Positions 1 to 64,000 of a stretch of DNA of 64,000 nt are shown piece by piece. The notes beneath the pieces were generated by a model. That model searched no databases, was not told where the DNA came from, and worked only from the letters and a program-made list of their open reading frames with translations. A program made the position numbers and the translations under genes. The DNA is from Prosthecobacter sp. (lineage in GTDB: Bacteria > Verrucomicrobiota > Verrucomicrobiia > Verrucomicrobiales > Verrucomicrobiaceae): contig NZ_JACSRD010000284.1 of the NCBI RefSeq assembly GCF_014879935.1, positions 1 to 64,000 of the forward strand, written 5' to 3'. The stretch's first letter is position 1. Each line of letters begins with the position of its first letter.

Positions 1-63
1 ACTGCTCGCTTTCGCCGCTGTCATCGATTGGATGCAGCCGCTCAAGAGGTTTTAAAACACTGC

Positions 64-386
64 CTAGCAAAAAGATGGCGAAACGCCAAGCTGGAAGGCC
101 GGTGGCCAGCCTCGTGGATAATTCGCCCCCTGCGTCTTCAGCCATTTGGAAGATGACTTTTCACGTCTTCCACCGCCTGGGCCAGGGTGACGGTGCGCCC
201 CAGGTTGAAAAGGCTGTGCACGTGGTCCGCCACTGACTGGGTGAGCACCGCCGGCGAGTTCCGATTCGCCAGAACGGTCGCCATGCAGGCGTGCAGATCA
301 GGACGCGCCTCCGCCGTGAGATACGGAAATCGTTCCTTCGTGGAGAAGATCAGATGGATGTGGAGGTTGGCGAGGGATTGGGGCAT
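64..386 (-). pseudogene. Y1 (IS200/REP-associated) transposase remnant, frameshifted
   Basis: The first 82 codons read as the N-terminus of a Y1/HUH transposase: start MPQSLANLHIHLIFSTKER, then the HUH motif in DHVHSLF, then QAVEDVK. The frame then runs into a stop at 138-140. Adding one A to the T-run at 158-161 (A on the coding strand) restores KKSSSKWLKTQG, the family's usual continuation, up to a stop at 64-66. The tail after that matches the expected GYGAFSVS region only loosely, and the catalytic tyrosine segment is not recognisable. So this is a decayed element with at least one frameshift. REP-associated members of the family mobilise short palindromes, and such palindromes are common in this window. 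Confidence 0.8.
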
Positions 387-452
387 GGCTTCGGGAGCTT
401 CAGGAGTTAGGCCGCCCTTTCAAGGCTCCGAGCTTTTTCACGCTGTTCAAGG

Positions 453-617
453 TCAACCCGCAGCAAGCTTCTTGAGCACCGGCAGGCTGAACGCCCATAC
501 GATGCCGTTATCTCCCGACACCTCAACGCACGGGCCTCCCACATCCAGCGCTGTCCTCGTCAACCCCAGATGTGCGCCCCCTGCATCTTTCAGCAGGCGA
601 CCAGCCACGACAACGAG
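453..617 (-). pseudogene. short gene remnant, C-terminal fragment
   Basis: A 54-codon frame on the minus strand has protein-like composition: RLLKDAGGAHLGLTRTALD, then VGGPCVEVSGDNGIVWAF, ending LKKLAAG and a stop at 453-455. It is closed upstream by a stop at 618-620 and has no good start or ribosome binding site, only GTG codons. I read it as the surviving 3' end of a gene damaged together with the neighbouring transposase. The family is not recognised. It could also be a chance frame; the hydrophobic/Gly pattern is the only support. Confidence 0.35.
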
Positions 618-1076
618 TCAGAGGCGCGACTTGCGTGCGCTATGTCACGCGCTTCCTGGCCTCGAATCACGCAGAGCGCAAGCAGCCGGGTTTACAGCTT
701 GGTAGTCGCATAGAACAATCCACAGCGGGCATTGAGCCAATGCCAACCGAACAAAAAATAAAAGCACCGTAACAAGCTCCTTGGAGCAGAGGCCCAGTGA
801 GCATGCGTCCTTACCCTCCGAACGTGTCAGCACAAGGTCCTTCCACCATCCCGTGCTCGTTCCCAGCAACCGCTCAGGGAGGCTTGAAGGATTTTTCACC
901 AACCTCCGGCACACGAACTGGGTTAGGCACGCGACTTGTCCGGCTAGGTCGCGTGTTCCATGATCTCCAGTCGCGCAGAGCGCAAGCTGTGAGGAAAGCA
1001 TCAAATTCCCTCGGATTCGCCAAGGAGCGCTGAAAAGCTTGCCATTCCCGATGGGCTGCGAAAGACTCGCGCCCGC
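618..1076. other. non-coding stretch with imperfect direct repeat
   Basis: No convincing gene on either strand. Open frames here have atypical composition and antisense-like codon use. The stretch holds two imperfect copies of a roughly 55-bp block, 624-683 and 931-987, each opening with gcgacttg and closing with cgcagagcgcaagc. The end of the block (cagagcgcaagc) occurs again at 45287-45298 in another repeat-rich gap. It also serves as the upstream region of the transporter gene at 1077; I see no clear promoter or Shine-Dalgarno sequence. Confidence 0.5.
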
Positions 1077-2357
1077 ATGAGCCAGCCAGCCTCTCCCGAA
1101 ATCAAGCACCTGCGCGATCTCTCGCCGCACCAATGGAAATCCGGCATCGCCGCGTGGCTGGGCTGGTTGTTCGACGGGCTGGACATGCACCTCTACACGC
1201 TGGTGTGGACGGTGTTCGTGGCGCAGCTCATGGATCTGCCGCAAGACGCTCCTGACGTGGGTGTGAAGGGCTCGATCATTCAGGCGGCCTTCCTGGTCGG
1301 CTGGGCGGTGGGTGGCGGCTTTTTCGGCCGCATTGGCGATCTCCTGGGCCGCAGCAAGGCGCTGATGCTCACCATCCTCACCTACGCGCTCTTCACCGGC
1401 CTGTCCTTCTTCGCCACGGAGTGGTGGCACCTGATGCTGTGCCGTTTCCTATCCGCCCTCGGCATTGGCGGCGAGTGGGCCGTGGGGGCGTCGCTGCTGT
1501 CTGAAACGTGGCCGAAAAAGTGGCGTCCGTGGATCGCGGCGGTGCTGCAAAGCGCCGTGAACTTCGGCGTACTGCTCGCGGTGCTAGCGCACTGGATTCT
1601 GTCCGGCCAGGAGCCGCGATATCTCTTCCTCGTCGGCATTCTACCCGCATTGATCACGGTATGGATCCGCAAGGCGGTGCCGGAAACCGACACCTGGGAG
1701 GAAGCGCGTGGCAAGCAGGCCGCGCCACGTGTCAGCGAGCTGTTCGGCCCGGCTGTGCGCAGCACGACCTGGCGTGTGCTGATCATCTGCGGCGTGTCTT
1801 TGACCGCGCACTGGGCCTTCCTCTTCTGGCAGGCGAAGGTGGTGAGACAACTGCCTGAGGTGATGGCGATGACGAAACAGGGCCAGGCCGAGGCCTCCGG
1901 CGCGGCGCTGATGTGGATCATGTTCGGCTCCATCATCGGGAACTTCATCGCCGGCGGTCTGGCGAAGCTCATGGGCTATCGCAATACCATCTTCTGGATG
2001 CTGCTGGCTTACTTCGCCATCATGTTCGCCACCTTCTACTGGACGTGGAGCTGGAATGCCACGCTGTGGCTGTTCGCTCTCATCGGTGCCTGCCAGGGTG
2101 TGTTCGGCCTGTTCACCATGTGCCTGCCGCCGCTGTTTCCCACGCTGCTGCGCACCACCGGCGCTGGATTCTGCTACAATTTCGGCCGCATCATCGCCGC
2201 CGCCGGCACGGTGTTCTTCGGCGTCTATCAGACCATCCCGGACGTGCGTGAAGCGATGCTCGCAGCCAGCTGCCTGTTTGTTCCGGCCGCCTTCATCTCC
2301 CTCATGCTGCCCTCCGAGCCGGAGCAGGCGGATGGTGAGGCCAGTCCGGTGGATTGA
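1077..2357 (+). CDS. MFS transporter, sialic-acid/metabolite symporter type
   Basis: A 426-residue inner-membrane protein with the spacing of 12 helices. MFS motif A is visible after helix 2 as GRIGDLLGRSKA, and the segment GIGGEWAVGASLLSETWP is typical of the NanT/aromatic-acid/sugar-acid branch. The N-terminus is cytoplasmic and begins HQWKSGIAAWLGWLFDG, also usual for that branch. It probably exchanges a small organic anion or sugar acid with protons; the substrate cannot be read from sequence. It stands alone: damaged DNA lies upstream and a convergent gene 31 bp downstream. No strong ribosome binding site precedes the ATG. Confidence 0.9.
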   Translation: MSQPASPEIKHLRDLSPHQWKSGIAAWLGWLFDGLDMHLYTLVWTVFVAQLMDLPQDAPDVGVKGSIIQAAFLVGWAVGGGFFGRIGDLLGRSKALMLTILTYALFTGLSFFATEWWHLMLCRFLSALGIGGEWAVGASLLSETWPKKWRPWIAAVLQSAVNFGVLLAVLAHWILSGQEPRYLFLVGILPALITVWIRKAVPETDTWEEARGKQAAPRVSELFGPAVRSTTWRVLIICGVSLTAHWAFLFWQAKVVRQLPEVMAMTKQGQAEASGAALMWIMFGSIIGNFIAGGLAKLMGYRNTIFWMLLAYFAIMFATFYWTWSWNATLWLFALIGACQGVFGLFTMCLPPLFPTLLRTTGAGFCYNFGRIIAAAGTVFFGVYQTIPDVREAMLAASCLFVPAAFISLMLPSEPEQADGEASPVD

Positions 2358-2377
2358 GCCGAGAAACGCGGTCGCCT

Positions 2378-2397
2378 GGGGGCGCTGATCAGCCCCC
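2378..2397. terminator. hairpin between convergent genes
   Basis: A 6-bp GC stem (gggggc / gccccc) with an 8-base loop lies between the stop of the MFS gene and the stop of the convergent FHA-cyclase gene, overlapping the last codons of the latter. It has no T-tract on either side, so use as a bidirectional terminator is only possible. Confidence 0.3.
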
Positions 2398-3258
2398 GGT
2401 TGCGTAGAACTTGTGGCTGCCGGAAAAGCCCTCCACGCCGCACTCACCGACGAAGTGAACTTCGTTCTCGGCCTTCATGCGGGTCACCGCCGCTTCGCTG
2501 AAGAGGACGTTTTGTTTGAGCGTGGCGGCCACTTTCTCGATGCGGAAGACGAAATTCACCTCCGGACCGTGCAGGTTCAGCTCGTTCATCGTCGGGACCG
2601 TGCCCAACGCGGCCGCGCCGAAATGCAGCACCAGCCGGAACGGCGGATTCGTCTTCAACTGCGCCTCGTACAGCCTCGCCACGGCCTGGCGCACCTGGAT
2701 GGCGCTGTCCGGCGTGTGCTCCCAGTAGCAGAAGAAACCGTCACCCAGATATTTCGACATGTGGCCGCCGCAGTCGTCGATGATCTGCCGGCAGTTTTTG
2801 AACCAACTGCCCGTCATGCGCGGAAACTCCGCCGTCGGCAGCGTCTGCGCCAGTTTCGTGGACCCGATGATGTCGGCCACCATCAGCCAGCACTGCGCCT
2901 GATGAATCTGGATCATCGTCGAGGCCATGGCCTGCCGGCCCGCTGGGTGCATGGCGCTGAGGATTTCCGTGGCGAATTCGAGCTCATGCATCGCGATGCG
3001 GATCATGTCGCCATTGTGAAGGCGCACGGACTGCGAGATGCGGCGGCCGTTCACATAGGTGCCGTTCGCGCTGCCGAGATCCACCAGCCAGAACTCACGC
3101 TCTCCCTGGGCCTGGATGATGGCGTGTCGGCGGGAGACCTCGTGCCCGGCCAGGGGCAGGTTGTTGTCCGGTGAGCGTCCGATGCTGCACGTCCCGTTCA
3201 GGTCATGACGCTCCCCGTTGGGAAGGCGCAGCCAGGACTGGAGGAGGGCGTTGCTCAT
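2389..3258 (-). CDS. FHA domain fused to class III adenylate/guanylate cyclase
   Basis: A 289-residue soluble protein starting at MSNALLQSW; a longer frame exists upstream but would overlap the divergent gene. Residues 20-95 form an FHA phosphothreonine-binding domain with GR at 27-28, SxxH at 42-45 and NG at 65-66. Residues 120-285 form a class III nucleotide cyclase. Both metal aspartates are present (D129 in VADIIGST, D173 in KYLGDGFF), as are K169 and the N235/R239 pair of the transition-state motif, so the enzyme looks active. The likely product is cAMP. The FHA domain suggests control by a phosphorylated partner, possibly a Hanks-type kinase such as the one at 8541-10145 (inference). 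Related proteins use FHA-cyclase or CHASE-cyclase orders. Confidence 0.92.
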   Translation of the reverse strand: MSNALLQSWLRLPNGERHDLNGTCSIGRSPDNNLPLAGHEVSRRHAIIQAQGEREFWLVDLGSANGTYVNGRRISQSVRLHNGDMIRIAMHELEFATEILSAMHPAGRQAMASTMIQIHQAQCWLMVADIIGSTKLAQTLPTAEFPRMTGSWFKNCRQIIDDCGGHMSKYLGDGFFCYWEHTPDSAIQVRQAVARLYEAQLKTNPPFRLVLHFGAAALGTVPTMNELNLHGPEVNFVFRIEKVAATLKQNVLFSEAAVTRMKAENEVHFVGECGVEGFSGSHKFYATGG

Positions 3259-3368
3259 GTGCGTTCGGTCAGGAGGGGCAGTTTGGAGAGAGATGCACTC
3301 TGCGCCAACAGACGTTGTGAAGAAATCGCGTCTTGCCAGGTCCTCCCACGCTTTGGCAGCATGGGCAC

Positions 3369-3653
3369 ATGCCAGCACCAGATCCGCCGTCTTTTCACAC
3401 CCTCTTCAATCAAGCGGAGGCAGGCCTGTGGTTCGTCATCGCAGCAGTTCTGGCCATGCGCCCTCCCATGCCGGCGCCGTGGCGCTGGCTGCTGCCGCTG
3501 GCGTTTGCCGTGTTCGGCGTTTCCGACCTCATCGAGTCCCGGACGGGTGCCTGGTGGGAGCCATGGTGGCTGTTTGTGATGAAAGCCGCCTGCGCGCTGG
3601 TGTTTCTGCTGGCATGGCAATCGCATCGACGGCAGAAGAGGCCGCATGGCTGA
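3369..3653 (+). CDS. small membrane protein, unknown function
   Basis: A 94-residue protein with about three hydrophobic segments: LWFVIAAVLAM, WLLPLAFAVFGVSDLI and WLFVMKAACALVFLLAW. An in-frame ATG at 3333 would add 12 residues; I chose 3369 because it reduces crowding with the divergent gene. It ends in a basic tail (QSHRRQKRPHG). The gene overlaps the NUDIX gene by 8 bases, which suggests coupled translation. I do not recognise the family. Confidence 0.7.
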   Translation: MPAPDPPSFHTLFNQAEAGLWFVIAAVLAMRPPMPAPWRWLLPLAFAVFGVSDLIESRTGAWWEPWWLFVMKAACALVFLLAWQSHRRQKRPHG

Positions 3654-4188
3654 GTCCCCCTACAAATTCTGCACGAATTGCGGCTCCAACGAATGGATCA
3701 ACCGGAGCGACCGCGAGTTTGTGTGCGCTTCCTGCGGCCACCGCCATTTCATCACGCCGATTCCGGCTGCCTGCGCTCTCGTTCTCGACTCCCAGGACCG
3801 CCTGCTCGTCATCCGCCGGGCTCATCAGCCAGGCTACGGCCAACTCGGCCTGCCCGGCGGCGTGATCGAACCTGATGAGACGGGCGAAATGGCCGCCTCA
3901 CGTGAAACCCTCGAAGAAACCGGCCTCGACGTGCCGGCAGACTCCTTCACAGCCCTCGGCACCCTGACAAATCGATACCCTTTCCAAGGCTTCCCCTGGC
4001 CCACGATCGATCTGTTCTACCTGGCCCGCGTTCACGACTTCGGCAGCCTCAACCCCGATCCTGGCGAAGTGATGGAAACCTTGATCTGCCCGCTCGCTGA
4101 AGTCCCGCTGGACGATTTCGCCTTCGAATCGAACGCCGAGGCCGTCAGACGGCTGCAGGCGCGTCAAACCAGCGCCCGTGTTCTTTGA
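3646..4188 (+). CDS. NUDIX hydrolase with N-terminal zinc ribbon
   Basis: A 180-residue protein. Residues 9-30 carry two CxxC pairs (C9/C12, C27/C30), a zinc ribbon as in NudC-like and zinc-ribbon NUDIX proteins. The NUDIX box spans G72 to L94: G72, E78, then RETLEETGL at 86-94, with all catalytic glutamates present. It should hydrolyse a nucleoside diphosphate linked to another group. The start overlaps the previous gene by 8 bases and is preceded by a purine-rich agaagagg. The last codons (ending RQTSARVL) lie inside a 35-bp repeat of the ispG 3' end in antisense, so the natural C-terminus may have been altered. Confidence 0.92.
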   Translation: MAESPYKFCTNCGSNEWINRSDREFVCASCGHRHFITPIPAACALVLDSQDRLLVIRRAHQPGYGQLGLPGGVIEPDETGEMAASRETLEETGLDVPADSFTALGTLTNRYPFQGFPWPTIDLFYLARVHDFGSLNPDPGEVMETLICPLAEVPLDDFAFESNAEAVRRLQARQTSARVL

Positions 4189-4192
4189 TGAG
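4158..4192 (+). repeat. 35-bp direct repeat, copy 1
   Basis: Starts ggcgcgtcaaaccag and ends ttctttgatgag. It matches 4836-4870 at 34 of 35 positions; the one difference is c at 4175 against g at 4853. This copy forms the 3' end of the NUDIX gene. The copies are 678 bp apart and bracket the lipoprotein gene. Confidence 0.9.
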
Positions 4193-4262
4193 AACTATCG
4201 TTTGCCCTTACTCGTCCGGACTGTTGCAGCACTGAGGCAACTATCGTCGGAGTCGCCGTGGA

Positions 4263-4784
4263 TTATGGCCTATCTCGCTCAATCCTGCGGCGATCAAACT
4301 CCAAGTTCATTCGCTTTCTGACGGCACGAGACCAGACAGGACGGTGTGACGTCGGAGGGCCGGCGTGGAAATGAACGGTCAAGTCTCCACACGTGAAGCA
4401 CATCAGATAGTCGGTGGTGAGCCCATCTCGAACCAGGCGCACACCATGTCGTGGCATGAAGTCACACATCTTCTGAGGTCGATCCACAAACGAGGTGCTC
4501 AATAACGAGGCCCAACTCGAAACCTCGTCAGGGTCGGAGACTCGGAAAGATCCCAGGACAGGGAAGTCGTGAAAGGTGGGCAAGCCAAGAAGATGAGCCG
4601 ATCGGGACGGATAGTTCATGGCTACGTTTCGTGTCTCAACAGGCACCAGGGAATAGATCGTGATCTCGTCTGCGCCTTTGAACTCCCGGGCAGCGGGCGA
4701 GCTGCTCCCAACGATGACCTCCGGAAAAACAGCGGCACAGCCGATGAGCAGGCAGGCGGCGAGCGATGAGGCCAGTGTGCGCAT
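4263..4784 (-). CDS. putative lipoprotein, unknown function
   Basis: A 173-residue protein. Starting at MRTLASSL gives a lipoprotein signal with lipobox LLIGC, so it is probably anchored in the outer membrane or facing the periplasm. A longer frame to 4826 would spoil the signal. The middle contains CDFMPRHGVRLV and a CFTC pair followed by GDLTVHFH; the two cysteines could be a disulfide or metal site. The C-terminus is rich in arginine. The family is not recognised. The gene lies between two copies of a 35-bp direct repeat, so it may be a late arrival between the NUDIX gene and ispG. Confidence 0.75.
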   Translation of the reverse strand: MRTLASSLAACLLIGCAAVFPEVIVGSSSPAAREFKGADEITIYSLVPVETRNVAMNYPSRSAHLLGLPTFHDFPVLGSFRVSDPDEVSSWASLLSTSFVDRPQKMCDFMPRHGVRLVRDGLTTDYLMCFTCGDLTVHFHAGPPTSHRPVWSRAVRKRMNLEFDRRRIERDRP

Positions 4785-4822
4785 GTGGGTTGGGCGGACG
4801 CTGGTTGGTTGACTCCCTGGGA

Positions 4823-6715
<1,893 letters not shown>

Positions 6716-6823
6716 GGCGGGCCGTTAGAATGCCAAACCCGGCCAGATTGGCAATCAAAGCCCGCTTTTTCGGCATGATTCACCCTCATGCCCGAAATCG
6801 GACACGCGGAGTGGAACCGAAGG

Positions 6824-8512
6824 TCACGAGCGTTTCGCCACCGAATGACGTGAGTTCGGCTTCCGAGCCAGCGCAGGGGCCAGAACGGCGGAGAAATGGG
6901 CGGCCACGGCATCCCAGCGGAACTGCTGCGACCTTACGAGTTTCAGTCCGTCGTCTGCGATGCGGTGGCGCAGGGCACGGTCGCTGTAGAGGGGCTGCAA
7001 GGCGGCCACGAAGGGCTCGTGATCGACCAGGGCGGCAGTGGTGTTGATCTCTGGGTTCATCAGAGAACGAGAACACGGCACTTTGACCGCCGCCGTGGCC
7101 CATTCGGCCAGCGCTGAGGAGTCCGGGACGATCTGCGGAATGCCGCAGGCCATGCCTTCCATGGTGGTGAGGCCCCAGCCTTCGCCGAGCGTGGTGGAAA
7201 CCTGCACGTCGAGGCTGTTGTAAATGAGATTGAGGTGATGCGTGCCCTGAAGCTCGCGGATGTCATCGCTGCCGGTGAGCAAGAGGCGGTCCGCAATGCC
7301 ATGGAAGGCGGCGACGCGGCGCAGGTTCCAGCCGGTGTCTTTTTGGGCACAGTGCAGCAGCAGGAATGCGTTGCTGACGCGGTTGCGCCCCACCCAGTCG
7401 GCAAAGATCTCAATCGTGAGGTCGAGGCGCTTGCGGGGCTGGTTGCGGTTCAAATTGCCGACGATGAAGGCGTTTTTCGGCACATTGAGATCCAAAGCAC
7501 GCCGTGCCTCATCGCGGTTCATCGGCTGGAACAGCCCGGTGTCGATGCCATGCGGAATGACGTGTTTCGCGCCTTTGAAACCGGCTTTCACCGCCTCACG
7601 ATGACCGTAATCCGTGTACCACACGGCGGCGTGCATGCGGTTCAGCGCCTGCATGTCGGCCGGATCGAGGTTTCCGCCATCGACCGGCATGTAGCCTATC
7701 ACGGGCACGCCTTTGGGCGCGATGCGTGCGAACTGCGCCACGTTCCACCAGTCGTTGTTGATGATGACGGCGGCAGGATCGAACTCGGCACAAAGGTGTG
7801 CGAAGCGGTTCATGCCCCACATGTCTCCGCCCTGCCAGGCAGGCATGACCTCATACGGCAACTTGTGCGCGGTGCCGTCGTAGTTGATGCCGGAGACGAC
7901 GACATCCCAGTCATGCCGCAAATGATCGAGTACCGCATGCGTGACGGTGGCGAAGCCGGTGGGAACCAGCGCGTCGCCGATCCATAGCAAGCGTGGCTTC
8001 CTGCTGATGCGCTGTGACGGGGCAGCCATGAAACGGTGTCTGGCGAGTCCCTGGATGCGGTTGGTCGCCAGGTTCAAGATGGGGCCGCCGGGACCGCTGG
8101 CCACCACGGGCAGCCCGAGCGCGGCCGACTTCAACATGACAGCGCCTTTCCTGACGGCGGCTGGCCGCTTTGCCGCCTTGATCGACTTCTTGGTGACCGC
8201 CGCCTTCCGGGCTGCGGGCGCGGTCTTCCTGGCAGGTTTGCGCAAGGCTTTGACGGGCTTTTTCGCGGCGGCCTTTTTCATCGGAGGTTTCTTGGCCCTC
8301 ACGATTCTGTTGATGGCCCTGCCCGGCGATTTCGCCCTTTTCGCCGGACGGGCCGCTTTCACGGATGTCTTTTTCGCCGCCACTTTTTTCTTCGCGCTGA
8401 CGGCCTTCGTTTTGGCCGCCTTCTTCGCGACGGATTTTTTGGCCTTCGCGGGCTTGTGACGGGAGTTCACCGGACGACTGGATGCTTGGCGCTTTGGATT
8501 CCGTGTTTTCAT
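6824..8512 (-). CDS. GT4-type glycosyltransferase with histone-H1-like basic N-terminus
   Basis: A 562-residue protein starting MKTRNPKRQASSRP; a longer frame would overlap the kinase gene. Residues 1-123 are almost only Lys, Ala, Arg, Pro, with repeats such as KKAAAKKPVKA and KKKVAAKKTS, like bacterial histone-H1/AlgP tails. Residues 172-545 form a GT-B glycosyltransferase: RLLWIGDALVPTGFATVTHA at the start, HVIPHGIDTGLF, GNLNRNQPRKRLDL, and the donor-site motif LGEGWGLTTMEGMACG. The enzyme probably adds a sugar to a cell-surface glycan. The tail might bind nucleic acid, acidic polymer or membrane. It follows a kinase and another GT4 in the same direction. Confidence 0.9.
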   Translation of the reverse strand: MKTRNPKRQASSRPVNSRHKPAKAKKSVAKKAAKTKAVSAKKKVAAKKTSVKAARPAKRAKSPGRAINRIVRAKKPPMKKAAAKKPVKALRKPARKTAPAARKAAVTKKSIKAAKRPAAVRKGAVMLKSAALGLPVVASGPGGPILNLATNRIQGLARHRFMAAPSQRISRKPRLLWIGDALVPTGFATVTHAVLDHLRHDWDVVVSGINYDGTAHKLPYEVMPAWQGGDMWGMNRFAHLCAEFDPAAVIINNDWWNVAQFARIAPKGVPVIGYMPVDGGNLDPADMQALNRMHAAVWYTDYGHREAVKAGFKGAKHVIPHGIDTGLFQPMNRDEARRALDLNVPKNAFIVGNLNRNQPRKRLDLTIEIFADWVGRNRVSNAFLLLHCAQKDTGWNLRRVAAFHGIADRLLLTGSDDIRELQGTHHLNLIYNSLDVQVSTTLGEGWGLTTMEGMACGIPQIVPDSSALAEWATAAVKVPCSRSLMNPEINTTAALVDHEPFVAALQPLYSDRALRHRIADDGLKLVRSQQFRWDAVAAHFSAVLAPALARKPNSRHSVAKRS

Positions 8513-8540
8513 GATGGTGTGGGTTGAAAGAAAGGCTCCG

Positions 8541-10145
8541 TCAGTCCTCGCGGATGTTGCAGTCTGGAAGGAGGAAGCGCAGTTCATCGACCACGGCGGG
8601 GTCCACCACCGTGCCTGGGCCGCCAATGCGCAGCAGCTTGAGCTGTTTGCAGGTGCCAAGCTGCGGGATGGCCTCGCGGGTGACGACGGGGCTTGCCGTC
8701 AGATCGATGTTGGTCAGCGAACTCATGGTCGAAAGGACGCTCAAAGCCTCCACGGGGACCTTCAACCCGCGCAGATTGAGATTGCCCACCGTCCCGACCT
8801 CTTTGAGCAAAGTCATGAGCTCGCGGAAGGCGGCCTCGTCTGTGATGGGCTGCCGGGCGGAGGCAAAGGACACGCGCCAGATGGTGAACCGCTCGGCCGG
8901 CAGGTGGTCCATGTCCCAGATGTCTGCGTTGCCGCCCATTTCGCGCTCGGCCTTGCTTTCCGTGACCACATTCAGGAAACCGCCATTCTCAAACACCCAG
9001 CGGGCGAGTTTCACCTGTTCCGCTGGCTCACCGGCCGGAAGGGGCGCTGGCGCACGCGGCGGGGAAGCATTCGCGGCACCGGAGGCGCGGGCATTGATCC
9101 ATCCAGACTGCCACGCAACCACCAGCACCACGGCCAGCACAGCCACGACGCCAGCCAGCAACATGCCGCGGCGGCGACCCACATTCACCGCACCGGTGAC
9201 GCAGATCGTGTCAGCATCGGTCGGAATGCGCTCCAAAGGCGTCCCTGGAGGAACGTCATCCGCCTTCCGCGGGCGGCGGAAGTTCTTCCAATCATCGCTG
9301 TTCTTCAGCAGCTTCTCCAGCACCTGCGTCATGTCGCTGACATGCTGGTAGCGCTTCTCCGGGTCATTCTGCATGGCGGTGCTGACGACCACATCGATGC
9401 GTTTGTCGGCCCCGGAGCGGATGGATGGCGGCTCCCACACGCCTTTGGGCACATGGCCGGTGAAAAGCTCGTAAATCATCACGCCCAGCGAGTAGATGTC
9501 GGCGCGATGGTCGATCTTTCCGTTCTGGTCGAGCGCCTCGGGCGCGATGTAGTCGGGAGTGCCCAGGGTGGTGCCGGTGGCGGTGTAATCGACCGACTGC
9601 GGGCCGACGACCTTGGCGAGGCCGAAGTCGGCCACCTTCACATTCCCGCGGTCGTCGATGAGAATGTTGGCCGGTTTGATGTCGCGGTGCACAATGCCGC
9701 GCTCGTGGGCGAACTGCAGTGCCTCGCAGACTTGCTTGATGATTTTGAGGAGCTGCCGCGCGTCCGGCGACTGCCGCTTGAGCAGCTGCTGGAGGTCCAT
9801 GCCTGAGACGAACTCCATGGCATAGTACATCTGGCCGTCAGCCGTTTCGCCAAAGTCATGCACGGCGACGATGTTGGGATGATTCAGGGCGGCGAGGGCG
9901 TGAGCCTCCCGCTTGAAGCGCTCGGCGAAGCTCTCCTTGTTGCGGTTCACGTGCGGCAGCAGCTTCACGGCGACCACGCGGTTCAGGCTCTTCTGCACCG
10001 CCTTGTAAACGGCACCCATGCCGCCGCGGTCGATGAACTCGACGAATTTGAACCCTGGGATCAATGCGTCCAGCTCCTCCATTGAAGGAGGCATGAACGG
10101 CTCAAAGTGCACGGCGTCGCCGTCATTGTTTTGGACCGGTTGCAT
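8541..10145 (-). CDS. Hanks-type Ser/Thr protein kinase with one TM segment
   Basis: A 534-residue protein starting [10 protein letters not shown]. The kinase domain spans about 31-290: glycine loop RGGMGAVYK at 40-48, ATP lysine K61, HRDIKPAN at 153-160, DFG at 173-175, GTPDYIAPE at 195-203. All catalytic residues are present. A single membrane helix follows at about 327-346, then an extracytoplasmic part with a Pro/Ala linker and a leucine-rich-repeat-like segment (LNLRGLKV ... [10 protein letters not shown] ... [10 protein letters not shown]) near 450-525. The outer domain probably senses a ligand or protein and controls the kinase. It lies 28 bp upstream of the basic-tail glycosyltransferase and could regulate it, or the FHA-cyclase nearby. 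Confidence 0.95.
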
Positions 10146-10235
10146 GGGGCGATTTAAGAGCGCCCAGCTGTGATTGGCAAGCAACCTCGGGCCTCAGGCG
10201 CAAAAAAACCTCTACAACAGCCTCTGAAAGAGCAA

Positions 10236-11414
10236 CTACGGTGCCTCCGCAGCCTGATAAGCGGCGATCAACTGAGCGACACTGCGCTCCCAGTTCAGTT
10301 CCCGCGTCAATCGTTCGTGACCTGCGCGTCCCAGCTTTTCAAGACGGGCTTCGTCATCCAGGAGGCCGAGAATTGCATCCCCGAGCTTCGCCGGACTGTT
10401 CTCCATGACGTAAACCGCTCCCTCGCCAGCGGAGAACCGACCTTCCACCGTGCCGAACATGACGATCGGCCGCGCAAAGGCCATGTACTCCAGCACCTTG
10501 TTCATGGTGCAGTGATCGTTGTAGGCGTTGATGGGATCGCAGGCGACGCCGAGGTCGATGCTGCGCAGAGCGCGGCACAAAAACTCGTCGCTGACACGTC
10601 CGGGCATGCTGATGTGATCTTGAAGGCCGAGTTCATCCCGCAGCGCAAGCAACTCCGCATGCTCCGGGCCGGAGCCCATGAGCAGGAACTGCACGTCGTC
10701 GCGCTTTCGTGTTTTGACGATGTGATCGGCGGCGCGAACGAGGTAATCGACGCCGTCGGCATTTCCCATGACGCCGATGTAGCCGACGAGATGCCCTCTG
10801 CCGCGGCGGAGTGGTTCATCGGGCTCCACAGCGGTGTTCATGCGGCTGGGGGCGGTGCGCACCACGAACGCGCGGTCGTCCCGCAGCTTTCCGCGCTCCT
10901 TCACCGCGCGCAGCACGCTTTGATTGGTGGCGATGACCACATCCGCCAAAGCGAGCGTGCAGCGCTCGGCAAGGCGCACGGCCCAATACATGAGGCCGCG
11001 TTTGCCAAATTTCGCCTCGAACATCTCCGGCCAGAGGTCATGCACGTCGAAGATGACCTTCACGCCCGCAAAGAGCTTGAAGGGCAGCGCGACGAGAAAG
11101 AGCAGGTCCGGCGGGTTGCACAGATGAATCACGTCGAAGCCGCCACGCTTCCAGGCTTTGACCGCACACCAGAACTCGCCCCACAACGCGGACGCATACT
11201 CGGCCAGGAAGCCGAAGACGGACTTGGCCTCGCTGCTGATCCAGTGGCGGTAAATCTGAATGCCTTCGAGGACTTCCTCCGCCTGGGTGTAGCCGCGCAT
11301 CTGTGGGCAGATGACCGTCACGTCATGCCCCGCATCACGCAAGGCGCAGGCTTCCTGCCAGACGCGTCTGTCGAAGGGAACGGGAAGATTCTCGACGAGG
11401 ATGAGGACGCGCAT
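10236..11414 (-). CDS. GT4 family glycosyltransferase
   Basis: A 392-residue GT-B enzyme. It starts MRVLILVENLPVPFDRRVWQ, the usual opening of WcaI/WbuB-like and Fuc/GlcNAc transferases. It has DVIHLCNPPDLLF and VKVIFDVHDLWPEMF in the acceptor half, and YIGVMGNADGVDYLV and MNKVLEYMAFARPIV in the donor half. It probably builds exopolysaccharide or O-antigen-type glycans in the cytoplasm. It starts 12 bp after the rseP stop, so the two are probably co-transcribed. Confidence 0.93.
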   Translation of the reverse strand: MRVLILVENLPVPFDRRVWQEACALRDAGHDVTVICPQMRGYTQAEEVLEGIQIYRHWISSEAKSVFGFLAEYASALWGEFWCAVKAWKRGGFDVIHLCNPPDLLFLVALPFKLFAGVKVIFDVHDLWPEMFEAKFGKRGLMYWAVRLAERCTLALADVVIATNQSVLRAVKERGKLRDDRAFVVRTAPSRMNTAVEPDEPLRRGRGHLVGYIGVMGNADGVDYLVRAADHIVKTRKRDDVQFLLMGSGPEHAELLALRDELGLQDHISMPGRVSDEFLCRALRSIDLGVACDPINAYNDHCTMNKVLEYMAFARPIVMFGTVEGRFSAGEGAVYVMENSPAKLGDAILGLLDDEARLEKLGRAGHERLTRELNWERSVAQLIAAYQAAEAP

Positions 11415-11426
11415 GACGGATGAAGA

Positions 11427-12950
11427 TCACGCGCCGGGAGCCGCCTTGGCTGCCCGTTGATCTTTGGGAAGCCACTTGATGTTCAGGCTCTTGCCGTCCT
11501 TCGCCGGAGCGCCGAAAAAGTCGCCTGTGTCCTTGAGCGTGACGAAAATGAGAAAGCCGAACAACGCGAGCGCACAAGCGGTCTGCACGTATTCGAGCAG
11601 GCGGCCTTGCGGCGGCTTGCGACGGATCGCCTCCGCGATGGCCATCGTGATGTGGCCGCCATCGAGCACCGGGAACGGCATCATGTTGAGGATGGCTAGG
11701 TTGATGTTGAAGACGACGCTGAACCACAGCACGAGACGCCAGCCGTCCGGATGCTGGAACAGCTTGTAGTAAAGGCGGCCCACACCGACGGGGCCGCTCA
11801 TGTGCGCGGGACTGAGGTCGGACTTCGGGGACAGCAGCTTTGAAACGAGGTTCCCCATGTGGCGCACCGCGTCGCTGATCTGCTCCCAGGGTGTGACGAC
11901 AATCGGTGTGCGCTTGCCTTCCACATCCCAGGCGATGCCGACCATGGGATACGCCTTTTTGTCTTCCGTGAATTCAGCCAGGTTGTTCTCGTCAGGAACT
12001 CGCGGTGTGACGGACAACTGGATCATTTTGCCTCCGCGCTCCACATCCAGCATGATCGCTTTGCCAAGGCTGGCCCTCACGTAGTCACCCAGGTCGCCTG
12101 TGCTGCGGAGCAGCTTGCCATCGGCGCGGATGATGAGGTCATTCGGCTTGATCCCGGCATCGTCAGCGGGGCTGTTTTTGTGCACCTCACCCACCATCGG
12201 CGTCATCTGGCCTTGCAGGCCGACATCGCGAAGCTCGGGGCGCTTGAAGATCGACTGCCACCAGGAGGCCTCCACCGGCTTGTCATCGGATTTGGGCCAG
12301 GCTTTCGGATCGACGTCGAATTTGAGGGTGCCCTGGCCAGGCCGCTCCACTTCAAAAGGGATGGTGTCACCTTCACTGGCCACCATGTTCCAGCGCACGC
12401 TGTCCACGAGGCCCTCGAAACGCTTCACAGGGTGCCCGTCCACGGCTTTCACGATGTCCCCTGGCTGGATGCCGGCCTTCGCCGCAGGACTGTCCTCCGC
12501 GACATAACCGACCGTGGTGGTCGTGTGCGCCTCGCTCTGCGGCTTCCCGACCTGCCAGACAGCCACGGCAAACACACACGCGAGCAGAAAGCTGAACAAC
12601 GGCCCGGCGAAGGCGACGATGGCTTTGTCCAAGGGTGTGATCGGCGGCAGGGGCTCCTGATTCGTCTCGCCTTCCAGGCCGCCCATCGGTGCCATCTGCG
12701 GAAGGGCCACGAAACCGCCCGCCGGAATGCTGCCGAGGCCGTATTCCACGCCGTTGATGGTCTTTTTCCAGAGGGGCTTCCCGAACCAGATGTAGAACTT
12801 GTCGATCTTCAGCCCGCGCCAGCGTGCGGCGAGGAAATGGCCCCACTCATGGACGACAATCATGAGGTTGAACACGAGGATCACCTCCAGAATGAGGATG
12901 ATGAAACGGAGCGCCTCACCAAAGGCGCCGAGAGATGAAAGCCATGCCAT
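11427..12950 (-). CDS. rseP: RIP zinc metalloprotease (site-2 protease)
   Basis: An intramembrane protease that cuts anti-sigma factors or leftover signal peptides. It is 507 residues, slightly longer than E. coli RseP. The zinc motif HEWGH is at 34-38 in the first helix and the second metal motif (NMMPFPVLDG) at about 422-431. Two PDZ domains lie at roughly 146-203 (GYVAEDSPAAKAGIQPGD) and 250-310 (GEVHKNSPADDAGIKPND). In many bacteria rseP follows dxr and is close to other isoprenoid genes; here ispG is four genes downstream. A start at MAWLSSLGAF is the only good choice. Confidence 0.95.
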   Translation of the reverse strand: MAWLSSLGAFGEALRFIILILEVILVFNLMIVVHEWGHFLAARWRGLKIDKFYIWFGKPLWKKTINGVEYGLGSIPAGGFVALPQMAPMGGLEGETNQEPLPPITPLDKAIVAFAGPLFSFLLACVFAVAVWQVGKPQSEAHTTTTVGYVAEDSPAAKAGIQPGDIVKAVDGHPVKRFEGLVDSVRWNMVASEGDTIPFEVERPGQGTLKFDVDPKAWPKSDDKPVEASWWQSIFKRPELRDVGLQGQMTPMVGEVHKNSPADDAGIKPNDLIIRADGKLLRSTGDLGDYVRASLGKAIMLDVERGGKMIQLSVTPRVPDENNLAEFTEDKKAYPMVGIAWDVEGKRTPIVVTPWEQISDAVRHMGNLVSKLLSPKSDLSPAHMSGPVGVGRLYYKLFQHPDGWRLVLWFSVVFNINLAILNMMPFPVLDGGHITMAIAEAIRRKPPQGRLLEYVQTACALALFGFLIFVTLKDTGDFFGAPAKDGKSLNIKWLPKDQRAAKAAPGA

Positions 12951-13030
12951 AAGAGGAGAAAAACGTCCCTGAAAGCGAGGCGGAATGCCCCGAAACGGGA
13001 ACGGAAGGCCGGAAAGCTAACACCCCGGCA

Positions 13031-13040
13031 TGACCGGTCA
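13031..13040. promoter_or_regulatory. perfect 10-bp palindrome between divergent genes
   Basis: tgaccggtca lies in the 197-bp gap between the starts of rseP (minus) and the DUF3313-like gene (plus). It could be an operator for either gene. No second copy or clear promoter was found beside it. Confidence 0.2.
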
Positions 13041-13147
13041 AATGATGCGGGCAAGTTTGTGCCGGAATGAAGCGCGCAGCGCCACAGAGGACAGATGTGA
13101 AATATTTGCCAACTCCCACCCTCGCACGTATCCAAACCGCCCGACCC

Positions 13148-13918
13148 ATGACACTGACACGAGCTGCCGTCCTTTTGTTCCTACCCTGGATGATGATCTC
13201 CTGCCGCACCGCCAAGAGCGTGGTAGCTGCCGTGGAGGTGAAACCCACCTCGTTCCTGCCCCATGGCTCCGAATTGAAAGAGGACAGGAAACGCTCTCCC
13301 TTTCTCGGGAACTGGTGGAACCCGGACCAGCGCGTGCAAAAGGCCGCCGCCGAGGTGAAGCGCATCCACATCGCCCCCGTGGTCACCGAGCACCTGCGTC
13401 CGATGAAGCAGAAACTGACCAAGCTGGAGTTCAGCGAGGAACGGCGTGACAAGAAAATGGCCTTGCTTGCCGAGTATGCGCGGGAGAAGTTTATCAGCGC
13501 GTTCAAGCATGACAAGAAGTCGCGTTTCAGCGTGGCGGAGGAGCCGGGAAAGGATGCGATGACGCTGAAGCTCTCCATCTTCGAGTGGGAGCCCAACACC
13601 ATGACCGGCCTCCTCGCACGTGAGGCGGTGGACCTTGTGACCCTGCCGATGGTGGGTGATTTGATCGCCAAACCGGCCCGCGGCGTCATCGCCATCGAAG
13701 GCATGCTTGTCGAGCCGAAGACAGGCAAGTCGTTCTTCGAATTCGCTGACAAGGAAGAGGCCAAGACCCTTTTCATCTTTTTTCCGCAGGAGGTGTTTCC
13801 CACAGGCCAGGCGAAATACGCCATCCGCGAATGGGCACGCCAGTTCGAAAAGCTGATGAGCACGCCTCCCGAAAAGAAAATCAGGGACAGCATGCCTTTC
13901 CAGATCATCGCGTTCTGA
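13148..13918 (+). CDS. DUF3313-like lipoprotein
   Basis: A 256-residue protein. The chosen start MTLTRAAVLLFLPWMMISC gives a lipoprotein signal ending in cysteine. The mature part has KRIHIAPVVTEHLRP, then TLKLSIFEWEPN, then GVIAIEGMLVEPKTGKSFFEF, the layout of DUF3313 outer-membrane-associated lipoproteins. These are mostly uncharacterised. Function is unknown here; an envelope role is likely. It is followed by another lipoprotein gene in the same direction. Confidence 0.75.
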   Translation: MTLTRAAVLLFLPWMMISCRTAKSVVAAVEVKPTSFLPHGSELKEDRKRSPFLGNWWNPDQRVQKAAAEVKRIHIAPVVTEHLRPMKQKLTKLEFSEERRDKKMALLAEYAREKFISAFKHDKKSRFSVAEEPGKDAMTLKLSIFEWEPNTMTGLLAREAVDLVTLPMVGDLIAKPARGVIAIEGMLVEPKTGKSFFEFADKEEAKTLFIFFPQEVFPTGQAKYAIREWARQFEKLMSTPPEKKIRDSMPFQIIAF

Positions 13919-13981
13919 GCCCCTGAATGCGGCGTGATTCATAATAATCACAGCCACTCCATGCACGGGGAATTATTCCTG

Positions 13982-14054
13982 GGGTGAATGAATCTTTCGG
14001 CATTGCCAAAGTCGAACAATTGATGAGCTACTTCTGCTCGTCCTTCATTCACCC
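13982..14054 (+). promoter_or_regulatory. inverted repeat in the 5' leader of the Tyr-rich lipoprotein gene
   Basis: gggtgaatgaa at 13982-13992 and its exact reverse complement ttcattcaccc at 14044-14054 flank 51 bases. The right arm ends 3 bases before the ATG at 14058, so pairing would bury the start. This could be an RNA structure controlling translation or an operator pair. A smaller inverted repeat (gtgatt ... aatcac) lies upstream near 13934. Confidence 0.4.
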
Positions 14055-14057
14055 ATC

Positions 14058-14558
14058 ATGAAAACGAAATCTCTTCGACTTGCCGTGCTGGCGCTGGTCG
14101 GCGTGTCACTCACCCTGAGTTCATGCGCCTACCCGTACTACAACGGCTACTACGGTGCTGGCCCGAACCAACGTGCCGGCACAGTCTATGGTGCTGCTGG
14201 TGGTGCGCTCCTCGGCAGCCTGGTCAATCGACGTCATCCCGTGCAGGGGGCCGTCGTCGGCGGTGTGCTAGGTGGCCTCGTCGGCAGCGCCATTGGTGCT
14301 GATGGCGACCGCTATTATTACACGAACCGAGGCCCTTATTACGGACGCTCGTATTACTCGAACACGGGCTATCGTGCGCCGTATTCCCGCTCCTACTACA
14401 GCCATCCGTACTTCTCGAACCGCTACTACAGCAGCCCGTTCTATGGCCGCACGCCGTACTACAGCCGCTACAGCTACCGTCCTTGGGGCGGATCGTATGG
14501 CTTCGGCCAGCCTTACGGCTGGGGAACCGGCTTTGGCATCGGTTCGATGTGGTATTGA
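14058..14558 (+). CDS. Tyr-rich glycine-zipper lipoprotein
   Basis: A 166-residue protein. The signal MKTKSLRLAVLALVGVSL ends in a lipobox (TLSSC). Residues 41-81 form a glycine-zipper segment (AAGGALLGSLVNRR, GAVVGGVLGGLVGSAIGAD) as in outer-membrane Gly-zipper proteins. The C-terminal half is extremely rich in Tyr, Ser, Arg and Pro, with repeated YYS, PYYSR and RSYYS units. Such tails may be disordered or form adhesive or cross-linked layers. It has its own leader with an inverted repeat and a strong terminator after it, so it is probably a single-gene unit. Confidence 0.85.
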   Translation: MKTKSLRLAVLALVGVSLTLSSCAYPYYNGYYGAGPNQRAGTVYGAAGGALLGSLVNRRHPVQGAVVGGVLGGLVGSAIGADGDRYYYTNRGPYYGRSYYSNTGYRAPYSRSYYSHPYFSNRYYSSPFYGRTPYYSRYSYRPWGGSYGFGQPYGWGTGFGIGSMWY

Positions 14559-14586
14559 CCCGACACTGTCACCAGACCTCGACACA

Positions 14587-14617
14587 AACCTGCGCTGGCA
14601 ACGGCGCAGGTTTTTTT
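14587..14617 (+). terminator. intrinsic terminator
   Basis: The stem aacctgcgc / gcgcaggtt with a short loop is followed by a run of T (14611-14617), 28 bases after the Tyr-rich lipoprotein stop. The complementary A-run on the left is shorter, so it works mainly for the plus strand. The convergent ridA gene stops at its edge. Confidence 0.85.
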
Positions 14618-15077
14618 AATGCAGTTCGAAGATGCCTTCGATCTCAACGGCGATGTTCCCCGGCAGCGATCCCATGCCCACCGCACTCCGTGCGCCGATG
14701 CCGTTCTCCTCGCCCCAAACCTGCGCAAACAACTCGCTGCATCCATTGATGACCTTGGGGTGGTCGGGGAAATCCGGCGTGCTGTTCACCATGCCGAGCA
14801 ATTTTACGACGCGTTTCACGCGGTCGAGGCTGCCGAGTTCGCTCTTCAGCGTCGCCAGCAGGGCCAGTCCGGTCTGTTTAGCGGCCGCTTTGCCCGCTTC
14901 GAGGTCCAAAGCATCGCCAACCCGCCCCAACAGATACTCACCGTCCCCCAAGTAGGGCCCGTGGCCGGAGACATACGCGATGTTGCCGACGATGACGACC
15001 GGCTTGTAAACACCGCCGCGTGGGGGTGCGGGCGGCAGTGTGAGTCCGAGGGCGGCGATTTGTTGTTCAGCAGTCAT
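14616..15077 (-). CDS. RidA/YjgF family protein
   Basis: A 153-residue protein of the YjgF/YER057c/UK114 superfamily. The family deaminates reactive enamine/imine intermediates made by PLP enzymes, though subgroups vary. Family signs are GNIAYVSGHGPYL, LDRVKRVVKLLGMVNSTPDF and the C-terminal GARSAVGMGSLPGNIAVEIE. The catalytic arginine of canonical RidA sits in this last region; R in GARSAVG fits. It forms trimers in known members. The longer N-terminus puts it closer to the RidA subgroup annotated as 'endoribonuclease L-PSP-like'. It sits directly downstream of pgsA on the same strand. Confidence 0.93.
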   Translation of the reverse strand: MTAEQQIAALGLTLPPAPPRGGVYKPVVIVGNIAYVSGHGPYLGDGEYLLGRVGDALDLEAGKAAAKQTGLALLATLKSELGSLDRVKRVVKLLGMVNSTPDFPDHPKVINGCSELFAQVWGEENGIGARSAVGMGSLPGNIAVEIEGIFELH

Positions 15078-15093
15078 GGCGTTGAAGCGAAGA

Positions 15094-15666
15094 TCAGGCG
15101 TCGTTGAAGAGCTGGCGGTTTTTCCAGAAATAGCTGAAGCCGGAAACCAGGGTCAGCAGCGTGGTGAAATAAATGATGACGTCCGCCACCCAGCCGGGCG
15201 CTGTGGCATAAAACGGCTTCGCGAAGCTGAACAAGGGTTCCACGCTGGCCTCTTTCACCAGGAACCAGCTCACGGTGAGAATCTGCCAGAACATCTTGTG
15301 CTTGCCCAGCCTCTCCGCCACCAGGATGGCCCCCTGCCCCGCCGCGATCAGACGGATGCCAGTCACGAAAAACTCACGCGCCAGCATCACCACCACGACC
15401 CAGGCCGGCAGGTCCCCCCGCTCCACCAGCAGGATGAAGGCGGCTGCGATCAGGATCTTGTCTGCCAGCGGGTCGAACAGCTTGCCAAAATTCGTCACGA
15501 TGCCGCGTGCCCGGGCGATGCGGCCGTCGAAATAGTCCGTGATCGATGCCACACCGAACACCAGCGCCGCGATCGTGAGGTGATGCGCAACCGGCAGGTA
15601 AAAACACACGACAAACACCGCCGTCAGCACAAGACGGGCGACAGTGAGTTGGTTCGGCAGGTTCAT
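15094..15666 (-). CDS. pgsA: CDP-diacylglycerol-glycerol-3-phosphate phosphatidyltransferase
   Basis: Makes phosphatidylglycerol phosphate from CDP-diacylglycerol and glycerol 3-phosphate in the inner membrane. The 190-residue protein has the full CDP-alcohol phosphotransferase motif: D47-G48, A51-R52, G61, D65, D69. About six hydrophobic segments are present, as usual for the family. The N-terminus MNLPNQLTVARLVLTAVFV is typical of PgsA. cdsA, which makes its substrate, lies about 2.4 kb away at 18095. Confidence 0.93.
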   Translation of the reverse strand: MNLPNQLTVARLVLTAVFVVCFYLPVAHHLTIAALVFGVASITDYFDGRIARARGIVTNFGKLFDPLADKILIAAAFILLVERGDLPAWVVVVMLAREFFVTGIRLIAAGQGAILVAERLGKHKMFWQILTVSWFLVKEASVEPLFSFAKPFYATAPGWVADVIIYFTTLLTLVSGFSYFWKNRQLFNDA

Positions 15667-15740
15667 GCGGGAGGAAAAAGTGTGCTCTGTCTAGCGATGG
15701 AATCCCCTCCCTGTCAATGCCCGTCCTGCGACGAATCCAG

Positions 15741-17996
15741 TCAACGCCTCGGCTGAAGCGGCGCCGCGTCGCCTCTCCGCACCGGAACCGCCGGATCAGC
15801 CTTCCTCGCTGGATGTTCGCGGCGCAGGCGTTCCATCCAGGCATCCGCAGCCTTTGGATCGCTCTCGCGCCACACCGAATGCACCCGATGCACCAGGCTG
15901 TTCATGTCATCATGCTCGCCCAGCTTCTCAGGACGGGCTTCGAGCCATTTCACCGCATCTTCCGGCGAAATGGAGGTCAGACGCCCGAGAACGGGACGAA
16001 CCTCATAGTCAAAGGCCCACGCAACGTCCGGGTGACGTTGTCTCTCCGCGTTCTCTTGGCGTTCCAAATGATCGAGCACAGTACTGCCGCATTCGACTGT
16101 GGTGAAGTTTTCCCCCAGCACCTCAAGCGGGCCGCCTTGCCAGCCGACAGGCAGCGTCTGGATCGTGGTGAAGGCCTGCATGTCTCCCTGACGCAGCAGT
16201 CCGCGTGCGAGACTGTGCGTGATCATGTCCCCGTAGTAGATGGTCTTCCAGGAAACCCGCGAAAAGCTCGCGCTGCGATCCAGCGCGGCTTGGACGAGCA
16301 CCTTGCTTTGAAGAAGTTCGCGCAGACGTGCAAGCACCGCGTCAGGATGAAGTTCCGCGGCTTCGCAAAAAATATGGATGAGCATGCCGTCGCGTTTCTC
16401 GACCGAAAACGGCGCGTTCATCGCGAAAGCCTCACAGGCGCGCCAGTCCTGCAGCACCCAGGCGCTGAGCAGATCCTCGGAAAACCAGTCCATCTCGTGA
16501 TTTTGCAGGCGGGCGAGCAAAACAGGCCGAATTTCATCCGGTGAGGCCGATTTCATCCATTTCAACGCCTCCAGCCCTTCTCTCCGTTTCGATGGATCGA
16601 CGGCTGTTCGCGCCAGTTCATGCAGACGGGCCAGTTCTCGGCTGTGATTGGCCTCCTCAACACTCACAACAATCGTTTTATTGCGAACAGGCGGCAGATC
16701 GAACGCGCGCAGCATGAATGAATTCCCCGCGTAATCACTCGGAGACCCGGTGATTTTTTCCAATCGTCCTCCCATCTCGCGCTGCTTCGCCACATTCGGG
16801 AAGACGGTGGGCAGGAAGTCGTCTTTCGACTGAAGGCGGATGTACTCCTTGGCCGCCGCCAGCACCACGGCCTCGCGCTCGGCCATCGGGCGTTTCGCCA
16901 GCCAGGCCGCAATCGTCTGTCGTGACTGCCGCAGGACGACATGGTCACCGAAATCATCATCCAGGAAGTTCACGAGCGCTGAAACACGATCCTGCGGCCG
17001 AGCCTGTTTTTCCATCCAGGCGAGCGCGGCGGGCAGTTCTTCGAGATCTTCGCCCGCCAGCGCCAGAGCGCAGAGATACATGGCATGAGCAGAGTCGGAA
17101 CCCTCATCACGATGTTGCTGGGTGATGAACCAATCCGCCGCCTCAAGTGCGTCCTGCTCCTTCCAGACACGAAACAAGGCGCGCCGGGCATGCTCAATGT
17201 GCCAGTCACGCTCGCGGTTGCTCGGTCGCTTCGTTCCTGGCGGAAAGCGCTTCTCGATCCATGCACGCGTGCCCGGCAGATCGGCCAGCGCGGCGGATTC
17301 AACGAGTTCTTCGCAGAAGTCGGGAGATTTGATGTGGTTTTCCTCAATGACCGGCTTTTCATCGCCGCAGAACCGGTCCAGCAGCGCGATCTTCTGCTCC
17401 GCCGTCTTTGCCTCGCTCACACAGCCGTGAAAAACTGCCGTGGCCATGAGGTCGGGATGAGAAAGCGTGGGCAGCCGTTTCAAAGTCGCCAATCCGGTCG
17501 CGCGGAACCACGTCCCGCCGACCGCCTGCATGATATGCTGCACCAGCCATTTTCGCTCATGCTGATCCTCGCGCTTGGGCGCAAAGCTCTGCGCGGCGAT
17601 GTAGGCGCGCGCGGGATCAGTGCGTGCGATCTCCGCCCACACCTCACGCGCACCTTCATTGAAAGCCTCCTCGTTGCCGGCGTTTTCCAGCAGTTTCAAG
17701 GCGCGGATGGTGTCGATCTGCGCCAGACAAGTCCAGGCCATCCTCGCGAAGACATTCCGCTGATAGAACTCATCACTCTGGTTCCAGAGCACCAGCACGG
17801 CCTCCAACGCGGCGGCGTCTGACTCCAAGATGGCGTCGAGCGCGGCTTCATGTGTGCGCAACCGGTCCTCAAAGCGAATCGCGGCCCGTGCCTCCTCCAG
17901 CTTGGTTAAAAACTCACGCGCAGGTAGCGCCCTCCCCTGCGCTCTGATGTCTGGAGCGCACATGCTGGCGACAAACAGGACTGCAAACCATCTCAT
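15741..17996 (-). CDS. large secreted alpha-helical protein, unknown function
   Basis: A 751-residue protein whose chosen start MRWFAVLFVASMCAPDIRAQ gives a signal peptide; an in-frame ATG at 18008 is the alternative. The rest is mostly helical, with repeated units such as ARTDPARAYIAAQSF, EQDALEAADWFITQ, SPEDAVKWLEARP and SDPKAADAWMERL. These A/W/D-rich units, about 35-45 residues apart, resemble helical-hairpin repeats common in Verrucomicrobia secreted proteins. No catalytic motif is visible. It lies upstream of pgsA on the same strand and diverges from cdsA. Confidence 0.8.
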   Translation of the reverse strand: MRWFAVLFVASMCAPDIRAQGRALPAREFLTKLEEARAAIRFEDRLRTHEAALDAILESDAAALEAVLVLWNQSDEFYQRNVFARMAWTCLAQIDTIRALKLLENAGNEEAFNEGAREVWAEIARTDPARAYIAAQSFAPKREDQHERKWLVQHIMQAVGGTWFRATGLATLKRLPTLSHPDLMATAVFHGCVSEAKTAEQKIALLDRFCGDEKPVIEENHIKSPDFCEELVESAALADLPGTRAWIEKRFPPGTKRPSNRERDWHIEHARRALFRVWKEQDALEAADWFITQQHRDEGSDSAHAMYLCALALAGEDLEELPAALAWMEKQARPQDRVSALVNFLDDDFGDHVVLRQSRQTIAAWLAKRPMAEREAVVLAAAKEYIRLQSKDDFLPTVFPNVAKQREMGGRLEKITGSPSDYAGNSFMLRAFDLPPVRNKTIVVSVEEANHSRELARLHELARTAVDPSKRREGLEALKWMKSASPDEIRPVLLARLQNHEMDWFSEDLLSAWVLQDWRACEAFAMNAPFSVEKRDGMLIHIFCEAAELHPDAVLARLRELLQSKVLVQAALDRSASFSRVSWKTIYYGDMITHSLARGLLRQGDMQAFTTIQTLPVGWQGGPLEVLGENFTTVECGSTVLDHLERQENAERQRHPDVAWAFDYEVRPVLGRLTSISPEDAVKWLEARPEKLGEHDDMNSLVHRVHSVWRESDPKAADAWMERLRREHPARKADPAVPVRRGDAAPLQPRR

Positions 17997-18094
17997 GCCC
18001 GGAAGCATGACAGGCGGGCGGCGGGAAGTCGAGAACGATGCCGACCTCCTCCTTCGGGATTGGCCGTGACACCTGCCTGTGCTATGAGCATGCG

Positions 18095-19054
18095 ATGGCA
18101 TCGTTCCATTCGACTCCCGACGACCCCGCCCTCCTCCAGCTCTTCGGCGGCACCCTCGCGCTGCTCGTCATTGCATCCGTCATTGGATTTTTGCTGGCAA
18201 AACGGGCGACGGGCGACGCGGCAAAGATCACCATCGCCAACCTGAACGCGCGCATCAACGCCTGGTGGTTGATGGTGCTCGTGTTTGCGGGAGCGCTGGC
18301 GGCAGGACACCTGGGCACCACGATCCTGTTCGGTTTCATCTCGTTCATGGCGTTGCGTGAGTTCATCACGCTGACGCCGACCAAAACGGGGGACCACCGC
18401 ACGCTGTTCTGGGTCTTCTTCATCATCACGCCGCTGCACTACTATTATCTGGCCACGCACTGGTATGGCATGTTCCTGATCCTCATCCCGGTCTATGCCT
18501 TCCTGTTTGTTCCGCTGCGGACGGTCTTGTCCGGAGATTGCGATCGCTTCCTGGAGCGCACAGCGAAGATCCAGTGGGGGCTCATGATCTGCGTGTATTG
18601 CATCAGCCATGCACCAGCGATCCTGTGGCTCGACCTGCCGGCGCTGCATGGGCAAAACGCCAAGCTGCTCTTCTGGTTCGTCGCCATCGTCGAACTCAGC
18701 GACGTCATGCAATACGTCTGGGGCAAGACCTGCGGCAGACGCAAGATCGCCCCGACCGTGAGTCCGGGCAAAACATGGGAGGGCTTCATCGGCGGCGGCC
18801 TCACCACGGTGGCTCTGGGAGCCGGATTGTGGTGGGCCACGCCTTTCTCACCGCTGGAGGCCGCCGCGATGGCCGCGCTCGTGGTGGCGATGGGCTTCGC
18901 CGGTGGCCTGGTGATGTCTGCCATCAAACGTGACCGTGGCGTGAAGGACTGGGGCGGCGCCATCGCCGGCCACGGCGGCTTCATGGACCGCATGGACTCC
19001 CTCAGCTTCGCCGCGCCGGTGTTTTTCCATGTCACTGGCTATTGCTTCCATTGA
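18095..19054 (+). CDS. cdsA: phosphatidate cytidylyltransferase
   Basis: Makes CDP-diacylglycerol from phosphatidic acid and CTP in the inner membrane. It is 319 residues from the start MASFHSTPDD; an upstream ATG at 18038 is less likely. The protein has about eight membrane segments. The family signature is clear near the C-terminus: VSPGKTWEGFIGG, then SAIKRDRGVKDWG, then GHGGFMDRMDSL, holding the metal-binding aspartates. It looks closest to the branch annotated with phosphatidate cytidylyltransferases of about 300-320 residues. Confidence 0.95.
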   Translation: MASFHSTPDDPALLQLFGGTLALLVIASVIGFLLAKRATGDAAKITIANLNARINAWWLMVLVFAGALAAGHLGTTILFGFISFMALREFITLTPTKTGDHRTLFWVFFIITPLHYYYLATHWYGMFLILIPVYAFLFVPLRTVLSGDCDRFLERTAKIQWGLMICVYCISHAPAILWLDLPALHGQNAKLLFWFVAIVELSDVMQYVWGKTCGRRKIAPTVSPGKTWEGFIGGGLTTVALGAGLWWATPFSPLEAAAMAALVVAMGFAGGLVMSAIKRDRGVKDWGGAIAGHGGFMDRMDSLSFAAPVFFHVTGYCFH

Positions 19055-19071
19055 TCACCGGCAAGCCACCG

Positions 19072-19383
19072 ATGAAACAAACAGCCATCTTCCTCCTCTT
19101 GATCGGCGTGGTCTTGCGCCTGCGAGGCTGTGTGGTTCTCGGCGGCAGTGTCAGTGCGGCACGCCTGTCAGGGGAGAACACGCAGGATGTGACGATGCAG
19201 AAGCTCGGTCTCGTCGCGCAAGGCATGAGCGACGCCACGAGCTCTTTGACCCTGGGCTGGTGGTTCCTTGGGGCCGGAGTTGTGCTGCTTTTTGGATCAA
19301 TGCTGTGGCCCAAGCTCGGTGGATCAAGAGGTGCCCTGAAAGCGCTGGAGTCCCGCCATGTCAGAACCTCCAGGCGACGGTGA
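19072..19383 (+). CDS. small membrane protein, unknown function
   Basis: A 103-residue protein starting MKQTAIFLLLIGVVLRLRG. A first hydrophobic segment is followed by a Ser/Ala/Gly-rich part and a second helix (LGWWFLGAGVVLLFGSMLW), then a basic tail. Two membrane segments are likely. The gene begins 17 bp after cdsA and is probably co-transcribed with it. The family is not recognised. Confidence 0.6.
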   Translation: MKQTAIFLLLIGVVLRLRGCVVLGGSVSAARLSGENTQDVTMQKLGLVAQGMSDATSSLTLGWWFLGAGVVLLFGSMLWPKLGGSRGALKALESRHVRTSRRR

Positions 19384-19425
19384 ACGGAAAGCCACGCTGT
19401 CTTCGGGACGTTTTCCGTGTCCCCC

Positions 19426-22400
19426 ATGAACTGCCGCCTTTCACTCGCCTTGGCCGTCCTACCGCTCACTGCCTCCGCCGCGGGCAAGCTCGACTTCAAT
19501 CGCGACATCCGGCCGATCCTCAGTGACAACTGCTTCGCCTGTCATGGCTTCGATGCGAAGAAGCGGAAGGCCGATCTGCGCCTCGATGTGCCGGAGGGCG
19601 CGTTCACGGCCATCGACGGCCAGTTTCCCGTGAAACCGGGCAGTCCGGAGCTCAGCACGATCATCCAACGCATCGTTTCGACCGATGAGGACGAGGTGAT
19701 GCCGCCGCCGGACACGCACAAGAAGGTCAAACCGGAGCAGATCGAGATCCTGAAGCGCTGGATCAAGGAAGGCGCGGAATACAAGAAGCACTGGAGCTTT
19801 GAAACGCCGGTGAAGCCTGCAGTGCCAAAGACGACCGCGTCACAGCCGATCCGCAATCCGATTGATGCCTTCATCCAAGCTCGTCTGGCCGAGGAAGGGC
19901 TTTCGCCGGCCCCCGAAGCGTCCAAGGAGACGCTGATCCGCCGTGTGACGCTCGATCTGACCGGCCTGCCGCCGACTTTGGCCGAGATCGACACCTTCCT
20001 CGCCGACACGAGCCCGGACGCTTATGAAAAAGTCGTCGCCCGCCTGTTGAAGTCCGAGCGCTATGGCGAGCACATGGGCCGCCAGTGGCTGGATGCGGCC
20101 CGCTACGCCGACACCCATGGTCTCCACCTCGACAACGAGCGCAGCATGTGGCCGTATCGCGACTGGGTGGTGCGTGCGTTCAATCAGAACCTCTCCTTCG
20201 ATCAGTTCACGCTCTGGCAGCTCGCGGGCGATCTCCTGCCGAATGCCACGGTGGACCAGCAAATCGCCTCCGGCTTCAATCGCTGCAACGTCACCACCAG
20301 CGAAGGCGGATCAATCAATGAGGAATTCATCTTCCGCTACGCCGTAGACCGCACAGAAACGACGATGGCGGTGTGGTTGGGCCTCACGGCGGGCTGCGCC
20401 GTGTGCCACGACCACAAGTTCGACCCGATCTCGCAGAAGGAGTTTTATTCGATGTATGCCTTCTTCAACAGCGCCGCCGACCCGGCGATGGACGGCAACA
20501 TCCTGCTGACCCCACCGACGCTGCGACTCAGCACCGACGAGCAGAAGAAACAACTCACCGATTTCGAGCAGAAGATCGCCGCGACGCAGACGAAGATCCG
20601 TGAGTCGATCAAATCCCTGAACTACGTCGATCCTTCGACCGTGAATCCGCCGCCACCGGTTCAAACCAGCGAAGTGGTCTGGTTTGAAGATGCTTTCCCG
20701 CCAAAGGCGAACGTCGAATCGAGCGGCGGCCACCCGACGCAGATTGTGACCAAGGACAAAGGGCCCGTCTTCAGCGGCAACGCGGCTCTGACCCGAACCG
20801 CGACCGGCGTGTCGCAGGATTTCTTCTCCGCAGGCGGCAGCTTCACGATTCCACCGAACGGAAAGTTCAGTGTGCAGTGCTTCATCGACGCCAAGAACCC
20901 GCCGAAGGCCGTCATGCTGCAATTCCATACCGCAGGCTGGAACCACCGGGCCGTGTGGGGTGAAGAGGGTGCCATCCCCTTTGGCAAAGTGCGCACGCCG
21001 GAGCGTGTGCGCGTTGGGAATCTGCCGGAGGCCGGAAAATGGGTGAAACTCGAAGTCACGGCGGACAAACTCGGCCTCAAGCCCGGCGCGAAGGTCACCG
21101 GCTATGCCTTCACCCAGTTTGGCGGCACAGTGAGCTGGGACCACCTCGCCATGAGCTCACGCGTCGATCCAGCGAAGGATCCGCAGTGGTCGTGGGCGGT
21201 GTGGACGGAGAAAAGCCAGGGCCGGCGCATCGAAGGACTGCCGAACGACCTGCAGACGCTCGTCCGTGGGAAGAAAGCCGTCGAATGGCCGGAGAAGGAA
21301 GTCGCACGCCTGAAGGAGTGGTGGTTTGAAAATGAATACCAAGGCGCCCGCGAGGTAGTGGAAGGCGCCAGGGCAGAGAAACTGGCGCTCGAAGCCAAGA
21401 AGAAGGCGCTGGAGGATGTGATCCCCGCCACCTTCATCATGGCCGACCTTCCGCAGCCCCGGGACAGCTTCGTCATGGAGCGCGGCCAATACGACAAGCC
21501 GAAAGACAAGGTCACCCATGGCACGCCCGCCGTTTTCCCCGCCCTGCCGAAGCAGGACAAATACACGCGCATCGACCTCGCCAAGTGGCTTGTCAGCCCG
21601 CAGCACCCACTGACGGCCCGCGTGGAGGTCAACCGCCTCTGGCAGCAGTTCTTCGGCATCGGACTGGTGAAAACCAGCAACGACTTTGGCTCCCAGGGCG
21701 AGCCGCCGAGCCATCCGGCACTGCTCGACTGGCTCGCCGTGACCTTCCGCGAAGGCGGCTGGGACATGAAGTCCTTCGTCAAGATGCTCGTGACGTCGCA
21801 TGCCTACCGGCAGAGTGCGCAGTTCTCATCCGCCGGTTCGCAGGACCCGGAAAACCGTCTCCTGGCCCACGGGCCGCGTTTCCGCCTCGATGCTGAGGTG
21901 GTTCGCGACCAGGCACTGTTCGTGAGCGGATTGCTCAGCCCAAAAATCGGTGGCAAAGGCGTGAAGCCCTACCAGCCGGAGAACATCTGGGAACCGGTCG
22001 CTTTCGGGGGCAGCAACACGAAGAACTACATCCAGGATCACGGCGAATCGCTCTACCGCCGCAGCCTTTACACCTTCTGGAAGCGCACCGCCCCGCCGCC
22101 GAACATGACTTCGTTCGATGCGCCGAATCGTGAGAGCTACTGCCTGCGCCGTGAGCGTAGCAACACGCCGCTGCAAGCGCTCACGCTGATGAACGACGTG
22201 CAGTTCTTCGAAGCCGCGCGGAATTTCGCCCAGCGCGTGATGCAAACCAACACCGGCACCGACGCACGCATCACCGCGCTGTTCCGCAGCTCCACCGGCC
22301 GTTTCCCCTCAGCGCAGGAAGCCGAGATCATCCGCCAGTCCTTCGAAAAACACCTCGCTGCCTACACCGCGAAGCCTGAAGAGGCCAAAAAAGCCATCAC

Positions 22401-22509
22401 CTACGGCGAATCGAAGCCTGACGACAAACTCAACCCCGCCGAACTCGCCGCGTGGACGATGGTGGCGAACCTCGTGATGAATCTGGATGAGGTGGTGACG
22501 AAGGGATAA
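19426..22509 (+). CDS. planctomycetal cytochrome with DUF1549 and DUF1553
   Basis: A 1027-residue secreted protein starting MNCRLSLALAVLP with a signal peptide ending near SAAG; a GTG nine bases upstream is the alternative. A PSD1-type cytochrome domain carries CFACH at 36-40 in NRDIRPILSDNCFACHG. DUF1549 follows, with PIDAFIQARLAEEGLSPAP and RYADTHGLHLDNER. A laminin-G-like middle section comes next, then DUF1553 at the C-terminus (HPLTARVEVNRLWQQFFG, RRSLYTFWKRTAPPPNM). The family is typical of Planctomycetes and Verrucomicrobia and is thought to act in polysaccharide degradation or electron transfer; the reaction is unknown. No DUF1501 gene, its frequent partner, is adjacent. Confidence 0.95.
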   Translation: MNCRLSLALAVLPLTASAAGKLDFNRDIRPILSDNCFACHGFDAKKRKADLRLDVPEGAFTAIDGQFPVKPGSPELSTIIQRIVSTDEDEVMPPPDTHKKVKPEQIEILKRWIKEGAEYKKHWSFETPVKPAVPKTTASQPIRNPIDAFIQARLAEEGLSPAPEASKETLIRRVTLDLTGLPPTLAEIDTFLADTSPDAYEKVVARLLKSERYGEHMGRQWLDAARYADTHGLHLDNERSMWPYRDWVVRAFNQNLSFDQFTLWQLAGDLLPNATVDQQIASGFNRCNVTTSEGGSINEEFIFRYAVDRTETTMAVWLGLTAGCAVCHDHKFDPISQKEFYSMYAFFNSAADPAMDGNILLTPPTLRLSTDEQKKQLTDFEQKIAATQTKIRESIKSLNYVDPSTVNPPPPVQTSEVVWFEDAFPPKANVESSGGHPTQIVTKDKGPVFSGNAALTRTATGVSQDFFSAGGSFTIPPNGKFSVQCFIDAKNPPKAVMLQFHTAGWNHRAVWGEEGAIPFGKVRTPERVRVGNLPEAGKWVKLEVTADKLGLKPGAKVTGYAFTQFGGTVSWDHLAMSSRVDPAKDPQWSWAVWTEKSQGRRIEGLPNDLQTLVRGKKAVEWPEKEVARLKEWWFENEYQGAREVVEGARAEKLALEAKKKALEDVIPATFIMADLPQPRDSFVMERGQYDKPKDKVTHGTPAVFPALPKQDKYTRIDLAKWLVSPQHPLTARVEVNRLWQQFFGIGLVKTSNDFGSQGEPPSHPALLDWLAVTFREGGWDMKSFVKMLVTSHAYRQSAQFSSAGSQDPENRLLAHGPRFRLDAEVVRDQALFVSGLLSPKIGGKGVKPYQPENIWEPVAFGGSNTKNYIQDHGESLYRRSLYTFWKRTAPPPNMTSFDAPNRESYCLRRERSNTPLQALTLMNDVQFFEAARNFAQRVMQTNTGTDARITALFRSSTGRFPSAQEAEIIRQSFEKHLAAYTAKPEEAKKAITYGESKPDDKLNPAELAAWTMVANLVMNLDEVVTKG

Positions 22510-22516
22510 GCTGATT

Positions 22517-22903
22517 ATGAACACGGAGTCCCACCCTTCTTTTTGGAGGTGCTCCATATCGATTTGGACGCCGACAATACTGGCTCAGGGAACTTGGCCC
22601 CTTGGAGCATTTCTTTACCGGTCTGGTCACATCGAACTACGCACTCTTGGAGCAAAGATCGCATTCACACCGGATCAGGTCGTTGAAATGCGTTTCTGCC
22701 GGCGGCCTTTTCCCGTCATCAAAGCTTTGATCACGCATGCTGGAGGCCATGCTCTGGTTACGATTTGTGTTTTCCGGGGCGAGCGACTTCAAAAGGTAAT
22801 TTCAGAGTGCGGTTTCAAAATCACCACGCGCAGTCTTTGGAATCTTGGAGGCGAAGACGCCAAAATCGTAAAAGCCTACGGTTTGCACACACCCGCGGCC
22901 TGA
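22517..22903 (+). CDS. hypothetical protein
   Basis: A 128-residue frame starting MNTESHPSFW, 7 bp after the previous stop. It includes IELRTLGAKIAFTPDQVVEM, CRRPFPVIKALI, TICVFRGERLQKVISECGF and RSLWNLGG. It looks like a soluble alpha/beta protein. GC content is lower than in neighbouring genes and the 3' end overlaps the convergent cupin gene by 28 bases. The family is not recognised; it may be a real gene of recent arrival. Confidence 0.5.
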   Translation: MNTESHPSFWRCSISIWTPTILAQGTWPLGAFLYRSGHIELRTLGAKIAFTPDQVVEMRFCRRPFPVIKALITHAGGHALVTICVFRGERLQKVISECGFKITTRSLWNLGGEDAKIVKAYGLHTPAA

Positions 22904-23268
22904 AACGAGGCCGCAAACTCCGTCTCCCGGTCCGCCGACGAAAAGCAGATCACCATCTCCGCGTCCACGCCGTCCAATGCACGCGCATTGTGCCACTGAC
23001 CAGCCGGGATCGAGATCGTGTCGCCAGGCTGGAGCAGGAATTTTTCGTCACCGATGCTGTGTTCGAGCCGTCCAGACAGCAGGTGCAGGATTTCATCGCA
23101 GTTCGGATGACGATGACGCGGATTTGTCTGATCTGCGGGGATGGTCACGCGGCCGAAAGTCATCGTCGTGGAGTTTCCCAAGTCACGCGAGGCCAGCCAT
23201 GTGAGTTTTCCCCACGGCTGGTCGATCAAAACGCCTTCGGCAAACGTGCGGACGGGTGATGGAGTCAT
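22876..23268 (-). CDS. cupin domain protein
   Basis: A 130-residue single-domain cupin from MTPSPVRTFAEG; the frame stays open to 23340. Cupin motif 1 is RHRHPNCDEILHLLSGRLEH (metal ligands from the two histidines and E), and motif 2 is PGDTISIPAGQWHNAR with its histidine. It should bind a divalent metal and act on, or sense, a small molecule. Cupins of this size are often sugar isomerases or oxygenase-like enzymes; this one cannot be assigned. Confidence 0.88.
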   Translation of the reverse strand: MTPSPVRTFAEGVLIDQPWGKLTWLASRDLGNSTTMTFGRVTIPADQTNPRHRHPNCDEILHLLSGRLEHSIGDEKFLLQPGDTISIPAGQWHNARALDGVDAEMVICFSSADRETEFAASFQAAGVCKP

Positions 23269-23364
23269 GACATCGAGCAAGAACGGCCGAACCGTGCTGG
23301 TTTCGCTCCGCCTCACACGAATGTGTCGAACTTCCGCCAAGCAGGCCGTTTCAGATCTCTGCGC

Positions 23365-25842
23365 CTACTCCTTCGGCTGATACTTCGGATACCGCTTCTG
23401 AAGCTGCTGGAGCATTTTTTCCGCAGACGGCTGATCCCCAGCCTTCTGCAAGGCCTTGGCGGCCTTGTAGAGCGCATCGGGTGTCACGTCGGGGTCTTCG
23501 TAGAACTGGCTTGGCACGGCATATTTGGCCGCTGAGGCCTTCCATTTCTCCACGGCAGCCTCTTTCTGACCGTCGGCGGCGAGCTTGTCGCCTTGCGCGG
23601 AGAAGATGTCGCCTTCGAGGATGAGCAGCTCGGCCTGCAACTTGCCGTCTTTCACCACCTGCAGCGCCTGCTGCGCGACTTGGTCGGCCTGATCGAACTC
23701 CCCTTTGCCGAGCAGAGCTTTGCCCTTCGTGAGCTGGGCCCGGGCGCTGGACGCGGCGTCGGGGTTGGACTTGAGATAATTTTCGGTGGCCTGGATGCTG
23801 GCATCGAACTGGCGGTTCTCCAGCTGGGCCATGCCTAGGTAGTTCCACACCACCGGCTCGGTGTTTTCAGGATTCTGCGGCGTCACTGCCAGTTCGAGGA
23901 AGCGTGCGGCGCGTTTGAAGTCGCTGTTGCTGTAAAGCTTGAGGCCGAGCCACTTCAGGATGTTGGGCGGCACCTGGCCATCGGGCTTTGCAGCCAGATA
24001 GCTGTCGATGGTCTTGGACAGATTGTCGGCATTCTGCTGCGCGTAGTCGCAGAGGATGATGATCTGGCTGGATTTCTCGAGGTAAGTCTTGTTGTCCAGC
24101 TCGATGGAGCGGCGCAGCGCGGGGACGGCCTTGTCGTAAATTTTCTGGTCGAAGTAGCCCCGGCCGATGCCGTAGTAGGCCTGCGCCGCGGCCGTGGTCG
24201 TGGGAAACTTTTTCAGCAGCGTCTCAAAGGCATTCACCGTCGCCTTCGGGTCCTTCTGTTCCATGGCGATGAAGCCCAGATGCAGCCAGGACATCTCGCA
24301 CGCGTCGGACTTCGGAAACTCCTTGGTCACGAACTCGAAGTCGGCCTTCGCCTTCGGGAGATCGCGGGCGTCCCGGTTCGCGAGGCCGCGGCGGGCGTAG
24401 GCCTTCGGCAGGTATTCGTGCTGCGGATACTCATTGATGAAGCGGGTGAAGGTGCCCACCGCCTCCTGATGCCGGCCGGCCTCGGCCTGCGCCCAGCCCA
24501 TGTTGAAGAGCGTGCCTGGACGCAGTTTCTCCGGCAGTTTTTCAATGACGACTTCGTTGTAGCTGAGCGCTGCCTGCTGAAACTCGCTCCTGTTGAAGTA
24601 AAAGTCGGCGCGGATCAGGCGGGCAAGCGACAGAAACTCGTGAGTGGCGTGGTTCTGCGCGTGACGGTTGATGAACGCGGTGGCGAAATCACCCAGATCG
24701 CGGTCGTTGAGCAGGTAGAAACAGTACAGCTTCCAGTAGCCCGCCTCGAAGGCCTCCTCGGTGTCGGCGTGATACTGCTCGATCAGCAAATACACCTCCA
24801 CGGCGCGGGCGTAGCTCTTGCGCATGCGATACGCATGACCGACGAGCAGCAGCATCTTCGCGCGTGAGGCGCCCGGAGGCAGGACCTCGGAGTTCTTGTT
24901 GTAGTAATCGATGACGCCGTCGTAGTCGCCCTTGGCGTAGGTGCCCTGAATGATGCCGACGAGGGCGATGCCGCGGTTCTGCTCACTGGTCTCCGGCATG
25001 CGCAGCGCCTTCTCAAACATCGCGATCGACTCTTCCGGTTTCTTCAGCTCAGCGAAGAGCACCGCGGCACGGATGGACGCCTCGGCCACGATGGCGCGGT
25101 CGGCGCTGGTTTTGACCAGTTCGTCAAAGATGGGCAGCGCCTCCGCCTTGTTGTCCTGGCCGAGATAGAGGCTGCCGAGCGTGAGCAGGGCGGTCTCGCG
25201 GTAGGGATTGTCGGTTTTGACGGCGATCACGCTGTTCAGCGCGGCGATCTGCTTGTCCTTCTCCCCCGCCATCTCATAGGCGCGGCTCTTGTTGTAAGCG
25301 GAGGCCAGTTTGACCTGCGAACTCTTGTGTTTCGTCTCGCTGAAGGCGAAATGCTTCGCTGCTTCGGCGAACTTCGACTCATTGAAACGCATCGCACCGA
25401 GACGGTAGGCCGCGGAGGGAGCGCCTTCACTGGCCGGATAGCGGTTCACGACTTCCTCGTAGTAGCCAGCGGCCTGCTTGAGCTGGTTCTGCTTCATGTA
25501 GCACTCGCCGATGCGGAAGAGTGCGTCCGGCACCTGCCTGCCTGCCGGGTATTGTTGCAGATACTTGGCGTAGCTCTGCGCCGCCATGCCCCACTCCTGA
25601 CGGTCGTAGGCCAGGGTGGCGAAGTCAAACATGTCATCGTCCGGGCCCTTCGTGCGGGGCGGTGCCGGCCGGTCCTTCGGATCATCGAGCACGGGCATGG
25701 CCTTCGGCGGCTGGGAAGGATTCACCGGAATCGCCTTCGGCACGGGCGCGTCGTCCTCGACACGCAGGGCGCGTTTGGGAGCCTCCTGGGCCACGACAGG
25801 GAACGTGGCGAGAAAACAAAGGGAAGAAACAAATCGGCGCAT
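23365..25842 (-). CDS. secreted TPR-repeat protein of an ExbB-ExbD operon
   Basis: An 825-residue protein starting MRRFVSSLCFLATFPVVAQE, a signal peptide. A Pro-rich linker follows, then a long series of tetratricopeptide repeats, for example YAKYLQQYPAGRQVPDALFR, AAGYYEEVVNRYPAS, AVPALRRSIELDN and AEKMLQQLQKRYP. Residue patterns match the YbgF/BamD-like periplasmic TPR type. It is the last gene after exbB- and exbD-like genes, 40 bp downstream, so it probably links the proton-driven motor to an envelope or surface partner. Such ExbB-ExbD-TPR operons recur in Planctomycetes and Verrucomicrobia. Confidence 0.9.
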   Translation of the reverse strand: MRRFVSSLCFLATFPVVAQEAPKRALRVEDDAPVPKAIPVNPSQPPKAMPVLDDPKDRPAPPRTKGPDDDMFDFATLAYDRQEWGMAAQSYAKYLQQYPAGRQVPDALFRIGECYMKQNQLKQAAGYYEEVVNRYPASEGAPSAAYRLGAMRFNESKFAEAAKHFAFSETKHKSSQVKLASAYNKSRAYEMAGEKDKQIAALNSVIAVKTDNPYRETALLTLGSLYLGQDNKAEALPIFDELVKTSADRAIVAEASIRAAVLFAELKKPEESIAMFEKALRMPETSEQNRGIALVGIIQGTYAKGDYDGVIDYYNKNSEVLPPGASRAKMLLLVGHAYRMRKSYARAVEVYLLIEQYHADTEEAFEAGYWKLYCFYLLNDRDLGDFATAFINRHAQNHATHEFLSLARLIRADFYFNRSEFQQAALSYNEVVIEKLPEKLRPGTLFNMGWAQAEAGRHQEAVGTFTRFINEYPQHEYLPKAYARRGLANRDARDLPKAKADFEFVTKEFPKSDACEMSWLHLGFIAMEQKDPKATVNAFETLLKKFPTTTAAAQAYYGIGRGYFDQKIYDKAVPALRRSIELDNKTYLEKSSQIIILCDYAQQNADNLSKTIDSYLAAKPDGQVPPNILKWLGLKLYSNSDFKRAARFLELAVTPQNPENTEPVVWNYLGMAQLENRQFDASIQATENYLKSNPDAASSARAQLTKGKALLGKGEFDQADQVAQQALQVVKDGKLQAELLILEGDIFSAQGDKLAADGQKEAAVEKWKASAAKYAVPSQFYEDPDVTPDALYKAAKALQKAGDQPSAEKMLQQLQKRYPKYQPKE

Positions 25843-25882
25843 GCGGGGTCGTGAGACGGTTGGAGGCTCGGAGAAAATCATC

Positions 25883-26323
25883 TCACTTCGGTGCGACCGG
25901 CTGGTCGGCATCCGGTTTGCGTGTGGCGAAGGCAATGTTCCAGATCCCGGCCTTCTGGCAGGTGTCGAGAACCTTGATCACGTGCGCGTAATCCGTGATC
26001 TCATCGCCACGCAGGATCACGGCCTGGTCCTTGTAGAGGGCGACGATGTTCTTCAGCTTCACCAGCAACTCGTCAGTGGTGAACTTCTGCCCGTTCACGA
26101 TCACCTCGCCGTCTTTTTTGATGTTGATGATGATCTCGCCGACGTTGCGGGACTCCTTCTCCTTCCCCTCCTCGGCGGCGGGAACGCTGACATCCATCAC
26201 CTGTTCCTCCTTCGCATACTGGAAGGTCACGGCGAAGAAAATGACGAGCAGGAACAGCACATCGACCAGCGGCGCAAGCTGCATGGGCGTGGGCTCGATG
26301 GAGTGCTGTTTGCGGAAGTTCAT
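25883..26323 (-). CDS. ExbD/TolR family biopolymer transport protein
   Basis: A 146-residue protein with one N-terminal membrane helix (LAPLVDVLFLLVIFFAVTF) that holds the essential aspartate in PLVDVLF. The periplasmic part has the usual ending AILRGDEITDYAHVIKVLD. With the ExbB-like protein upstream it forms a proton-driven motor that energises outer-membrane or envelope work. Confidence 0.93.
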   Translation of the reverse strand: MNFRKQHSIEPTPMQLAPLVDVLFLLVIFFAVTFQYAKEEQVMDVSVPAAEEGKEKESRNVGEIIINIKKDGEVIVNGQKFTTDELLVKLKNIVALYKDQAVILRGDEITDYAHVIKVLDTCQKAGIWNIAFATRKPDADQPVAPK

Positions 26324-26348
26324 CGCGGCGTCGGGTTGGGAGTTCCGG

Positions 26349-27152
26349 TCAGTTTCCGGCCACAGCGCGTGCGGCGCGTTTGTATTGCACCGCCAGCAGG
26401 GCCATGAGATGAGTCGTCGCGGCTTCCATCTCGGAGATGAGGCGGTTCACCTTGCCGCGGAAGATCGCGTAGAAGATGAGCGCCGGAATGCCGATCACGA
26501 GGCCGGAAGCTGTGCACAGCAGCGCTTCGGACACGCCTTGGGCCAGACCGAGCTGGTTCGAGCCCCCGACCCCCTTGCCGGAAATCTCATGGAAGGTCGT
26601 GATCATGCCCAGCGTCGTGCCGAGCAGGCCGAGCATGGGAGCCACCGCACCGACGTCGCCGAGATAGGCGATCCGTGCCAGCAGCAAACTCGACTGACGG
26701 TTGCCTTCCGCCTCGGTCACTTCCTTCACCTCCTCGAAGCTCGCGGTCGGATTGCGCGTGGCGAAGTCCAGCGTCTTGGCCGTGATGCGGGCGATGCATT
26801 CGTTGCGGCGGTTGCACACGGCCAACAGGCCGAGGTAATCCTGCTTGCGGATCAAGGCATCGGCCGAGTTCATGAACGCATCGCTCACCACCGTGCCCTG
26901 GCGGACCGTGAAGGTGAACAGCACGATCATGAAGAACGCCACCATCGACAGGCCGATCAACGGATAAGCCATCACGCCCGTGCGACGCACGAAACCATCG
27001 AAAGTCAGCGCATCGGCATACGGATTTTCCTCCAGGGCTGCCGCAGTGGTGACAGTCGGCGCGGGCGCGGGCTGCTGGGCGTGGGCGGTGACATTCATCG
27101 TCACAAAGACAGCCGCCAGCACGGCCAGGGCGAGGAGGATTTTTCGATGCAT
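26349..27152 (-). CDS. MotA/TolQ/ExbB proton channel family protein
   Basis: A 267-residue inner-membrane protein. It has a signal-like N-terminus (MHRKILLALAVLAAVFVTMN) and a periplasmic Pro-rich stretch ending near NPYADALTF. The channel core includes AYLGDVGAVAPMLGLLGT and VSEALLCTASGLVIGIPALI, the conserved TolQ/ExbB helices. It is the first gene of the exbB-exbD-TPR operon. Confidence 0.93.
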   Translation of the reverse strand: MHRKILLALAVLAAVFVTMNVTAHAQQPAPAPTVTTAAALEENPYADALTFDGFVRRTGVMAYPLIGLSMVAFFMIVLFTFTVRQGTVVSDAFMNSADALIRKQDYLGLLAVCNRRNECIARITAKTLDFATRNPTASFEEVKEVTEAEGNRQSSLLLARIAYLGDVGAVAPMLGLLGTTLGMITTFHEISGKGVGGSNQLGLAQGVSEALLCTASGLVIGIPALIFYAIFRGKVNRLISEMEAATTHLMALLAVQYKRAARAVAGN

Positions 27153-27217
27153 GAGGGCGCGACTTTAAACGTGAGGGCCAGCCTTGCAAGCGGGCAAGGG
27201 CCGGCTTTCCGACGTCA

Positions 27218-28660
27218 TCAAGCCAGCAATTCCCGCACCACGCCGCACTCGTTCACGCCGGTCAGGCGGAAATCGAGGCCCGCGTAACGATAAGTGAACT
27301 TTTCGTGATCGAATCCCAGCAGTTGCAGGATCGTGGCGTGCAAATCATGGACGTGGACCGGCTTTTCCGTGGCCTGGAAGCCGAATTCGTCCGTCGCGCC
27401 GTGCGTGTATCCGCCACGCACACCACCGCCGGCCATCCACATCGTGAAACCGTAGTGATTGTGGTCGCGACCGTGCTGTTTGCCCGCGTTTGAGCCGGGT
27501 GTCGGCAGTTCCACGGCAGGTGTGCGGCCGAATTCGCCGCCCCAGATCATGAGGGTCTCGTCCCACAGGCCACGCTGCTTCAAATCGCTCATGAACGCGG
27601 CCATGGCCCCGTCAGTCTGCTGGCCGAGCTTCCGGTGCTCGAGAATTTCGTCGTGATTGTCCCACGGCTGGCCTGCGCCGGTCCAGAGCTGGATGAAACG
27701 CACGCCACGCTCCAGCAGACGCCGGGCGATGAGGCACTGGCGGCCGAAGGCGTGATCGCCATACATCTTCCGCACGGATTCAGGCTCCTTCATGATGTCA
27801 AAGGCGTCCGTGGCCTCCATCTGCATGCGGTAGGCCAGTTCGTAGCTTTGCACACGGGCCTCAAGCTGCTGGTCGCGATCCTGCTGCACCAGATGACGCT
27901 GGTTCAGCTCCTGGAGCAGGTCGAGCTGGCGGCGCTGCTGTTTCAAATCAAGCGAGCCGTTCTGGATGAACTCCACCAGCTTCTCGACGCGGGTGTCCTC
28001 GGTGTTGATGTAGGCGCCCTGATAGGCGCTGGGCAGGAAGGAGGACTGCCAGTTCTTCGTGCGCCGCGTGGGCATGCCGCCCGGACACATCGCGATGTAA
28101 CCCGGCAGGTTCTGATTTTCGCTGCCCAGGCCGTAGGTGACCCATGAACCGAGTGTCGGCCGGTTCAGACGGCCTTCACCGCTGTTCATCAAACCGAGCG
28201 AGGGCTCATGATTCGGCACGTCTGCGTGCATGGAGCGGATCACGCAAAGGTCGTCGGCGAATTCGCCGACCTTATCGAAGATCTCGCTCACCTCGAGGCC
28301 GCACTGGCCCCGTTTGCGGAACTGGAAGGGCGATTTGAAGCCCGCGCCGGTCGGCCGCTCGGTTTTGAGCACGTTCGGCAGCGGTTTGCCGTCGTATTTG
28401 TCCAGCATCGGCTTCGGGTCGAAGGTGTCCACCTGCGACGGGCCGCCGTTCATGAAGAAATGCACCACGCGCTTCGCTTTCGGCTCATGGTGCGGCTTTT
28501 TCAGCGCCATCGGGTCCATCGTCGCCGCGCCAGCCTGCCCGTTCATGAGCGAGCCGAGCGCCATCGAGCCAAAACCCATGCCGACGCGTTGCAGCATCTG
28601 GCGACGCGTGAGGAACGCATGCTCCAGATCCGGAGCATGATGTGAATGGAAAGAGTTCAT
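27218..28660 (-). CDS. DUF1501 protein (Tat-type, sulfatase-fold)
   Basis: A 480-residue protein. The N-terminus TRRQMLQRVGMGFGSMALGS is a Tat signal, so it is probably exported folded. The core has HFFMNGGPSQVDTFDPKP, DNHDEILEHRKLGQQTDG and MIWGGEFGRTPAVELP, the marks of DUF1501, a family with an alkaline-phosphatase-like fold. It is often encoded next to DUF1549/DUF1553 cytochromes. Here it lies divergent, 143 bp from a DUF1592-type cytochrome. Function unknown. Confidence 0.93.
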   Translation of the reverse strand: MNSFHSHHAPDLEHAFLTRRQMLQRVGMGFGSMALGSLMNGQAGAATMDPMALKKPHHEPKAKRVVHFFMNGGPSQVDTFDPKPMLDKYDGKPLPNVLKTERPTGAGFKSPFQFRKRGQCGLEVSEIFDKVGEFADDLCVIRSMHADVPNHEPSLGLMNSGEGRLNRPTLGSWVTYGLGSENQNLPGYIAMCPGGMPTRRTKNWQSSFLPSAYQGAYINTEDTRVEKLVEFIQNGSLDLKQQRRQLDLLQELNQRHLVQQDRDQQLEARVQSYELAYRMQMEATDAFDIMKEPESVRKMYGDHAFGRQCLIARRLLERGVRFIQLWTGAGQPWDNHDEILEHRKLGQQTDGAMAAFMSDLKQRGLWDETLMIWGGEFGRTPAVELPTPGSNAGKQHGRDHNHYGFTMWMAGGGVRGGYTHGATDEFGFQATEKPVHVHDLHATILQLLGFDHEKFTYRYAGLDFRLTGVNECGVVRELLA

Positions 28661-28802
28661 TGGGGGGTGATAAAACTACGGTTCTCCGGCCATTTTGCTT
28701 TCGCACGAATACCTGCGCAGGAAAGCGCAAAATCGGAACGGAAGCCGCTGATGGAATAAACGGCGGGAAGGCGTATCAAAGCCGCCCCCCAATCCCCCAA
28801 AC

Positions 28803-31800
28803 ATGCCCCTGAACACTCGCCACCTCGCCTTGGCTGGATTTGTCGTTGCCGCGTCCAGCCTCTCCGCCGCACCTGATTGGAAACAGGTGGAGTCCATGCT
28901 CGCCGCCAAATGCTACGAGTGCCACAACGCGGACAAAATGAAGGGCGACATCGATTTGAAGCAGTTCGCCGCGAATCCGGATGTGCCGGTGAATTTCAAG
29001 CTGTGGTCCGATGTGAAGGACACCATCGACAATGGCGACATGCCGCCGCGAAAGGCCAAGCAGCTCACCTCCGAGGAAAAAGCCGGCATCACCGGCTGGG
29101 TGCAGCACAACCTCGACGTGCTCGCGGAGGCTAAATCCGGCGACCCGGGCCCGGTGACGATGCGCCGCCTCACGAACGCGGAGTATGACAACACCCTCCG
29201 CGACCTCACCGGCCGCGACTACGCGCTGGCGAAAGAATTCCAAACCGACGGCGGCGGTGGCGAAGGCTTCACCAACACGGGCGACGTGCTCTTCATGAGC
29301 CCGGCGGCCATCGACAAGTATTTCGGTGCCGCGCGGAAACTCGCCGACCACGCCACGATCATGCCGGGCACGGGCATCGTGTTTCATCCGCAGCGCATCG
29401 GCCTGCGTGGACCAGAGCAGGTGAAGGCACAGGCGCAGCAGGGTCTCTACGTGTGGTATCAGCAGAAGGCCGCGCTACACCTGCCAAAGGACTTCGATCC
29501 GATGCGCGAGGGTGATTACATGCTCGCCTGCTGGAAGCACAAGAATGCCAAAACACCGCTCGACCAGCTCGCGAAGGACATGAAGCTCAGCATTCACTTC
29601 CTGAGCAACTGGTGGAACCTCGTGAACTCCACCGAGCCGAAAAGCCGCTACCTCGACCTCGTGCGCGTGCCTTGGCGTGAGCTGCCCGCCGATGAAAAAA
29701 CCGCGCACGAGCGCATCAAGGCCATCGAGGCCGATCTGCTGAGCTGGAACAACCCGAAGAAGCCCGGCAGCGGCGTGCAGCGCCAGCAGCAGGACAGTGA
29801 CGGCATTCGTCCCTATGTGATGCAGGGCCCGGTGAATGGCAAAACGCAGGTCCACCTGTGCTTTGGCGACACGGGCGACGGCAACAAAGGCGACATCGCC
29901 CTCGTGACTCAAATCGACTACCACATCGGCAAGCAGAAGCTCAATTACCTGACCTGGCTCGACAAGGCGCTCGCAGAAAAGCGTCAGCAAGTCGCTGCGA
30001 ACCCGCCACCACCAAATCTCGACGCCATCAAGGCCCGCCTCGCCGAATTGGAAAAGACGCGGGCGCTTTACGGCAAGCATCCGCAGCCCGGTCGCAGCAT
30101 CGAGCCAAACGTCCTCGCCTTTGCCGCGCCGCAGGTCGTGACGCTGCCTTTGCCGGAAGGCGCGAACTGGCTCCTGGCTCACGCACGCCTCGACATGCAA
30201 AATCCCGAGGTCGATGAGGCCACCATCCAATGGACCATGACCACGGGAACGCCGCGCGACGTGACGAAGATCATCCCCGGCGTGCTCACCATCTGGAAAC
30301 GCAGCACGAAAAAGTCCGGCGAGACGATGAACGACTTCAACAAGATGAAAACCGCCTTCCCGGACATGTTCGAGCGCCGGCTGGAGGAGGTCGCGAACAA
30401 TCTCTACCGCGGCGGCAAGCCGAACATCACCGTGTATTACTTCAGCGATGATCAGCTCGGCCAGCTCCTCGGCCAGCAGGACAAGGACACGCTGGCCGCC
30501 ATGAAGAAGGACTGGGGCTACAACGCCACTCCGAACCTCAACAAGCAGCAGCAGCAGGAATACGACGGCGCGTTGCTCTGGCACCTGCATGAGTTCGCGA
30601 AGAAGGCCTGGCGTCGGCCCCTCGCCGAGGACGAGACAAAAAAACTCGATGCGCTCTACTTCGCCAGCCGCGCGAAGGAGCTCGACCGCGAGTCCGCCGC
30701 GCGTGAGGTGCTCGTGCGCGTGCTCGTCTCGCCAAATTTCCTCTTCAAGGCCGAGACGCTGCCACCCATCGCCGACGCGAAGACCACCGAAGTTCCGCTC
30801 AATGCTCACGAGCTCGCCTCACGCCTCAGTTACTTCCTCTGGGCCTCGTTGCCGGACTGGCAGCTCCGCAAAGCCGCCGATGATGGCAGCTTGCTGAAGC
30901 CCGAAGTGCTCGCCGAGCACACAAAGCGCATGTTGCGCGATCCAAAGGCCACCGCGCTCGCGAAGGAATACGCGGGGCAATGGTTGAAGTTCAACGGCTT
31001 CGACGAGAAGAGCACTGTCGATGAGAAGAAGTTCCCGCAGTTCACGCCCGAACTGCGTGCCGACATGCAACGCGAGGCCGTGGAGTTCTTCGCGCATCTC
31101 GTGCGGGATGATCGCAGCGTCTCCGACATCATCAGCGGCGACTACACCTTCCTCAACGAACGCCTCGCGAAGCACTATGGCATCCCCGACGTCACCGGCG
31201 GCGACTTTCGCGAGGTCAAAGGCATCGCGCAGCATCATCGCGGCGGATTGCTCGGCATGGCCGCCATTTTGACCAAGACCTCCCGCCCGAACCGCACCAG
31301 CCCCGTCGTGCGCGGTGACTATCTTTATCAAGTCGTGCTCGGCATCGCCTCACCACCACCACCGCCGAACGTGCCGGAGCTCAAAGAAACCAGCAAGCCC
31401 TCCAGCCTGCGCGAGGCCCTCATGCAGCACCGCACGGACTCTGCCTGCGCCGTCTGCCATGAGCGCATCGACCCGCTCGGCTTCGCGTTGGAGAGCTTTG
31501 ACCCCATCGGCCGCTTCCGCGCCACCGACGACACCGGCGGCAAGATCGACGACACCGGCGAAATGACCGACGGCAGCAAGTTCACCGGCTTCACCGGCCT
31601 GCGCGATTACCTGAAGAAGAACGAAAGCCAGTTCCTCACCCAGCTCACCCGCAAGCTCCTCGGCTACGCCCTCGGCCGCCAGACCCTGCCCAGCGATAAA
31701 AAACTCCTCCAGCAGATGCAGGCCTCGCTCAAAGCCCAAAACGGCCACTTCTCCGCCGCCGTGCTCGAAATCGTGAAGAGCCGCCAGTTCCTGAATCGAC

Positions 31801-31832
31801 GCGCGGAGCCGCAGGTGGCGGGGAATCCGTGA
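28803..31832 (+). CDS. planctomycetal cytochrome with DUF1587/1592/1595/1588/1585
   Basis: A 1009-residue secreted protein starting MPLNTRHLALAGFVVAASSL (signal peptide). The haem motif CYECH is at 37-41. DUF1587 follows (RLTNAEYDNTLRDLTGRDYA). After a long insert come DUF1595/DUF1592 (FAKKAWRRPLAEDE, NAHELASRLSYFLWASLPD), DUF1588 (HHRGGLLGMAAILTKTSRPN, with CAVCHERIDPLGFALESFD, a second CxxCH) and DUF1585 at the end. The set is characteristic of Planctomycetes/Verrucomicrobia and presumed to be a multi-domain cytochrome oxidising a polymer or its products (inference). Confidence 0.95.
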   Translation: MPLNTRHLALAGFVVAASSLSAAPDWKQVESMLAAKCYECHNADKMKGDIDLKQFAANPDVPVNFKLWSDVKDTIDNGDMPPRKAKQLTSEEKAGITGWVQHNLDVLAEAKSGDPGPVTMRRLTNAEYDNTLRDLTGRDYALAKEFQTDGGGGEGFTNTGDVLFMSPAAIDKYFGAARKLADHATIMPGTGIVFHPQRIGLRGPEQVKAQAQQGLYVWYQQKAALHLPKDFDPMREGDYMLACWKHKNAKTPLDQLAKDMKLSIHFLSNWWNLVNSTEPKSRYLDLVRVPWRELPADEKTAHERIKAIEADLLSWNNPKKPGSGVQRQQQDSDGIRPYVMQGPVNGKTQVHLCFGDTGDGNKGDIALVTQIDYHIGKQKLNYLTWLDKALAEKRQQVAANPPPPNLDAIKARLAELEKTRALYGKHPQPGRSIEPNVLAFAAPQVVTLPLPEGANWLLAHARLDMQNPEVDEATIQWTMTTGTPRDVTKIIPGVLTIWKRSTKKSGETMNDFNKMKTAFPDMFERRLEEVANNLYRGGKPNITVYYFSDDQLGQLLGQQDKDTLAAMKKDWGYNATPNLNKQQQQEYDGALLWHLHEFAKKAWRRPLAEDETKKLDALYFASRAKELDRESAAREVLVRVLVSPNFLFKAETLPPIADAKTTEVPLNAHELASRLSYFLWASLPDWQLRKAADDGSLLKPEVLAEHTKRMLRDPKATALAKEYAGQWLKFNGFDEKSTVDEKKFPQFTPELRADMQREAVEFFAHLVRDDRSVSDIISGDYTFLNERLAKHYGIPDVTGGDFREVKGIAQHHRGGLLGMAAILTKTSRPNRTSPVVRGDYLYQVVLGIASPPPPPNVPELKETSKPSSLREALMQHRTDSACAVCHERIDPLGFALESFDPIGRFRATDDTGGKIDDTGEMTDGSKFTGFTGLRDYLKKNESQFLTQLTRKLLGYALGRQTLPSDKKLLQQMQASLKAQNGHFSAAVLEIVKSRQFLNRRAEPQVAGNP

Positions 31833-31918
31833 CGGTTGGGTTGGGTGTTAGTAGTCACTCGATTGCGATCACCTGAACCGGCGGATCATGTTCATTTGGG
31901 AACAAGATGCGCGAAGGG

Positions 31919-33217
31919 TCACTTCCCGATCTTGTACAGCGCCTTGTCCGTGCGGATGAACAGGGCGCTGCCGTCGGCGATGGGGCTGGCCATGATCGGG
32001 CCGTCGAGGGTGTTCTGGGCGAGGATTTTGAATTCTTTCGCGGCAGGAACGATCGTCACCACGCCTTCACGGCTGCAGAAGTAAAGTTTGCCATCTGCCA
32101 GGATCGGTGAGGCGCTGAATTTGCCGCCCAGTCGTTCGCGGTAGAGCGCCTCGCCCGTTTTCGTGTCCACGCAGCTCACGATGCCGCCGTCATCAATGTA
32201 GAACAGCAGGCCGTCGTGCAGCACGGGCGAGCACATCTTCGGGGCGTTCTTGTTGTTTCTCCACGTGACCTCAGGCGTCTTCACACCGGCATGTTTGAGT
32301 GCGATGACGGCTGATTTGCCGAAAGCGGTGCTGAAATAGATCTGTTGGTCGTCGGCGACGGGTACGGTGGACATGGAGAAGCCGAGCTCGCCATAATGGA
32401 TCTTCCACAGCTCCTGGCCGGTCTGCGGATGGTAGCCGTAGATGTTGTTGGCGGCGGAGCTGACGACCTGTGGCTGGCCGTTGATGGTGACGATGAGCGG
32501 CGTGCCATACGCCTTCCTTTGCTGTGGACGCGGGTCCATTTCGCCGCTGCGTGGTGTTTTCCACGCGAGCTTGCCGGTGTTCTTGTCGAAGGCGGCGATG
32601 AATTGCTGATCGCTGCCGTCGAAGTGGGCGATCAAACGGTCGCCGGACAGCACGGCGGTGGAACCAGGGCCGTTTTCGTGCATGACTTGCAGTTCCGCGT
32701 TCTTCCAGAGCAGCTTCAGCGTCTTGGTGTCGAGCGCCACGGTGCCAAACGAGCCGAAATGGGCATAGAGACGGCCTTCCTCGATCAGGGGCGTCGGGGA
32801 GGCATAGCTGTTGAGCTGGTGCGCCCACTGCGGGTCTTTGACGTTCAGCATTTCGATGTCGTGCAGCAGCTTCCCACTGTTTCCATCCACACAGAGAGCA
32901 TGCAGGCTCACCGAGGAGAGAACGACGAGCGGCTGGTCGCCAGTGTTCGATTCAAGGCGGCGCTGGGTCTCCTCCGGTGTCGCCGCCTTTTCGATGGCCG
33001 TGGTCATCCAGATCTGGCCGCCCCACATCACCGGTGTGGAGTGGCCGCGGCCGGGGAGCGGCGTCTTCCACGCCACATTGCTCGTCTCGCTCCACGTGTC
33101 CGGCAGTCCGGAAGCGCTCGCATGGCCTTGCGCCGATGGCCCGCGCCATTCGGGCCAGTTGGCAGCACAGCAGATGGAGACGGAAAACAGCAGCGGGAGG
33201 GCGGAACGATGGATCAT
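31919..33217 (-). CDS. PQQ-like beta-propeller secreted protein
   Basis: A 432-residue protein. Starting at MIHRSALPLLFSVSICCA gives a signal peptide; the longer frame upstream overlaps the divergent gene. It opens with WPEWRGPSAQGHA, the usual start of verrucomicrobial outer-membrane 'PQQ-binding-like' propellers, and has blade repeats such as AFDKNTGKLAWKT, YHPQTGQELWKIHYG and CVDTKTGEALYRERLGG. The eight-blade propeller probably acts as a binding platform rather than an enzyme; PQQ binding itself is not shown. Confidence 0.9.
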   Translation of the reverse strand: MIHRSALPLLFSVSICCAANWPEWRGPSAQGHASASGLPDTWSETSNVAWKTPLPGRGHSTPVMWGGQIWMTTAIEKAATPEETQRRLESNTGDQPLVVLSSVSLHALCVDGNSGKLLHDIEMLNVKDPQWAHQLNSYASPTPLIEEGRLYAHFGSFGTVALDTKTLKLLWKNAELQVMHENGPGSTAVLSGDRLIAHFDGSDQQFIAAFDKNTGKLAWKTPRSGEMDPRPQQRKAYGTPLIVTINGQPQVVSSAANNIYGYHPQTGQELWKIHYGELGFSMSTVPVADDQQIYFSTAFGKSAVIALKHAGVKTPEVTWRNNKNAPKMCSPVLHDGLLFYIDDGGIVSCVDTKTGEALYRERLGGKFSASPILADGKLYFCSREGVVTIVPAAKEFKILAQNTLDGPIMASPIADGSALFIRTDKALYKIGK

Positions 33218-33272
33218 GGGCGGGAAAAAAACGTGGCAGGGCGTCCCGAACTCTCTTTCACTTGCCGCCGCC

Positions 33273-34139
33273 ATGCGCATTCCGTTTTTCCTGCTTCTTC
33301 TCACCACGGCGCTTGTCGCACAGACACCGGCTCGGGAGGAATTCATCGAGGTGCGTCCCGGCACGCTGCCCGTCATCCTCACCGTCCCGCATGGCGGCAT
33401 GCTGAAGCCTGACAACGTGCTGGCCCGGCGTTACGGCGTCACCGGCATGGACGCCAACACGATTCCGCTCTCTGAAATGATCATGGAGGAGATGGAGGCC
33501 CGCTTCGGCGGCAGACCTCACGCCATCATCTCCCGGCTGCATCGGACGAAGCTGGACCCCAACCGCGAGATCAAGGAGGCGGCCCAGGGCGATCCCACGG
33601 CGGAGGCGGCGTGGCACCGGTTTCATGACGGCGCACGAAAAGCCTGCGAAGCCGTGATGAAAAGGCACGGCATGGGCCTGCTCCTCGACATTCACGGCCA
33701 TCGCCACATCGATCAGCGCGTGGAGCTGGGCTATCTTGTCAAAGCCGAGCAATTGAAGGCCAGCGACGCCGAATTGAACGCCGACGCGGCGCTGATCGCC
33801 TCCACCAGCATCCGCGATCTGGACAAACGTTCGCCGCAAACCTTCGCCCAATTGCTGCGGGGGCCACAGAGCCTGGGCGGGCTGCTGGAGCGTCACGGCG
33901 CCCGCTGCCTGCCGAGTCCGTCCAAGGCTTATCCTGGCCTCATGGCCGGCTACTTCAGCGGCGTCTATGATGTGGCCGCGCACGGCTCGCGCAACGGCGG
34001 CACGGTGAGCGCGATCCAGATCGAATGCCCCTGGAACAACGTGCGTGACCGCCCGGACAACCAGCGTCTCTTCGCCAGGGCGCTGGTGGAATCACTCGGT
34101 GTTTACTTCGAGGTCCACTTCGGCAAACGACTCCGCTGA
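33273..34139 (+). CDS. secreted N-formylglutamate amidohydrolase-like protein
   Basis: A 288-residue protein starting MRIPFFLLLLTTALVAQT (signal peptide). The metallo-amidohydrolase motifs are VPHGG (metal/active site near residue 40) and LLLDIHGHRHIDQRVELGY with the metal histidine. RLHRTKLDPNREIKEAA also fits the N-formylglutamate amidohydrolase/PGA-hydrolase fold. Because it is exported, the substrate is probably an extracellular amide rather than the cytosolic histidine-pathway intermediate. It points toward the amide-related cluster on the other strand but is convergent with it. Confidence 0.8.
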   Translation: MRIPFFLLLLTTALVAQTPAREEFIEVRPGTLPVILTVPHGGMLKPDNVLARRYGVTGMDANTIPLSEMIMEEMEARFGGRPHAIISRLHRTKLDPNREIKEAAQGDPTAEAAWHRFHDGARKACEAVMKRHGMGLLLDIHGHRHIDQRVELGYLVKAEQLKASDAELNADAALIASTSIRDLDKRSPQTFAQLLRGPQSLGGLLERHGARCLPSPSKAYPGLMAGYFSGVYDVAAHGSRNGGTVSAIQIECPWNNVRDRPDNQRLFARALVESLGVYFEVHFGKRLR

Positions 34140-34163
34140 TGACGGCCCCGCCGCCGCTGCGTC

Positions 34164-35633
34164 TCAGACCCGCCCGAGGGCCTCGCGAACTTGTGCCGGG
34201 GTGGTGACGGCCAGTCCGGTTGGGACGCGTTCATCCCGCGTTCCACGGCGATGCAGCCAGCCGAAGAATGCGGTGCTGCCCAGCAGCCCGGCATTGAAAG
34301 GCAGGCTGAGCGGCAGCAGGCCCACGCGCAGCAGCGCCTCCGTCAAAGGCGTGTGCAGCGCCGCCAGCACAAAGGTGACCAGCACGGTCCAGGCGAGCGT
34401 TCTCATGTTCAGCCGCAGATAGTGACCACCGAGCGCCAGGAACAGCACGATCACGTTCATGGAAAACGCCGGATCGCCAAACACCGGGAGCCAGGATGAT
34501 CCGGCCATGCACATCCCGACGGCCGCCAGGGCGATCAAGGCGCTCGTCCGCGAATGCCAGAGCACGCCGATGAAGAACCACAGCCAGCACAGCAACATGC
34601 GCGATGAGGTGAACTGCGCCGCCTGGCTCAGATGCTCATTCAGAAAGCCGCTCCAGGCCGTGGCCACCCGCTTCGCCTGCCCTTCCGGCAGAGTTCCAGC
34701 CAGGCCGGTGAAGGCGTCGGAAAAAAACGGGGCGCACAGCACCGCGGCGGTGAAGTGCCGCCGGGCTTCCCCAGGCTTGTTCTCGTTCATCGCACACCAG
34801 CCGAGGCCGTCCCACGAGTCGGCAAAGAAGGAGTCCAGTCCGACCGCCCGCTGAAAAGCGAGTCGCGCGTCTTCATAGCGTCCCTGGCGGAAGCGGCTCC
34901 AGCCCAGGCCGTCATAGGCGTCCGCCACGCCCCGCTTGAGGGAGAGAACTCGCGAAAAAGCCGTCTGCGCGCCCATTTGATCCCCCCGGCGGTACAAACT
35001 CCAGCCCAGGCCGGCGCAGCGATACGCCTCCGCCATGTCGGTGCTCAGTTCGGTGTTGAGGAAGTGCTTCTCCGCCTTTTCGAAGCGGTTCGTCACCAGC
35101 GCACGCCAGCCGCGTGTCAGCTCCGCGTCATGCACGCCGAAAAAGATCAATGCGAGCAACGCGGCCCACGTGGCGGCGATGTAGGGCAGGCTGAACAGCA
35201 CATACGGCGATCTCTTCTCATGCATGCGCTCCACCACCGGCACGAAGAAGAACGCCATCGCCAGACAGCCGAGCGCCGTGGCGGCCACCTGCGCCCAGAA
35301 CGGCACCTGCGGGAAAAAATGCCACAGTCCGCCGAGCAGCACTCCATTCACACTCACCAGGCCGCTTTTCAGCACGGTTTCGTCCCGTGCACGCCAGCGG
35401 GCAGCGGCCGACATCAGCAACGCCCCGCCCAGGCTCATCAGCGCCGACTCGACCGACAGGCAGAACAGTCCGATCAGCACGCACACACCCGTCACGCGGC
35501 TGCTGGCCGCCACGATCTGGCCGAAGCCACGCAGAGACTGGTCAAACACCGCCGCTGCCGCATGACGAATCACGAACGACAGGCCGCGGCCTTCATCATT
35601 CGTCGTGCTGCTTTCGTCGGGGTTCGCCATCAT
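34164..35633 (-). CDS. urea-transporter-fold protein with TPR domain between its two halves
   Basis: A 489-residue membrane protein. Residues 30-167 match the first half of the urea-transporter (UT) fold: RGFGQIVAASSRVTGVCVLI, then LKSGLVSVNGVLLG and a final helix PYIAATWAALLALIF. Residues 326-462 match the second half (LWFFIGVLWHSRTSALIAL, then FSMNVIVLFLALGG, and LPLSLPFNAG). Between them, 170-320 is a soluble TPR-like region (AEAYRCAGLGWSLYRRGD, ADAYDGLGWSRFRQGRYEDA, ADSWDGLGWCAMNENKPG). The usual UT link is short, so this insertion is unusual. Residues 8-26 look repeat-derived (TTNDE ... SFVIRH). It is the last gene of the PqqD/ATP-grasp cluster. Confidence 0.75.
   Translation of the reverse strand: MMANPDESSTTNDEGRGLSFVIRHAAAAVFDQSLRGFGQIVAASSRVTGVCVLIGLFCLSVESALMSLGGALLMSAAARWRARDETVLKSGLVSVNGVLLGGLWHFFPQVPFWAQVAATALGCLAMAFFFVPVVERMHEKRSPYVLFSLPYIAATWAALLALIFFGVHDAELTRGWRALVTNRFEKAEKHFLNTELSTDMAEAYRCAGLGWSLYRRGDQMGAQTAFSRVLSLKRGVADAYDGLGWSRFRQGRYEDARLAFQRAVGLDSFFADSWDGLGWCAMNENKPGEARRHFTAAVLCAPFFSDAFTGLAGTLPEGQAKRVATAWSGFLNEHLSQAAQFTSSRMLLCWLWFFIGVLWHSRTSALIALAAVGMCMAGSSWLPVFGDPAFSMNVIVLFLALGGHYLRLNMRTLAWTVLVTFVLAALHTPLTEALLRVGLLPLSLPFNAGLLGSTAFFGWLHRRGTRDERVPTGLAVTTPAQVREALGRV
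35561..35620. repeat. short repeat of the MTNDE/SFVIRH family at a gene start
   Basis: catgacgaatcacgaa and ttcatcattcgtcgtg are inverted partners around 35561-35604, similar to the hairpin inside ispG. They encode the first residues of the UT-TPR protein. Confidence 0.55.
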
Positions 35634-35715
35634 GGTGCCGGAGGAGTTTACGGCCCCGCCTGTGGCACTCTATGACGGGCGATGCCGCGCGGCAATGGCA
35701 GGAACACGGCATCGG

Positions 35716-36342
35716 TCACCGTGGCGGCGGACCGTGCGAGATGGCAAAGCCGTCTCTCACCAGATAGCCGTCCGGATTGATCTGCATCAGCCTTTCAAAC
35801 AGCGGCGCGGCCAGCCTCACCTGCCCCTGGGCGATGCGTGCCCAGCCCAGCCAGCTCATGGCGGTGGGGTCTTCCGGGTGCAGATGATGCGCACGGTCGA
35901 AGTAAGTCTCGGCTTTGCGGTGGTCGCCCTGATTGAAAAGCAGCTCCCCGGCGATCATCAGCAGTTTGAAATGGTATTGGTCGATGTTCAGGCCGTTGCG
36001 TGCCGCCGCCAGCGCCTCCTTCGGCTTTTGCATCTCGAGGGCGGTGTAAACGAGGCCGAGATGCGGCGTGACAGCACGCGGCTCCTGTTTCGCGGCGGTG
36101 ACGTAGAACTGCACGGCCTTCTCGAAATCCTTCGCCAGGTAGGACAGCCATCCGCCGCGGACCGCCGCCAGATAGGTCTCTCCTCCCGCGCTTTTGAATT
36201 CGAGCGTCTTCTTCAAAGCGGCGGCATAGTCCTGGTTTGACTCGTCAGCGAGCGACTGCTGCCAGAGCTCGGCGGCTTTTTGTGGATCGGCGCCACGGAC
36301 AAAGGCCGCGGCGAACAAGAGGAGGGCAATGGTCGTTTTCAT
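35716..36342 (-). CDS. secreted TPR protein
   Basis: A 208-residue protein starting MKTTIALLLFAAAFVRGA (signal peptide). About four TPR units follow: DYAAALKKTLEFKSAGGETY, DFEKAVQFYVTAAKQEPRAV, KPKEALAAARNGLNIDQYHF and DHRKAETYFDRAHHLHPEDP. It lies between two urea-transporter-fold genes in the same direction. It may be a periplasmic scaffold for the complex (inference). Confidence 0.85.
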   Translation of the reverse strand: MKTTIALLLFAAAFVRGADPQKAAELWQQSLADESNQDYAAALKKTLEFKSAGGETYLAAVRGGWLSYLAKDFEKAVQFYVTAAKQEPRAVTPHLGLVYTALEMQKPKEALAAARNGLNIDQYHFKLLMIAGELLFNQGDHRKAETYFDRAHHLHPEDPTAMSWLGWARIAQGQVRLAAPLFERLMQINPDGYLVRDGFAISHGPPPR

Positions 36343-36371
36343 GGAGGGCGAGAGGTGAAAAGGGAAGACGT

Positions 36372-38660
36372 TCAGGCTCGTTCGCCGCCGGGCAGCGTGG
36401 CCTCGAATTCCGTCTGGGTGAAGGTGAGCGTGCGGGTTTCGAAGCGCGCGACGAGGTGGGTGAGGCCGCGAATCGGCTCCAGCGTCAGTTCGATCTCACG
36501 GGGGAGATGCGCGGGCGCTCCTGGCAGCGAAGCCGTCAGTTGCAGGCGGTGATGCGTCGGATGCAGCGCATGACGCACGACGACCCGCTGCATCTTGTGC
36601 CCCAGATAGGGTCGCAGGGCGTCCGCCCATGCCCGGCCGTGCTGCTTTGCGGGCAAAGCGACACAATCCTCCCAAATCATGCCGCTTTGATAAGCGAAGG
36701 GCACGGTGGGCATGGCGAACGAAAGGAGCCGCAGCAGCTCGGAAGCGCCTTCAAGGCGGCTTTCAGTGATCTGCAAGGCGTGGAGGCCGAGAACGCCGGT
36801 GAACCGGCCTCCGCCTGAGGACCACAGGTATTGACCGGTCTCGCTCAACCTCGTGGTCAGGCGTTCCTGCGTTGTCTGACCTTCGGAACAGCTCACCCGG
36901 AAACTCGCGATCCCCGGCGCAAAATGAGCCAGCGTGCCCAGCACGGTGGTGGAGATCGTCGCCGAGGCGATGCGGGCTCCAACTTTGGGCACGCTGGCAA
37001 AGTGCCAGCGCAGTGTGTCGTCGTTGCGGCTGAAGATGTTCGTGAGGCAGAAGGGCGTCGTCGGAGCGCCGGTGTCGGTGGTGGTCTGCGTGTGCAGGTG
37101 GATGTGCGGCACAGGCGAGCGCCCGGTGTTGCCGCAGTAACCGAGGAGATCGCTGGCGATGACGTGCTGGCCGGGTTTCACATGGATGCCGTTCTTGGTG
37201 AAGTGCGCGAGCTTCACGATGCCGCCGTGATCGAGGCGGAGGATGAGGTGGTTGCCCCAGTTCTGCGCGAAGTTGCAGCCGCCGGGCGCGTTGTCGGGCA
37301 CGTTGTCGATGACGCGGAGGACTTCGCCGCTGCCAGGAGCGCGCACTTCGAGACCTTGCGTGTAGTAGCGGCTCAAATCGTCGTCGCAGCCGGGCGGGCA
37401 GGCGTTTCCAGCGGCGTCGAGCACTTCAAAGTCGAGCGCGTGTTTCCAATCGCCGCGATGCGAGAGCTTGTCGTCGAAGCCTTGCGTGACGGTGACCTCG
37501 CGCGAGGTGGGCAGCAGCACATGCGTGTCGTGGCGATGCGGGAAGCGGGCATTCGCGAGCGCGATGCTGGCCGCGGCGGCCTCGGGGTTTTCAAAAGTGC
37601 CGACGGTGGGCAGCAGCGAGCCCGATTTCTCGCGCAGGCGCATGGCGCAGAGGAAACTCCAGATCGTGAGCAGATACGGCAGCGGCAGGTATTCCCAGCC
37701 GGAGCCACGCAGGAAGTGCTGCACCGCGGCGACGTTCAACGCGGCCACCGCACCGCCACCGAAGGCCAGCGCGAGGCTGCTCCATGATGGCACGAAGTAA
37801 ACAGCCCCGAGCGCCATGCCGGCGAGCAGGTAGTTGTGACCCGCGAACCAGCCGAACCACTGCAAGCCACAGGCTTCGAGCATTTTCACGACAAGAATGC
37901 CACCCGCGTAACCCGCGATGGCATTGACGATGGCCACGCGTGACCACACGAGCAATGCGACGAGCACCGCGACACCGGCCCAGACATTCGGCATGAACAA
38001 AATGGTGCCAAGGCTGCGCAGGAAGGCATTCACGACGAAAGGCAGCGCGGGATCGGCCGGCAGCGCATACGGCAGCGCGGCGGAAGCGGCTGCGGCGAGC
38101 GGGAAGAAGGTCAGCAACGTGCCGAACACGACGACGAAGGCGACGCTGAGCGGCGGCAGGCCTGCTTTGAGCGGAAACCAGTGCCACAACGCGGCGGAGA
38201 GCAGCAGCGAATACACCGTGGCGATGCCGAGCATGCCGTAGATGGCCGCAGGCGGCAGCGTGGTGTTCCGCGTGATCCACGCGACGGCGAGAGCGCTGAG
38301 GAGCACATTGTAGAGCAGCGTGCCGTCTTTGCGCATCGCGGTGGGTAGATGCATGATTTTCGCGAGGAAACCGCCGAGCAGCGTGGCGGACATCGCGAAG
38401 AGAAAGTAGCGCGGCACGAGCAGCAGTGAGGCACAGAGCAGTGCGCCGGTTTTCCAGCTTCCGCAGAGGAAGATGGAACTGGCGGCGCGTGAGGTGTCGA
38501 GCAGCGGTGAGAGAAAGTGGGACAGGTTTTTAACCTGTCTTTTCACGAACGTCGTGAAGGCTTCGAAGGCGCTGGGACGCACAGGTTGGAAACCTGTGCC
38601 ACTTTCTGGCGTGGCTTCGAGAAGGTCCATCATGGGGAGGGAGGATGATGGTGGGTTCAT
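36372..38660 (-). CDS. urea-transporter-fold protein fused to an M23-type peptidase
   Basis: A 762-residue protein. Residues 45-345 form a UT-fold membrane domain in two halves: RKDGTLLYNVLLSALAVAWI in the first, and RSLGTILFMPNVWAGVAVLV with AGHNYLLAGMALGAVYF in the second. Residues 385-535 are an M23 peptidase-like domain: WKHALDFE (HxxD variant), GNHLILRLDHGGIVKLAHF, VKPGQHVIASDLLGYCGNTG and PHIHLH with the metal HxH. The remaining 220 residues are beta-rich and unassigned. In known UTs both termini are cytoplasmic, so the peptidase might face the cytoplasm. Residues 18-50 are encoded by a palindromic repeat (TGFQPV ... VKNLSHF). Confidence 0.8.
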   Translation of the reverse strand: MNPPSSSLPMMDLLEATPESGTGFQPVRPSAFEAFTTFVKRQVKNLSHFLSPLLDTSRAASSIFLCGSWKTGALLCASLLLVPRYFLFAMSATLLGGFLAKIMHLPTAMRKDGTLLYNVLLSALAVAWITRNTTLPPAAIYGMLGIATVYSLLLSAALWHWFPLKAGLPPLSVAFVVVFGTLLTFFPLAAAASAALPYALPADPALPFVVNAFLRSLGTILFMPNVWAGVAVLVALLVWSRVAIVNAIAGYAGGILVVKMLEACGLQWFGWFAGHNYLLAGMALGAVYFVPSWSSLALAFGGGAVAALNVAAVQHFLRGSGWEYLPLPYLLTIWSFLCAMRLREKSGSLLPTVGTFENPEAAAASIALANARFPHRHDTHVLLPTSREVTVTQGFDDKLSHRGDWKHALDFEVLDAAGNACPPGCDDDLSRYYTQGLEVRAPGSGEVLRVIDNVPDNAPGGCNFAQNWGNHLILRLDHGGIVKLAHFTKNGIHVKPGQHVIASDLLGYCGNTGRSPVPHIHLHTQTTTDTGAPTTPFCLTNIFSRNDDTLRWHFASVPKVGARIASATISTTVLGTLAHFAPGIASFRVSCSEGQTTQERLTTRLSETGQYLWSSGGGRFTGVLGLHALQITESRLEGASELLRLLSFAMPTVPFAYQSGMIWEDCVALPAKQHGRAWADALRPYLGHKMQRVVVRHALHPTHHRLQLTASLPGAPAHLPREIELTLEPIRGLTHLVARFETRTLTFTQTEFEATLPGGERA
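38512..38607. repeat. large inverted repeat (GTGFQPV/VKNLSHF type) in the UT-M23 gene
   Basis: Outer arms agaaagtgg-gacaggttt (38512-38529) and aaacctgtg-ccactttct (38590-38607) match with one mismatch. Each arm also holds its own small perfect hairpin: gacaggtt-ttt-aacctgtc (38521-38539) and cacaggtt-gga-aacctgtg (38580-38598). The element sits inside the coding frame near the start of the protein. Confidence 0.85.
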
Positions 38661-38711
38661 GGTGGTGTTTTAGAGGTTCACTTGGGTCGCTTCGGTCCTT
38701 TTTGTCTCTTG

Positions 38712-38762
38712 GAATGGCGCGGAAGGATCGAGGACGAGTTCGAGTAGGAGGACGAGGACGAT
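38712..38762. repeat. purine-rich degenerate repeat before the UT-M23 gene
   Basis: Repeated gagga / gaggacgag units fill much of the gap between the decarboxylase stop and the UT-M23 start. It resembles other dispersed spacer repeats of this genome type. Whether it affects transcription is unknown. Confidence 0.4.
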
Positions 38763-40202
38763 TCAATTCCGCGGCGAAGCCAGCAGATGATCCGGAATGC
38801 GTTCCAGCCGCTGCACGTAATCGAGGTCCTCGCGTTCGCGGATGACATCGACACGGCCGTCGAGGCCGATCATGACCACAGCGGGACGGTAGGTGATGAA
38901 CTGCATGCTCTGCGTGATGTTGTAGGCACCGACGGGATGCATGACGAGATGATCGCCAGTGGTCATGGCGGGCAGGGAGACTTGCTCGCGGATGACGTCG
39001 ATGTTCATGCAGAGGCAGCCGTAGAGCTTCACGGGTTGCGCGGCGGCCTCGCGGAGGGCTTTGGCGGGCTTCACGTTGAAGCGATACCAGTTGCCGCTGT
39101 AGAGCAGGTTGATGCCGGCATCGACGACATACGCGGTGCCAGGTGTTTCGTGGACGTAGGCGGGGCCTTTGTTGGCTTTGCCCGCGAGCGTGATAGGGCC
39201 GCTGGCGGAGGTTTGCTTCACGGCGACGACGCTGGTGATGAGATAACCGGCTTCATCGACAAGAGCGCGACCGCTTTCGAGGTAGAGACGCGGACGGCGG
39301 TCGCGCGGGAGCGAGTTCAGCACGCCGGTGATGGCCTCGGCATACCTCTCGATGGGCTGCACGAACTGCTCGGCGCTTTGATACGAGTAATGCAGCGTGC
39401 TGAGCGAGGGGAAGCCGCCGCCGAGGTTCAGGTAGCGCAACTGCCAGCCATACGTCTCGCGGCAGCGCTCCATGAGCGTGACGAGTTTTTCAGCGGCGAC
39501 CTTGTAGGCGTTCGGTTCGAGAATGTAGGTGCCGATGTGCGTGTGCAGGCCTTGCAGGCGGAGGCGGCCCTTGCTTTCGGCGATGCGGCGGATGACCCGC
39601 CAGGCCTCGCCGTTTTCGACGCCGAAGCCGAACTTGCTCCACACGGGCTGGATGCCGGCATCGAGCCAGCAACGGATGGCGAGGTCGATGCTGCGATTCT
39701 GCTCTTTCGCGATGCTGTCGAGCAGCAGCAACTCGTCCCAGTTATCGACTTGGATCATCGCGCCTTCAGCGACGGCGAGTTCGAGGCCTTCGCGGCTTTT
39801 GTGCGGTCCGTTGAAGATGATGTCGCGTCCGGCGATGCCGTTGCGGCGTGCCTTTTCATACTCGAACTCGCTCACGACCTCCGCGATGCTGCCCTCGCTG
39901 TGAAACACACGGCAGATGGCGTTGAGGTAGTTCGTTTTGTAGCTCCACGCGAAGCGCGTGTTCGGATACCGGCTCTCGAAGGCCTCGCGAGCACGGCGGA
40001 TTTTCTCCCGCAGCGTGCGTTCGGAGAAAACAAACAGCGGCGAGCCAAAACGAGCCGCGAGATCTGCGACGGCGACGCCATCAATGCGCTCGCAGACGTT
40101 GTGATTGAGGCCGTGCGCGTTGCGATTGCGATTCACCGCGCTGTTCGCGCCGTGGAGGTGGCGGGTGATTGTTGGCGGAGTGTATGGGAGGAGAGCGTTC
40201 AT
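38763..40202 (-). CDS. fold-type III PLP-dependent decarboxylase (LysA/DapDC-like)
   Basis: A 479-residue enzyme of the diaminopimelate/ornithine decarboxylase superfamily. PLP lysine K89 lies in AWSYKTNYLNAI. The histidine ring-stacking motif is LHTHIGTYI, the phosphate-binding glycines are NLGGGFPS, ESGRALVDEAG follows, and YGCLCMNIDVI with GAYNITQSMQF gives the C-terminal substrate-binding cysteine and tyrosine of the active-site dimer. Normal LysA is about 420 residues and has GPxC; here the C motif is altered, so the substrate may not be DAP. It sits between an ATP-grasp and a UT-M23 gene, so it may decarboxylate an amino acid or peptide made by the cluster. Confidence 0.9.
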   Translation of the reverse strand: MNALLPYTPPTITRHLHGANSAVNRNRNAHGLNHNVCERIDGVAVADLAARFGSPLFVFSERTLREKIRRAREAFESRYPNTRFAWSYKTNYLNAICRVFHSEGSIAEVVSEFEYEKARRNGIAGRDIIFNGPHKSREGLELAVAEGAMIQVDNWDELLLLDSIAKEQNRSIDLAIRCWLDAGIQPVWSKFGFGVENGEAWRVIRRIAESKGRLRLQGLHTHIGTYILEPNAYKVAAEKLVTLMERCRETYGWQLRYLNLGGGFPSLSTLHYSYQSAEQFVQPIERYAEAITGVLNSLPRDRRPRLYLESGRALVDEAGYLITSVVAVKQTSASGPITLAGKANKGPAYVHETPGTAYVVDAGINLLYSGNWYRFNVKPAKALREAAAQPVKLYGCLCMNIDVIREQVSLPAMTTGDHLVMHPVGAYNITQSMQFITYRPAVVMIGLDGRVDVIREREDLDYVQRLERIPDHLLASPRN

Positions 40203-40205
40203 GGG

Positions 40206-40311
40206 AAGCGAAGGGCTAAGGGCGTAGAGCGAAGAGTCAGAAATCAGGCGACGTGCGAAGCGGAAGAGCGGGTTTGGGGCTCTCTGCCCTTCGCTCTTGG
40301 CTCTTCGCTTT
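40206..40311. repeat. imperfect inverted repeat between decarboxylase and ATP-grasp genes
   Basis: aagcgaagggctaagggcg ... agcgaagag (40206-40235) pairs imperfectly with gctctctgcccttcgctctt ... cttcgctt (40279-40311). The right part lies inside the C-terminal codons of the ATP-grasp gene and gives the tail QSEEPRAKGREPQTRSSASH. Confidence 0.6.
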
Positions 40312-41368
40312 GTCGGATGAGCTGCCCGGTGGTGGTCAAAGCCGCCAAGTCTCGGATATCACCCGTCATGTCGATGGCGTGGCGGATGAAGAACTTGCCG
40401 GGCGTGGCGTGGCGCAGCGGTTCGCGGGGTTGCCAGCCAAGGGCGAGCTCGACGGCGGCGGCGGGGAGATTGCAATTCAGCGTCGAGGGGAAGTCGCACC
40501 AGGCGGGGAAGCGTGGATTGATCTCGATGAGGCAGTATTCGGCCTTCGGGCCGTCGGGTTTGACGAATTCGAGTTCAAACGGGCCGTTCCAGCGCAGCTC
40601 GGCGATGAGCGATTGCGCGACGGCGTCGAGCTGCGGATCACGCACGACCATGCCGCCGAAGCCTTTGCCATTTGAGGTGCGCAGCATCTTGCGGATGGCG
40701 CAGGAGCCGAGGATGTGCCCGCGGCCGTCACCGATGCCGATGACGTTGTATTCCTCGCCCTCGATGCGCTCTTGAACGAGCACCGGAGCGCCCCAGGTCT
40801 CCAGCATGTGCCAGTAGGCCGATTCACGCGCTGCCGGCGTGCTGGTGAGCTGCGCCTCGTAGTAGCGGCCTTTGACGAACACACTGCCGCCAAAGCCCGC
40901 CGCAGCCTGATGCAGGCTGCTCACATCATTCACCGCGACGGTTTGCGGCGTGCGGCAATGCGTGCGCTCGCAGAGGTCCGGCAGCTTCGATTTGTCGCGA
41001 GCTTCAAAAGCCTTCCACGACGGCAAACAGGCCGAAATCCCACGCTCGCGCAGTTTTTCGGGCGATTCGACCAGCGGGGCCATTTCGGCGTCGAGGCAAG
41101 GAATGAGCACATCGAAGCGCTCAACCTCGCGAATGGCATCGAGGCGATCCCAGAAGGCTTCGAGGCCCGCCGAAGGATACGGCAGCGTGAACGCGGCATC
41201 CGGCGCGTCTTCCTCGCTGTAGAGCCCGCTTTCCAGGGTGTCGTAGCAAAGGCCGATGATGCGCAGCTCGGGATACACGCGGCGCAGGCTGCGGATGACC
41301 GCGGAACCGGGCTGGGGATTTTCACCGCGATGAAGACCGGTGACGGCGATGGTGGGGGAGGAGTTCAT
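40244..41368 (-). CDS. ATP-grasp domain ligase
   Basis: A 374-residue enzyme from MNSSPTIAVTGLHRGE. The layout is that of carbamoyl-phosphate-synthase-like/PylC-like ATP-grasp ligases: an N-terminal Rossmann part (RRVYPELRIIGLCYDT, DVLIPCLDAEMAPLVESP), then GGSVFVKGRYYEAQL, VLVQERIEGEEYNVIGIGD and ELEFVKPDG ... YCLIEINPRFPAW, which holds the Mg ligands E and N. It should join a carboxylate to an amine or thiol using ATP. The partner is unknown. The last 23 residues come from a repeat element and may be dispensable. Confidence 0.9.
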   Translation of the reverse strand: MNSSPTIAVTGLHRGENPQPGSAVIRSLRRVYPELRIIGLCYDTLESGLYSEEDAPDAAFTLPYPSAGLEAFWDRLDAIREVERFDVLIPCLDAEMAPLVESPEKLRERGISACLPSWKAFEARDKSKLPDLCERTHCRTPQTVAVNDVSSLHQAAAGFGGSVFVKGRYYEAQLTSTPAARESAYWHMLETWGAPVLVQERIEGEEYNVIGIGDGRGHILGSCAIRKMLRTSNGKGFGGMVVRDPQLDAVAQSLIAELRWNGPFELEFVKPDGPKAEYCLIEINPRFPAWCDFPSTLNCNLPAAAVELALGWQPREPLRHATPGKFFIRHAIDMTGDIRDLAALTTTGQLIRQSEEPRAKGREPQTRSSASHVA

Positions 41369-41393
41369 GTTCCAAGTTTCAGGTTTCAAGTTC
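41369..41393. repeat. tandem-like ttcaagt/tttcag motif between pqqD-like and ATP-grasp genes
   Basis: The 25-bp gap between the two genes reads as short repeats (gttccaagtttcag gtttcaagtt). Similar 'FQVSGFKF'-type repeats are known as spacer elements in related genomes. Coverage is too short to be sure. Confidence 0.3.
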
Positions 41394-41714
41394 TCAGTCT
41401 TGGAGGCCGAGGGTGGTGAGTTCGGCGAGGAAGGACTCCAGATCGCGCTCGGCGGTGCGGCGTGGCACGTCGAAAGTGCTCGTGAGGCGGTCGAGGATCT
41501 GCACGGTGCTCATTTTGGCCGCGAGGCATTGCATCACGACGAGAGCTGTCGGGCTGGCGGTGAAGAACTCGCCGCTGGTGGCATCGAAGCCGAAGCCGTC
41601 CGCCTGCCAGGTCGTGGTGCGGAATGAAAAAGAAGTGTCTTCGGCAGAAACGGCAGCGCTTTGGGGCTGACCGCTTTGCTGGCGTTGCAGGATGGGTGGA
41701 GAGGCGAGGTTCAT
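41394..41714 (-). CDS. PqqD-like RRE protein
   Basis: A 106-residue protein from MNLASPPIL; ATG at 41735 is the alternative. The C-terminal 70 residues match PqqD: GFGFDATSGEFFTASPTALV, then LAAKMSTVQILDRLTSTFDV, then ERDLESFLAELTTLGLQD. PqqD-type RREs (RiPP recognition elements) bind a peptide leader and deliver it to modifying enzymes. No radical SAM enzyme or short precursor gene is visible nearby. It is the first gene of the minus-strand cluster and starts 229 bp after the stop of the small secreted protein at 41944. Confidence 0.8.
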   Translation of the reverse strand: MNLASPPILQRQQSGQPQSAAVSAEDTSFSFRTTTWQADGFGFDATSGEFFTASPTALVVMQCLAAKMSTVQILDRLTSTFDVPRRTAERDLESFLAELTTLGLQD

Positions 41715-41885
41715 GGCGGTGGTTGATTGGATCACACCGACATAGAAGCCCGGCCGGTTAACAGCACCGTGGGGGCGAGGATGAATTCCCGTTTATTTTC
41801 ACCGGTTCACCTTCCTGCGACGCAGAGTGCCTCCCGCGGTGCAGATCACAACGGGGAACGGCAGGATGTCGCCCATGCACGCTTG

Positions 41886-41911
41886 CATCTCCGCCATCGC
41901 GGGCGGAGATG
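41886..41911. other. strong hairpin before the PqqD cluster
   Basis: A perfect 10-bp stem (catctccgcc / ggcggagatg) with a 6-base loop lies in the 229-bp gap upstream of the pqqD-like gene. No T-run follows on either strand. It may mark the transcript end of the small gene at 41944 or a leader structure of the cluster. Confidence 0.35.
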
Positions 41912-41943
41912 CTCAAACCGCTTCTTCCTGCGCACGGAACGTC

Positions 41944-42276
41944 CTACTTTTTCAATGGCGGAAGGTCGTGGCGGATCAGCAGCTCGCTGGCGCGTTGCCG
42001 TTGCTCATGCCAGACGTTGCTGGGATCGGCGGGATTCTTCCACGGGTCCGGCAGTGGTGCCGGTTCCCGGAGGAACTCGATGGAGGCTGCGGCGGGATTG
42101 AAGCGCCTGGAGGGAGGCACCGGTTGCGCGGGTTCGGAGTTCGATTCCGCAACGGGCTTGTCAGGGATCTTCTGGCCGGTCTGTGTCCGCTGACCGACCC
42201 TCCACGCCTGGGAAAGTGCCAGCAGGATGGCCGCGATCACCACCCCCCTGGTCAAGTGTGAGGATGTCGTTTTCAT
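41944..42276 (-). CDS. small secreted or anchored protein, unknown function
   Basis: A 110-residue protein starting MKTTSSHLTRGVVIAAILLA, a membrane anchor or signal peptide. The rest is Pro-rich and charged (SRRFNPAAASIEFLREPAPL, WKNPADPSNVWHEQRQRAS) and ends in DLPPLKK. It has no cysteine and no obvious domain. It is the nearest gene upstream of the PqqD-like gene on the same strand, so a link to the cluster, even as substrate, is possible but unsupported. Confidence 0.6.
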   Translation of the reverse strand: MKTTSSHLTRGVVIAAILLALSQAWRVGQRTQTGQKIPDKPVAESNSEPAQPVPPSRRFNPAAASIEFLREPAPLPDPWKNPADPSNVWHEQRQRASELLIRHDLPPLKK

Positions 42277-42386
42277 GCAGGAAGTGAATTCCTATTTCTG
42301 GCAGCCGCAAGCACCTCTTTTCGGCCTGCGACGGCGGAGGAAGGCAGAGTTGACGTGCCGACTCCCCCCGCTTAGCCATCGCGCCC

Positions 42387-43700
42387 ATGAGCACCGAAGC
42401 GAAGCACGGGATTTCATTGGTGACCGCCACGGCGGTCGTGGTGGCCAACATGATCGGCACGGGTGTCTTCACCTCGCTGGGCTTTCAGGTGGGAGATCTG
42501 CCCTCGGGCTTCACCATTTTGATGCTCTGGCTCGTGGGCGGTGTGTGCGCCTTCTGTGGCGCGATGTGTTATGGCGAACTGGCGGCCGCGTTGCCCCGCT
42601 CGGGCGGCGAGTATCACTTTCTCTCGAAGATTTTTCATCCGGCGCTCGGCTTTCTCTCCGGCTGGCTCTCAGTGACGGTCGGCTTCGCCGCGCCCATCGC
42701 GCTCGCGGCCATGGCCTTCGGCAAATACTTCTCCACGATCTTTCCGCATGCTCCGGCGACGACGTGGTCGCTGGTGATGGTGTGGATCATCACGCTGGTG
42801 CATGTCGGAGGGGTGAAGACAGCCGCCCGGTTCCAAAACCTGGCCACCTGGCTGAAGGTCACGCTCATCTGCGTGTTCATCGGCTCCGCATGGATCATGG
42901 CGCAGGGTGTGCCGGTGCGTTTCACTCCGGATGCGACGGACTTCGGCTTGATCACGAGCAAACCCTTCGCCGTGAGTCTGGTCTATGTGATGTACTCGTA
43001 TGCCGGCTGGAATGCGGCGGCCTACATCGTCGGCGACATCCGCGAGCCGCAGAAGAATGTGCCGAAGGCCATCGCCATGGGCACAGTGCTCGTCACGGGC
43101 CTTTACCTGGCGCTTAACGCCTCCTTCCTGCATGCGGCACCGGCTGACGCTCTGGCGGGAAAGCTGGATGTGGGCCACGTGGCGGCGGAGCACATCTTCG
43201 GTGTCACAGGAGGAAAGATCATGTCCGGCCTGATCTGCCTGGGCCTCGCCTCGAGCATCAGCGCGATGACATGGCTGGGGCCGCGCGTGCTGCACACGAT
43301 GGGCGAGGACATGCGCATCCTGAAGCCGCTCTCCGCCTGCGATGAGCATGGCGTGCCCGTGACCGGGCTGTTCGTGCAGCTTTCCATCGTGATCACGCTG
43401 CTGCTCACGGCCAGCTTCAACACGGTGCTCACGGCCGTGCAGTTCAGCATCCAGCTGGCCTCGTTTGCCACGGTGGTGGGTCTGATCGTGCTGCGCCGGA
43501 AGCAACCGGAGCTGCCCCGGCCCTACCGCTGCTGGGGTTATCCGGTCACACCGCTGTTGTTCCTGGCCATCAGCCTGTGGATGATGGTGTTTCTCATGCT
43601 CGACCCCGTTTCGCGAGAAGCGTCTCTCTACGGCCTCGGCCTGATCGCCCTGGGTTTGATCGTGTTCTTCATTTCACCGCGTACAGATCGCACCGCATGA
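42387..43700 (+). CDS. APC family amino-acid permease
   Basis: A 437-residue inner-membrane protein with about 12 helices. The start of helix 1 has the unwound Na/substrate-site motif ANMIGTGVFTSLGFQ. Further signs are YGELAAALPRSGGEYHFLSK and MYSYAGWNAAAYIVGDIREP. The family imports amino acids or polyamines. Its stop overlaps the start of the next gene (ATGA), so the two are translationally coupled. Confidence 0.92.
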   Translation: MSTEAKHGISLVTATAVVVANMIGTGVFTSLGFQVGDLPSGFTILMLWLVGGVCAFCGAMCYGELAAALPRSGGEYHFLSKIFHPALGFLSGWLSVTVGFAAPIALAAMAFGKYFSTIFPHAPATTWSLVMVWIITLVHVGGVKTAARFQNLATWLKVTLICVFIGSAWIMAQGVPVRFTPDATDFGLITSKPFAVSLVYVMYSYAGWNAAAYIVGDIREPQKNVPKAIAMGTVLVTGLYLALNASFLHAAPADALAGKLDVGHVAAEHIFGVTGGKIMSGLICLGLASSISAMTWLGPRVLHTMGEDMRILKPLSACDEHGVPVTGLFVQLSIVITLLLTASFNTVLTAVQFSIQLASFATVVGLIVLRRKQPELPRPYRCWGYPVTPLLFLAISLWMMVFLMLDPVSREASLYGLGLIALGLIVFFISPRTDRTA

Positions 43701-44794
43701 ACAAAGCCGCCGTTTTCCTGCTCGCCTTCGCCTCATCGGCGCTCGCCCTCGATCCCACGCCGAACGATCAGGCGCGATTCCTCGCCGGTTTGCCGCAGGA
43801 GGGCTCGCCGCTGGCCGCGCTGGCATCGAGTGGCGACTTTCGCTCGCATGCAAAGGAACTGGACGCCGCGTGGGCGGACGCGGAGCAGCGGCAGTTTCGT
43901 TCCATTCGTGAATGGGCACCGCTGGGGCTGCCCGAAGCCATGAACAGCACGCAGCCGCTGCTCTACGTCTTCAGCGGCCCCGACATCCTGCACGCCTACA
44001 CATTCTTTCCGAACGCCTCCACCTACGTGCTGGCCGCAGTCGAGCCGGTGGGCCTTCCGCCGGATGTGACGAAGCTCAGCGAAGGCGAGCTTGGCGCCTC
44101 GCTGCGCAATTTGCGCACGACACTCAATGCCTCGCTGAGCTTCAGCTTCTTCATCACCGCGGACATGAAGAAGGACCTCAAGGCGACGAAACTCACCGGC
44201 ACGCTGCCCGTGCTCTACGTCTTCCTGGCTCGTTGCGGCTGCTTCATTCAAAGCGTGGAGAACGTGTGGCTCGATGCCGAGGGGAAGGTCATCACCGACC
44301 AGGAGACCAAAACGCCGGGTGCTCGCATCACCTTCACTGGCACGAGAGGCCAGACGCAGACGCTCTACTACTTCGCCGCGAACATCGCGAGCTGGGCGCT
44401 TAAGCAGGACCCGTCCTTCCTGCGCTTTTGCGACACGCTGGGCCAGGTGAACGGCTTCACGAAGTCCGCCTCCTATCTCATGCACCTGCCGGAGTTCAGC
44501 ACGATCCGCGATTACCTGCTGACCCATTGCTACACCATCACGCAGGACGATTCCGGCATTCCCTGGCGTGATTTTCCTCGCGACATGTGGGACGTGAAGG
44601 CCTTCGGCTGGTATCCCGGCCCCATTCCGCTCTTCAAGCAGCACTATCAGCCCGACCTCGCCGACTACTACCAGAGCAACGAGGTGCCCATGATCCCCTT
44701 CGGCATCGGCTACCAATGGCGGCCGAAGCAGAGCACGCTGATCTACGGCGTGTCGAAGATGGTCGTGCGGAAGGCGCTGCCGGTGGTGGAGTGA
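43697..44794 (+). CDS. secreted protein, unknown function, coupled to permease
   Basis: A 365-residue protein starting MNKAAVFLLAFASSALALD (signal peptide). Its ATG overlaps the permease stop by four bases. The sequence holds LLYVFSGPDILHAYTFFPNA, FLARCGCFIQSVENVWLD, TFTGTRGQTQTLYYFAANI and LPEFSTIRDYLLTHCYTI. The family is unrecognised. It resembles conserved hypothetical proteins of about 350 residues in Bacteroidetes/Verrucomicrobia, but I cannot name them. Confidence 0.8.
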   Translation: MNKAAVFLLAFASSALALDPTPNDQARFLAGLPQEGSPLAALASSGDFRSHAKELDAAWADAEQRQFRSIREWAPLGLPEAMNSTQPLLYVFSGPDILHAYTFFPNASTYVLAAVEPVGLPPDVTKLSEGELGASLRNLRTTLNASLSFSFFITADMKKDLKATKLTGTLPVLYVFLARCGCFIQSVENVWLDAEGKVITDQETKTPGARITFTGTRGQTQTLYYFAANIASWALKQDPSFLRFCDTLGQVNGFTKSASYLMHLPEFSTIRDYLLTHCYTITQDDSGIPWRDFPRDMWDVKAFGWYPGPIPLFKQHYQPDLADYYQSNEVPMIPFGIGYQWRPKQSTLIYGVSKMVVRKALPVVE

Positions 44795-44827
44795 AAGGAC
44801 GTTGTGGATTTCCACCTGATTCGCCCG

Positions 44828-45058
44828 ATGAGCACGGCCGCCCTGACTCAAGCATTGCTTGGACTGCCCACGGCAGTGCGAGTTGCGCTGGTGGACAAAC
44901 TATACGCCAGCGTTCCTGAAGATTGGCAGCGGGAGGTGGATGAAGCCTGGCTGAAGGAAGCTGAGCGCCGCTCAGCAGAGATGGATGCCGATCCCTCCAT
45001 AGTCCTGTCGTATGAGGAACTCATGACAAGGCTGGAGATCAACCGCCGCAAGGCATGA
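44828..45058 (+). CDS. addiction-module component (antitoxin-like)
   Basis: A 76-residue protein from MSTAALTQALLGLPTAVR. It resembles the small 'putative addiction module component' family: N-terminal helix, then AWLKEAERRSAEMDADP and LSYEELMTRLE near the end, where the family has a Glu/Asp plus L-S-x-E-E-L pattern. Such proteins usually pair with a RelE/ParE toxin encoded just downstream with a 4-base overlap. Here that overlapping frame is only ten codons long. Confidence 0.75.
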   Translation: MSTAALTQALLGLPTAVRVALVDKLYASVPEDWQREVDEAWLKEAERRSAEMDADPSIVLSYEELMTRLEINRRKA

Positions 45059-45087
45059 GAAAACTGCGCTTCCAAAGCGGGAGATGA
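45055..45087 (+). pseudogene. RelE-type toxin remnant
   Basis: A start overlapping the antitoxin stop (ATGA) reads MRKLRFQSGR and then stop. Position and overlap are those of a RelE/ParE toxin, but only this stub is left. Repeat-rich DNA follows at once. It suggests the toxin was lost and the antitoxin is an orphan. Confidence 0.4.
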
Positions 45088-45462
45088 TCTCTTCGTCAAG
45101 TTCACCGGCTCCGTGACACAAATTGCGGTTCATCTGGAATGTTGACGCGGAAAGGAGCGGCCTGAAAGGCCGGAGGATTCAGCCCGGCGGCGCCAGCCCT
45201 GGGACTGCGTGATGCAATCAACAAACGGGCAGGGGTGCGCTCTGAAAGAGCGCAGGAGATGATCCGCAGCCGCTCCTGCGCTCCTTCAGAGCGCAAGCTT
45301 CTTGATGAGGGCATTGGCCAACTGTCCCAGGGCTGTGCTCGCCGAGACTCGCCAGCCCTGGGCTTGGTTCCTTCGCGCCGTCGGCGCGTTGGACGCAGCA
45401 TGCTGCCAGGAGAAACGGCAGCCGAATTTTGGGCTGGGACGGTAATCTCAAGCTCCGACAAC
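45088..45462. repeat. repeat-rich intergenic gap with long inverted repeat
   Basis: No gene. A 22-bp inverted repeat with one mismatch lies at 45237-45258 and 45273-45294 (gcgctctgaaagagcgcagg against its reverse complement), with a 14-base loop. A shorter block agccctggg occurs twice (near 45195 and 45350), with a third inverted copy near 45328. Other pieces are also found near 620-1000, including cagagcgcaagc at 45287. The gap therefore contains a dispersed repeat family. Confidence 0.75.
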
Positions 45463-46458
45463 TCAGGGCTTTGCAAACAACAGCCGCAGCATCTGCGCAT
45501 CGTCCGGCTTCTTGTCCTGGGCCAGGCGCACGATGACGAGCTTCATCGATGGCACGATGTAGAGCCGCTGGCCGTAGGAGCCGATGCAGGCGATGAGATC
45601 GGCGGGCGCGGAACGGCACAGGCAGGCGTTGCGCCAGGATTGCTGATGCCATTTCTTGTCGAGCATGTCCTCCACATCGACTTCACGGGCGGATTTGCCT
45701 TCAGCGGCGTGGTTGTTCCAAAAACCGAAGCCGTAGGCATGGTTCGCGTCGCTCGTCTTGAGCGAGGCGATGATGTCCTCGTGTTTGAGCAGCCAGGAGC
45801 CGAGTTCCGACCACTGGCGGGCCGTCTGCATGAATCCGGCGGCGAGAAGCGGCACGCCTTTCGAATCCGGCAGGTAACGTTGGGAGCCGAGGCCGAGCGG
45901 CGAGAGCACCTTGCGCTCCAGGTAGCTGGTGGGCGTTTGTTTCTTCTCGCGCAGCTTCCGGGCGAGCACCTCATGATACACCTGCATGGCTGCCGGTCCG
46001 TAGATGAAGGATTTTCCGGTCGTGCCGACGAGCGAGGCCTTCAGCGCCGAAGCGGTGCGGTCTTTGTACTCGTTCTCATGCAGGCCAAAGAGCGGTTCCA
46101 TGCCGCTGCTGAAGTCGAGAAGCTGCCGCAGCGTGATCTTGCGGCGGCGTTTGTCGTCCTGCCACTCCGTGATCATGTCGCTGACCGGTTCATCGAGTTT
46201 CAAAAGGCCGTCTTTCTCCGCCGCGAAGGCCGTGAGGCACCAGAAGGCCTTCGTGCCGCTGTAAATCCGGTGCGGCTCCCGTTTGGCGTGCCCGTTGGTG
46301 TAGGACTCGTGGAGGATCCTGCCGTTCTGCTTGATCAGGAGCGCGTGGCCGCCATGCGCCGCGGAAAAAGCCGCCGCTGCCTGGATGCGTTCCGCAGGCA
46401 GCGTGCCGGCGTCCGGCGAAGCCTTGAAAAACAACAGAAGAGCCAGAAACGGAGTCAT
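45463..46458 (-). CDS. secreted serine beta-lactamase-family hydrolase
   Basis: A 331-residue protein starting MTPFLALLLFFKASPDAGTL (signal peptide). The SxxK motif is SGTK at 67-70, following ILHESYTNGHAKREPHRIY. FIYGPAAMQVYHEVLARKL follows, and SWRNACLCRSAPADLIACIG near the C-terminus. It belongs to the class C beta-lactamase/D-Ala-D-Ala-carboxypeptidase/esterase group; whether it acts on antibiotics or cell-wall peptide is unknown. It diverges from the response-regulator gene. Confidence 0.88.
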   Translation of the reverse strand: MTPFLALLLFFKASPDAGTLPAERIQAAAAFSAAHGGHALLIKQNGRILHESYTNGHAKREPHRIYSGTKAFWCLTAFAAEKDGLLKLDEPVSDMITEWQDDKRRRKITLRQLLDFSSGMEPLFGLHENEYKDRTASALKASLVGTTGKSFIYGPAAMQVYHEVLARKLREKKQTPTSYLERKVLSPLGLGSQRYLPDSKGVPLLAAGFMQTARQWSELGSWLLKHEDIIASLKTSDANHAYGFGFWNNHAAEGKSAREVDVEDMLDKKWHQQSWRNACLCRSAPADLIACIGSYGQRLYIVPSMKLVIVRLAQDKKPDDAQMLRLLFAKP

Positions 46459-46534
46459 GCTGGAGCATAACGCATACGGACGCCCGGGCATCTTCGGTCT
46501 TGTCGTCTTTGGCTTGCCCGCCATCATCCGCCGC

Positions 46535-47206
46535 ATGCGTATCCTCCTCGTCGAAGACCAGGCCAAACTGCTCTCCTTTGCCAAAAAAGGCCTCGAAGAG
46601 CAGGGCATCCAGGTGGACGCCGTCAGCGATGGTGACGAGGCCTGGGAAATGGCCACCACCGTGCCGTATGACGCGCTCGTGCTCGACATCATGGTGCCGG
46701 GGCGCGACGGCCTGAGCATCCTGCGGGGACTGCGTGAAAAGCGGAACAGCGTTCCCGTCATCCTCCTCACCGCTCGCTCGACCCTGCCGGAGAAGATCGA
46801 GGGGCTGAACCTCGGCGCGGATGACTACATGACGAAGCCGTTCTTTGTCGAGGAACTGGCGGCACGTCTGCGCACGGTCGTCCGCCGCAAGGCTGGCGAC
46901 TCAAGCCACCTGCTGAAGGTGGAGGACCTGTGCATGAACCTCCTTGAACGCAAAGTCAGCCGGGGCGGCAGCGAGATTGAGCTGAGCTCACGCGAATTCG
47001 AGCTGCTGGAGCATCTGATGCGCAGCCCGGGCCGTGTTTTCGGCCGCATGCAGATTTACGAGCACGTCTGGGGCTACAACATGGACCCGGAGACGAACTT
47101 GGTGGAGGTGTACATCCAACGCCTGCGCTCGAAGATCGACAAGGATCACGACAAGAAGCTCATCCGCACCGTGCGCGGCGTGGGCTATGCGCTCGGCGGC
47201 GGCTGA
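46535..47206 (+). CDS. OmpR-family response regulator, no cognate kinase in view
   Basis: A 223-residue protein: receiver at 1-118 with D8, phospho-acceptor D51 (LVLDIMVPGRDG), T79 and K101 (MTKPFF), and a winged-helix DNA-binding domain at 128-222 (SSREFELLEHLMRSPGRVFG, VEVYIQRLRSKIDKD). All receiver residues are present. The next plus-strand gene is more than 6 kb away and the adjacent genes are on the other strand, so no histidine kinase partner is encoded alongside. Confidence 0.94.
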   Translation: MRILLVEDQAKLLSFAKKGLEEQGIQVDAVSDGDEAWEMATTVPYDALVLDIMVPGRDGLSILRGLREKRNSVPVILLTARSTLPEKIEGLNLGADDYMTKPFFVEELAARLRTVVRRKAGDSSHLLKVEDLCMNLLERKVSRGGSEIELSSREFELLEHLMRSPGRVFGRMQIYEHVWGYNMDPETNLVEVYIQRLRSKIDKDHDKKLIRTVRGVGYALGGG

Positions 47207-47208
47207 GA

Positions 47209-47394
47209 TCAGCGCATCGGCATGAAGAGCGGCCCCATCGGAGCGGCGGCGGGGCGCTGATCGCGCAGATTGTCCGGGGTCTCGCCGGAGTTCGCCTCGG
47301 CCTGCGTTTCCTGCGGTGTCTTCGGCGGTCCGCCCTGGCAGCCTGCCAGCAGGGCGATGATGACGATGGAGGAGCCGGTGAGCAGTGTTTTCAT
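47209..47394 (-). CDS. small lipoprotein
   Basis: A 61-residue protein from MKTLLTGSSIVIIALLAGC; the lipobox LAGC fits lipidation. The mature part is Pro/Ala/Glu-rich (TPQETQAEANSGETPDNLRD, PMGPLFMPMR) with no recognised domain. A longer frame upstream would spoil the signal. It stands 37 bp after the SHD1-like gene on the same strand and is probably co-transcribed. Confidence 0.7.
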   Translation of the reverse strand: MKTLLTGSSIVIIALLAGCQGGPPKTPQETQAEANSGETPDNLRDQRPAAAPMGPLFMPMR

Positions 47395-47431
47395 GGTGGA
47401 GCGTGGTTCTTGGTTTGGCGTGGGCACAGAG

Positions 47432-47902
47432 TCACTTCGGCAGCCGGGCGTTCAAATCATCGACGTATTTGCGGTCTTCCTCGCTGAGCTGGTCGAGCGG
47501 CACTTCAAAGGGTTTCTGGTTCACGAGCAGGCGCACCTTGCCGTCACGGATGAGCGTGGGTTTCGCGGGCAGCTTCGCCGGAGGGGCCTTTTCCACTGCT
47601 TCGCGTGCGGCGGCAGGATTGGCGGCATCGATTTCGACCACGGAATCCTCGAAGGTGATGATGGAGCCCACCACCGACCGGCCATCCTTGTTCTTCCACT
47701 GCCGGGCGTCACCCAGGATGAAGTGGGACGTGAGCTTCGCCTTCGTGGTCGCGGGCGGTTGCGGCACGTTGTTGATGCTCACGCCCGTGTTGCCGCCGGT
47801 GCCGTTGATCGTGCGTGTCTCAAACTTCTTCCCCGTCGTCGGACTGACGACCTGCGCCGCCAGCGGCAGGGCCAGGGCGAAGACGAGCAGGATCGTTTTC
47901 AT
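47432..47902 (-). CDS. secreted SHD1-like protein
   Basis: A 156-residue protein from MKTILLVFALALPLAAQVV (signal peptide). The section around DARQWKNKDGRSVVGSI and the C-terminal DGKVRLLVNQKP with VPLDQLSEEDRKYV resemble the SLA1 homology domain 1, which is frequent in secreted planctomycete and verrucomicrobial proteins. It probably binds another protein or glycan. The assignment rests on pattern only. Confidence 0.7.
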   Translation of the reverse strand: MKTILLVFALALPLAAQVVSPTTGKKFETRTINGTGGNTGVSINNVPQPPATTKAKLTSHFILGDARQWKNKDGRSVVGSIITFEDSVVEIDAANPAAAREAVEKAPPAKLPAKPTLIRDGKVRLLVNQKPFEVPLDQLSEEDRKYVDDLNARLPK

Positions 47903-47945
47903 GCCGTGAGGCTACCACATCCCCTTCCCCGCCTGCAATGACTCA

Positions 47946-48818
47946 TTACACCCCCAGGGCGGCGTAGTCGATGGTCGTGAGGCGTCGTTCCTTGGAATCC
48001 ATGCGCGGAATGCAGGCCAGCAGGGCCTTGGTGTAGGCGTGCTGCGGATTGCGCAGGATCTCATCCACCGGCCCGGTTTCGACGATCTCGCCCCGGAACA
48101 TGACCGCCACGCGGTCCGCCACGCTGCGGATGATGCCGAGATTGTGCGTGATGAGGATGATGCTCATGTCGAGATCGCGCCGGAGTTGCGCCAGCAGGTC
48201 CATGATCTGCTTCTGGATCGTCACATCGAGCGCCGTGGTCGGCTCGTCGGCGATCAGCAGCTTCGGCTGGCAGCACAGCGCCATGGCGATCATCACCCGC
48301 TGCTGCATGCCGCCGCTGAGCTCATGGGGATAGGCACGCAGCCGCTTGCGCGAATCGACGATGCCCACCTTGTCGAGCCACTTCACGATTTCGTCATCGC
48401 GGTCCGCTTTGGCGACATCCGGACGATGCAAAGCGAGCGCTTCCGCGATCTGCGTGCGAATGGTGAGCACGGGATTGAGCGAAGTCGTCGGCTCCTGGAA
48501 GATGTAGGCGATCTCCTTCCCCCGGATGCGGCGCAACTGGCTCTCGCTCATCTTCAGAATGTCGTGCCCGTTCAGGCTCATCTCCGTCGCGGCGATACTG
48601 GCGGGCGGTTCCGGAAGCAGCCGGGCGAAAGACAAGGCGGTGGCGCTCTTGCCACTGCCGCTTTCACCCACCAGCGCGATGGATTCGCCCGGTTTCAGCT
48701 CCAGATCGATGCCCCTCACCGCTTTCGTGGCCGCAGCACCGTGGCGACCGAACTCGATCTGAAGATCGCGGATGCGCAGCAGCGGAACATCTGGAGTGGG
48801 AGGGGTGGCGTCGGACAT
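47946..48818 (-). CDS. oligopeptide-type ABC transporter ATP-binding protein
   Basis: A 290-residue ATPase from [10 protein letters not shown], like DppD/OppD. Walker A is [10 protein letters not shown] at 51-60, the signature is [16 protein letters not shown], and Walker B is [12 protein letters not shown]. The oligopeptide-family C-terminal extension ([15 protein letters not shown]) is present. The operon has no second ATPase (DppF), unlike most such systems. Confidence 0.94.
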
Positions 48819-48823
48819 GCGGC

Positions 48824-50143
48824 TCAAAGAGGACGTGGTTGGAGGATGCGGCTGATTTGCAGCAAACACAAGGCGGCAAGCGCCGTGCTGCCGCCGGCCT
48901 CCAGGATCGCGGACGGATCAGCCAGCGTGCGCGCGGCGTCCTCCATGCTGTCCACGACCTGGGGACGGCACCACCCGGCCAGCGCATCACCCAGCCCGTG
49001 CAGCAAAGCAGGCCGCAAGGCGCAGGCCAGCACCATCCAGAACAGTGCCTGGGCCGCGACCGCACAAATCCATGCCGCCAGCATGCGCATCTGCACCGGA
49101 GCGACGTGTTGCCGCCAGACACTGCGTTCGGAAGCACCCAGCACCCGGGACGCCTCGACGGGCAATCGTGCCGCGATGTCATTCCACGCCCGCAACCACG
49201 CTGCGGCACCCGCGATCAACACAGCCAGCCACAAGGCAATCCAGGACAGGCCCGACATGACCGGCAGCGTCATCACTCCGAAGGCCCACAGGAACCACGG
49301 CTGCCACGAAAGCGCCGCAACGTAACCGCTTTTGCCAGTCAGCCCGCCTGGGATCGCGGAAATCGCCAGGCAGAGCAGCGCCATCATCGCCCCACCGCTG
49401 GCAATCCCGAGCGCGAGGCCTTCCACCCCGCCGGAGCGGATGTTTTCCGCCATCCAGCCGCCCCAGCCCATGAAGCGCAGCACATCTTCCACCACGATGA
49501 GATAAACCGGTGCCACCAGGCACAGCCACTGCACGCGCACGCGCATCACCGGCAGGAGCTGCCTCAAATGATGACGCCAGAGCCGCGAATCCGCCGGGAC
49601 ACCACGCGCACGCAGGGAGAAATCGAGATCGGTCGTCAATGATGCGTCCGTGACCACGGCGTGAATCATTTCGCCGGTCAGCGGGACGGCCAGGACGAGC
49701 ACCGGCGCCAGAAACTCCCACAACGCACGGGCCAGCGCCGTGTGCCATTGCATCGCCCCCTCAGGCAGTTGCGCCGGCAGCAGCGTCTCCACCGGCCAGC
49801 CCGCGCTCCCCGTCCACCATCCGACAAAACCCCAGGCCACCACCACCACGGGCAGGCAGGACAGAGCCAGACCCAAAATCGCGACCACAGGCCCGGCCAG
49901 CCGATGCATGCGGCGGGCCAGAAGGCCGAGCGTGAGTCCGAGCGTCAAGGCCAGCGTCAAAGCGGCCGCCAGGACCGCGAGGCTCGAAGCGCAACGCACC
50001 CACAGTCCGGGCGGGGCCACCTCCGGCCATGCTTCCGGCATTGTCCCGTGAACGAGCAGCAACACGCAGGCCGCGATGACGCCGCCGAGCAGCAAACGCA
50101 GAGGAAGCCAGCGTGGGGATGAAATGAAAGGCCGCGTGTTCAT
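48824..50143 (-). CDS. oligopeptide-type ABC permease, double-length
   Basis: A 439-residue membrane protein. Residues 50-275 carry a typical binding-protein-dependent permease domain (SLRARGVPADSRLWRHHLRQ and LLPVMRVRV). Residues 290-439 look like a second, weaker permease-like segment: ARLPVEASRVLGASERSVWR resembles the EAA loop, followed by HVAPVQMRMLAAWICAV. Dipeptide systems usually have two separate permeases (DppB/DppC), but only this one gene is present. It may be a fused pair. It overlaps the SBP gene by four bases and ends 5 bp before the ATPase start. Confidence 0.85.
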   Translation of the reverse strand: MNTRPFISSPRWLPLRLLLGGVIAACVLLLVHGTMPEAWPEVAPPGLWVRCASSLAVLAAALTLALTLGLTLGLLARRMHRLAGPVVAILGLALSCLPVVVVAWGFVGWWTGSAGWPVETLLPAQLPEGAMQWHTALARALWEFLAPVLVLAVPLTGEMIHAVVTDASLTTDLDFSLRARGVPADSRLWRHHLRQLLPVMRVRVQWLCLVAPVYLIVVEDVLRFMGWGGWMAENIRSGGVEGLALGIASGGAMMALLCLAISAIPGGLTGKSGYVAALSWQPWFLWAFGVMTLPVMSGLSWIALWLAVLIAGAAAWLRAWNDIAARLPVEASRVLGASERSVWRQHVAPVQMRMLAAWICAVAAQALFWMVLACALRPALLHGLGDALAGWCRPQVVDSMEDAARTLADPSAILEAGGSTALAALCLLQISRILQPRPL

Positions 50144-52194
50144 CGCTCTTCAGTGTCACGCAGCCGGAATTCGATCCCGGGCAGGTTGGGGCGGGGCTTG
50201 GGCAGCGTCAGCGCCCGCAGCGTCCACGATGACTCCGCCTCCGCCGCGGCATGATCGGGCAGGGATCCGGCCGTGGCAGCCTCATCGTGCGTGGTGACGA
50301 GGGTGAGTCGTGGATGCATCGGCAGCAGGCGGTCCTCCAGCTCGCGTACACGCTCTGGCACCCGTGCGAGGTCGAATTCGCCCGCCAGTGCCTCCAGTTG
50401 CAGATCGATCCGCGGGTCCGAGATGCCGCAGAAGTTGGTCCCGCCGGGTTTCGCCTGAGACGAATGCCACCAGGGCAGTTGATCCCACGAGACCTCGAAG
50501 CGCTGATCCAGCAGCACCGCGTCGAATCGATGCTCACCCAGCCGTTGGGCCAGTTGCCGGGGATCGGGAGCCGTCTCGATGCTCACCTGCGCCCCGAGCT
50601 GCCGCCATTGCGCCACCAGACGCTCCGCAGTCAGCTTGTGCAGTTCATCCACCGAGGGCACCAGCAGGGTGAAACGAAACTCCTCATCCGCCCGGCGGGC
50701 GATCCCGCTCACATCCCGCGGCCAGCCTTCATCCGCCAGGATCTGGCGGGCCTGCTCCAGATCGAATCGCGGCCTGGGCGCGTTCGTGCTGAACCACAGG
50801 CCGGGGGCGAACAGGCTCGCGTCCGCAGCCCCCAGCCGTCCGGGCGCATGGCGGATCAAATCGGCCACATCAGTGGCAAGACCGAGCGCCTCGCGGAAAC
50901 GCACGTTCTTGAGCAACGCATGCCGGGTGTTCCACAGCACCACCAACTGCTGGCGCGGCGGCGTGACGCGCACTTGGTTGAAATGCCCGCGATCCGCCGC
51001 CGAAGCAGGCCACACGAGGTCCACCGTCTTCGTCCGGATGCCGATCTGCGTCATCAGCGGCGAAGCGGCGAAGTTGAACAGGAAACGCGGCGCTGAGGCG
51101 TCACTGCGCACCGGCACCAGAATGAGCGAACGCGCGTCCCGCCCCACCACGCGATGACTTCCCGCGCCCGGAGGCGGATCGCGGGTGAAATCGGCCTCTC
51201 CCGCCTCCGGATGATCCCTCCACCACGCGGCAGGCAGCACCGGCAGCCCCGCCAGCGCTCCGAGTGCCGGGCCGTAGCGCTTCCGGAAGCTCACATGCAG
51301 CCGCGTGCCGTTGTTTTGGGATTCGAGGGATTGCAGGTGACGCAGCGCCTCACGCACCGGCAGCGGCCAGTCATTCCGCCGCAAAAATTCGAGAGTGGCC
51401 CGCGCATCATCGGCCGTCACCGCCTTCCCATCGTGCCAGGTGCGCCCGGAGCGGATGTCCAGGTCCAGCACCGGCTCCACCAGCGCCCGCACCTCCCCCA
51501 GCAGGTGCAGCGTGCAGGACGCGCCGCCTTCCGCTTCCAGATCGCGCTTCAGATCATCGAGCAGCCGTTGGGATGCGCCGGGGATCACGACTTCGCAGGC
51601 ATGCTCGCCATCGAACCACACACGTCCCACCTGCCCCGCCAGCGGCGAGGACGCGGTGAAGCGATCCCATCCCGCACGCAGTGGCGCCGGGGATTCCACA
51701 CGCCAGATCGCCGCAGGCTGCGGCCGGGCGTCTGCGATGACCTCCATCGCCTCCTGGATGCCCGTCGTCGCCGTGTCGTGAAAACTCAGGAGCAGGACAC
51801 GTCCGGCGACGCGGGCGGAGTCCAGCTTCCATTCCGCCCAGCGGTTGTTCCCGCCGATCTGCGCCTGGAGCTTCGCCAGGGCCAGTTTCGCGCCGTTTTC
51901 ATCGGCAAACCAGCAGGTCACATCCTGCGACCAGCGCCAGAACTCAGCCAGCGCCGGCTGCAGGCTGCCTTCACGATCCACACGGACGAGCGGCTCATGC
52001 ACCAGCTCGATGATTTCCCGCTCCACCTCCGAGGCGGGCAGGTAGGGATGCAATGCCGGCGCGTTCTGCGGCAGCATGACGACAATGCCGCCGGTTTTTC
52101 GCCCGCGGCTGCGTTTCGACTCCACCGCCGACCACCACGCCAGCGCCCCGACGAGCAGCGGGAAGCCAAAGATGAGCGTGCGGGCCAAAATCAT
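50140..52194 (-). CDS. oligopeptide-type ABC substrate-binding protein
   Basis: A 684-residue protein with an N-terminal anchor (TLIFGFPLLVGALAWWSAV) instead of a lipobox. It has the SBP_bac_5 pattern: PALHPYLPASEVEREIIELV, DIRSGRTWHDGKAVTADDAR, NTRHALLKNVRFREALGLAT and WWHSSQAKPGGTNFCGISDP. At 684 residues it is longer than OppA (about 540). It should bind peptides or related ligands in the periplasm. It starts the SBP-permease-ATPase operon, 45 bp after fhs. Confidence 0.9.
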   Translation of the reverse strand: MILARTLIFGFPLLVGALAWWSAVESKRSRGRKTGGIVVMLPQNAPALHPYLPASEVEREIIELVHEPLVRVDREGSLQPALAEFWRWSQDVTCWFADENGAKLALAKLQAQIGGNNRWAEWKLDSARVAGRVLLLSFHDTATTGIQEAMEVIADARPQPAAIWRVESPAPLRAGWDRFTASSPLAGQVGRVWFDGEHACEVVIPGASQRLLDDLKRDLEAEGGASCTLHLLGEVRALVEPVLDLDIRSGRTWHDGKAVTADDARATLEFLRRNDWPLPVREALRHLQSLESQNNGTRLHVSFRKRYGPALGALAGLPVLPAAWWRDHPEAGEADFTRDPPPGAGSHRVVGRDARSLILVPVRSDASAPRFLFNFAASPLMTQIGIRTKTVDLVWPASAADRGHFNQVRVTPPRQQLVVLWNTRHALLKNVRFREALGLATDVADLIRHAPGRLGAADASLFAPGLWFSTNAPRPRFDLEQARQILADEGWPRDVSGIARRADEEFRFTLLVPSVDELHKLTAERLVAQWRQLGAQVSIETAPDPRQLAQRLGEHRFDAVLLDQRFEVSWDQLPWWHSSQAKPGGTNFCGISDPRIDLQLEALAGEFDLARVPERVRELEDRLLPMHPRLTLVTTHDEAATAGSLPDHAAAEAESSWTLRALTLPKPRPNLPGIEFRLRDTEER

Positions 52195-52239
52195 GCGCCC
52201 GTGATGCTAGAGCGTGCCCGGGACGCGGGCAAGACATCG

Positions 52240-53856
52240 CTAAATGCCGCTCATCATGCCGTCGTCGGTCACCTCGATGCGTTCGGCGGCCGGAACCTTC
52301 GGCAGCGCGGGCATGCGCATCATGGTGCCGGTCAGCGCCACGAGGAATCCCGCGCCGTTGGCGATCTCGAAGTCGCGCACGGTGATTTCAAAGCCGCTCG
52401 GACGGCCGCGTTTCTTCGCATCGTCTGAAAGCGAGTCCTGCGTCTTCGCCATGCAGAGCGGCAGTTTATCGAACCCACTGCGGGCAAACAACGCCAGCCG
52501 GGCCTGCGCTTCGCCGGTGAGCTGCACCCCGTCCGCGCCATAGATGCCGGTGGCCACCGCCGTGAGCTTCGCTTCGACGCTTTCGTCGGTTTGATACAGG
52601 AACGGCAGCGGTTTCGACTCCTGCGGCAACGCCGCGAGCACTTTCTCCGCCAGTTGCACGGCTCCATCGCCACCGTGGGCGAAGACATCCGCCGTGGCGC
52701 TCGGAACGCCGCGTGCGGCGCAGAACGCATGCACCAGGGCGATCTCCGCTTCGTCATCGGTGTGAAACTTGTTCAGGGCCACGATCACCGGCCGGTCGAA
52801 TTTCGCCGCGCTGTCGAGATGCGCCGCCAGATTCTCCAGACCGCGGCTCAGCGCGGCCGGATCAGGCTGCGTCAGCGTGTCCAGCGCCGCGCCGCCGTGC
52901 ATTTTCAGCGCACGCACGGTCGCCACGATCACGATGGCCGCCGGTGCCAGGCCGCTCTGACGGCACTTGATGTGCATGAACTTCTCCCCGCCGAGATCGA
53001 AGGCGAATCCGGCCTCCGTGACGGCGAAATCGGCATGCGCCAAAGCCATCCGCGTGGCCAGCACGGAGTTACAACCGTGCGCGATGTTGGCAAACGGACC
53101 GCCATGCAGGAAGGCGGGCACGCCTTCGACGCTTTGCACCAGATTCGGCATCAAGGCCTCCCGCAGCAGCGCCAGCATCGCGCCGGTCACATTGAACCGC
53201 TTCGCGAACACCGGCTCGCCCTCCGGCGTGAAGCCGACCACGATGCGCTCCAGTCGTTTGCGCAGGTCCGGCAGCGATTCGGAGAGGCACAGGATCGCCA
53301 TGATCTCGGACGCGGCGGTGATGTCGAATCCGGAGGCGCGTTCCGTCGGTTTTCCTACGCTGGTGCGGATGCTGCGCAGCGCACGGTCGTTCATGTCCAT
53401 CACACGCTTCCACAGCACACGTTCCGGAGGCAGTGGCGCCGAGCCGAGGTGGAGCTGGTTGTCGATCACTGCGGAGAGCAGGTTGTGCGCGCAGGTGATG
53501 GCGTGGAAGTCGCCGGTAAAGTGCAGATTGATCGCATGCGCGGGACGCACGCTGCTTTTGCCACCGCCGGTCGCGCCGCCTTTGCGGCCAAACACAGGTC
53601 CCATCGACGGCTGACGCAGCGCCAGGGCCACATTCTGCCCCACCTTCTTCAATCCCTGTGCCAGACCGATGGAGACGGTCGTTTTGCCCTCGCCCGCCGG
53701 TGTCGGCGTGATGGCGGAGACAAGGATCAGCTTCCCACGCTGTGGCTTCGATTGCAGCGCCTTCAGGCTGACCTTTGCCATTTCACGGCCGTGGAAGAAC
53801 AAATGATCCGGCTGGATGCCGAGGCTGTCGGCAATGGGAGAAATATCTGCATGCAT
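52240..53856 (-). CDS. fhs: formate-tetrahydrofolate ligase
   Basis: Joins formate to tetrahydrofolate with ATP, making 10-formyl-THF. A 538-residue protein from MHADISPIADSLGIQP; a longer frame is possible but its N-terminus is not family-like. The P-loop is TPTPAGEGKTT near residue 51. RPSMGPVFG-type sequence (LRQPSMGPVFGRKGGATGGG), HADFAVTEAGFAFDLGGEKF and PVIVALNKFHTDDEAE are characteristic. The usual size is about 555 residues. It lies upstream of the peptide ABC operon on the same strand. Confidence 0.95.
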   Translation of the reverse strand: MHADISPIADSLGIQPDHLFFHGREMAKVSLKALQSKPQRGKLILVSAITPTPAGEGKTTVSIGLAQGLKKVGQNVALALRQPSMGPVFGRKGGATGGGKSSVRPAHAINLHFTGDFHAITCAHNLLSAVIDNQLHLGSAPLPPERVLWKRVMDMNDRALRSIRTSVGKPTERASGFDITAASEIMAILCLSESLPDLRKRLERIVVGFTPEGEPVFAKRFNVTGAMLALLREALMPNLVQSVEGVPAFLHGGPFANIAHGCNSVLATRMALAHADFAVTEAGFAFDLGGEKFMHIKCRQSGLAPAAIVIVATVRALKMHGGAALDTLTQPDPAALSRGLENLAAHLDSAAKFDRPVIVALNKFHTDDEAEIALVHAFCAARGVPSATADVFAHGGDGAVQLAEKVLAALPQESKPLPFLYQTDESVEAKLTAVATGIYGADGVQLTGEAQARLALFARSGFDKLPLCMAKTQDSLSDDAKKRGRPSGFEITVRDFEIANGAGFLVALTGTMMRMPALPKVPAAERIEVTDDGMMSGI

Positions 53857-53964
53857 GGGGAGAGAAGCGCGCACGATGGCAAGCCATGGCATGAAGCAAG
53901 GTCTTTTCCAAAACTCCGACGAAGCTTGCCTGCGAAGGCGGCGTTCCTGTAAGCTCCAACGATC

Positions 53965-55557
53965 ATGTCCAGCCGCCGCTCCTTCCTCAAACACGCCAGC
54001 TTCGCCCCCTTCAGCCTGTGGATTCCGCAGGCATTCGCCGGAACTGCCGCGAGTACCAGTCTCCCACGGAGCACACCCATGGCGCAGGGTGTTTCACCGG
54101 AAGGCATCCTCGATTTCCTCGACGCGGTGGAGCAGCAGAAGTTCGAACTTCACAGCCTCATGATGCTGCGGCATGGCAAAGTCATCGCCGAGGGCTGGTG
54201 GGAGCCGTACGGGCCGGAGTTCGTGCACACGATGTACTCGATGAGCAAGAGCTTCACCTCGACCGCGGTCGGATTCGCCGTCGCCGAAGGGAAGATGAGC
54301 GTCGAGGACAAGGTCATCTCGTTTTTCCCGGACGACCTTCCTGCAACCGTGAGCGACAACCTCGCCGCGATGCGTGTGCAGGACCTGCTCACGATGTCCA
54401 CCGGCAATGAGAAGGAGCCGACGCAGACCTGCGTGAAGGAGGAGAACTGGGTGCGCACCTTTCTGGCGCAAAACATCACGCACAAGCCCGGCACACAATT
54501 CATGTACAACAGCGTGGCCACCTACATGTGCTCCGCCATCGTGCAGAAGGTCACTGGAAAGACGGTGCTGGAGTATCTCACGCCGCGTTTGTTTGAGCCG
54601 CTCGCCATTTCTGGCATGAAGTGGGAAACCTGCCCGCGTGGCATCAACACCGGCGGCTGGGGCCTGAGCATCCAGACGGAAGGGCTCGCGAAGTTCGGCC
54701 AGCTCCTGCTGCAAAAAGGAAAGTGGAACGGCAAGCAACTGCTGCCCGCGAAGTGGATCGAGGAGGCGACGCGCTTCCACATCCAGCAGCCGGGTGGCGA
54801 CAAACCAGATCGTCCCAAGGCGAACAACGACTGGCTGCAAGGCTACGGCTACCAGTTCTGGCGCTGCCAGGGCACTGCCTTCCGTGGCGATGGCGCCTTC
54901 GGCCAGTTCACCATTGTTTTGCCGGATCAGGACGCGGTGATCGTGATGACGAGCGAGAACAAAAACATGCAGGGCCAGCTCGACCTCGTGTGGAAGCACC
55001 TGCTGCCTGCCTTTGGCGAGACGCCGCCGGCACCCAAGTTCGGTGGCACCGACTTCACCCCAGCCAACCCCGGTGATGCGATCCTGGAGCTCCAGCAACG
55101 CCTGAAAGGCCTGAAGTTGCCTCTGCCTGCCGGATCCAAGACCTCCCCGCTGGCAAAAAACCGCCGCTACAAGCTGGCTGCGAACGATCTGGGCCTCGCC
55201 GAGGCCGGTTTCGAATTCGCGGGTGACACCTGCACGTTCATCGCTGAAGACCGTCGCATCGTTTGCGCCCTGTCCGGCTGGAACCGCACTCAAACGGCCT
55301 TTCCCGGCACACCTCCGCGTCTGATCTCTGGAGGCAAGCCCAAGGAGCCCTTCACCTCGAAGATCGCCGCCCACGCCACCTGGAAGGACGATCAAACCCT
55401 GCTGCTCACCTGGCGTCACTACGAGACACCGCACAGCGACACACTGACCTGCAAATTCGAGGGCGACAACGTCACGATCACCTTCCTCAACAGCATCACC
55501 GCGATGAACCCGAAAGCCAAGGACCCCCGTGCCCCGCTGAAAGGGCAGGTCAGTTGA
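53965..55557 (+). CDS. Tat-exported beta-lactamase-family serine hydrolase
   Basis: A 530-residue protein. MSSRRSFLKHASFAPFSLWI is a Tat-type signal (RRSFLK). SxxK is S92-M-S-K95 in HTMYSMSKSFTSTAVGFAV. A tyrosine motif follows in QFMYNSVATYMCSAIVQKV. The C-terminal 170 residues form a lipocalin- or beta-sandwich-like domain (NRRYKLAANDLGLAEAGFEF). It is like the esterase/beta-lactamase (class C) family. The last 8 bases overlap the convergent lactonase gene. Confidence 0.9.
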   Translation: MSSRRSFLKHASFAPFSLWIPQAFAGTAASTSLPRSTPMAQGVSPEGILDFLDAVEQQKFELHSLMMLRHGKVIAEGWWEPYGPEFVHTMYSMSKSFTSTAVGFAVAEGKMSVEDKVISFFPDDLPATVSDNLAAMRVQDLLTMSTGNEKEPTQTCVKEENWVRTFLAQNITHKPGTQFMYNSVATYMCSAIVQKVTGKTVLEYLTPRLFEPLAISGMKWETCPRGINTGGWGLSIQTEGLAKFGQLLLQKGKWNGKQLLPAKWIEEATRFHIQQPGGDKPDRPKANNDWLQGYGYQFWRCQGTAFRGDGAFGQFTIVLPDQDAVIVMTSENKNMQGQLDLVWKHLLPAFGETPPAPKFGGTDFTPANPGDAILELQQRLKGLKLPLPAGSKTSPLAKNRRYKLAANDLGLAEAGFEFAGDTCTFIAEDRRIVCALSGWNRTQTAFPGTPPRLISGGKPKEPFTSKIAAHATWKDDQTLLLTWRHYETPHSDTLTCKFEGDNVTITFLNSITAMNPKAKDPRAPLKGQVS

Positions 55558-56608
55558 GTTTCACACTCATCACCCACGCGGGTCCCTTGCCGCAGTCGTA
55601 GGTTTTGAGCGGCGTCAGCGCCCCTGTTTCAGCATCACGCCGGAAGACGATGAGCCTGTGCGATCCTTCACCGGCGGACACGACGAAGCCATCGCCGGGA
55701 ACGAGGCAGAAGGAGCGTGGTGTCTTCTCCGTCGATGTCTGGCCGTGGGCGGTGAGCGTGCCGTTTTCCGCGTTCACGGAGAAAACGGCGAGGCTGTCGT
55801 GGCCGCGGTTTGAGGCATAGACGAAGCGCCCATCGGCACTGACGTGGATATCGGCGCAGGAGCCTTTGTCACGCCAGTCCTCCGGCACAGTAGGCACGCT
55901 CTGACGGGCTTGCAGCGTTCCCTTCCCCGCATCGTAATCGCACAACGTCACGCTCTTGCCCTGCTCGTTGACGAAGTAGGCCCACTTGCCGTTTGGATGA
56001 AACTGCATGTGCCGCGGGCCCTCGCCCGCGCCGCCGGGCAGATGCGGTGGCGTGTTGCGCGTGAGCGTGCCGGCCTGCGCATCAAAGCGGAGCTGCTCCA
56101 CCTTGTTCAGCTCGCCCACATGCGGAACGAAGGCGAAGCGGTTCGCCGGATCGGTCTGGATGCAATGCGCCTTCTTGCCGGTTTCGAGCGTCACGACCGG
56201 CAGACCGGTCACGCGGCCGTTTTGGATCGCGGACAATCCGACGACACCTTCGCTGTATGACGCGGCGAGCAACCAGCGGCCCGTTTTATCAGCGAAAACG
56301 TAGGCCGCATTGAAACCGGCATCCGCGAAGGTCGCGTTCGACAGCGCTCCGGTCTTCGCATCGATATCGAGCGTGGCAAATTGCTTCGCTGATCGCACCG
56401 AGGCATACAAATGCCGTTGATCTGGGCTCAGCGTGAGGCTGCCCGGTGCTCCCGGGAGAGCGATTTCGCCCTGGCGGGTCAGTTCCCCCGTCGATTCATC
56501 GAGCGACCACACTGCGATGCGTTTTTCAATGCTTTCGGAGACGTAAACAACGGCCTGTCCGGCGAATGCCGAAGTGGTGAGACAGAGAAGTGCGAGGAGG
56601 CTTTTCAT
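55550..56608 (-). CDS. secreted lactonase-like beta-propeller (YbhE type)
   Basis: A 352-residue protein from MKSLLALLCLTTSAFAGQ (signal peptide). The seven-bladed propeller of the 6-phosphogluconolactonase/YbhE family is indicated by IAVWSLDESTGELTRQGEIA, PGSLTLSPDQRHLYASVRS, GEGPRHMQFHPNGKWAYFVN and SADGRFVYASNRGHDSLAVF. It is secreted, so the lactone substrate is probably extracellular, or the protein only binds sugars. It is the third gene of a sulfite-oxidase, sulfatase, lactonase run, 10 bp after the sulfatase stop. Confidence 0.9.
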   Translation of the reverse strand: MKSLLALLCLTTSAFAGQAVVYVSESIEKRIAVWSLDESTGELTRQGEIALPGAPGSLTLSPDQRHLYASVRSAKQFATLDIDAKTGALSNATFADAGFNAAYVFADKTGRWLLAASYSEGVVGLSAIQNGRVTGLPVVTLETGKKAHCIQTDPANRFAFVPHVGELNKVEQLRFDAQAGTLTRNTPPHLPGGAGEGPRHMQFHPNGKWAYFVNEQGKSVTLCDYDAGKGTLQARQSVPTVPEDWRDKGSCADIHVSADGRFVYASNRGHDSLAVFSVNAENGTLTAHGQTSTEKTPRSFCLVPGDGFVVSAGEGSHRLIVFRRDAETGALTPLKTYDCGKGPAWVMSVKLN

Positions 56609-56618
56609 GGAGGTTCTT

Positions 56619-58517
56619 CTATTCGCCGAGCACACCAATCTCCGCCGCGCTGGCGAGTTCGCCTTCGGGGCGGTGCTCGGAGAGGATGCGGAGGAGGACG
56701 TAGCGGCCGGTGGTGGGGGCGCAGTCGAGGGTTTGCGGTGTTTTGATCTTTTTGAGCGTCGATTTGACGGCGGGGGAACCGAAGGCGTCGGCGCTGTTGC
56801 TGATGGCGAATTCCACATCCTTCGCCGCGCCGTTCCAGCCGCCGTCCTGGCGTCCGAGATAGACGAATCCGCGAATGCGATGCGGTGAGCCGAGATCAAT
56901 TACAAGCTCGTGCGGGGGTGGCGCGGTGCCGCCGCTGAACTTCGAGTGCCAGAGCGTGTCGGGATCGCCGTCGATGGCGTTGGCGGCGTATTTGCCATTG
57001 CCGGTGTTCTCGCTGCTGGCGCGGACGATTTTCCAATCCTTGTTCGGCAGCAGGCCATCGACGGGCATCGCCCCGGCTTTCTTGGCGCCTTTTTTCTTCA
57101 CGCCGCCGGGTGAGGCTTCGAGCGTGGTGTCGTCTTGCTTGCCAAACTTCGCGCGGCGATCTCGCTCGTGGCGGTCAGTGCGGGTGAAGGTGCCTTCGCG
57201 GATGGGTTCGTGGGCTTTTTCGGCGAGTGCGATGAGTTTGGCGAGCACGTCGGGCTTCGCGGCGGCGAGGTCTTTGGACTCGGCGGGATCCGCGGCGAGG
57301 TCGTAGAGTTCCCACTTGGCGTTTTGCTTTGTGCGAACGGCACGCCAGGTGCCCTGGCGGATGGCGGTCCAGCCATTGATCTCCCAATAGAGATACGCGT
57401 GCTGCTTTTGCTCCGCGTTTTTGCCGAGCAGCGTGGGCAGGATGGAAATGCCGTCGATGTCCACCGGCGCGGTGGCTCCGGTGGCTTCAGCGACGGTTGG
57501 CATCACGTCCGGGAAGTAGCCGAGATGCTCACTGACGCTGCCGGGGGCGATCTTGCCGGGCCAGCGGGCGATGAAGGGGATGCGCACGCCGCCTTCGTAG
57601 AGCGTGCCTTTGTTGCCGCGATACTCGATGCCGGTGTCCGGGTGTTTGTTTCCGCTGTGAACGCCACGCGGATGGTCTTGCGATTTGAAGTAGTCGTTCG
57701 CTCCGTTGTCGCCGCTGAAGAAGACGAGCGTGTTGCCGTCGATGCCGAGCCCTTGGAGCAGCGCGAGCATTTCACCGACCTGGCGGTCGATCATGGTGAC
57801 CATGGCGGCGTAGCGTCGTGCGTCCTCCGGCCACGGCTGGTCTTTGTAGAGAGCCCACGCGGGATCGCTGTCCGGGATGTCGAAGTTCCCGTGCGGCGGC
57901 GTGTAGGGCAGGTAGGCGAAGAAGGGCTGCCGCGCATGATCGCGGATGAACTTCATCGCGGCGTCATGGATGACGTAGTGCGAATAGGTCTCGCCCTGGC
58001 TGCCGCCGTTGTTGCCTTTGAGCGGCACTTCCTCGCTGTTTTGAATGAGATACGGCGGGTAGTAGGTGTGTGCGTGGACCTGGTCGTAGTAGCCGAGGAA
58101 GGTGTCGAAGCCGTGCTTCTCCGGCACGCCGGTGGAGTCGCGTCCGCCGTTGCCCCATTTGCCAAAACCGCCCGTGGCATAGCCTAGCGGCTTCAAGATG
58201 GACGCGATGGTGGCCTCGTCCGCCCGCAACGGCGTGCCACCGCCATTCGCCCGCACACTGGTGTGGCCGCTGTGCTTGCCGGTGAGGAAGCAACAACGCG
58301 TCGGGGCGCACACGGACGATCCTGCGAACATGTTTTTGAAGACGATGCCCTCCGCCGCCATGCGGTCGATATTCGGCGTGCGGATGTTTTTTCCTCCCAT
58401 GAACGCCGGCTCGTGGTAGCCGAGCTCGTCGGCCATGAGGTAGATGACGTTCGGCGGAGCCGAAAATGACGAAGGCAGAATGAGGAATGACGAAAGGACG
58501 AGAGCGAGGAATTTCAT
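56619..58517 (-). CDS. arylsulfatase-type sulfatase with C-terminal discoidin-like domain
   Basis: A 632-residue protein from MKFLALVLSSFLILPSS, a signal peptide whose codons overlap a short repeat. The formylglycine motif is C70-A-P-T-R74, followed by CCFLTGKHSGH. Metal site: MADELGYHEP (D30, E31), and SGDNGANDYF later. A C-terminal domain (KIVRASSENTGNGKYAANAI, then GSPHRIRGFVYLGRQDGG) resembles an F5/8 discoidin-like domain binding sugars. It should remove sulfate from a sulfated glycan. The start overlaps the sulfite-oxidase stop by four bases. Confidence 0.93.
   Translation of the reverse strand: MKFLALVLSSFLILPSSFSAPPNVIYLMADELGYHEPAFMGGKNIRTPNIDRMAAEGIVFKNMFAGSSVCAPTRCCFLTGKHSGHTSVRANGGGTPLRADEATIASILKPLGYATGGFGKWGNGGRDSTGVPEKHGFDTFLGYYDQVHAHTYYPPYLIQNSEEVPLKGNNGGSQGETYSHYVIHDAAMKFIRDHARQPFFAYLPYTPPHGNFDIPDSDPAWALYKDQPWPEDARRYAAMVTMIDRQVGEMLALLQGLGIDGNTLVFFSGDNGANDYFKSQDHPRGVHSGNKHPDTGIEYRGNKGTLYEGGVRIPFIARWPGKIAPGSVSEHLGYFPDVMPTVAEATGATAPVDIDGISILPTLLGKNAEQKQHAYLYWEINGWTAIRQGTWRAVRTKQNAKWELYDLAADPAESKDLAAAKPDVLAKLIALAEKAHEPIREGTFTRTDRHERDRRAKFGKQDDTTLEASPGGVKKKGAKKAGAMPVDGLLPNKDWKIVRASSENTGNGKYAANAIDGDPDTLWHSKFSGGTAPPPHELVIDLGSPHRIRGFVYLGRQDGGWNGAAKDVEFAISNSADAFGSPAVKSTLKKIKTPQTLDCAPTTGRYVLLRILSEHRPEGELASAAEIGVLGE
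58462..58500. repeat. short repeat of the MTNDE family in a signal peptide
   Basis: aaaatgacgaaggcag, then gaatgaggaatgacgaaagg. It shares aatgacgaaggcag with the ispG element (5915-5929). It encodes the sulfatase signal residues around SSFLILPSSFS. Confidence 0.55.
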
Positions 58518-59704
58518 GTGATGGTGAACGTGCGGACCTGGATGCCGTTTTTGCCGCTCTTCTGAATGCTGCGCGGCTCGGGCTGGGCGAAGCCGTTCAG
58601 GTCGATGGTTCGGGCGCGGACTTCGTATTTGCCGGGCTTCAGATCGCGCAGGGCGGTGCTGAATCCAACCATGCTGTGGCGCAAGGGCCATGAGAGGGGT
58701 TTTCCGGTCGTTTTGTCGAAGCCAAGGATGTCCTGCGGCTTCACACCAGCGGGGAGCACGTTTTTCCAATCGGGCGGGGCATCGAGCGGCGCGGGCTTCC
58801 ACTCGGCTTGTTGCCATTCGGGCGAGTTTTCGGCCAAAACGGATCCCGCAGGCCGCAGCCACGTCTCGACATGCGAGAGGCCGGAAAGGCCGCTGATGGC
58901 CCAACCTCCGACATGGGCCGTTTTTCCGCTCACGACGACGTCATCGAGATACGCGGCGGTTTTGAGGTGCGACTCGGGGTCGTTGTTTTTCTCCGCGTAG
59001 GTGTCGTTGGCCCGATGATCGTTCGTGAGGCGTATGTGCTGGAGCCATTTGATGGATTTGAAGCCGTGCGCCCATGGCACGACCATGCGCACGGGGCCGC
59101 CGCGCTCGAGGTTGATGGGCTGGCCGTTGAGCTTGTAGGCGAGAAACACGGGCAGATCGCCCGGCGCGGTCTCCATGACCTGCGTGTAGCTGAGCGAGGA
59201 CTGGAAGCGCTGCTTCGGGTCGTCGTTGTGAAAGCCCCAGAAATAAATGCGGCGCACGTTCGACATCACGCCGCAGAGCCGCAGCACATCACGCAGCGGC
59301 ACGCCCTCCCACAGGCCCTGGCCGAGCGGTGTGGCGATGTTCAGGCACTGCATGGCCTTCAAAAACAGGACTCGATGCTTTTTGCCCAGCTCGAGGAGCT
59401 GCGCGTAGTCGAGCGTGACGGCTTTTGCGATCTGCGCCTTCTGCGTGACGAGTGCATCGGTGAATTCATCCGCACTGATTTCGAGCCGCCACGTCTCCGG
59501 CGTGAGCTTCGCCCTCAGCAAAGCCTCGCCAGTGAGCGAATGCGGCTTTGGCGTGCCGCGGGAGACATCTTCAAAGTCGTCCGCGGCGGTGAGAAACGGG
59601 CGCGGTTTGATCGCCGCAGGTTCCTCGGCGTGGATGGAGGTCTGCATCGCGGCGAGCGATCCGATGCCGAGTTTCACGGCCTGGCGGCGGGAGATGGGGC
59701 TCAT
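58514..59704 (-). CDS. sulfite-oxidase-family molybdopterin protein, Tat-exported
   Basis: A 396-residue protein from MSPISRRQAVKLGIGSLAA, a Tat signal. The molybdenum-binding cysteine is C120 in FLKAMQCLN, followed by GQGLWEGVPLRDVLRLCGVM, which matches the SoxC/sulfite-oxidase pattern. The C-terminal dimerisation domain is visible in VSGKTAHVGGWAISGLSGLS and LKPGKYEVRARTIDLNGFAQ. It probably oxidises sulfite or a similar oxyanion in the periplasm. It overlaps the sulfatase gene by four bases, so the two are coupled. No cytochrome partner is adjacent. Confidence 0.9.
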   Translation of the reverse strand: MSPISRRQAVKLGIGSLAAMQTSIHAEEPAAIKPRPFLTAADDFEDVSRGTPKPHSLTGEALLRAKLTPETWRLEISADEFTDALVTQKAQIAKAVTLDYAQLLELGKKHRVLFLKAMQCLNIATPLGQGLWEGVPLRDVLRLCGVMSNVRRIYFWGFHNDDPKQRFQSSLSYTQVMETAPGDLPVFLAYKLNGQPINLERGGPVRMVVPWAHGFKSIKWLQHIRLTNDHRANDTYAEKNNDPESHLKTAAYLDDVVVSGKTAHVGGWAISGLSGLSHVETWLRPAGSVLAENSPEWQQAEWKPAPLDAPPDWKNVLPAGVKPQDILGFDKTTGKPLSWPLRHSMVGFSTALRDLKPGKYEVRARTIDLNGFAQPEPRSIQKSGKNGIQVRTFTIT

Positions 59705-59836
59705 CGTGGGAAAAAGTGCGCTCTCGAGAACGGTCGCGCCCTCGCCGACTTGCGAGGGAGTTGTCGGCTTCTGGCCCGTCATCTGCTGCAACAAATCGCG
59801 CTTTTCGCTCGTTCAACTGCCACCCCCAAACCCCTC

Positions 59837-61093
59837 ATGAATCGTCGTCATTTCCTTCTCAGTTCGATTGGCACCACGCTGGCGTTGCCGAGCATGTCTT
59901 CTCTCATCGCCAAAGATGCGGTGAAGGCCGCAAAAGGCGCGGGCATGGGCGCTCGGCGCTTTGTGGCGATCGGAAATCTGCTCGGCTACCAGACGAAGAG
60001 CCTGTTTCCGACGACACAGGGCCGAAATTACGAGAAGACGACGCTGCTGGAGCCGCTGTGGGATATTCGCGACAAGATGACCGTCTTCCGCGGCCTCGAT
60101 CACGGTGTGAAGGGCGGGCATTTCGCGGTGCATTCGTTCCTTTCTGGCGTGCTGCACTCGGAGGCGCAAAATCGCCCGGATGGCAATGTGACCATCGACC
60201 AGTTCCTCGCGGACGAGGTGGGCTTTGAGACGCGGTTTCCATCGCTCACGGTTGGTTCGGAGGGAGGCATCCATGGCGGCTGCCAGATCGCGTGGACGAA
60301 GTCGGGCGTGCGTGTGCCGCCAGTGACGAATCCGGCCGAGTTGTTCGAAAAACTCTTCATCAGCGACTCGCCGGAGCGTCAGGCACGTCGCGCACAGGAG
60401 AACAAGGTGCAAGCGTCCATCCTCGACTCCGTTTTGGACGAGGCGAACCGCCTTTCCAAGAAGGTGAACCAGGAGGACAAGGCCAAGCTCGACGAATACC
60501 TGACCTCCGTGCGCGATGTGGAAAAGCGCCTCGAACTGCGCCAGCGCTGGACGAACCAGCCGAAGCCGAAAGCGCCCTTCGACAAGCCCGCGAACCGCAA
60601 CGCCGTGGAAGACATCCCGCTGATGTATGATCTCATCGCGCTCGCTTTGCAGACGGACAGCACGCGCATCGCCACCTTCGAGATCGGCGGCGATTTCTCT
60701 CCGCAGCATCTCGGCATCAAAAAAGACTGGCACGGCCTCTCGCATCACGGCAACGACCCCGAGGCCATCGCCGACCTCATCACGCTGGAGAAGTATCAGA
60801 TCGAGCATTTCGGCAAGTTCGTGACCCGCCTCGCGAAGATGAACGACGGCGAGCGCACCTTGCTCGACTCGACCACCGTGCTTTTCGGCAGCGGCATGGG
60901 CGATGGCAACTCGCACAAGAACACCGACCTGCCCATCCTCCTCGCCGGCGGCGGCTACAAGCACGGCGAATTCCGCGAAGTCCCCCGCGAAGGCATCAAC
61001 AAGGTGCCCCTGTGCAATCTCTTCGTCGATATCGCCCAGAAGATGGGCGTCGAAACCGATTCGTTTGGCAGCAGCACGGGACGTTTCGCGTGA
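59837..61093 (+). CDS. DUF1552 protein (Tat-type)
   Basis: A 418-residue protein. MNRRHFLLSSIGTTLALPS is a Tat-like signal. The family pattern is clear: FVAIGNLLGYQTKSLFPTTQ, SFLSGVLHSEAQNRPDGNVT, TIDQFLADEVG, KKDWHGLSHHGNDPEAIADL and TVLFGSGMGDGNSHKNTDLP. DUF1552 is a relative of DUF1501. It is usually encoded next to a DUF1592-type cytochrome, and one follows here after a DUF3800 gene. Confidence 0.93.
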   Translation: MNRRHFLLSSIGTTLALPSMSSLIAKDAVKAAKGAGMGARRFVAIGNLLGYQTKSLFPTTQGRNYEKTTLLEPLWDIRDKMTVFRGLDHGVKGGHFAVHSFLSGVLHSEAQNRPDGNVTIDQFLADEVGFETRFPSLTVGSEGGIHGGCQIAWTKSGVRVPPVTNPAELFEKLFISDSPERQARRAQENKVQASILDSVLDEANRLSKKVNQEDKAKLDEYLTSVRDVEKRLELRQRWTNQPKPKAPFDKPANRNAVEDIPLMYDLIALALQTDSTRIATFEIGGDFSPQHLGIKKDWHGLSHHGNDPEAIADLITLEKYQIEHFGKFVTRLAKMNDGERTLLDSTTVLFGSGMGDGNSHKNTDLPILLAGGGYKHGEFREVPREGINKVPLCNLFVDIAQKMGVETDSFGSSTGRFA

Positions 61094-61159
61094 TGTCGAG
61101 CGGCTTCGATTGCTCGGTCACGCCGACACCATGACCCAGGTCGCTGCTTGCGAAACTTC

Positions 61160-61915
61160 ATGAACAGCCCGCCCGCCATTCCTTTCGGTGACTATCTTGT
61201 CTTTGTGGATGAGAGCGGTGATCACAGTCTCACGAGCATCAATCCGCAGCATCCAGTGTTCGTGCTGGCTTTCGTCATCATCAAAAAGGCGGACTATGTG
61301 CGGCAGGTCTGCCCGGCCCTTCAAGAATTCAAAATGCGCTACTGGGGCCATGATGAGGTGGTGCTGCATGAACATGAGATCAGGAAGCCACACGACGCTT
61401 TCTCCTTCCTCCAGATCAAGCCGCTGCGGGAAAAGTTCATGGGAGAACTCACTGTCATCATGGAAGAGCTTCCCGCGACCGTCGTGGCTGTGGTGATTGA
61501 TAAGAATGCCTTCCTCTCCGCCAGCACCTCTGCCGAGGGTGTCTATGACTACGCCATGGAGATCGGTATCAATGCGGTCTTCTCCTTTCTGCAACGGCAC
61601 GACAACACTGACCTGAAAACACCCGTGGTGGTGGAGTGTCGTGGACGGAAGGAGGACAAAGAGCTTGAACTCGCTTTCCGACGGTTTTGCGATGTTGGGA
61701 AAAGTTATGAGCGCCCGTTGCCCTTTGAGCTGGTCATGATCCCAAAAACTTCCAATTCGGCCGGGCTGCAACTGACCGATCTGGTAGCCAGGCCCATCGG
61801 GATTAAACACATCCGCCCCCTGCAACCCAACCGGGCTTATGACATCATCCATGCCAAATTGGATCGTGTTGGAAACAATGAGCCAGAGGGCTGTGGCTTG
61901 ATCACCATCCCCTGA
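61160..61915 (+). CDS. DUF3800 protein
   Basis: A 251-residue protein from MNSPPAIPFGDYLVFVDESG. The DUF3800 start motif is FVDESGDHSL at 15-24, a presumed metal-binding acidic cluster of an RNase-H-like fold, and SAGLQLTDLVARPIG near the end is also typical. Some members are linked to defence islands, but no defence genes are beside it. It lies between a DUF1552 gene and a DUF1592-type gene that often form a pair, so it may have been inserted. Confidence 0.85.
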   Translation: MNSPPAIPFGDYLVFVDESGDHSLTSINPQHPVFVLAFVIIKKADYVRQVCPALQEFKMRYWGHDEVVLHEHEIRKPHDAFSFLQIKPLREKFMGELTVIMEELPATVVAVVIDKNAFLSASTSAEGVYDYAMEIGINAVFSFLQRHDNTDLKTPVVVECRGRKEDKELELAFRRFCDVGKSYERPLPFELVMIPKTSNSAGLQLTDLVARPIGIKHIRPLQPNRAYDIIHAKLDRVGNNEPEGCGLITIP

Positions 61916-61930
61916 AATGCGAAAGGCCCT

Positions 61931-61970
61931 CGGATATTTCCAAGAGCCTAGCGCCGGGCGGATATTTCCA
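61931..61970. repeat. 12-bp direct repeat in the gap after DUF3800
   Basis: cggatatttcca occurs at 61931-61942 and 61959-61970, 28 bp apart, in a gap that turns AT-rich toward 62030. It could be a binding site pair for the downstream gene, or a repeat remnant. No confident promoter was identified. Confidence 0.3.
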
Positions 61971-62049
61971 CCCCAACTTGTGACTATCGTAACTCTTTAA
62001 TACCTGGCGTCAAAAATTAATTCAGAAAGCCTCTCAAACCTCCTCTTCG

Positions 62050-64000
62050 ATGACGAAATCCCTTCTCAACGCCCCACGCTCCTCTCGCGGAGCGAGAGGG
62101 CTACTTTGCTTCGCTTTTGCGGCCACGTTCACGCATGCGGCCGATGCACCACCGAAAGTCGTGCAGCAATTCCTCAGCAAATACTGCCTCGAATGCCATG
62201 ACGCGGATGTGCAGAAGGGGGATCGCTCGTTTGAGAAGTTCGAGCTGCCGCTGAAAGGCACCGCTGACCTCATCGAGGCGCGGGACATCATCGACCAGCT
62301 CACGCTGAAAGAGATGCCGCCGAAGAAGGCGGACCAACCGAGCGATGAGGAGCGCCTCGCGATGATCCGGGCGCTGCGTGACGGCACCGTGGTGGCGTAT
62401 GGCAAACTCCAGAGCACCGGCAGCCGCACGGTGATGCGCCGACTTTCGAGCCGTGAGTATGAAAACACGCTCGCGGTGCTGTTTGGTCGTCGCGTGGACA
62501 CGCTGGGGCTCACGGCCGGTTTTCCGAAGGAGAAAACCACCGAGCACATGGACACGATCGGCAAGTCGCTCGTGACCTCCGGCTTCCTCGTCGATCAGTA
62601 TTTTCAATCTGCGAACCGCCTCGTCGAGACGCGGCTTGGCAAGCCGGCCACGCCGCCGAAGGATTGGAAGTTCAACGGCCACTTTGTGCAATACGAAGAG
62701 CTGCAAGGCTCGCACAAAAGCGCCTTCAACTACCGCTACCTGAACATCTACGAGCAGCCGAACAGCGACACACGCCAGGGCGGCTACGGCCACATCGAGG
62801 ATTTCCTCAAAGGCGTGCCCGTCTCCGGCCTCTACGACCTCGAAGTCGAGGCCACGGCGATGCATCGCGACACGCATTACGATCCCGCCATCTTCGGCAT
62901 CGACTTCTCGGAGCCCTTCATCCTCGGCGTCGTGCCGGGCGACGTCACCGCGGGCCACATTCATTATCCGCAGCCCATCGAGCCCGTGCTCGCCACCGCC
63001 GTGGTGCCGGACAATGAGCCGAAGCGGCTGAAATTCCGCGTGTGGCTCGAAGCAGGCCAAACACCACGCTTCATCTTCCCCAACGGCCCGTATGAATCCC
63101 GCGCCGCCGTCGTCACGATCAACAAAAAGTACAAAGACGAGTTCAAAGGCGATGTCGGCTCATCCGGAGTCGGTCGTGCGCACATTTTGAAGGAAGGCAA
63201 GCTGCCGCACATCCGCATCAGCGAGATCGCCATTCATGGTCCTGTGCCTGAAGCGCCTGGAGCCGAGGAAGTAGCCGTTTTTGGCAAAGAAGGCTTCCAA
63301 GAAGCCAAAGCGCTCGATCAATTGAATGCCTTCGCCGAGAAAGCGTATCGCCGTCCGATCACCGACGAGGACAAAAAGCCGATTCGTGTGCTTTACGAGA
63401 AGCGAATCGCCGAAAAAGCCGCGCCACGTCAGGCCGCGCTCGATGCGCTCAAATTGATCCTTTGCTCGCCGAGCTTCCTTTACCTCAGCGAGATCACCGA
63501 CGAGTCGGAAAAGCGTCTCAAGCCCTACGACCTCGCCACGCGCCTCTCGTATGCGCTTTGGTCTGCACCGCCCGATGACCAGCTTTTGGCCGCTGCGAAG
63601 TCCGGCAAGCTCACCGACGACGCCGAGCTCAAAAAGCAGATCCAGCGCATGCTAGCCGATGAACGCATCGAAGGCTTCGTGAACGGCTTCATCGATAGCT
63701 GGCTCAATCTCCGCGATCTCGGCTCGCAGCCGCCACCGCGTGAAAATTTCCGCGCCTACTACGCCGAAGACTTACCCAGCTCGATGAAGAACGAGGCGCG
63801 GCTGTTTTTCCGCGATCTGCTCAAAAACAACGGCTCCGTGGCGCAGTTCATCGACTGCGAGCACACCTTCGTGGACAAGAAACTCGCGAAACTCTACGAA
63901 TTGCCGGAGAAGGACAAACTGCGCCTCGCCGACGGCTTCCAAAAAGTCAGCCTCAAGGGCAATAACCATCGCGGTGGCCTGCTTGGCATGGCCGCGGTGC
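62050..64000 (+). CDS. planctomycetal cytochrome with DUF1592-type domains, 3' end beyond window
   Basis: The frame opens at ATG 62050 and stays open to the window end (650 codons so far), so this is a 5' partial gene. MTKSLLNAPRSSRGARGLLC is the N-terminus, with the haem motif CLECH at 46-50 (FLSKYCLECHDADVQKG). RRLSSREYENTLAVLFG is DUF1587-like, YDLATRLSYALWSAPPDDQL DUF1592-like, and the last bases reach NHRGGLLGMAAV, the DUF1588 start. It parallels the protein at 28803. Its partner DUF1552 lies upstream behind the DUF3800 gene. Confidence 0.92.
   Translation, partial: MTKSLLNAPRSSRGARGLLCFAFAATFTHAADAPPKVVQQFLSKYCLECHDADVQKGDRSFEKFELPLKGTADLIEARDIIDQLTLKEMPPKKADQPSDEERLAMIRALRDGTVVAYGKLQSTGSRTVMRRLSSREYENTLAVLFGRRVDTLGLTAGFPKEKTTEHMDTIGKSLVTSGFLVDQYFQSANRLVETRLGKPATPPKDWKFNGHFVQYEELQGSHKSAFNYRYLNIYEQPNSDTRQGGYGHIEDFLKGVPVSGLYDLEVEATAMHRDTHYDPAIFGIDFSEPFILGVVPGDVTAGHIHYPQPIEPVLATAVVPDNEPKRLKFRVWLEAGQTPRFIFPNGPYESRAAVVTINKKYKDEFKGDVGSSGVGRAHILKEGKLPHIRISEIAIHGPVPEAPGAEEVAVFGKEGFQEAKALDQLNAFAEKAYRRPITDEDKKPIRVLYEKRIAEKAAPRQAALDALKLILCSPSFLYLSEITDESEKRLKPYDLATRLSYALWSAPPDDQLLAAAKSGKLTDDAELKKQIQRMLADERIEGFVNGFIDSWLNLRDLGSQPPPRENFRAYYAEDLPSSMKNEARLFFRDLLKNNGSVAQFIDCEHTFVDKKLAKLYELPEKDKLRLADGFQKVSLKGNNHRGGLLGMAAV
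62081..62099. repeat. short palindrome in a signal-peptide region
   Basis: cctctcgc-gga-gcgagagg is a perfect 8-bp hairpin inside codons 11-17 of the partial cytochrome gene. The antisense reading matches the APREERG-type repeat seen in related genomes, so a repeat probably supplied part of the N-terminus. Confidence 0.5.

Follow-up and report, generated by a model that had tools for sequence, protein, structure and literature searches.

Four adjacent genes of Prosthecobacter sp., encoding a PqqD-like protein, an ATP-grasp ligase, a PLP decarboxylase and a membrane protein in which a urea-transporter (UT) domain is fused to M23 and LolA-like domains, were established to be inherited and kept together as a cassette. 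The genes are part of a six-gene cluster at positions 34164-41714 of the window (i.e., of the whole stretch of 64,000 nucleotides that was analyzed). This operon, together with a gene for a secreted TPR protein, may form one biosynthesis-and-envelope system in which an amide is made and then decarboxylated and the product is cleaved or moved at the membrane, a reading to which we assign a probability of roughly 0.45. The cassette probably encodes a pathway that handles a small amide or amine; the product, the order of the reactions and the side of the membrane on which the M23 domain is located are what we infer from the genes.

The six ORFs of the cluster were all found on the minus strand with intergenic gaps of 25, 41, 102, 29 and 82 bp in turn, and these coordinates bear out the preliminary description of this DNA, which had reported gaps of 25-102 bp between six genes of the minus strand (Table 1). 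Domains were assigned by Pfam and NCBIfam scans of the six genes and of three flanking genes, and the results agreed with the PqqD, ATP-grasp, decarboxylase, UT, M23 and TPR calls made earlier. The ATP-grasp protein also matched ATPgrasp_Ter at 6e-6, slightly below the cut-off of that family. Both of the proteins for which a UT fold had been proposed were found to be UT proteins, with the refinement that the Pfam UT match of the second is in two pieces with a block of TPR repeats between the halves. No UT matches were detected elsewhere in the genome of the window by a genome-wide scan. An Rfam scan of positions 33000-43000 gave no match to a cis-regulatory RNA and a sigma-70 scan gave no promoter; terminator-like sites were scattered and uninformative (13 compared to 7.5 in shuffles). 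A 110-aa secreted ORF at 41944-42276 was considered as an extra member and was rejected, as it was common only to L006 among the loci scanned.

Table 1. Features of the gene cluster and the matches by which they were assigned.
Feature	Position in window	Strand	Match or evidence
PqqD-like discrete RRE (RiPP recognition element) protein	ORF 41394-41735, ATG at 41714	-	Pfam PqqD 4.3e-9
ATP-grasp ligase, CPSase-like group	ORF 40244-41389, ATG at 41368 (start used in relatives)	-	PRK12767-type 1e-15
PLP decarboxylase, alanine-racemase fold	38763-40202	-	Orn/DAP decarboxylase 5e-32
RRE-recognition-like tail of decarboxylase, YTPPTITRHLHG (family consensus [YFL]ExPx[IL]xxLxxG)	40149-40184	-	Tail alignment of 15 homologues
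Catalytic Cys loop of decarboxylase, CMNID (C398-D402)	38997-39011	-	Met replaces acidic residue of LysA/ODC, as in FigC
UT-M23-LolA-like membrane protein, 762 aa	36372-38660	-	UT 3e-30; M23 2e-8
UT domain of UT-M23 protein, residues 41-371	37548-38540	-	Structure match to UTs, Z 33-35
M23 domain of UT-M23 protein, residues 378-556	36993-37529	-	Structure match, Z 14
LolA-like half-barrel domain of UT-M23 protein, residues about 569-761	36378-36956	-	Foldseek E 1.2e-5
Secreted TPR protein, Sec-type signal MKTTIALLLFAAAFVRGA	35716-36342	-	TPR 7e-15
UT/TPR protein	34164-35633	-	UT 2e-21; UT halves 35139-35543 and 34287-34658, TPR about 34674-35084 between

Co-occurrence of the gene families in other genomes, which had been named beforehand as the test that could refute a common system, was observed for four of the genes and for the secreted TPR gene. 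By a species-genome contig scan, which returned close relatives only, all six genes were found in the order of the window in 5 of 5 closely related MAGs. The PqqD, ATP-grasp, decarboxylase and UT-M23 genes were adjacent and in the same order in all nine distant Verrucomicrobiota genomes that carry UT-M23, with proteins of roughly 20-50% identity to those of the window, and every cassette identified had the PqqD gene upstream of ATP-grasp. Genome sampling was confined to Verrucomicrobiota, and within this one phylum the UT-M23 fusion was present in 7 of 388 sampled genomes (the window's own included). When the same 388 genomes were searched with a profile of the ATP-grasp family, E values below 1e-140 were obtained in the identical seven genomes and no others, the next-best match being to a genome termed here G207 (3.5e-65). 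The chance of two identical seven-genome sets was calculated as 4e-15 on the assumption of independent genomes, which these are not. Further searches added G392, G396 and G475 as carriers, and trees of three cassette genes recovered the same main clades. The distribution is patchy, with genomes of the same genus in the 388-genome sample found to be without the cassette; among the carriers, G187 consists of one contig of 4.4 Mb. Taken together, conserved gene order and co-occurrence rule out chance neighbourhood. Candidates rejected as members were G206, G402 and other M23-only matches, which are M23 proteins without UT and have none of the other cassette genes, and an ATP-grasp protein of G156 (1e-21) that sits in an unrelated gene setting. 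In a plasmid collection, no record covered 80% of UT-M23, and the matches were to UT, M23, ATP-grasp or decarboxylase as single families, except for a Streptomyces fusion.

The earlier view of all six genes as one system thus held for the four core genes and the secreted TPR gene, which are conserved, but not for the UT/TPR gene, which among the loci scanned is confined to the clade of the window. The secreted TPR gene was found upstream of PqqD in L039, L040, L042 and L079 and downstream in L074 and the window's clade. A gene for a PaaK/LuxE-like adenylating enzyme is located between the TPR and UT/TPR genes in 4 of 5 close relatives and is absent from the window and L006. Downstream of the cassette lies, in L039, a gene that resembles outer-membrane barrels by a weak match and, in L074, at the same place, a gene of similar size without a family match. 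Directly upstream of the cassette in G190, G023, G187 and G392 is a Ser/Thr kinase-like gene, accompanied in most of these by FHA-like and sigma-factor-like genes.

That the ligase and decarboxylase act together, as suggested in the preliminary description, is supported by gene fusions, by co-occurrence and by the active site of the decarboxylase, evidence by which the two are functional partners. With the ATP-grasp protein as query, two single-chain fusions of ATP-grasp to an Orn/DAP-type decarboxylase were detected, one in Streptomyces zaomyceticus and one in G499. The nearest solved structure to the window decarboxylase is that of FigC/FslC, the N-citrylornithine decarboxylase (1.7e-87), followed by DAP decarboxylase (7e-63), D-ornithine/lysine decarboxylase and BtrK. 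The enzyme scored 224 bits to NCBIfam LysA (cut-off 297.9) and 196 bits to NCBIfam FslC/FigC (cut-off 500), and is thus below the threshold of both families. The true LysA is encoded by a separate gene on contig C51 of the same genome, which together with the score below the lysA cut-off rules out a role in housekeeping lysine synthesis. No carrier-protein family was matched among the cassette proteins by Pfam/NCBIfam scans.

The active site of the decarboxylase was compared to that of FigC. Motifs C-M-x-x-D and GAYN are common to the two enzymes, the corresponding loop of the genome's own LysA being C-E-S-G-D, and C-M-N-I-D and S/T...W-Y are found in the window decarboxylase family at positions aligned to FigC. 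In FigC, the acidic residue that would contact the side chain of a free diamino acid is replaced by Met, and the enzyme acts on amide-linked ornithine with H357 and R387 as its citrate contacts (PMC7857480). Both contacts are replaced by alignment in the window decarboxylase (H357 by I401 and R387 by Q431), and because of this replacement its substrate is not readable by homology. With the acidic residue lost and the citrate contacts replaced, the pocket would therefore suit an amino acid with its side-chain amine blocked or absent, and not citryl-ornithine. Such a pocket supports, short of proof, an order in which ligation precedes decarboxylation. By the opposite order, a free amine would be made from a free amino acid and then coupled by the ATP-grasp enzyme to a carboxylate, as in methanofuran synthesis, where MfnA/MfnD decarboxylate first and the amine is then ligated. 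An ATP-grasp match to MfnD, although weak, was detected in the G207 cluster, and neither fusion nor co-occurrence gives the order of the reactions. We consider decarboxylation first to be unlikely, as the residue that would be acidic for the side chain of a free diamino acid is Met in the window enzyme and the Asp of L/ODC and the Arg of DAPDC are both missing from its specificity helix.

By its sequence, the PqqD protein is of the RRE type, a domain that counts among the criteria for RiPP clusters. When the family profile was compared to solved structures, the best match was to TfuB1, a lasso-peptide RRE (1.6e-13), and the next was to TbiB1. RREs bind leader peptides. A W/Y/LxxP/L/I recognition sequence is used by many RRE groups, lasso and PqqD included (2025 survey, PMC12710340). 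The cassette decarboxylases start with a ~35-residue tail of the pattern [YFL]-E/T/S-x-P-x-[I/L]-x-x-L, and [YFL]..P.[IL] was present in 15 of 15 of these enzymes with P10 and N24 invariant, copies which are not independent because the tail is one homologous segment. Residue N24 is just C-terminal to the motif, and segment 25-39 that follows is a poorly conserved linker. A similar loose pattern was found near the start of 6 of about 343 other ORFs, and the genome's own LysA is without such a tail. The G207 cluster is a variant with the order PqqD, ATP-grasp, a 70-aa ORF with GYEKPMV, a second ATP-grasp, a tail-less decarboxylase and a RaSEA-like radical SAM gene. This arrangement is consistent with one recognition sequence that would be a separate piece in G207 and part of the decarboxylase in the UT-M23 cassettes.

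Neither a precursor nor a radical SAM enzyme had been seen at first; this stands for the window, where no precursor candidate was detected upstream of PqqD, but not for G207, whose cluster includes a radical SAM gene as well as an ORF resembling a precursor. A separate precursor-peptide gene, as expected of RiPPs, was not found with the UT-M23 cassettes, with G207 providing the only candidate, and a motif scan of small ORFs beside the cassettes revealed none that was convincing. Lasso cyclase (asparagine-synthetase-like) and B2 protease were not found among the six genes and three flanking genes scanned. Ribosomal peptide synthesis from a fused precursor, in which the substrate that is modified would be the tail of the decarboxylase or a small ORF that escaped notice, would resemble the borosins, in which precursor and enzyme are in one chain. 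The presence of an RRE, the YxxP-type tail with an invariant N24 just past the motif, and the separate motif-bearing ORF and radical SAM gene of G207 are in keeping with such a pathway. We nevertheless regard it as improbable, since the decarboxylase residues past the motif (25-39) show little conservation, with N24 as the exception, no UT-M23 cassette has beside it a small ORF that convincingly bears the motif, and the M23 domain would be the sole candidate for a leader protease.

The UT-M23 protein was modelled by AlphaFold2 using 14 homologues (mean pLDDT 77). When folded alone, the C-terminal ~200 residues (pLDDT 70) matched LolA by Foldseek (1.2e-5) and with a VIA Z of 9.4; because this fold is common to VioE and lipid-transfer proteins, the function of the domain cannot be deduced from it. 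The M23 domain has the fold, the HxH and the His/Asp ligands of its family, with H401, D410, H486, H519 and H521 invariant among homologues and H407 not. Peptidase activity is putative, as the spacing between His and Asp is not that of the textbook HxxxD and H407 varies. Across the 14 homologues, Lys and Arg together made up 16 and 15 of every 100 residues in the N- and C-terminal flanks and 2.7 in the loop between the UT halves, and by the positive-inside rule both ends, and hence the M23 domain, would be cytoplasmic. We thus lean toward the cytoplasm as the side on which M23 resides; M23 and LolA-like domains are usually periplasmic. Were UT-M23-LolA instead a periplasmic wall or lipoprotein enzyme, the cassette might serve in upkeep of the envelope or peptidoglycan, with the ligase and decarboxylase making a cell-wall amine. 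The M23 and LolA-like folds, the secreted TPR protein, and the barrel-like gene that adjoins the cassette in L039 and possibly L074 would suit this role, to which we give little probability based on the flank charges and on the presence of an M23 domain of similar sequence in a haloarchaeon, a group that is not known to have peptidoglycan.

Pore residues of the UT domain were compared to those of dvUT. The two Asn and the Phe positions were kept in the homologues and the ladder Thr/Ser in most copies. By contrast, the Glu of dvUT motif GEVMFQ was lost in 14 of 14 and the Gln of GQVMFQ was kept in 1 of 14, residues which bind urea in the dvUT structure. The score to the UT equivalog was 49 bits compared to a cut-off of 274.6. 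As to the earlier proposal that the UT fold indicates a small amide being passed, the fold is certain and the passage is a prediction weakened by loss of the presumed urea-binding Glu. An operon for uptake of urea or a short amide with accessory enzymes is highly improbable, for although the fold itself fits (Z about 34), these dvUT residues are changed, and the lack of urease noted earlier for the window was found to extend to the whole genome assembly, on which ground urea use was rejected.

In the system that we propose, in which an amide is made before it is decarboxylated, the RRE would grip the decarboxylase tail and keep both enzymes together with the substrate. An amino acid would be joined by the ATP-grasp enzyme through an amide (or peptide) bond, and the decarboxylase would strip the carboxylate from this amide-linked amino acid to give an amide-linked amine. 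The M23/LolA-like part may trim or capture the product, which may then be moved or sensed through the UT pore; because UT pores pass urea-sized molecules, the range of exportable products would be limited. The UT/TPR protein of the window's clade could be a second, derived membrane partner. A bolder and rather doubtful version is that the sequence recognized by the RRE was transferred from a precursor peptide to a tailoring enzyme, such that the RRE assembles a ligase-decarboxylase pair that acts on a free small-molecule substrate, with processing and export by a UT-fold channel that has its own peptidase and LolA-like domains. If true, RREs would serve outside of peptide maturation by docking enzymes of small-molecule biosynthesis, and a biosynthetic system would have recruited the urea-transporter fold as its membrane component, with peptidase domains built in. 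The four-gene unit is defined, with a single-contig example in G187 and a related cluster in G207 that is apparently a split form.

No paper matching the gene combination was found among open-licence full texts. The cassette appears novel as a combination, every domain being already known. It is outside the lasso, LysA, FslC and urea-transporter families as defined by the tests made, and is without a separate precursor gene of the RiPP type; the cassette would be a form of RRE-dependent biosynthesis and possibly a categorically new kind. Similarly to the lasso-peptide and PQQ systems (TfuB1, TbiB1 and PqqD), it has a discrete PqqD-type RRE and a YxxP-type recognition sequence, but the operon of the window is without lasso cyclase, B2 protease or PqqE genes and the recognition sequence is on an enzyme and not a precursor peptide. 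The FigA/FigC (FslA/FslC) pathway of rhizoferrin synthesis has a decarboxylase of the same fold with a similar Cys loop, and FigC acts on the amide made by its partner synthetase; by contrast, the cassette ligase is ATP-grasp and not an NIS synthetase, the citrate-binding residues are replaced, and no siderophore genes are in the cassette. The same pairing of families is found in the butirosin enzymes BtrJ/BtrK, an ATP-grasp ligase and a decarboxylase that act on a carrier protein, and a search with the decarboxylase profile scored BtrK at about 152 bits; no acyl carrier protein gene was detected in the cassette, which has instead an RRE and a membrane protein. With the urea transporters (SLC14/dvUT), the cassette proteins share a complete UT fold that conserves the Asn and Phe of the pore and, for the most part, the ladder Thr/Ser, but here the fold is joined to M23 and LolA-like domains or interrupted by TPR, and the GEVMFQ Glu is lost. 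The 3-thiaglutamate/PEARL pathways, in which a small molecule is built on a scaffold peptide, have in common with the cassette the idea of a small molecule built on an RRE-recognized peptide and released by a membrane protease; the UT-M23 cassettes differ in having no PEARL or tRNA-dependent ligase and no scaffold peptide gene.

An adenylate-forming enzyme of about 440 aa, PaaK/LuxE-like, was found between the TPR and UT/TPR genes in four loci of close-relative MAGs (L004, L005, L007 and L008); the window and the locus of a fifth relative, L006, lack it. The contig title of L006, Akkermansia muciniphila, is at odds with the identity (about 60-93%) that its cassette proteins share with their counterparts in the Verrucomicrobiaceae-type clade to which the window belongs; L006 is probably a mislabelled MAG. 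It encodes, in equivalent position, a 57% homologue of the short ORF upstream of the window's operon.

In distant carriers (L041, L043, L044 and L073), a Ser/Thr kinase-like gene with a zinc-ribbon-like N-terminus lies beside the cassette, upstream of PqqD, joined in most by FHA-like and sigma-factor-like genes; phospho-regulation is possible.

The variant cluster of G207, a Verrucomicrobiota genome, encodes PqqD, ATP-grasp, a 70-aa ORF with GYEKPMV, a further ATP-grasp, decarboxylase and a RaSEA-like radical SAM protein; a gene for a B12-binding radical SAM protein lies close by on the opposite strand. The cluster has the appearance of an independent RiPP-type cluster.

Features in the window and in other genomes or plasmids
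Feature	Location	Strand	Remark
UT/TPR protein	window 34164-35633
Short ORF	window 41944-42276	minus	110 aa, secreted-looking
ATP-grasp/PLP-decarboxylase	L050:5998-8274		one chain, ~757 aa; Streptomyces zaomyceticus plasmid
ATP-grasp/PLP-decarboxylase	L080:7180-9450		one chain, ~757 aa; G499
Variant cluster	L061 (G207:C231:11000-26528), 6456-11582	minus	G207
M23 without UT	L046:8293-9291
M23 without UT	L075:6844-7908
M23 without UT	L081:2255-3118

The Streptomyces fusion is annotated as hypothetical. All three UT-less M23 proteins, one from the archaeon Haloferax larsenii, have the CGxSGxSxEPHxH signature in common with the cassette M23. In the window's UT/TPR protein, TPR repeats break the UT domain where its two halves meet, an unusual architecture for the urea-transporter channel fold.
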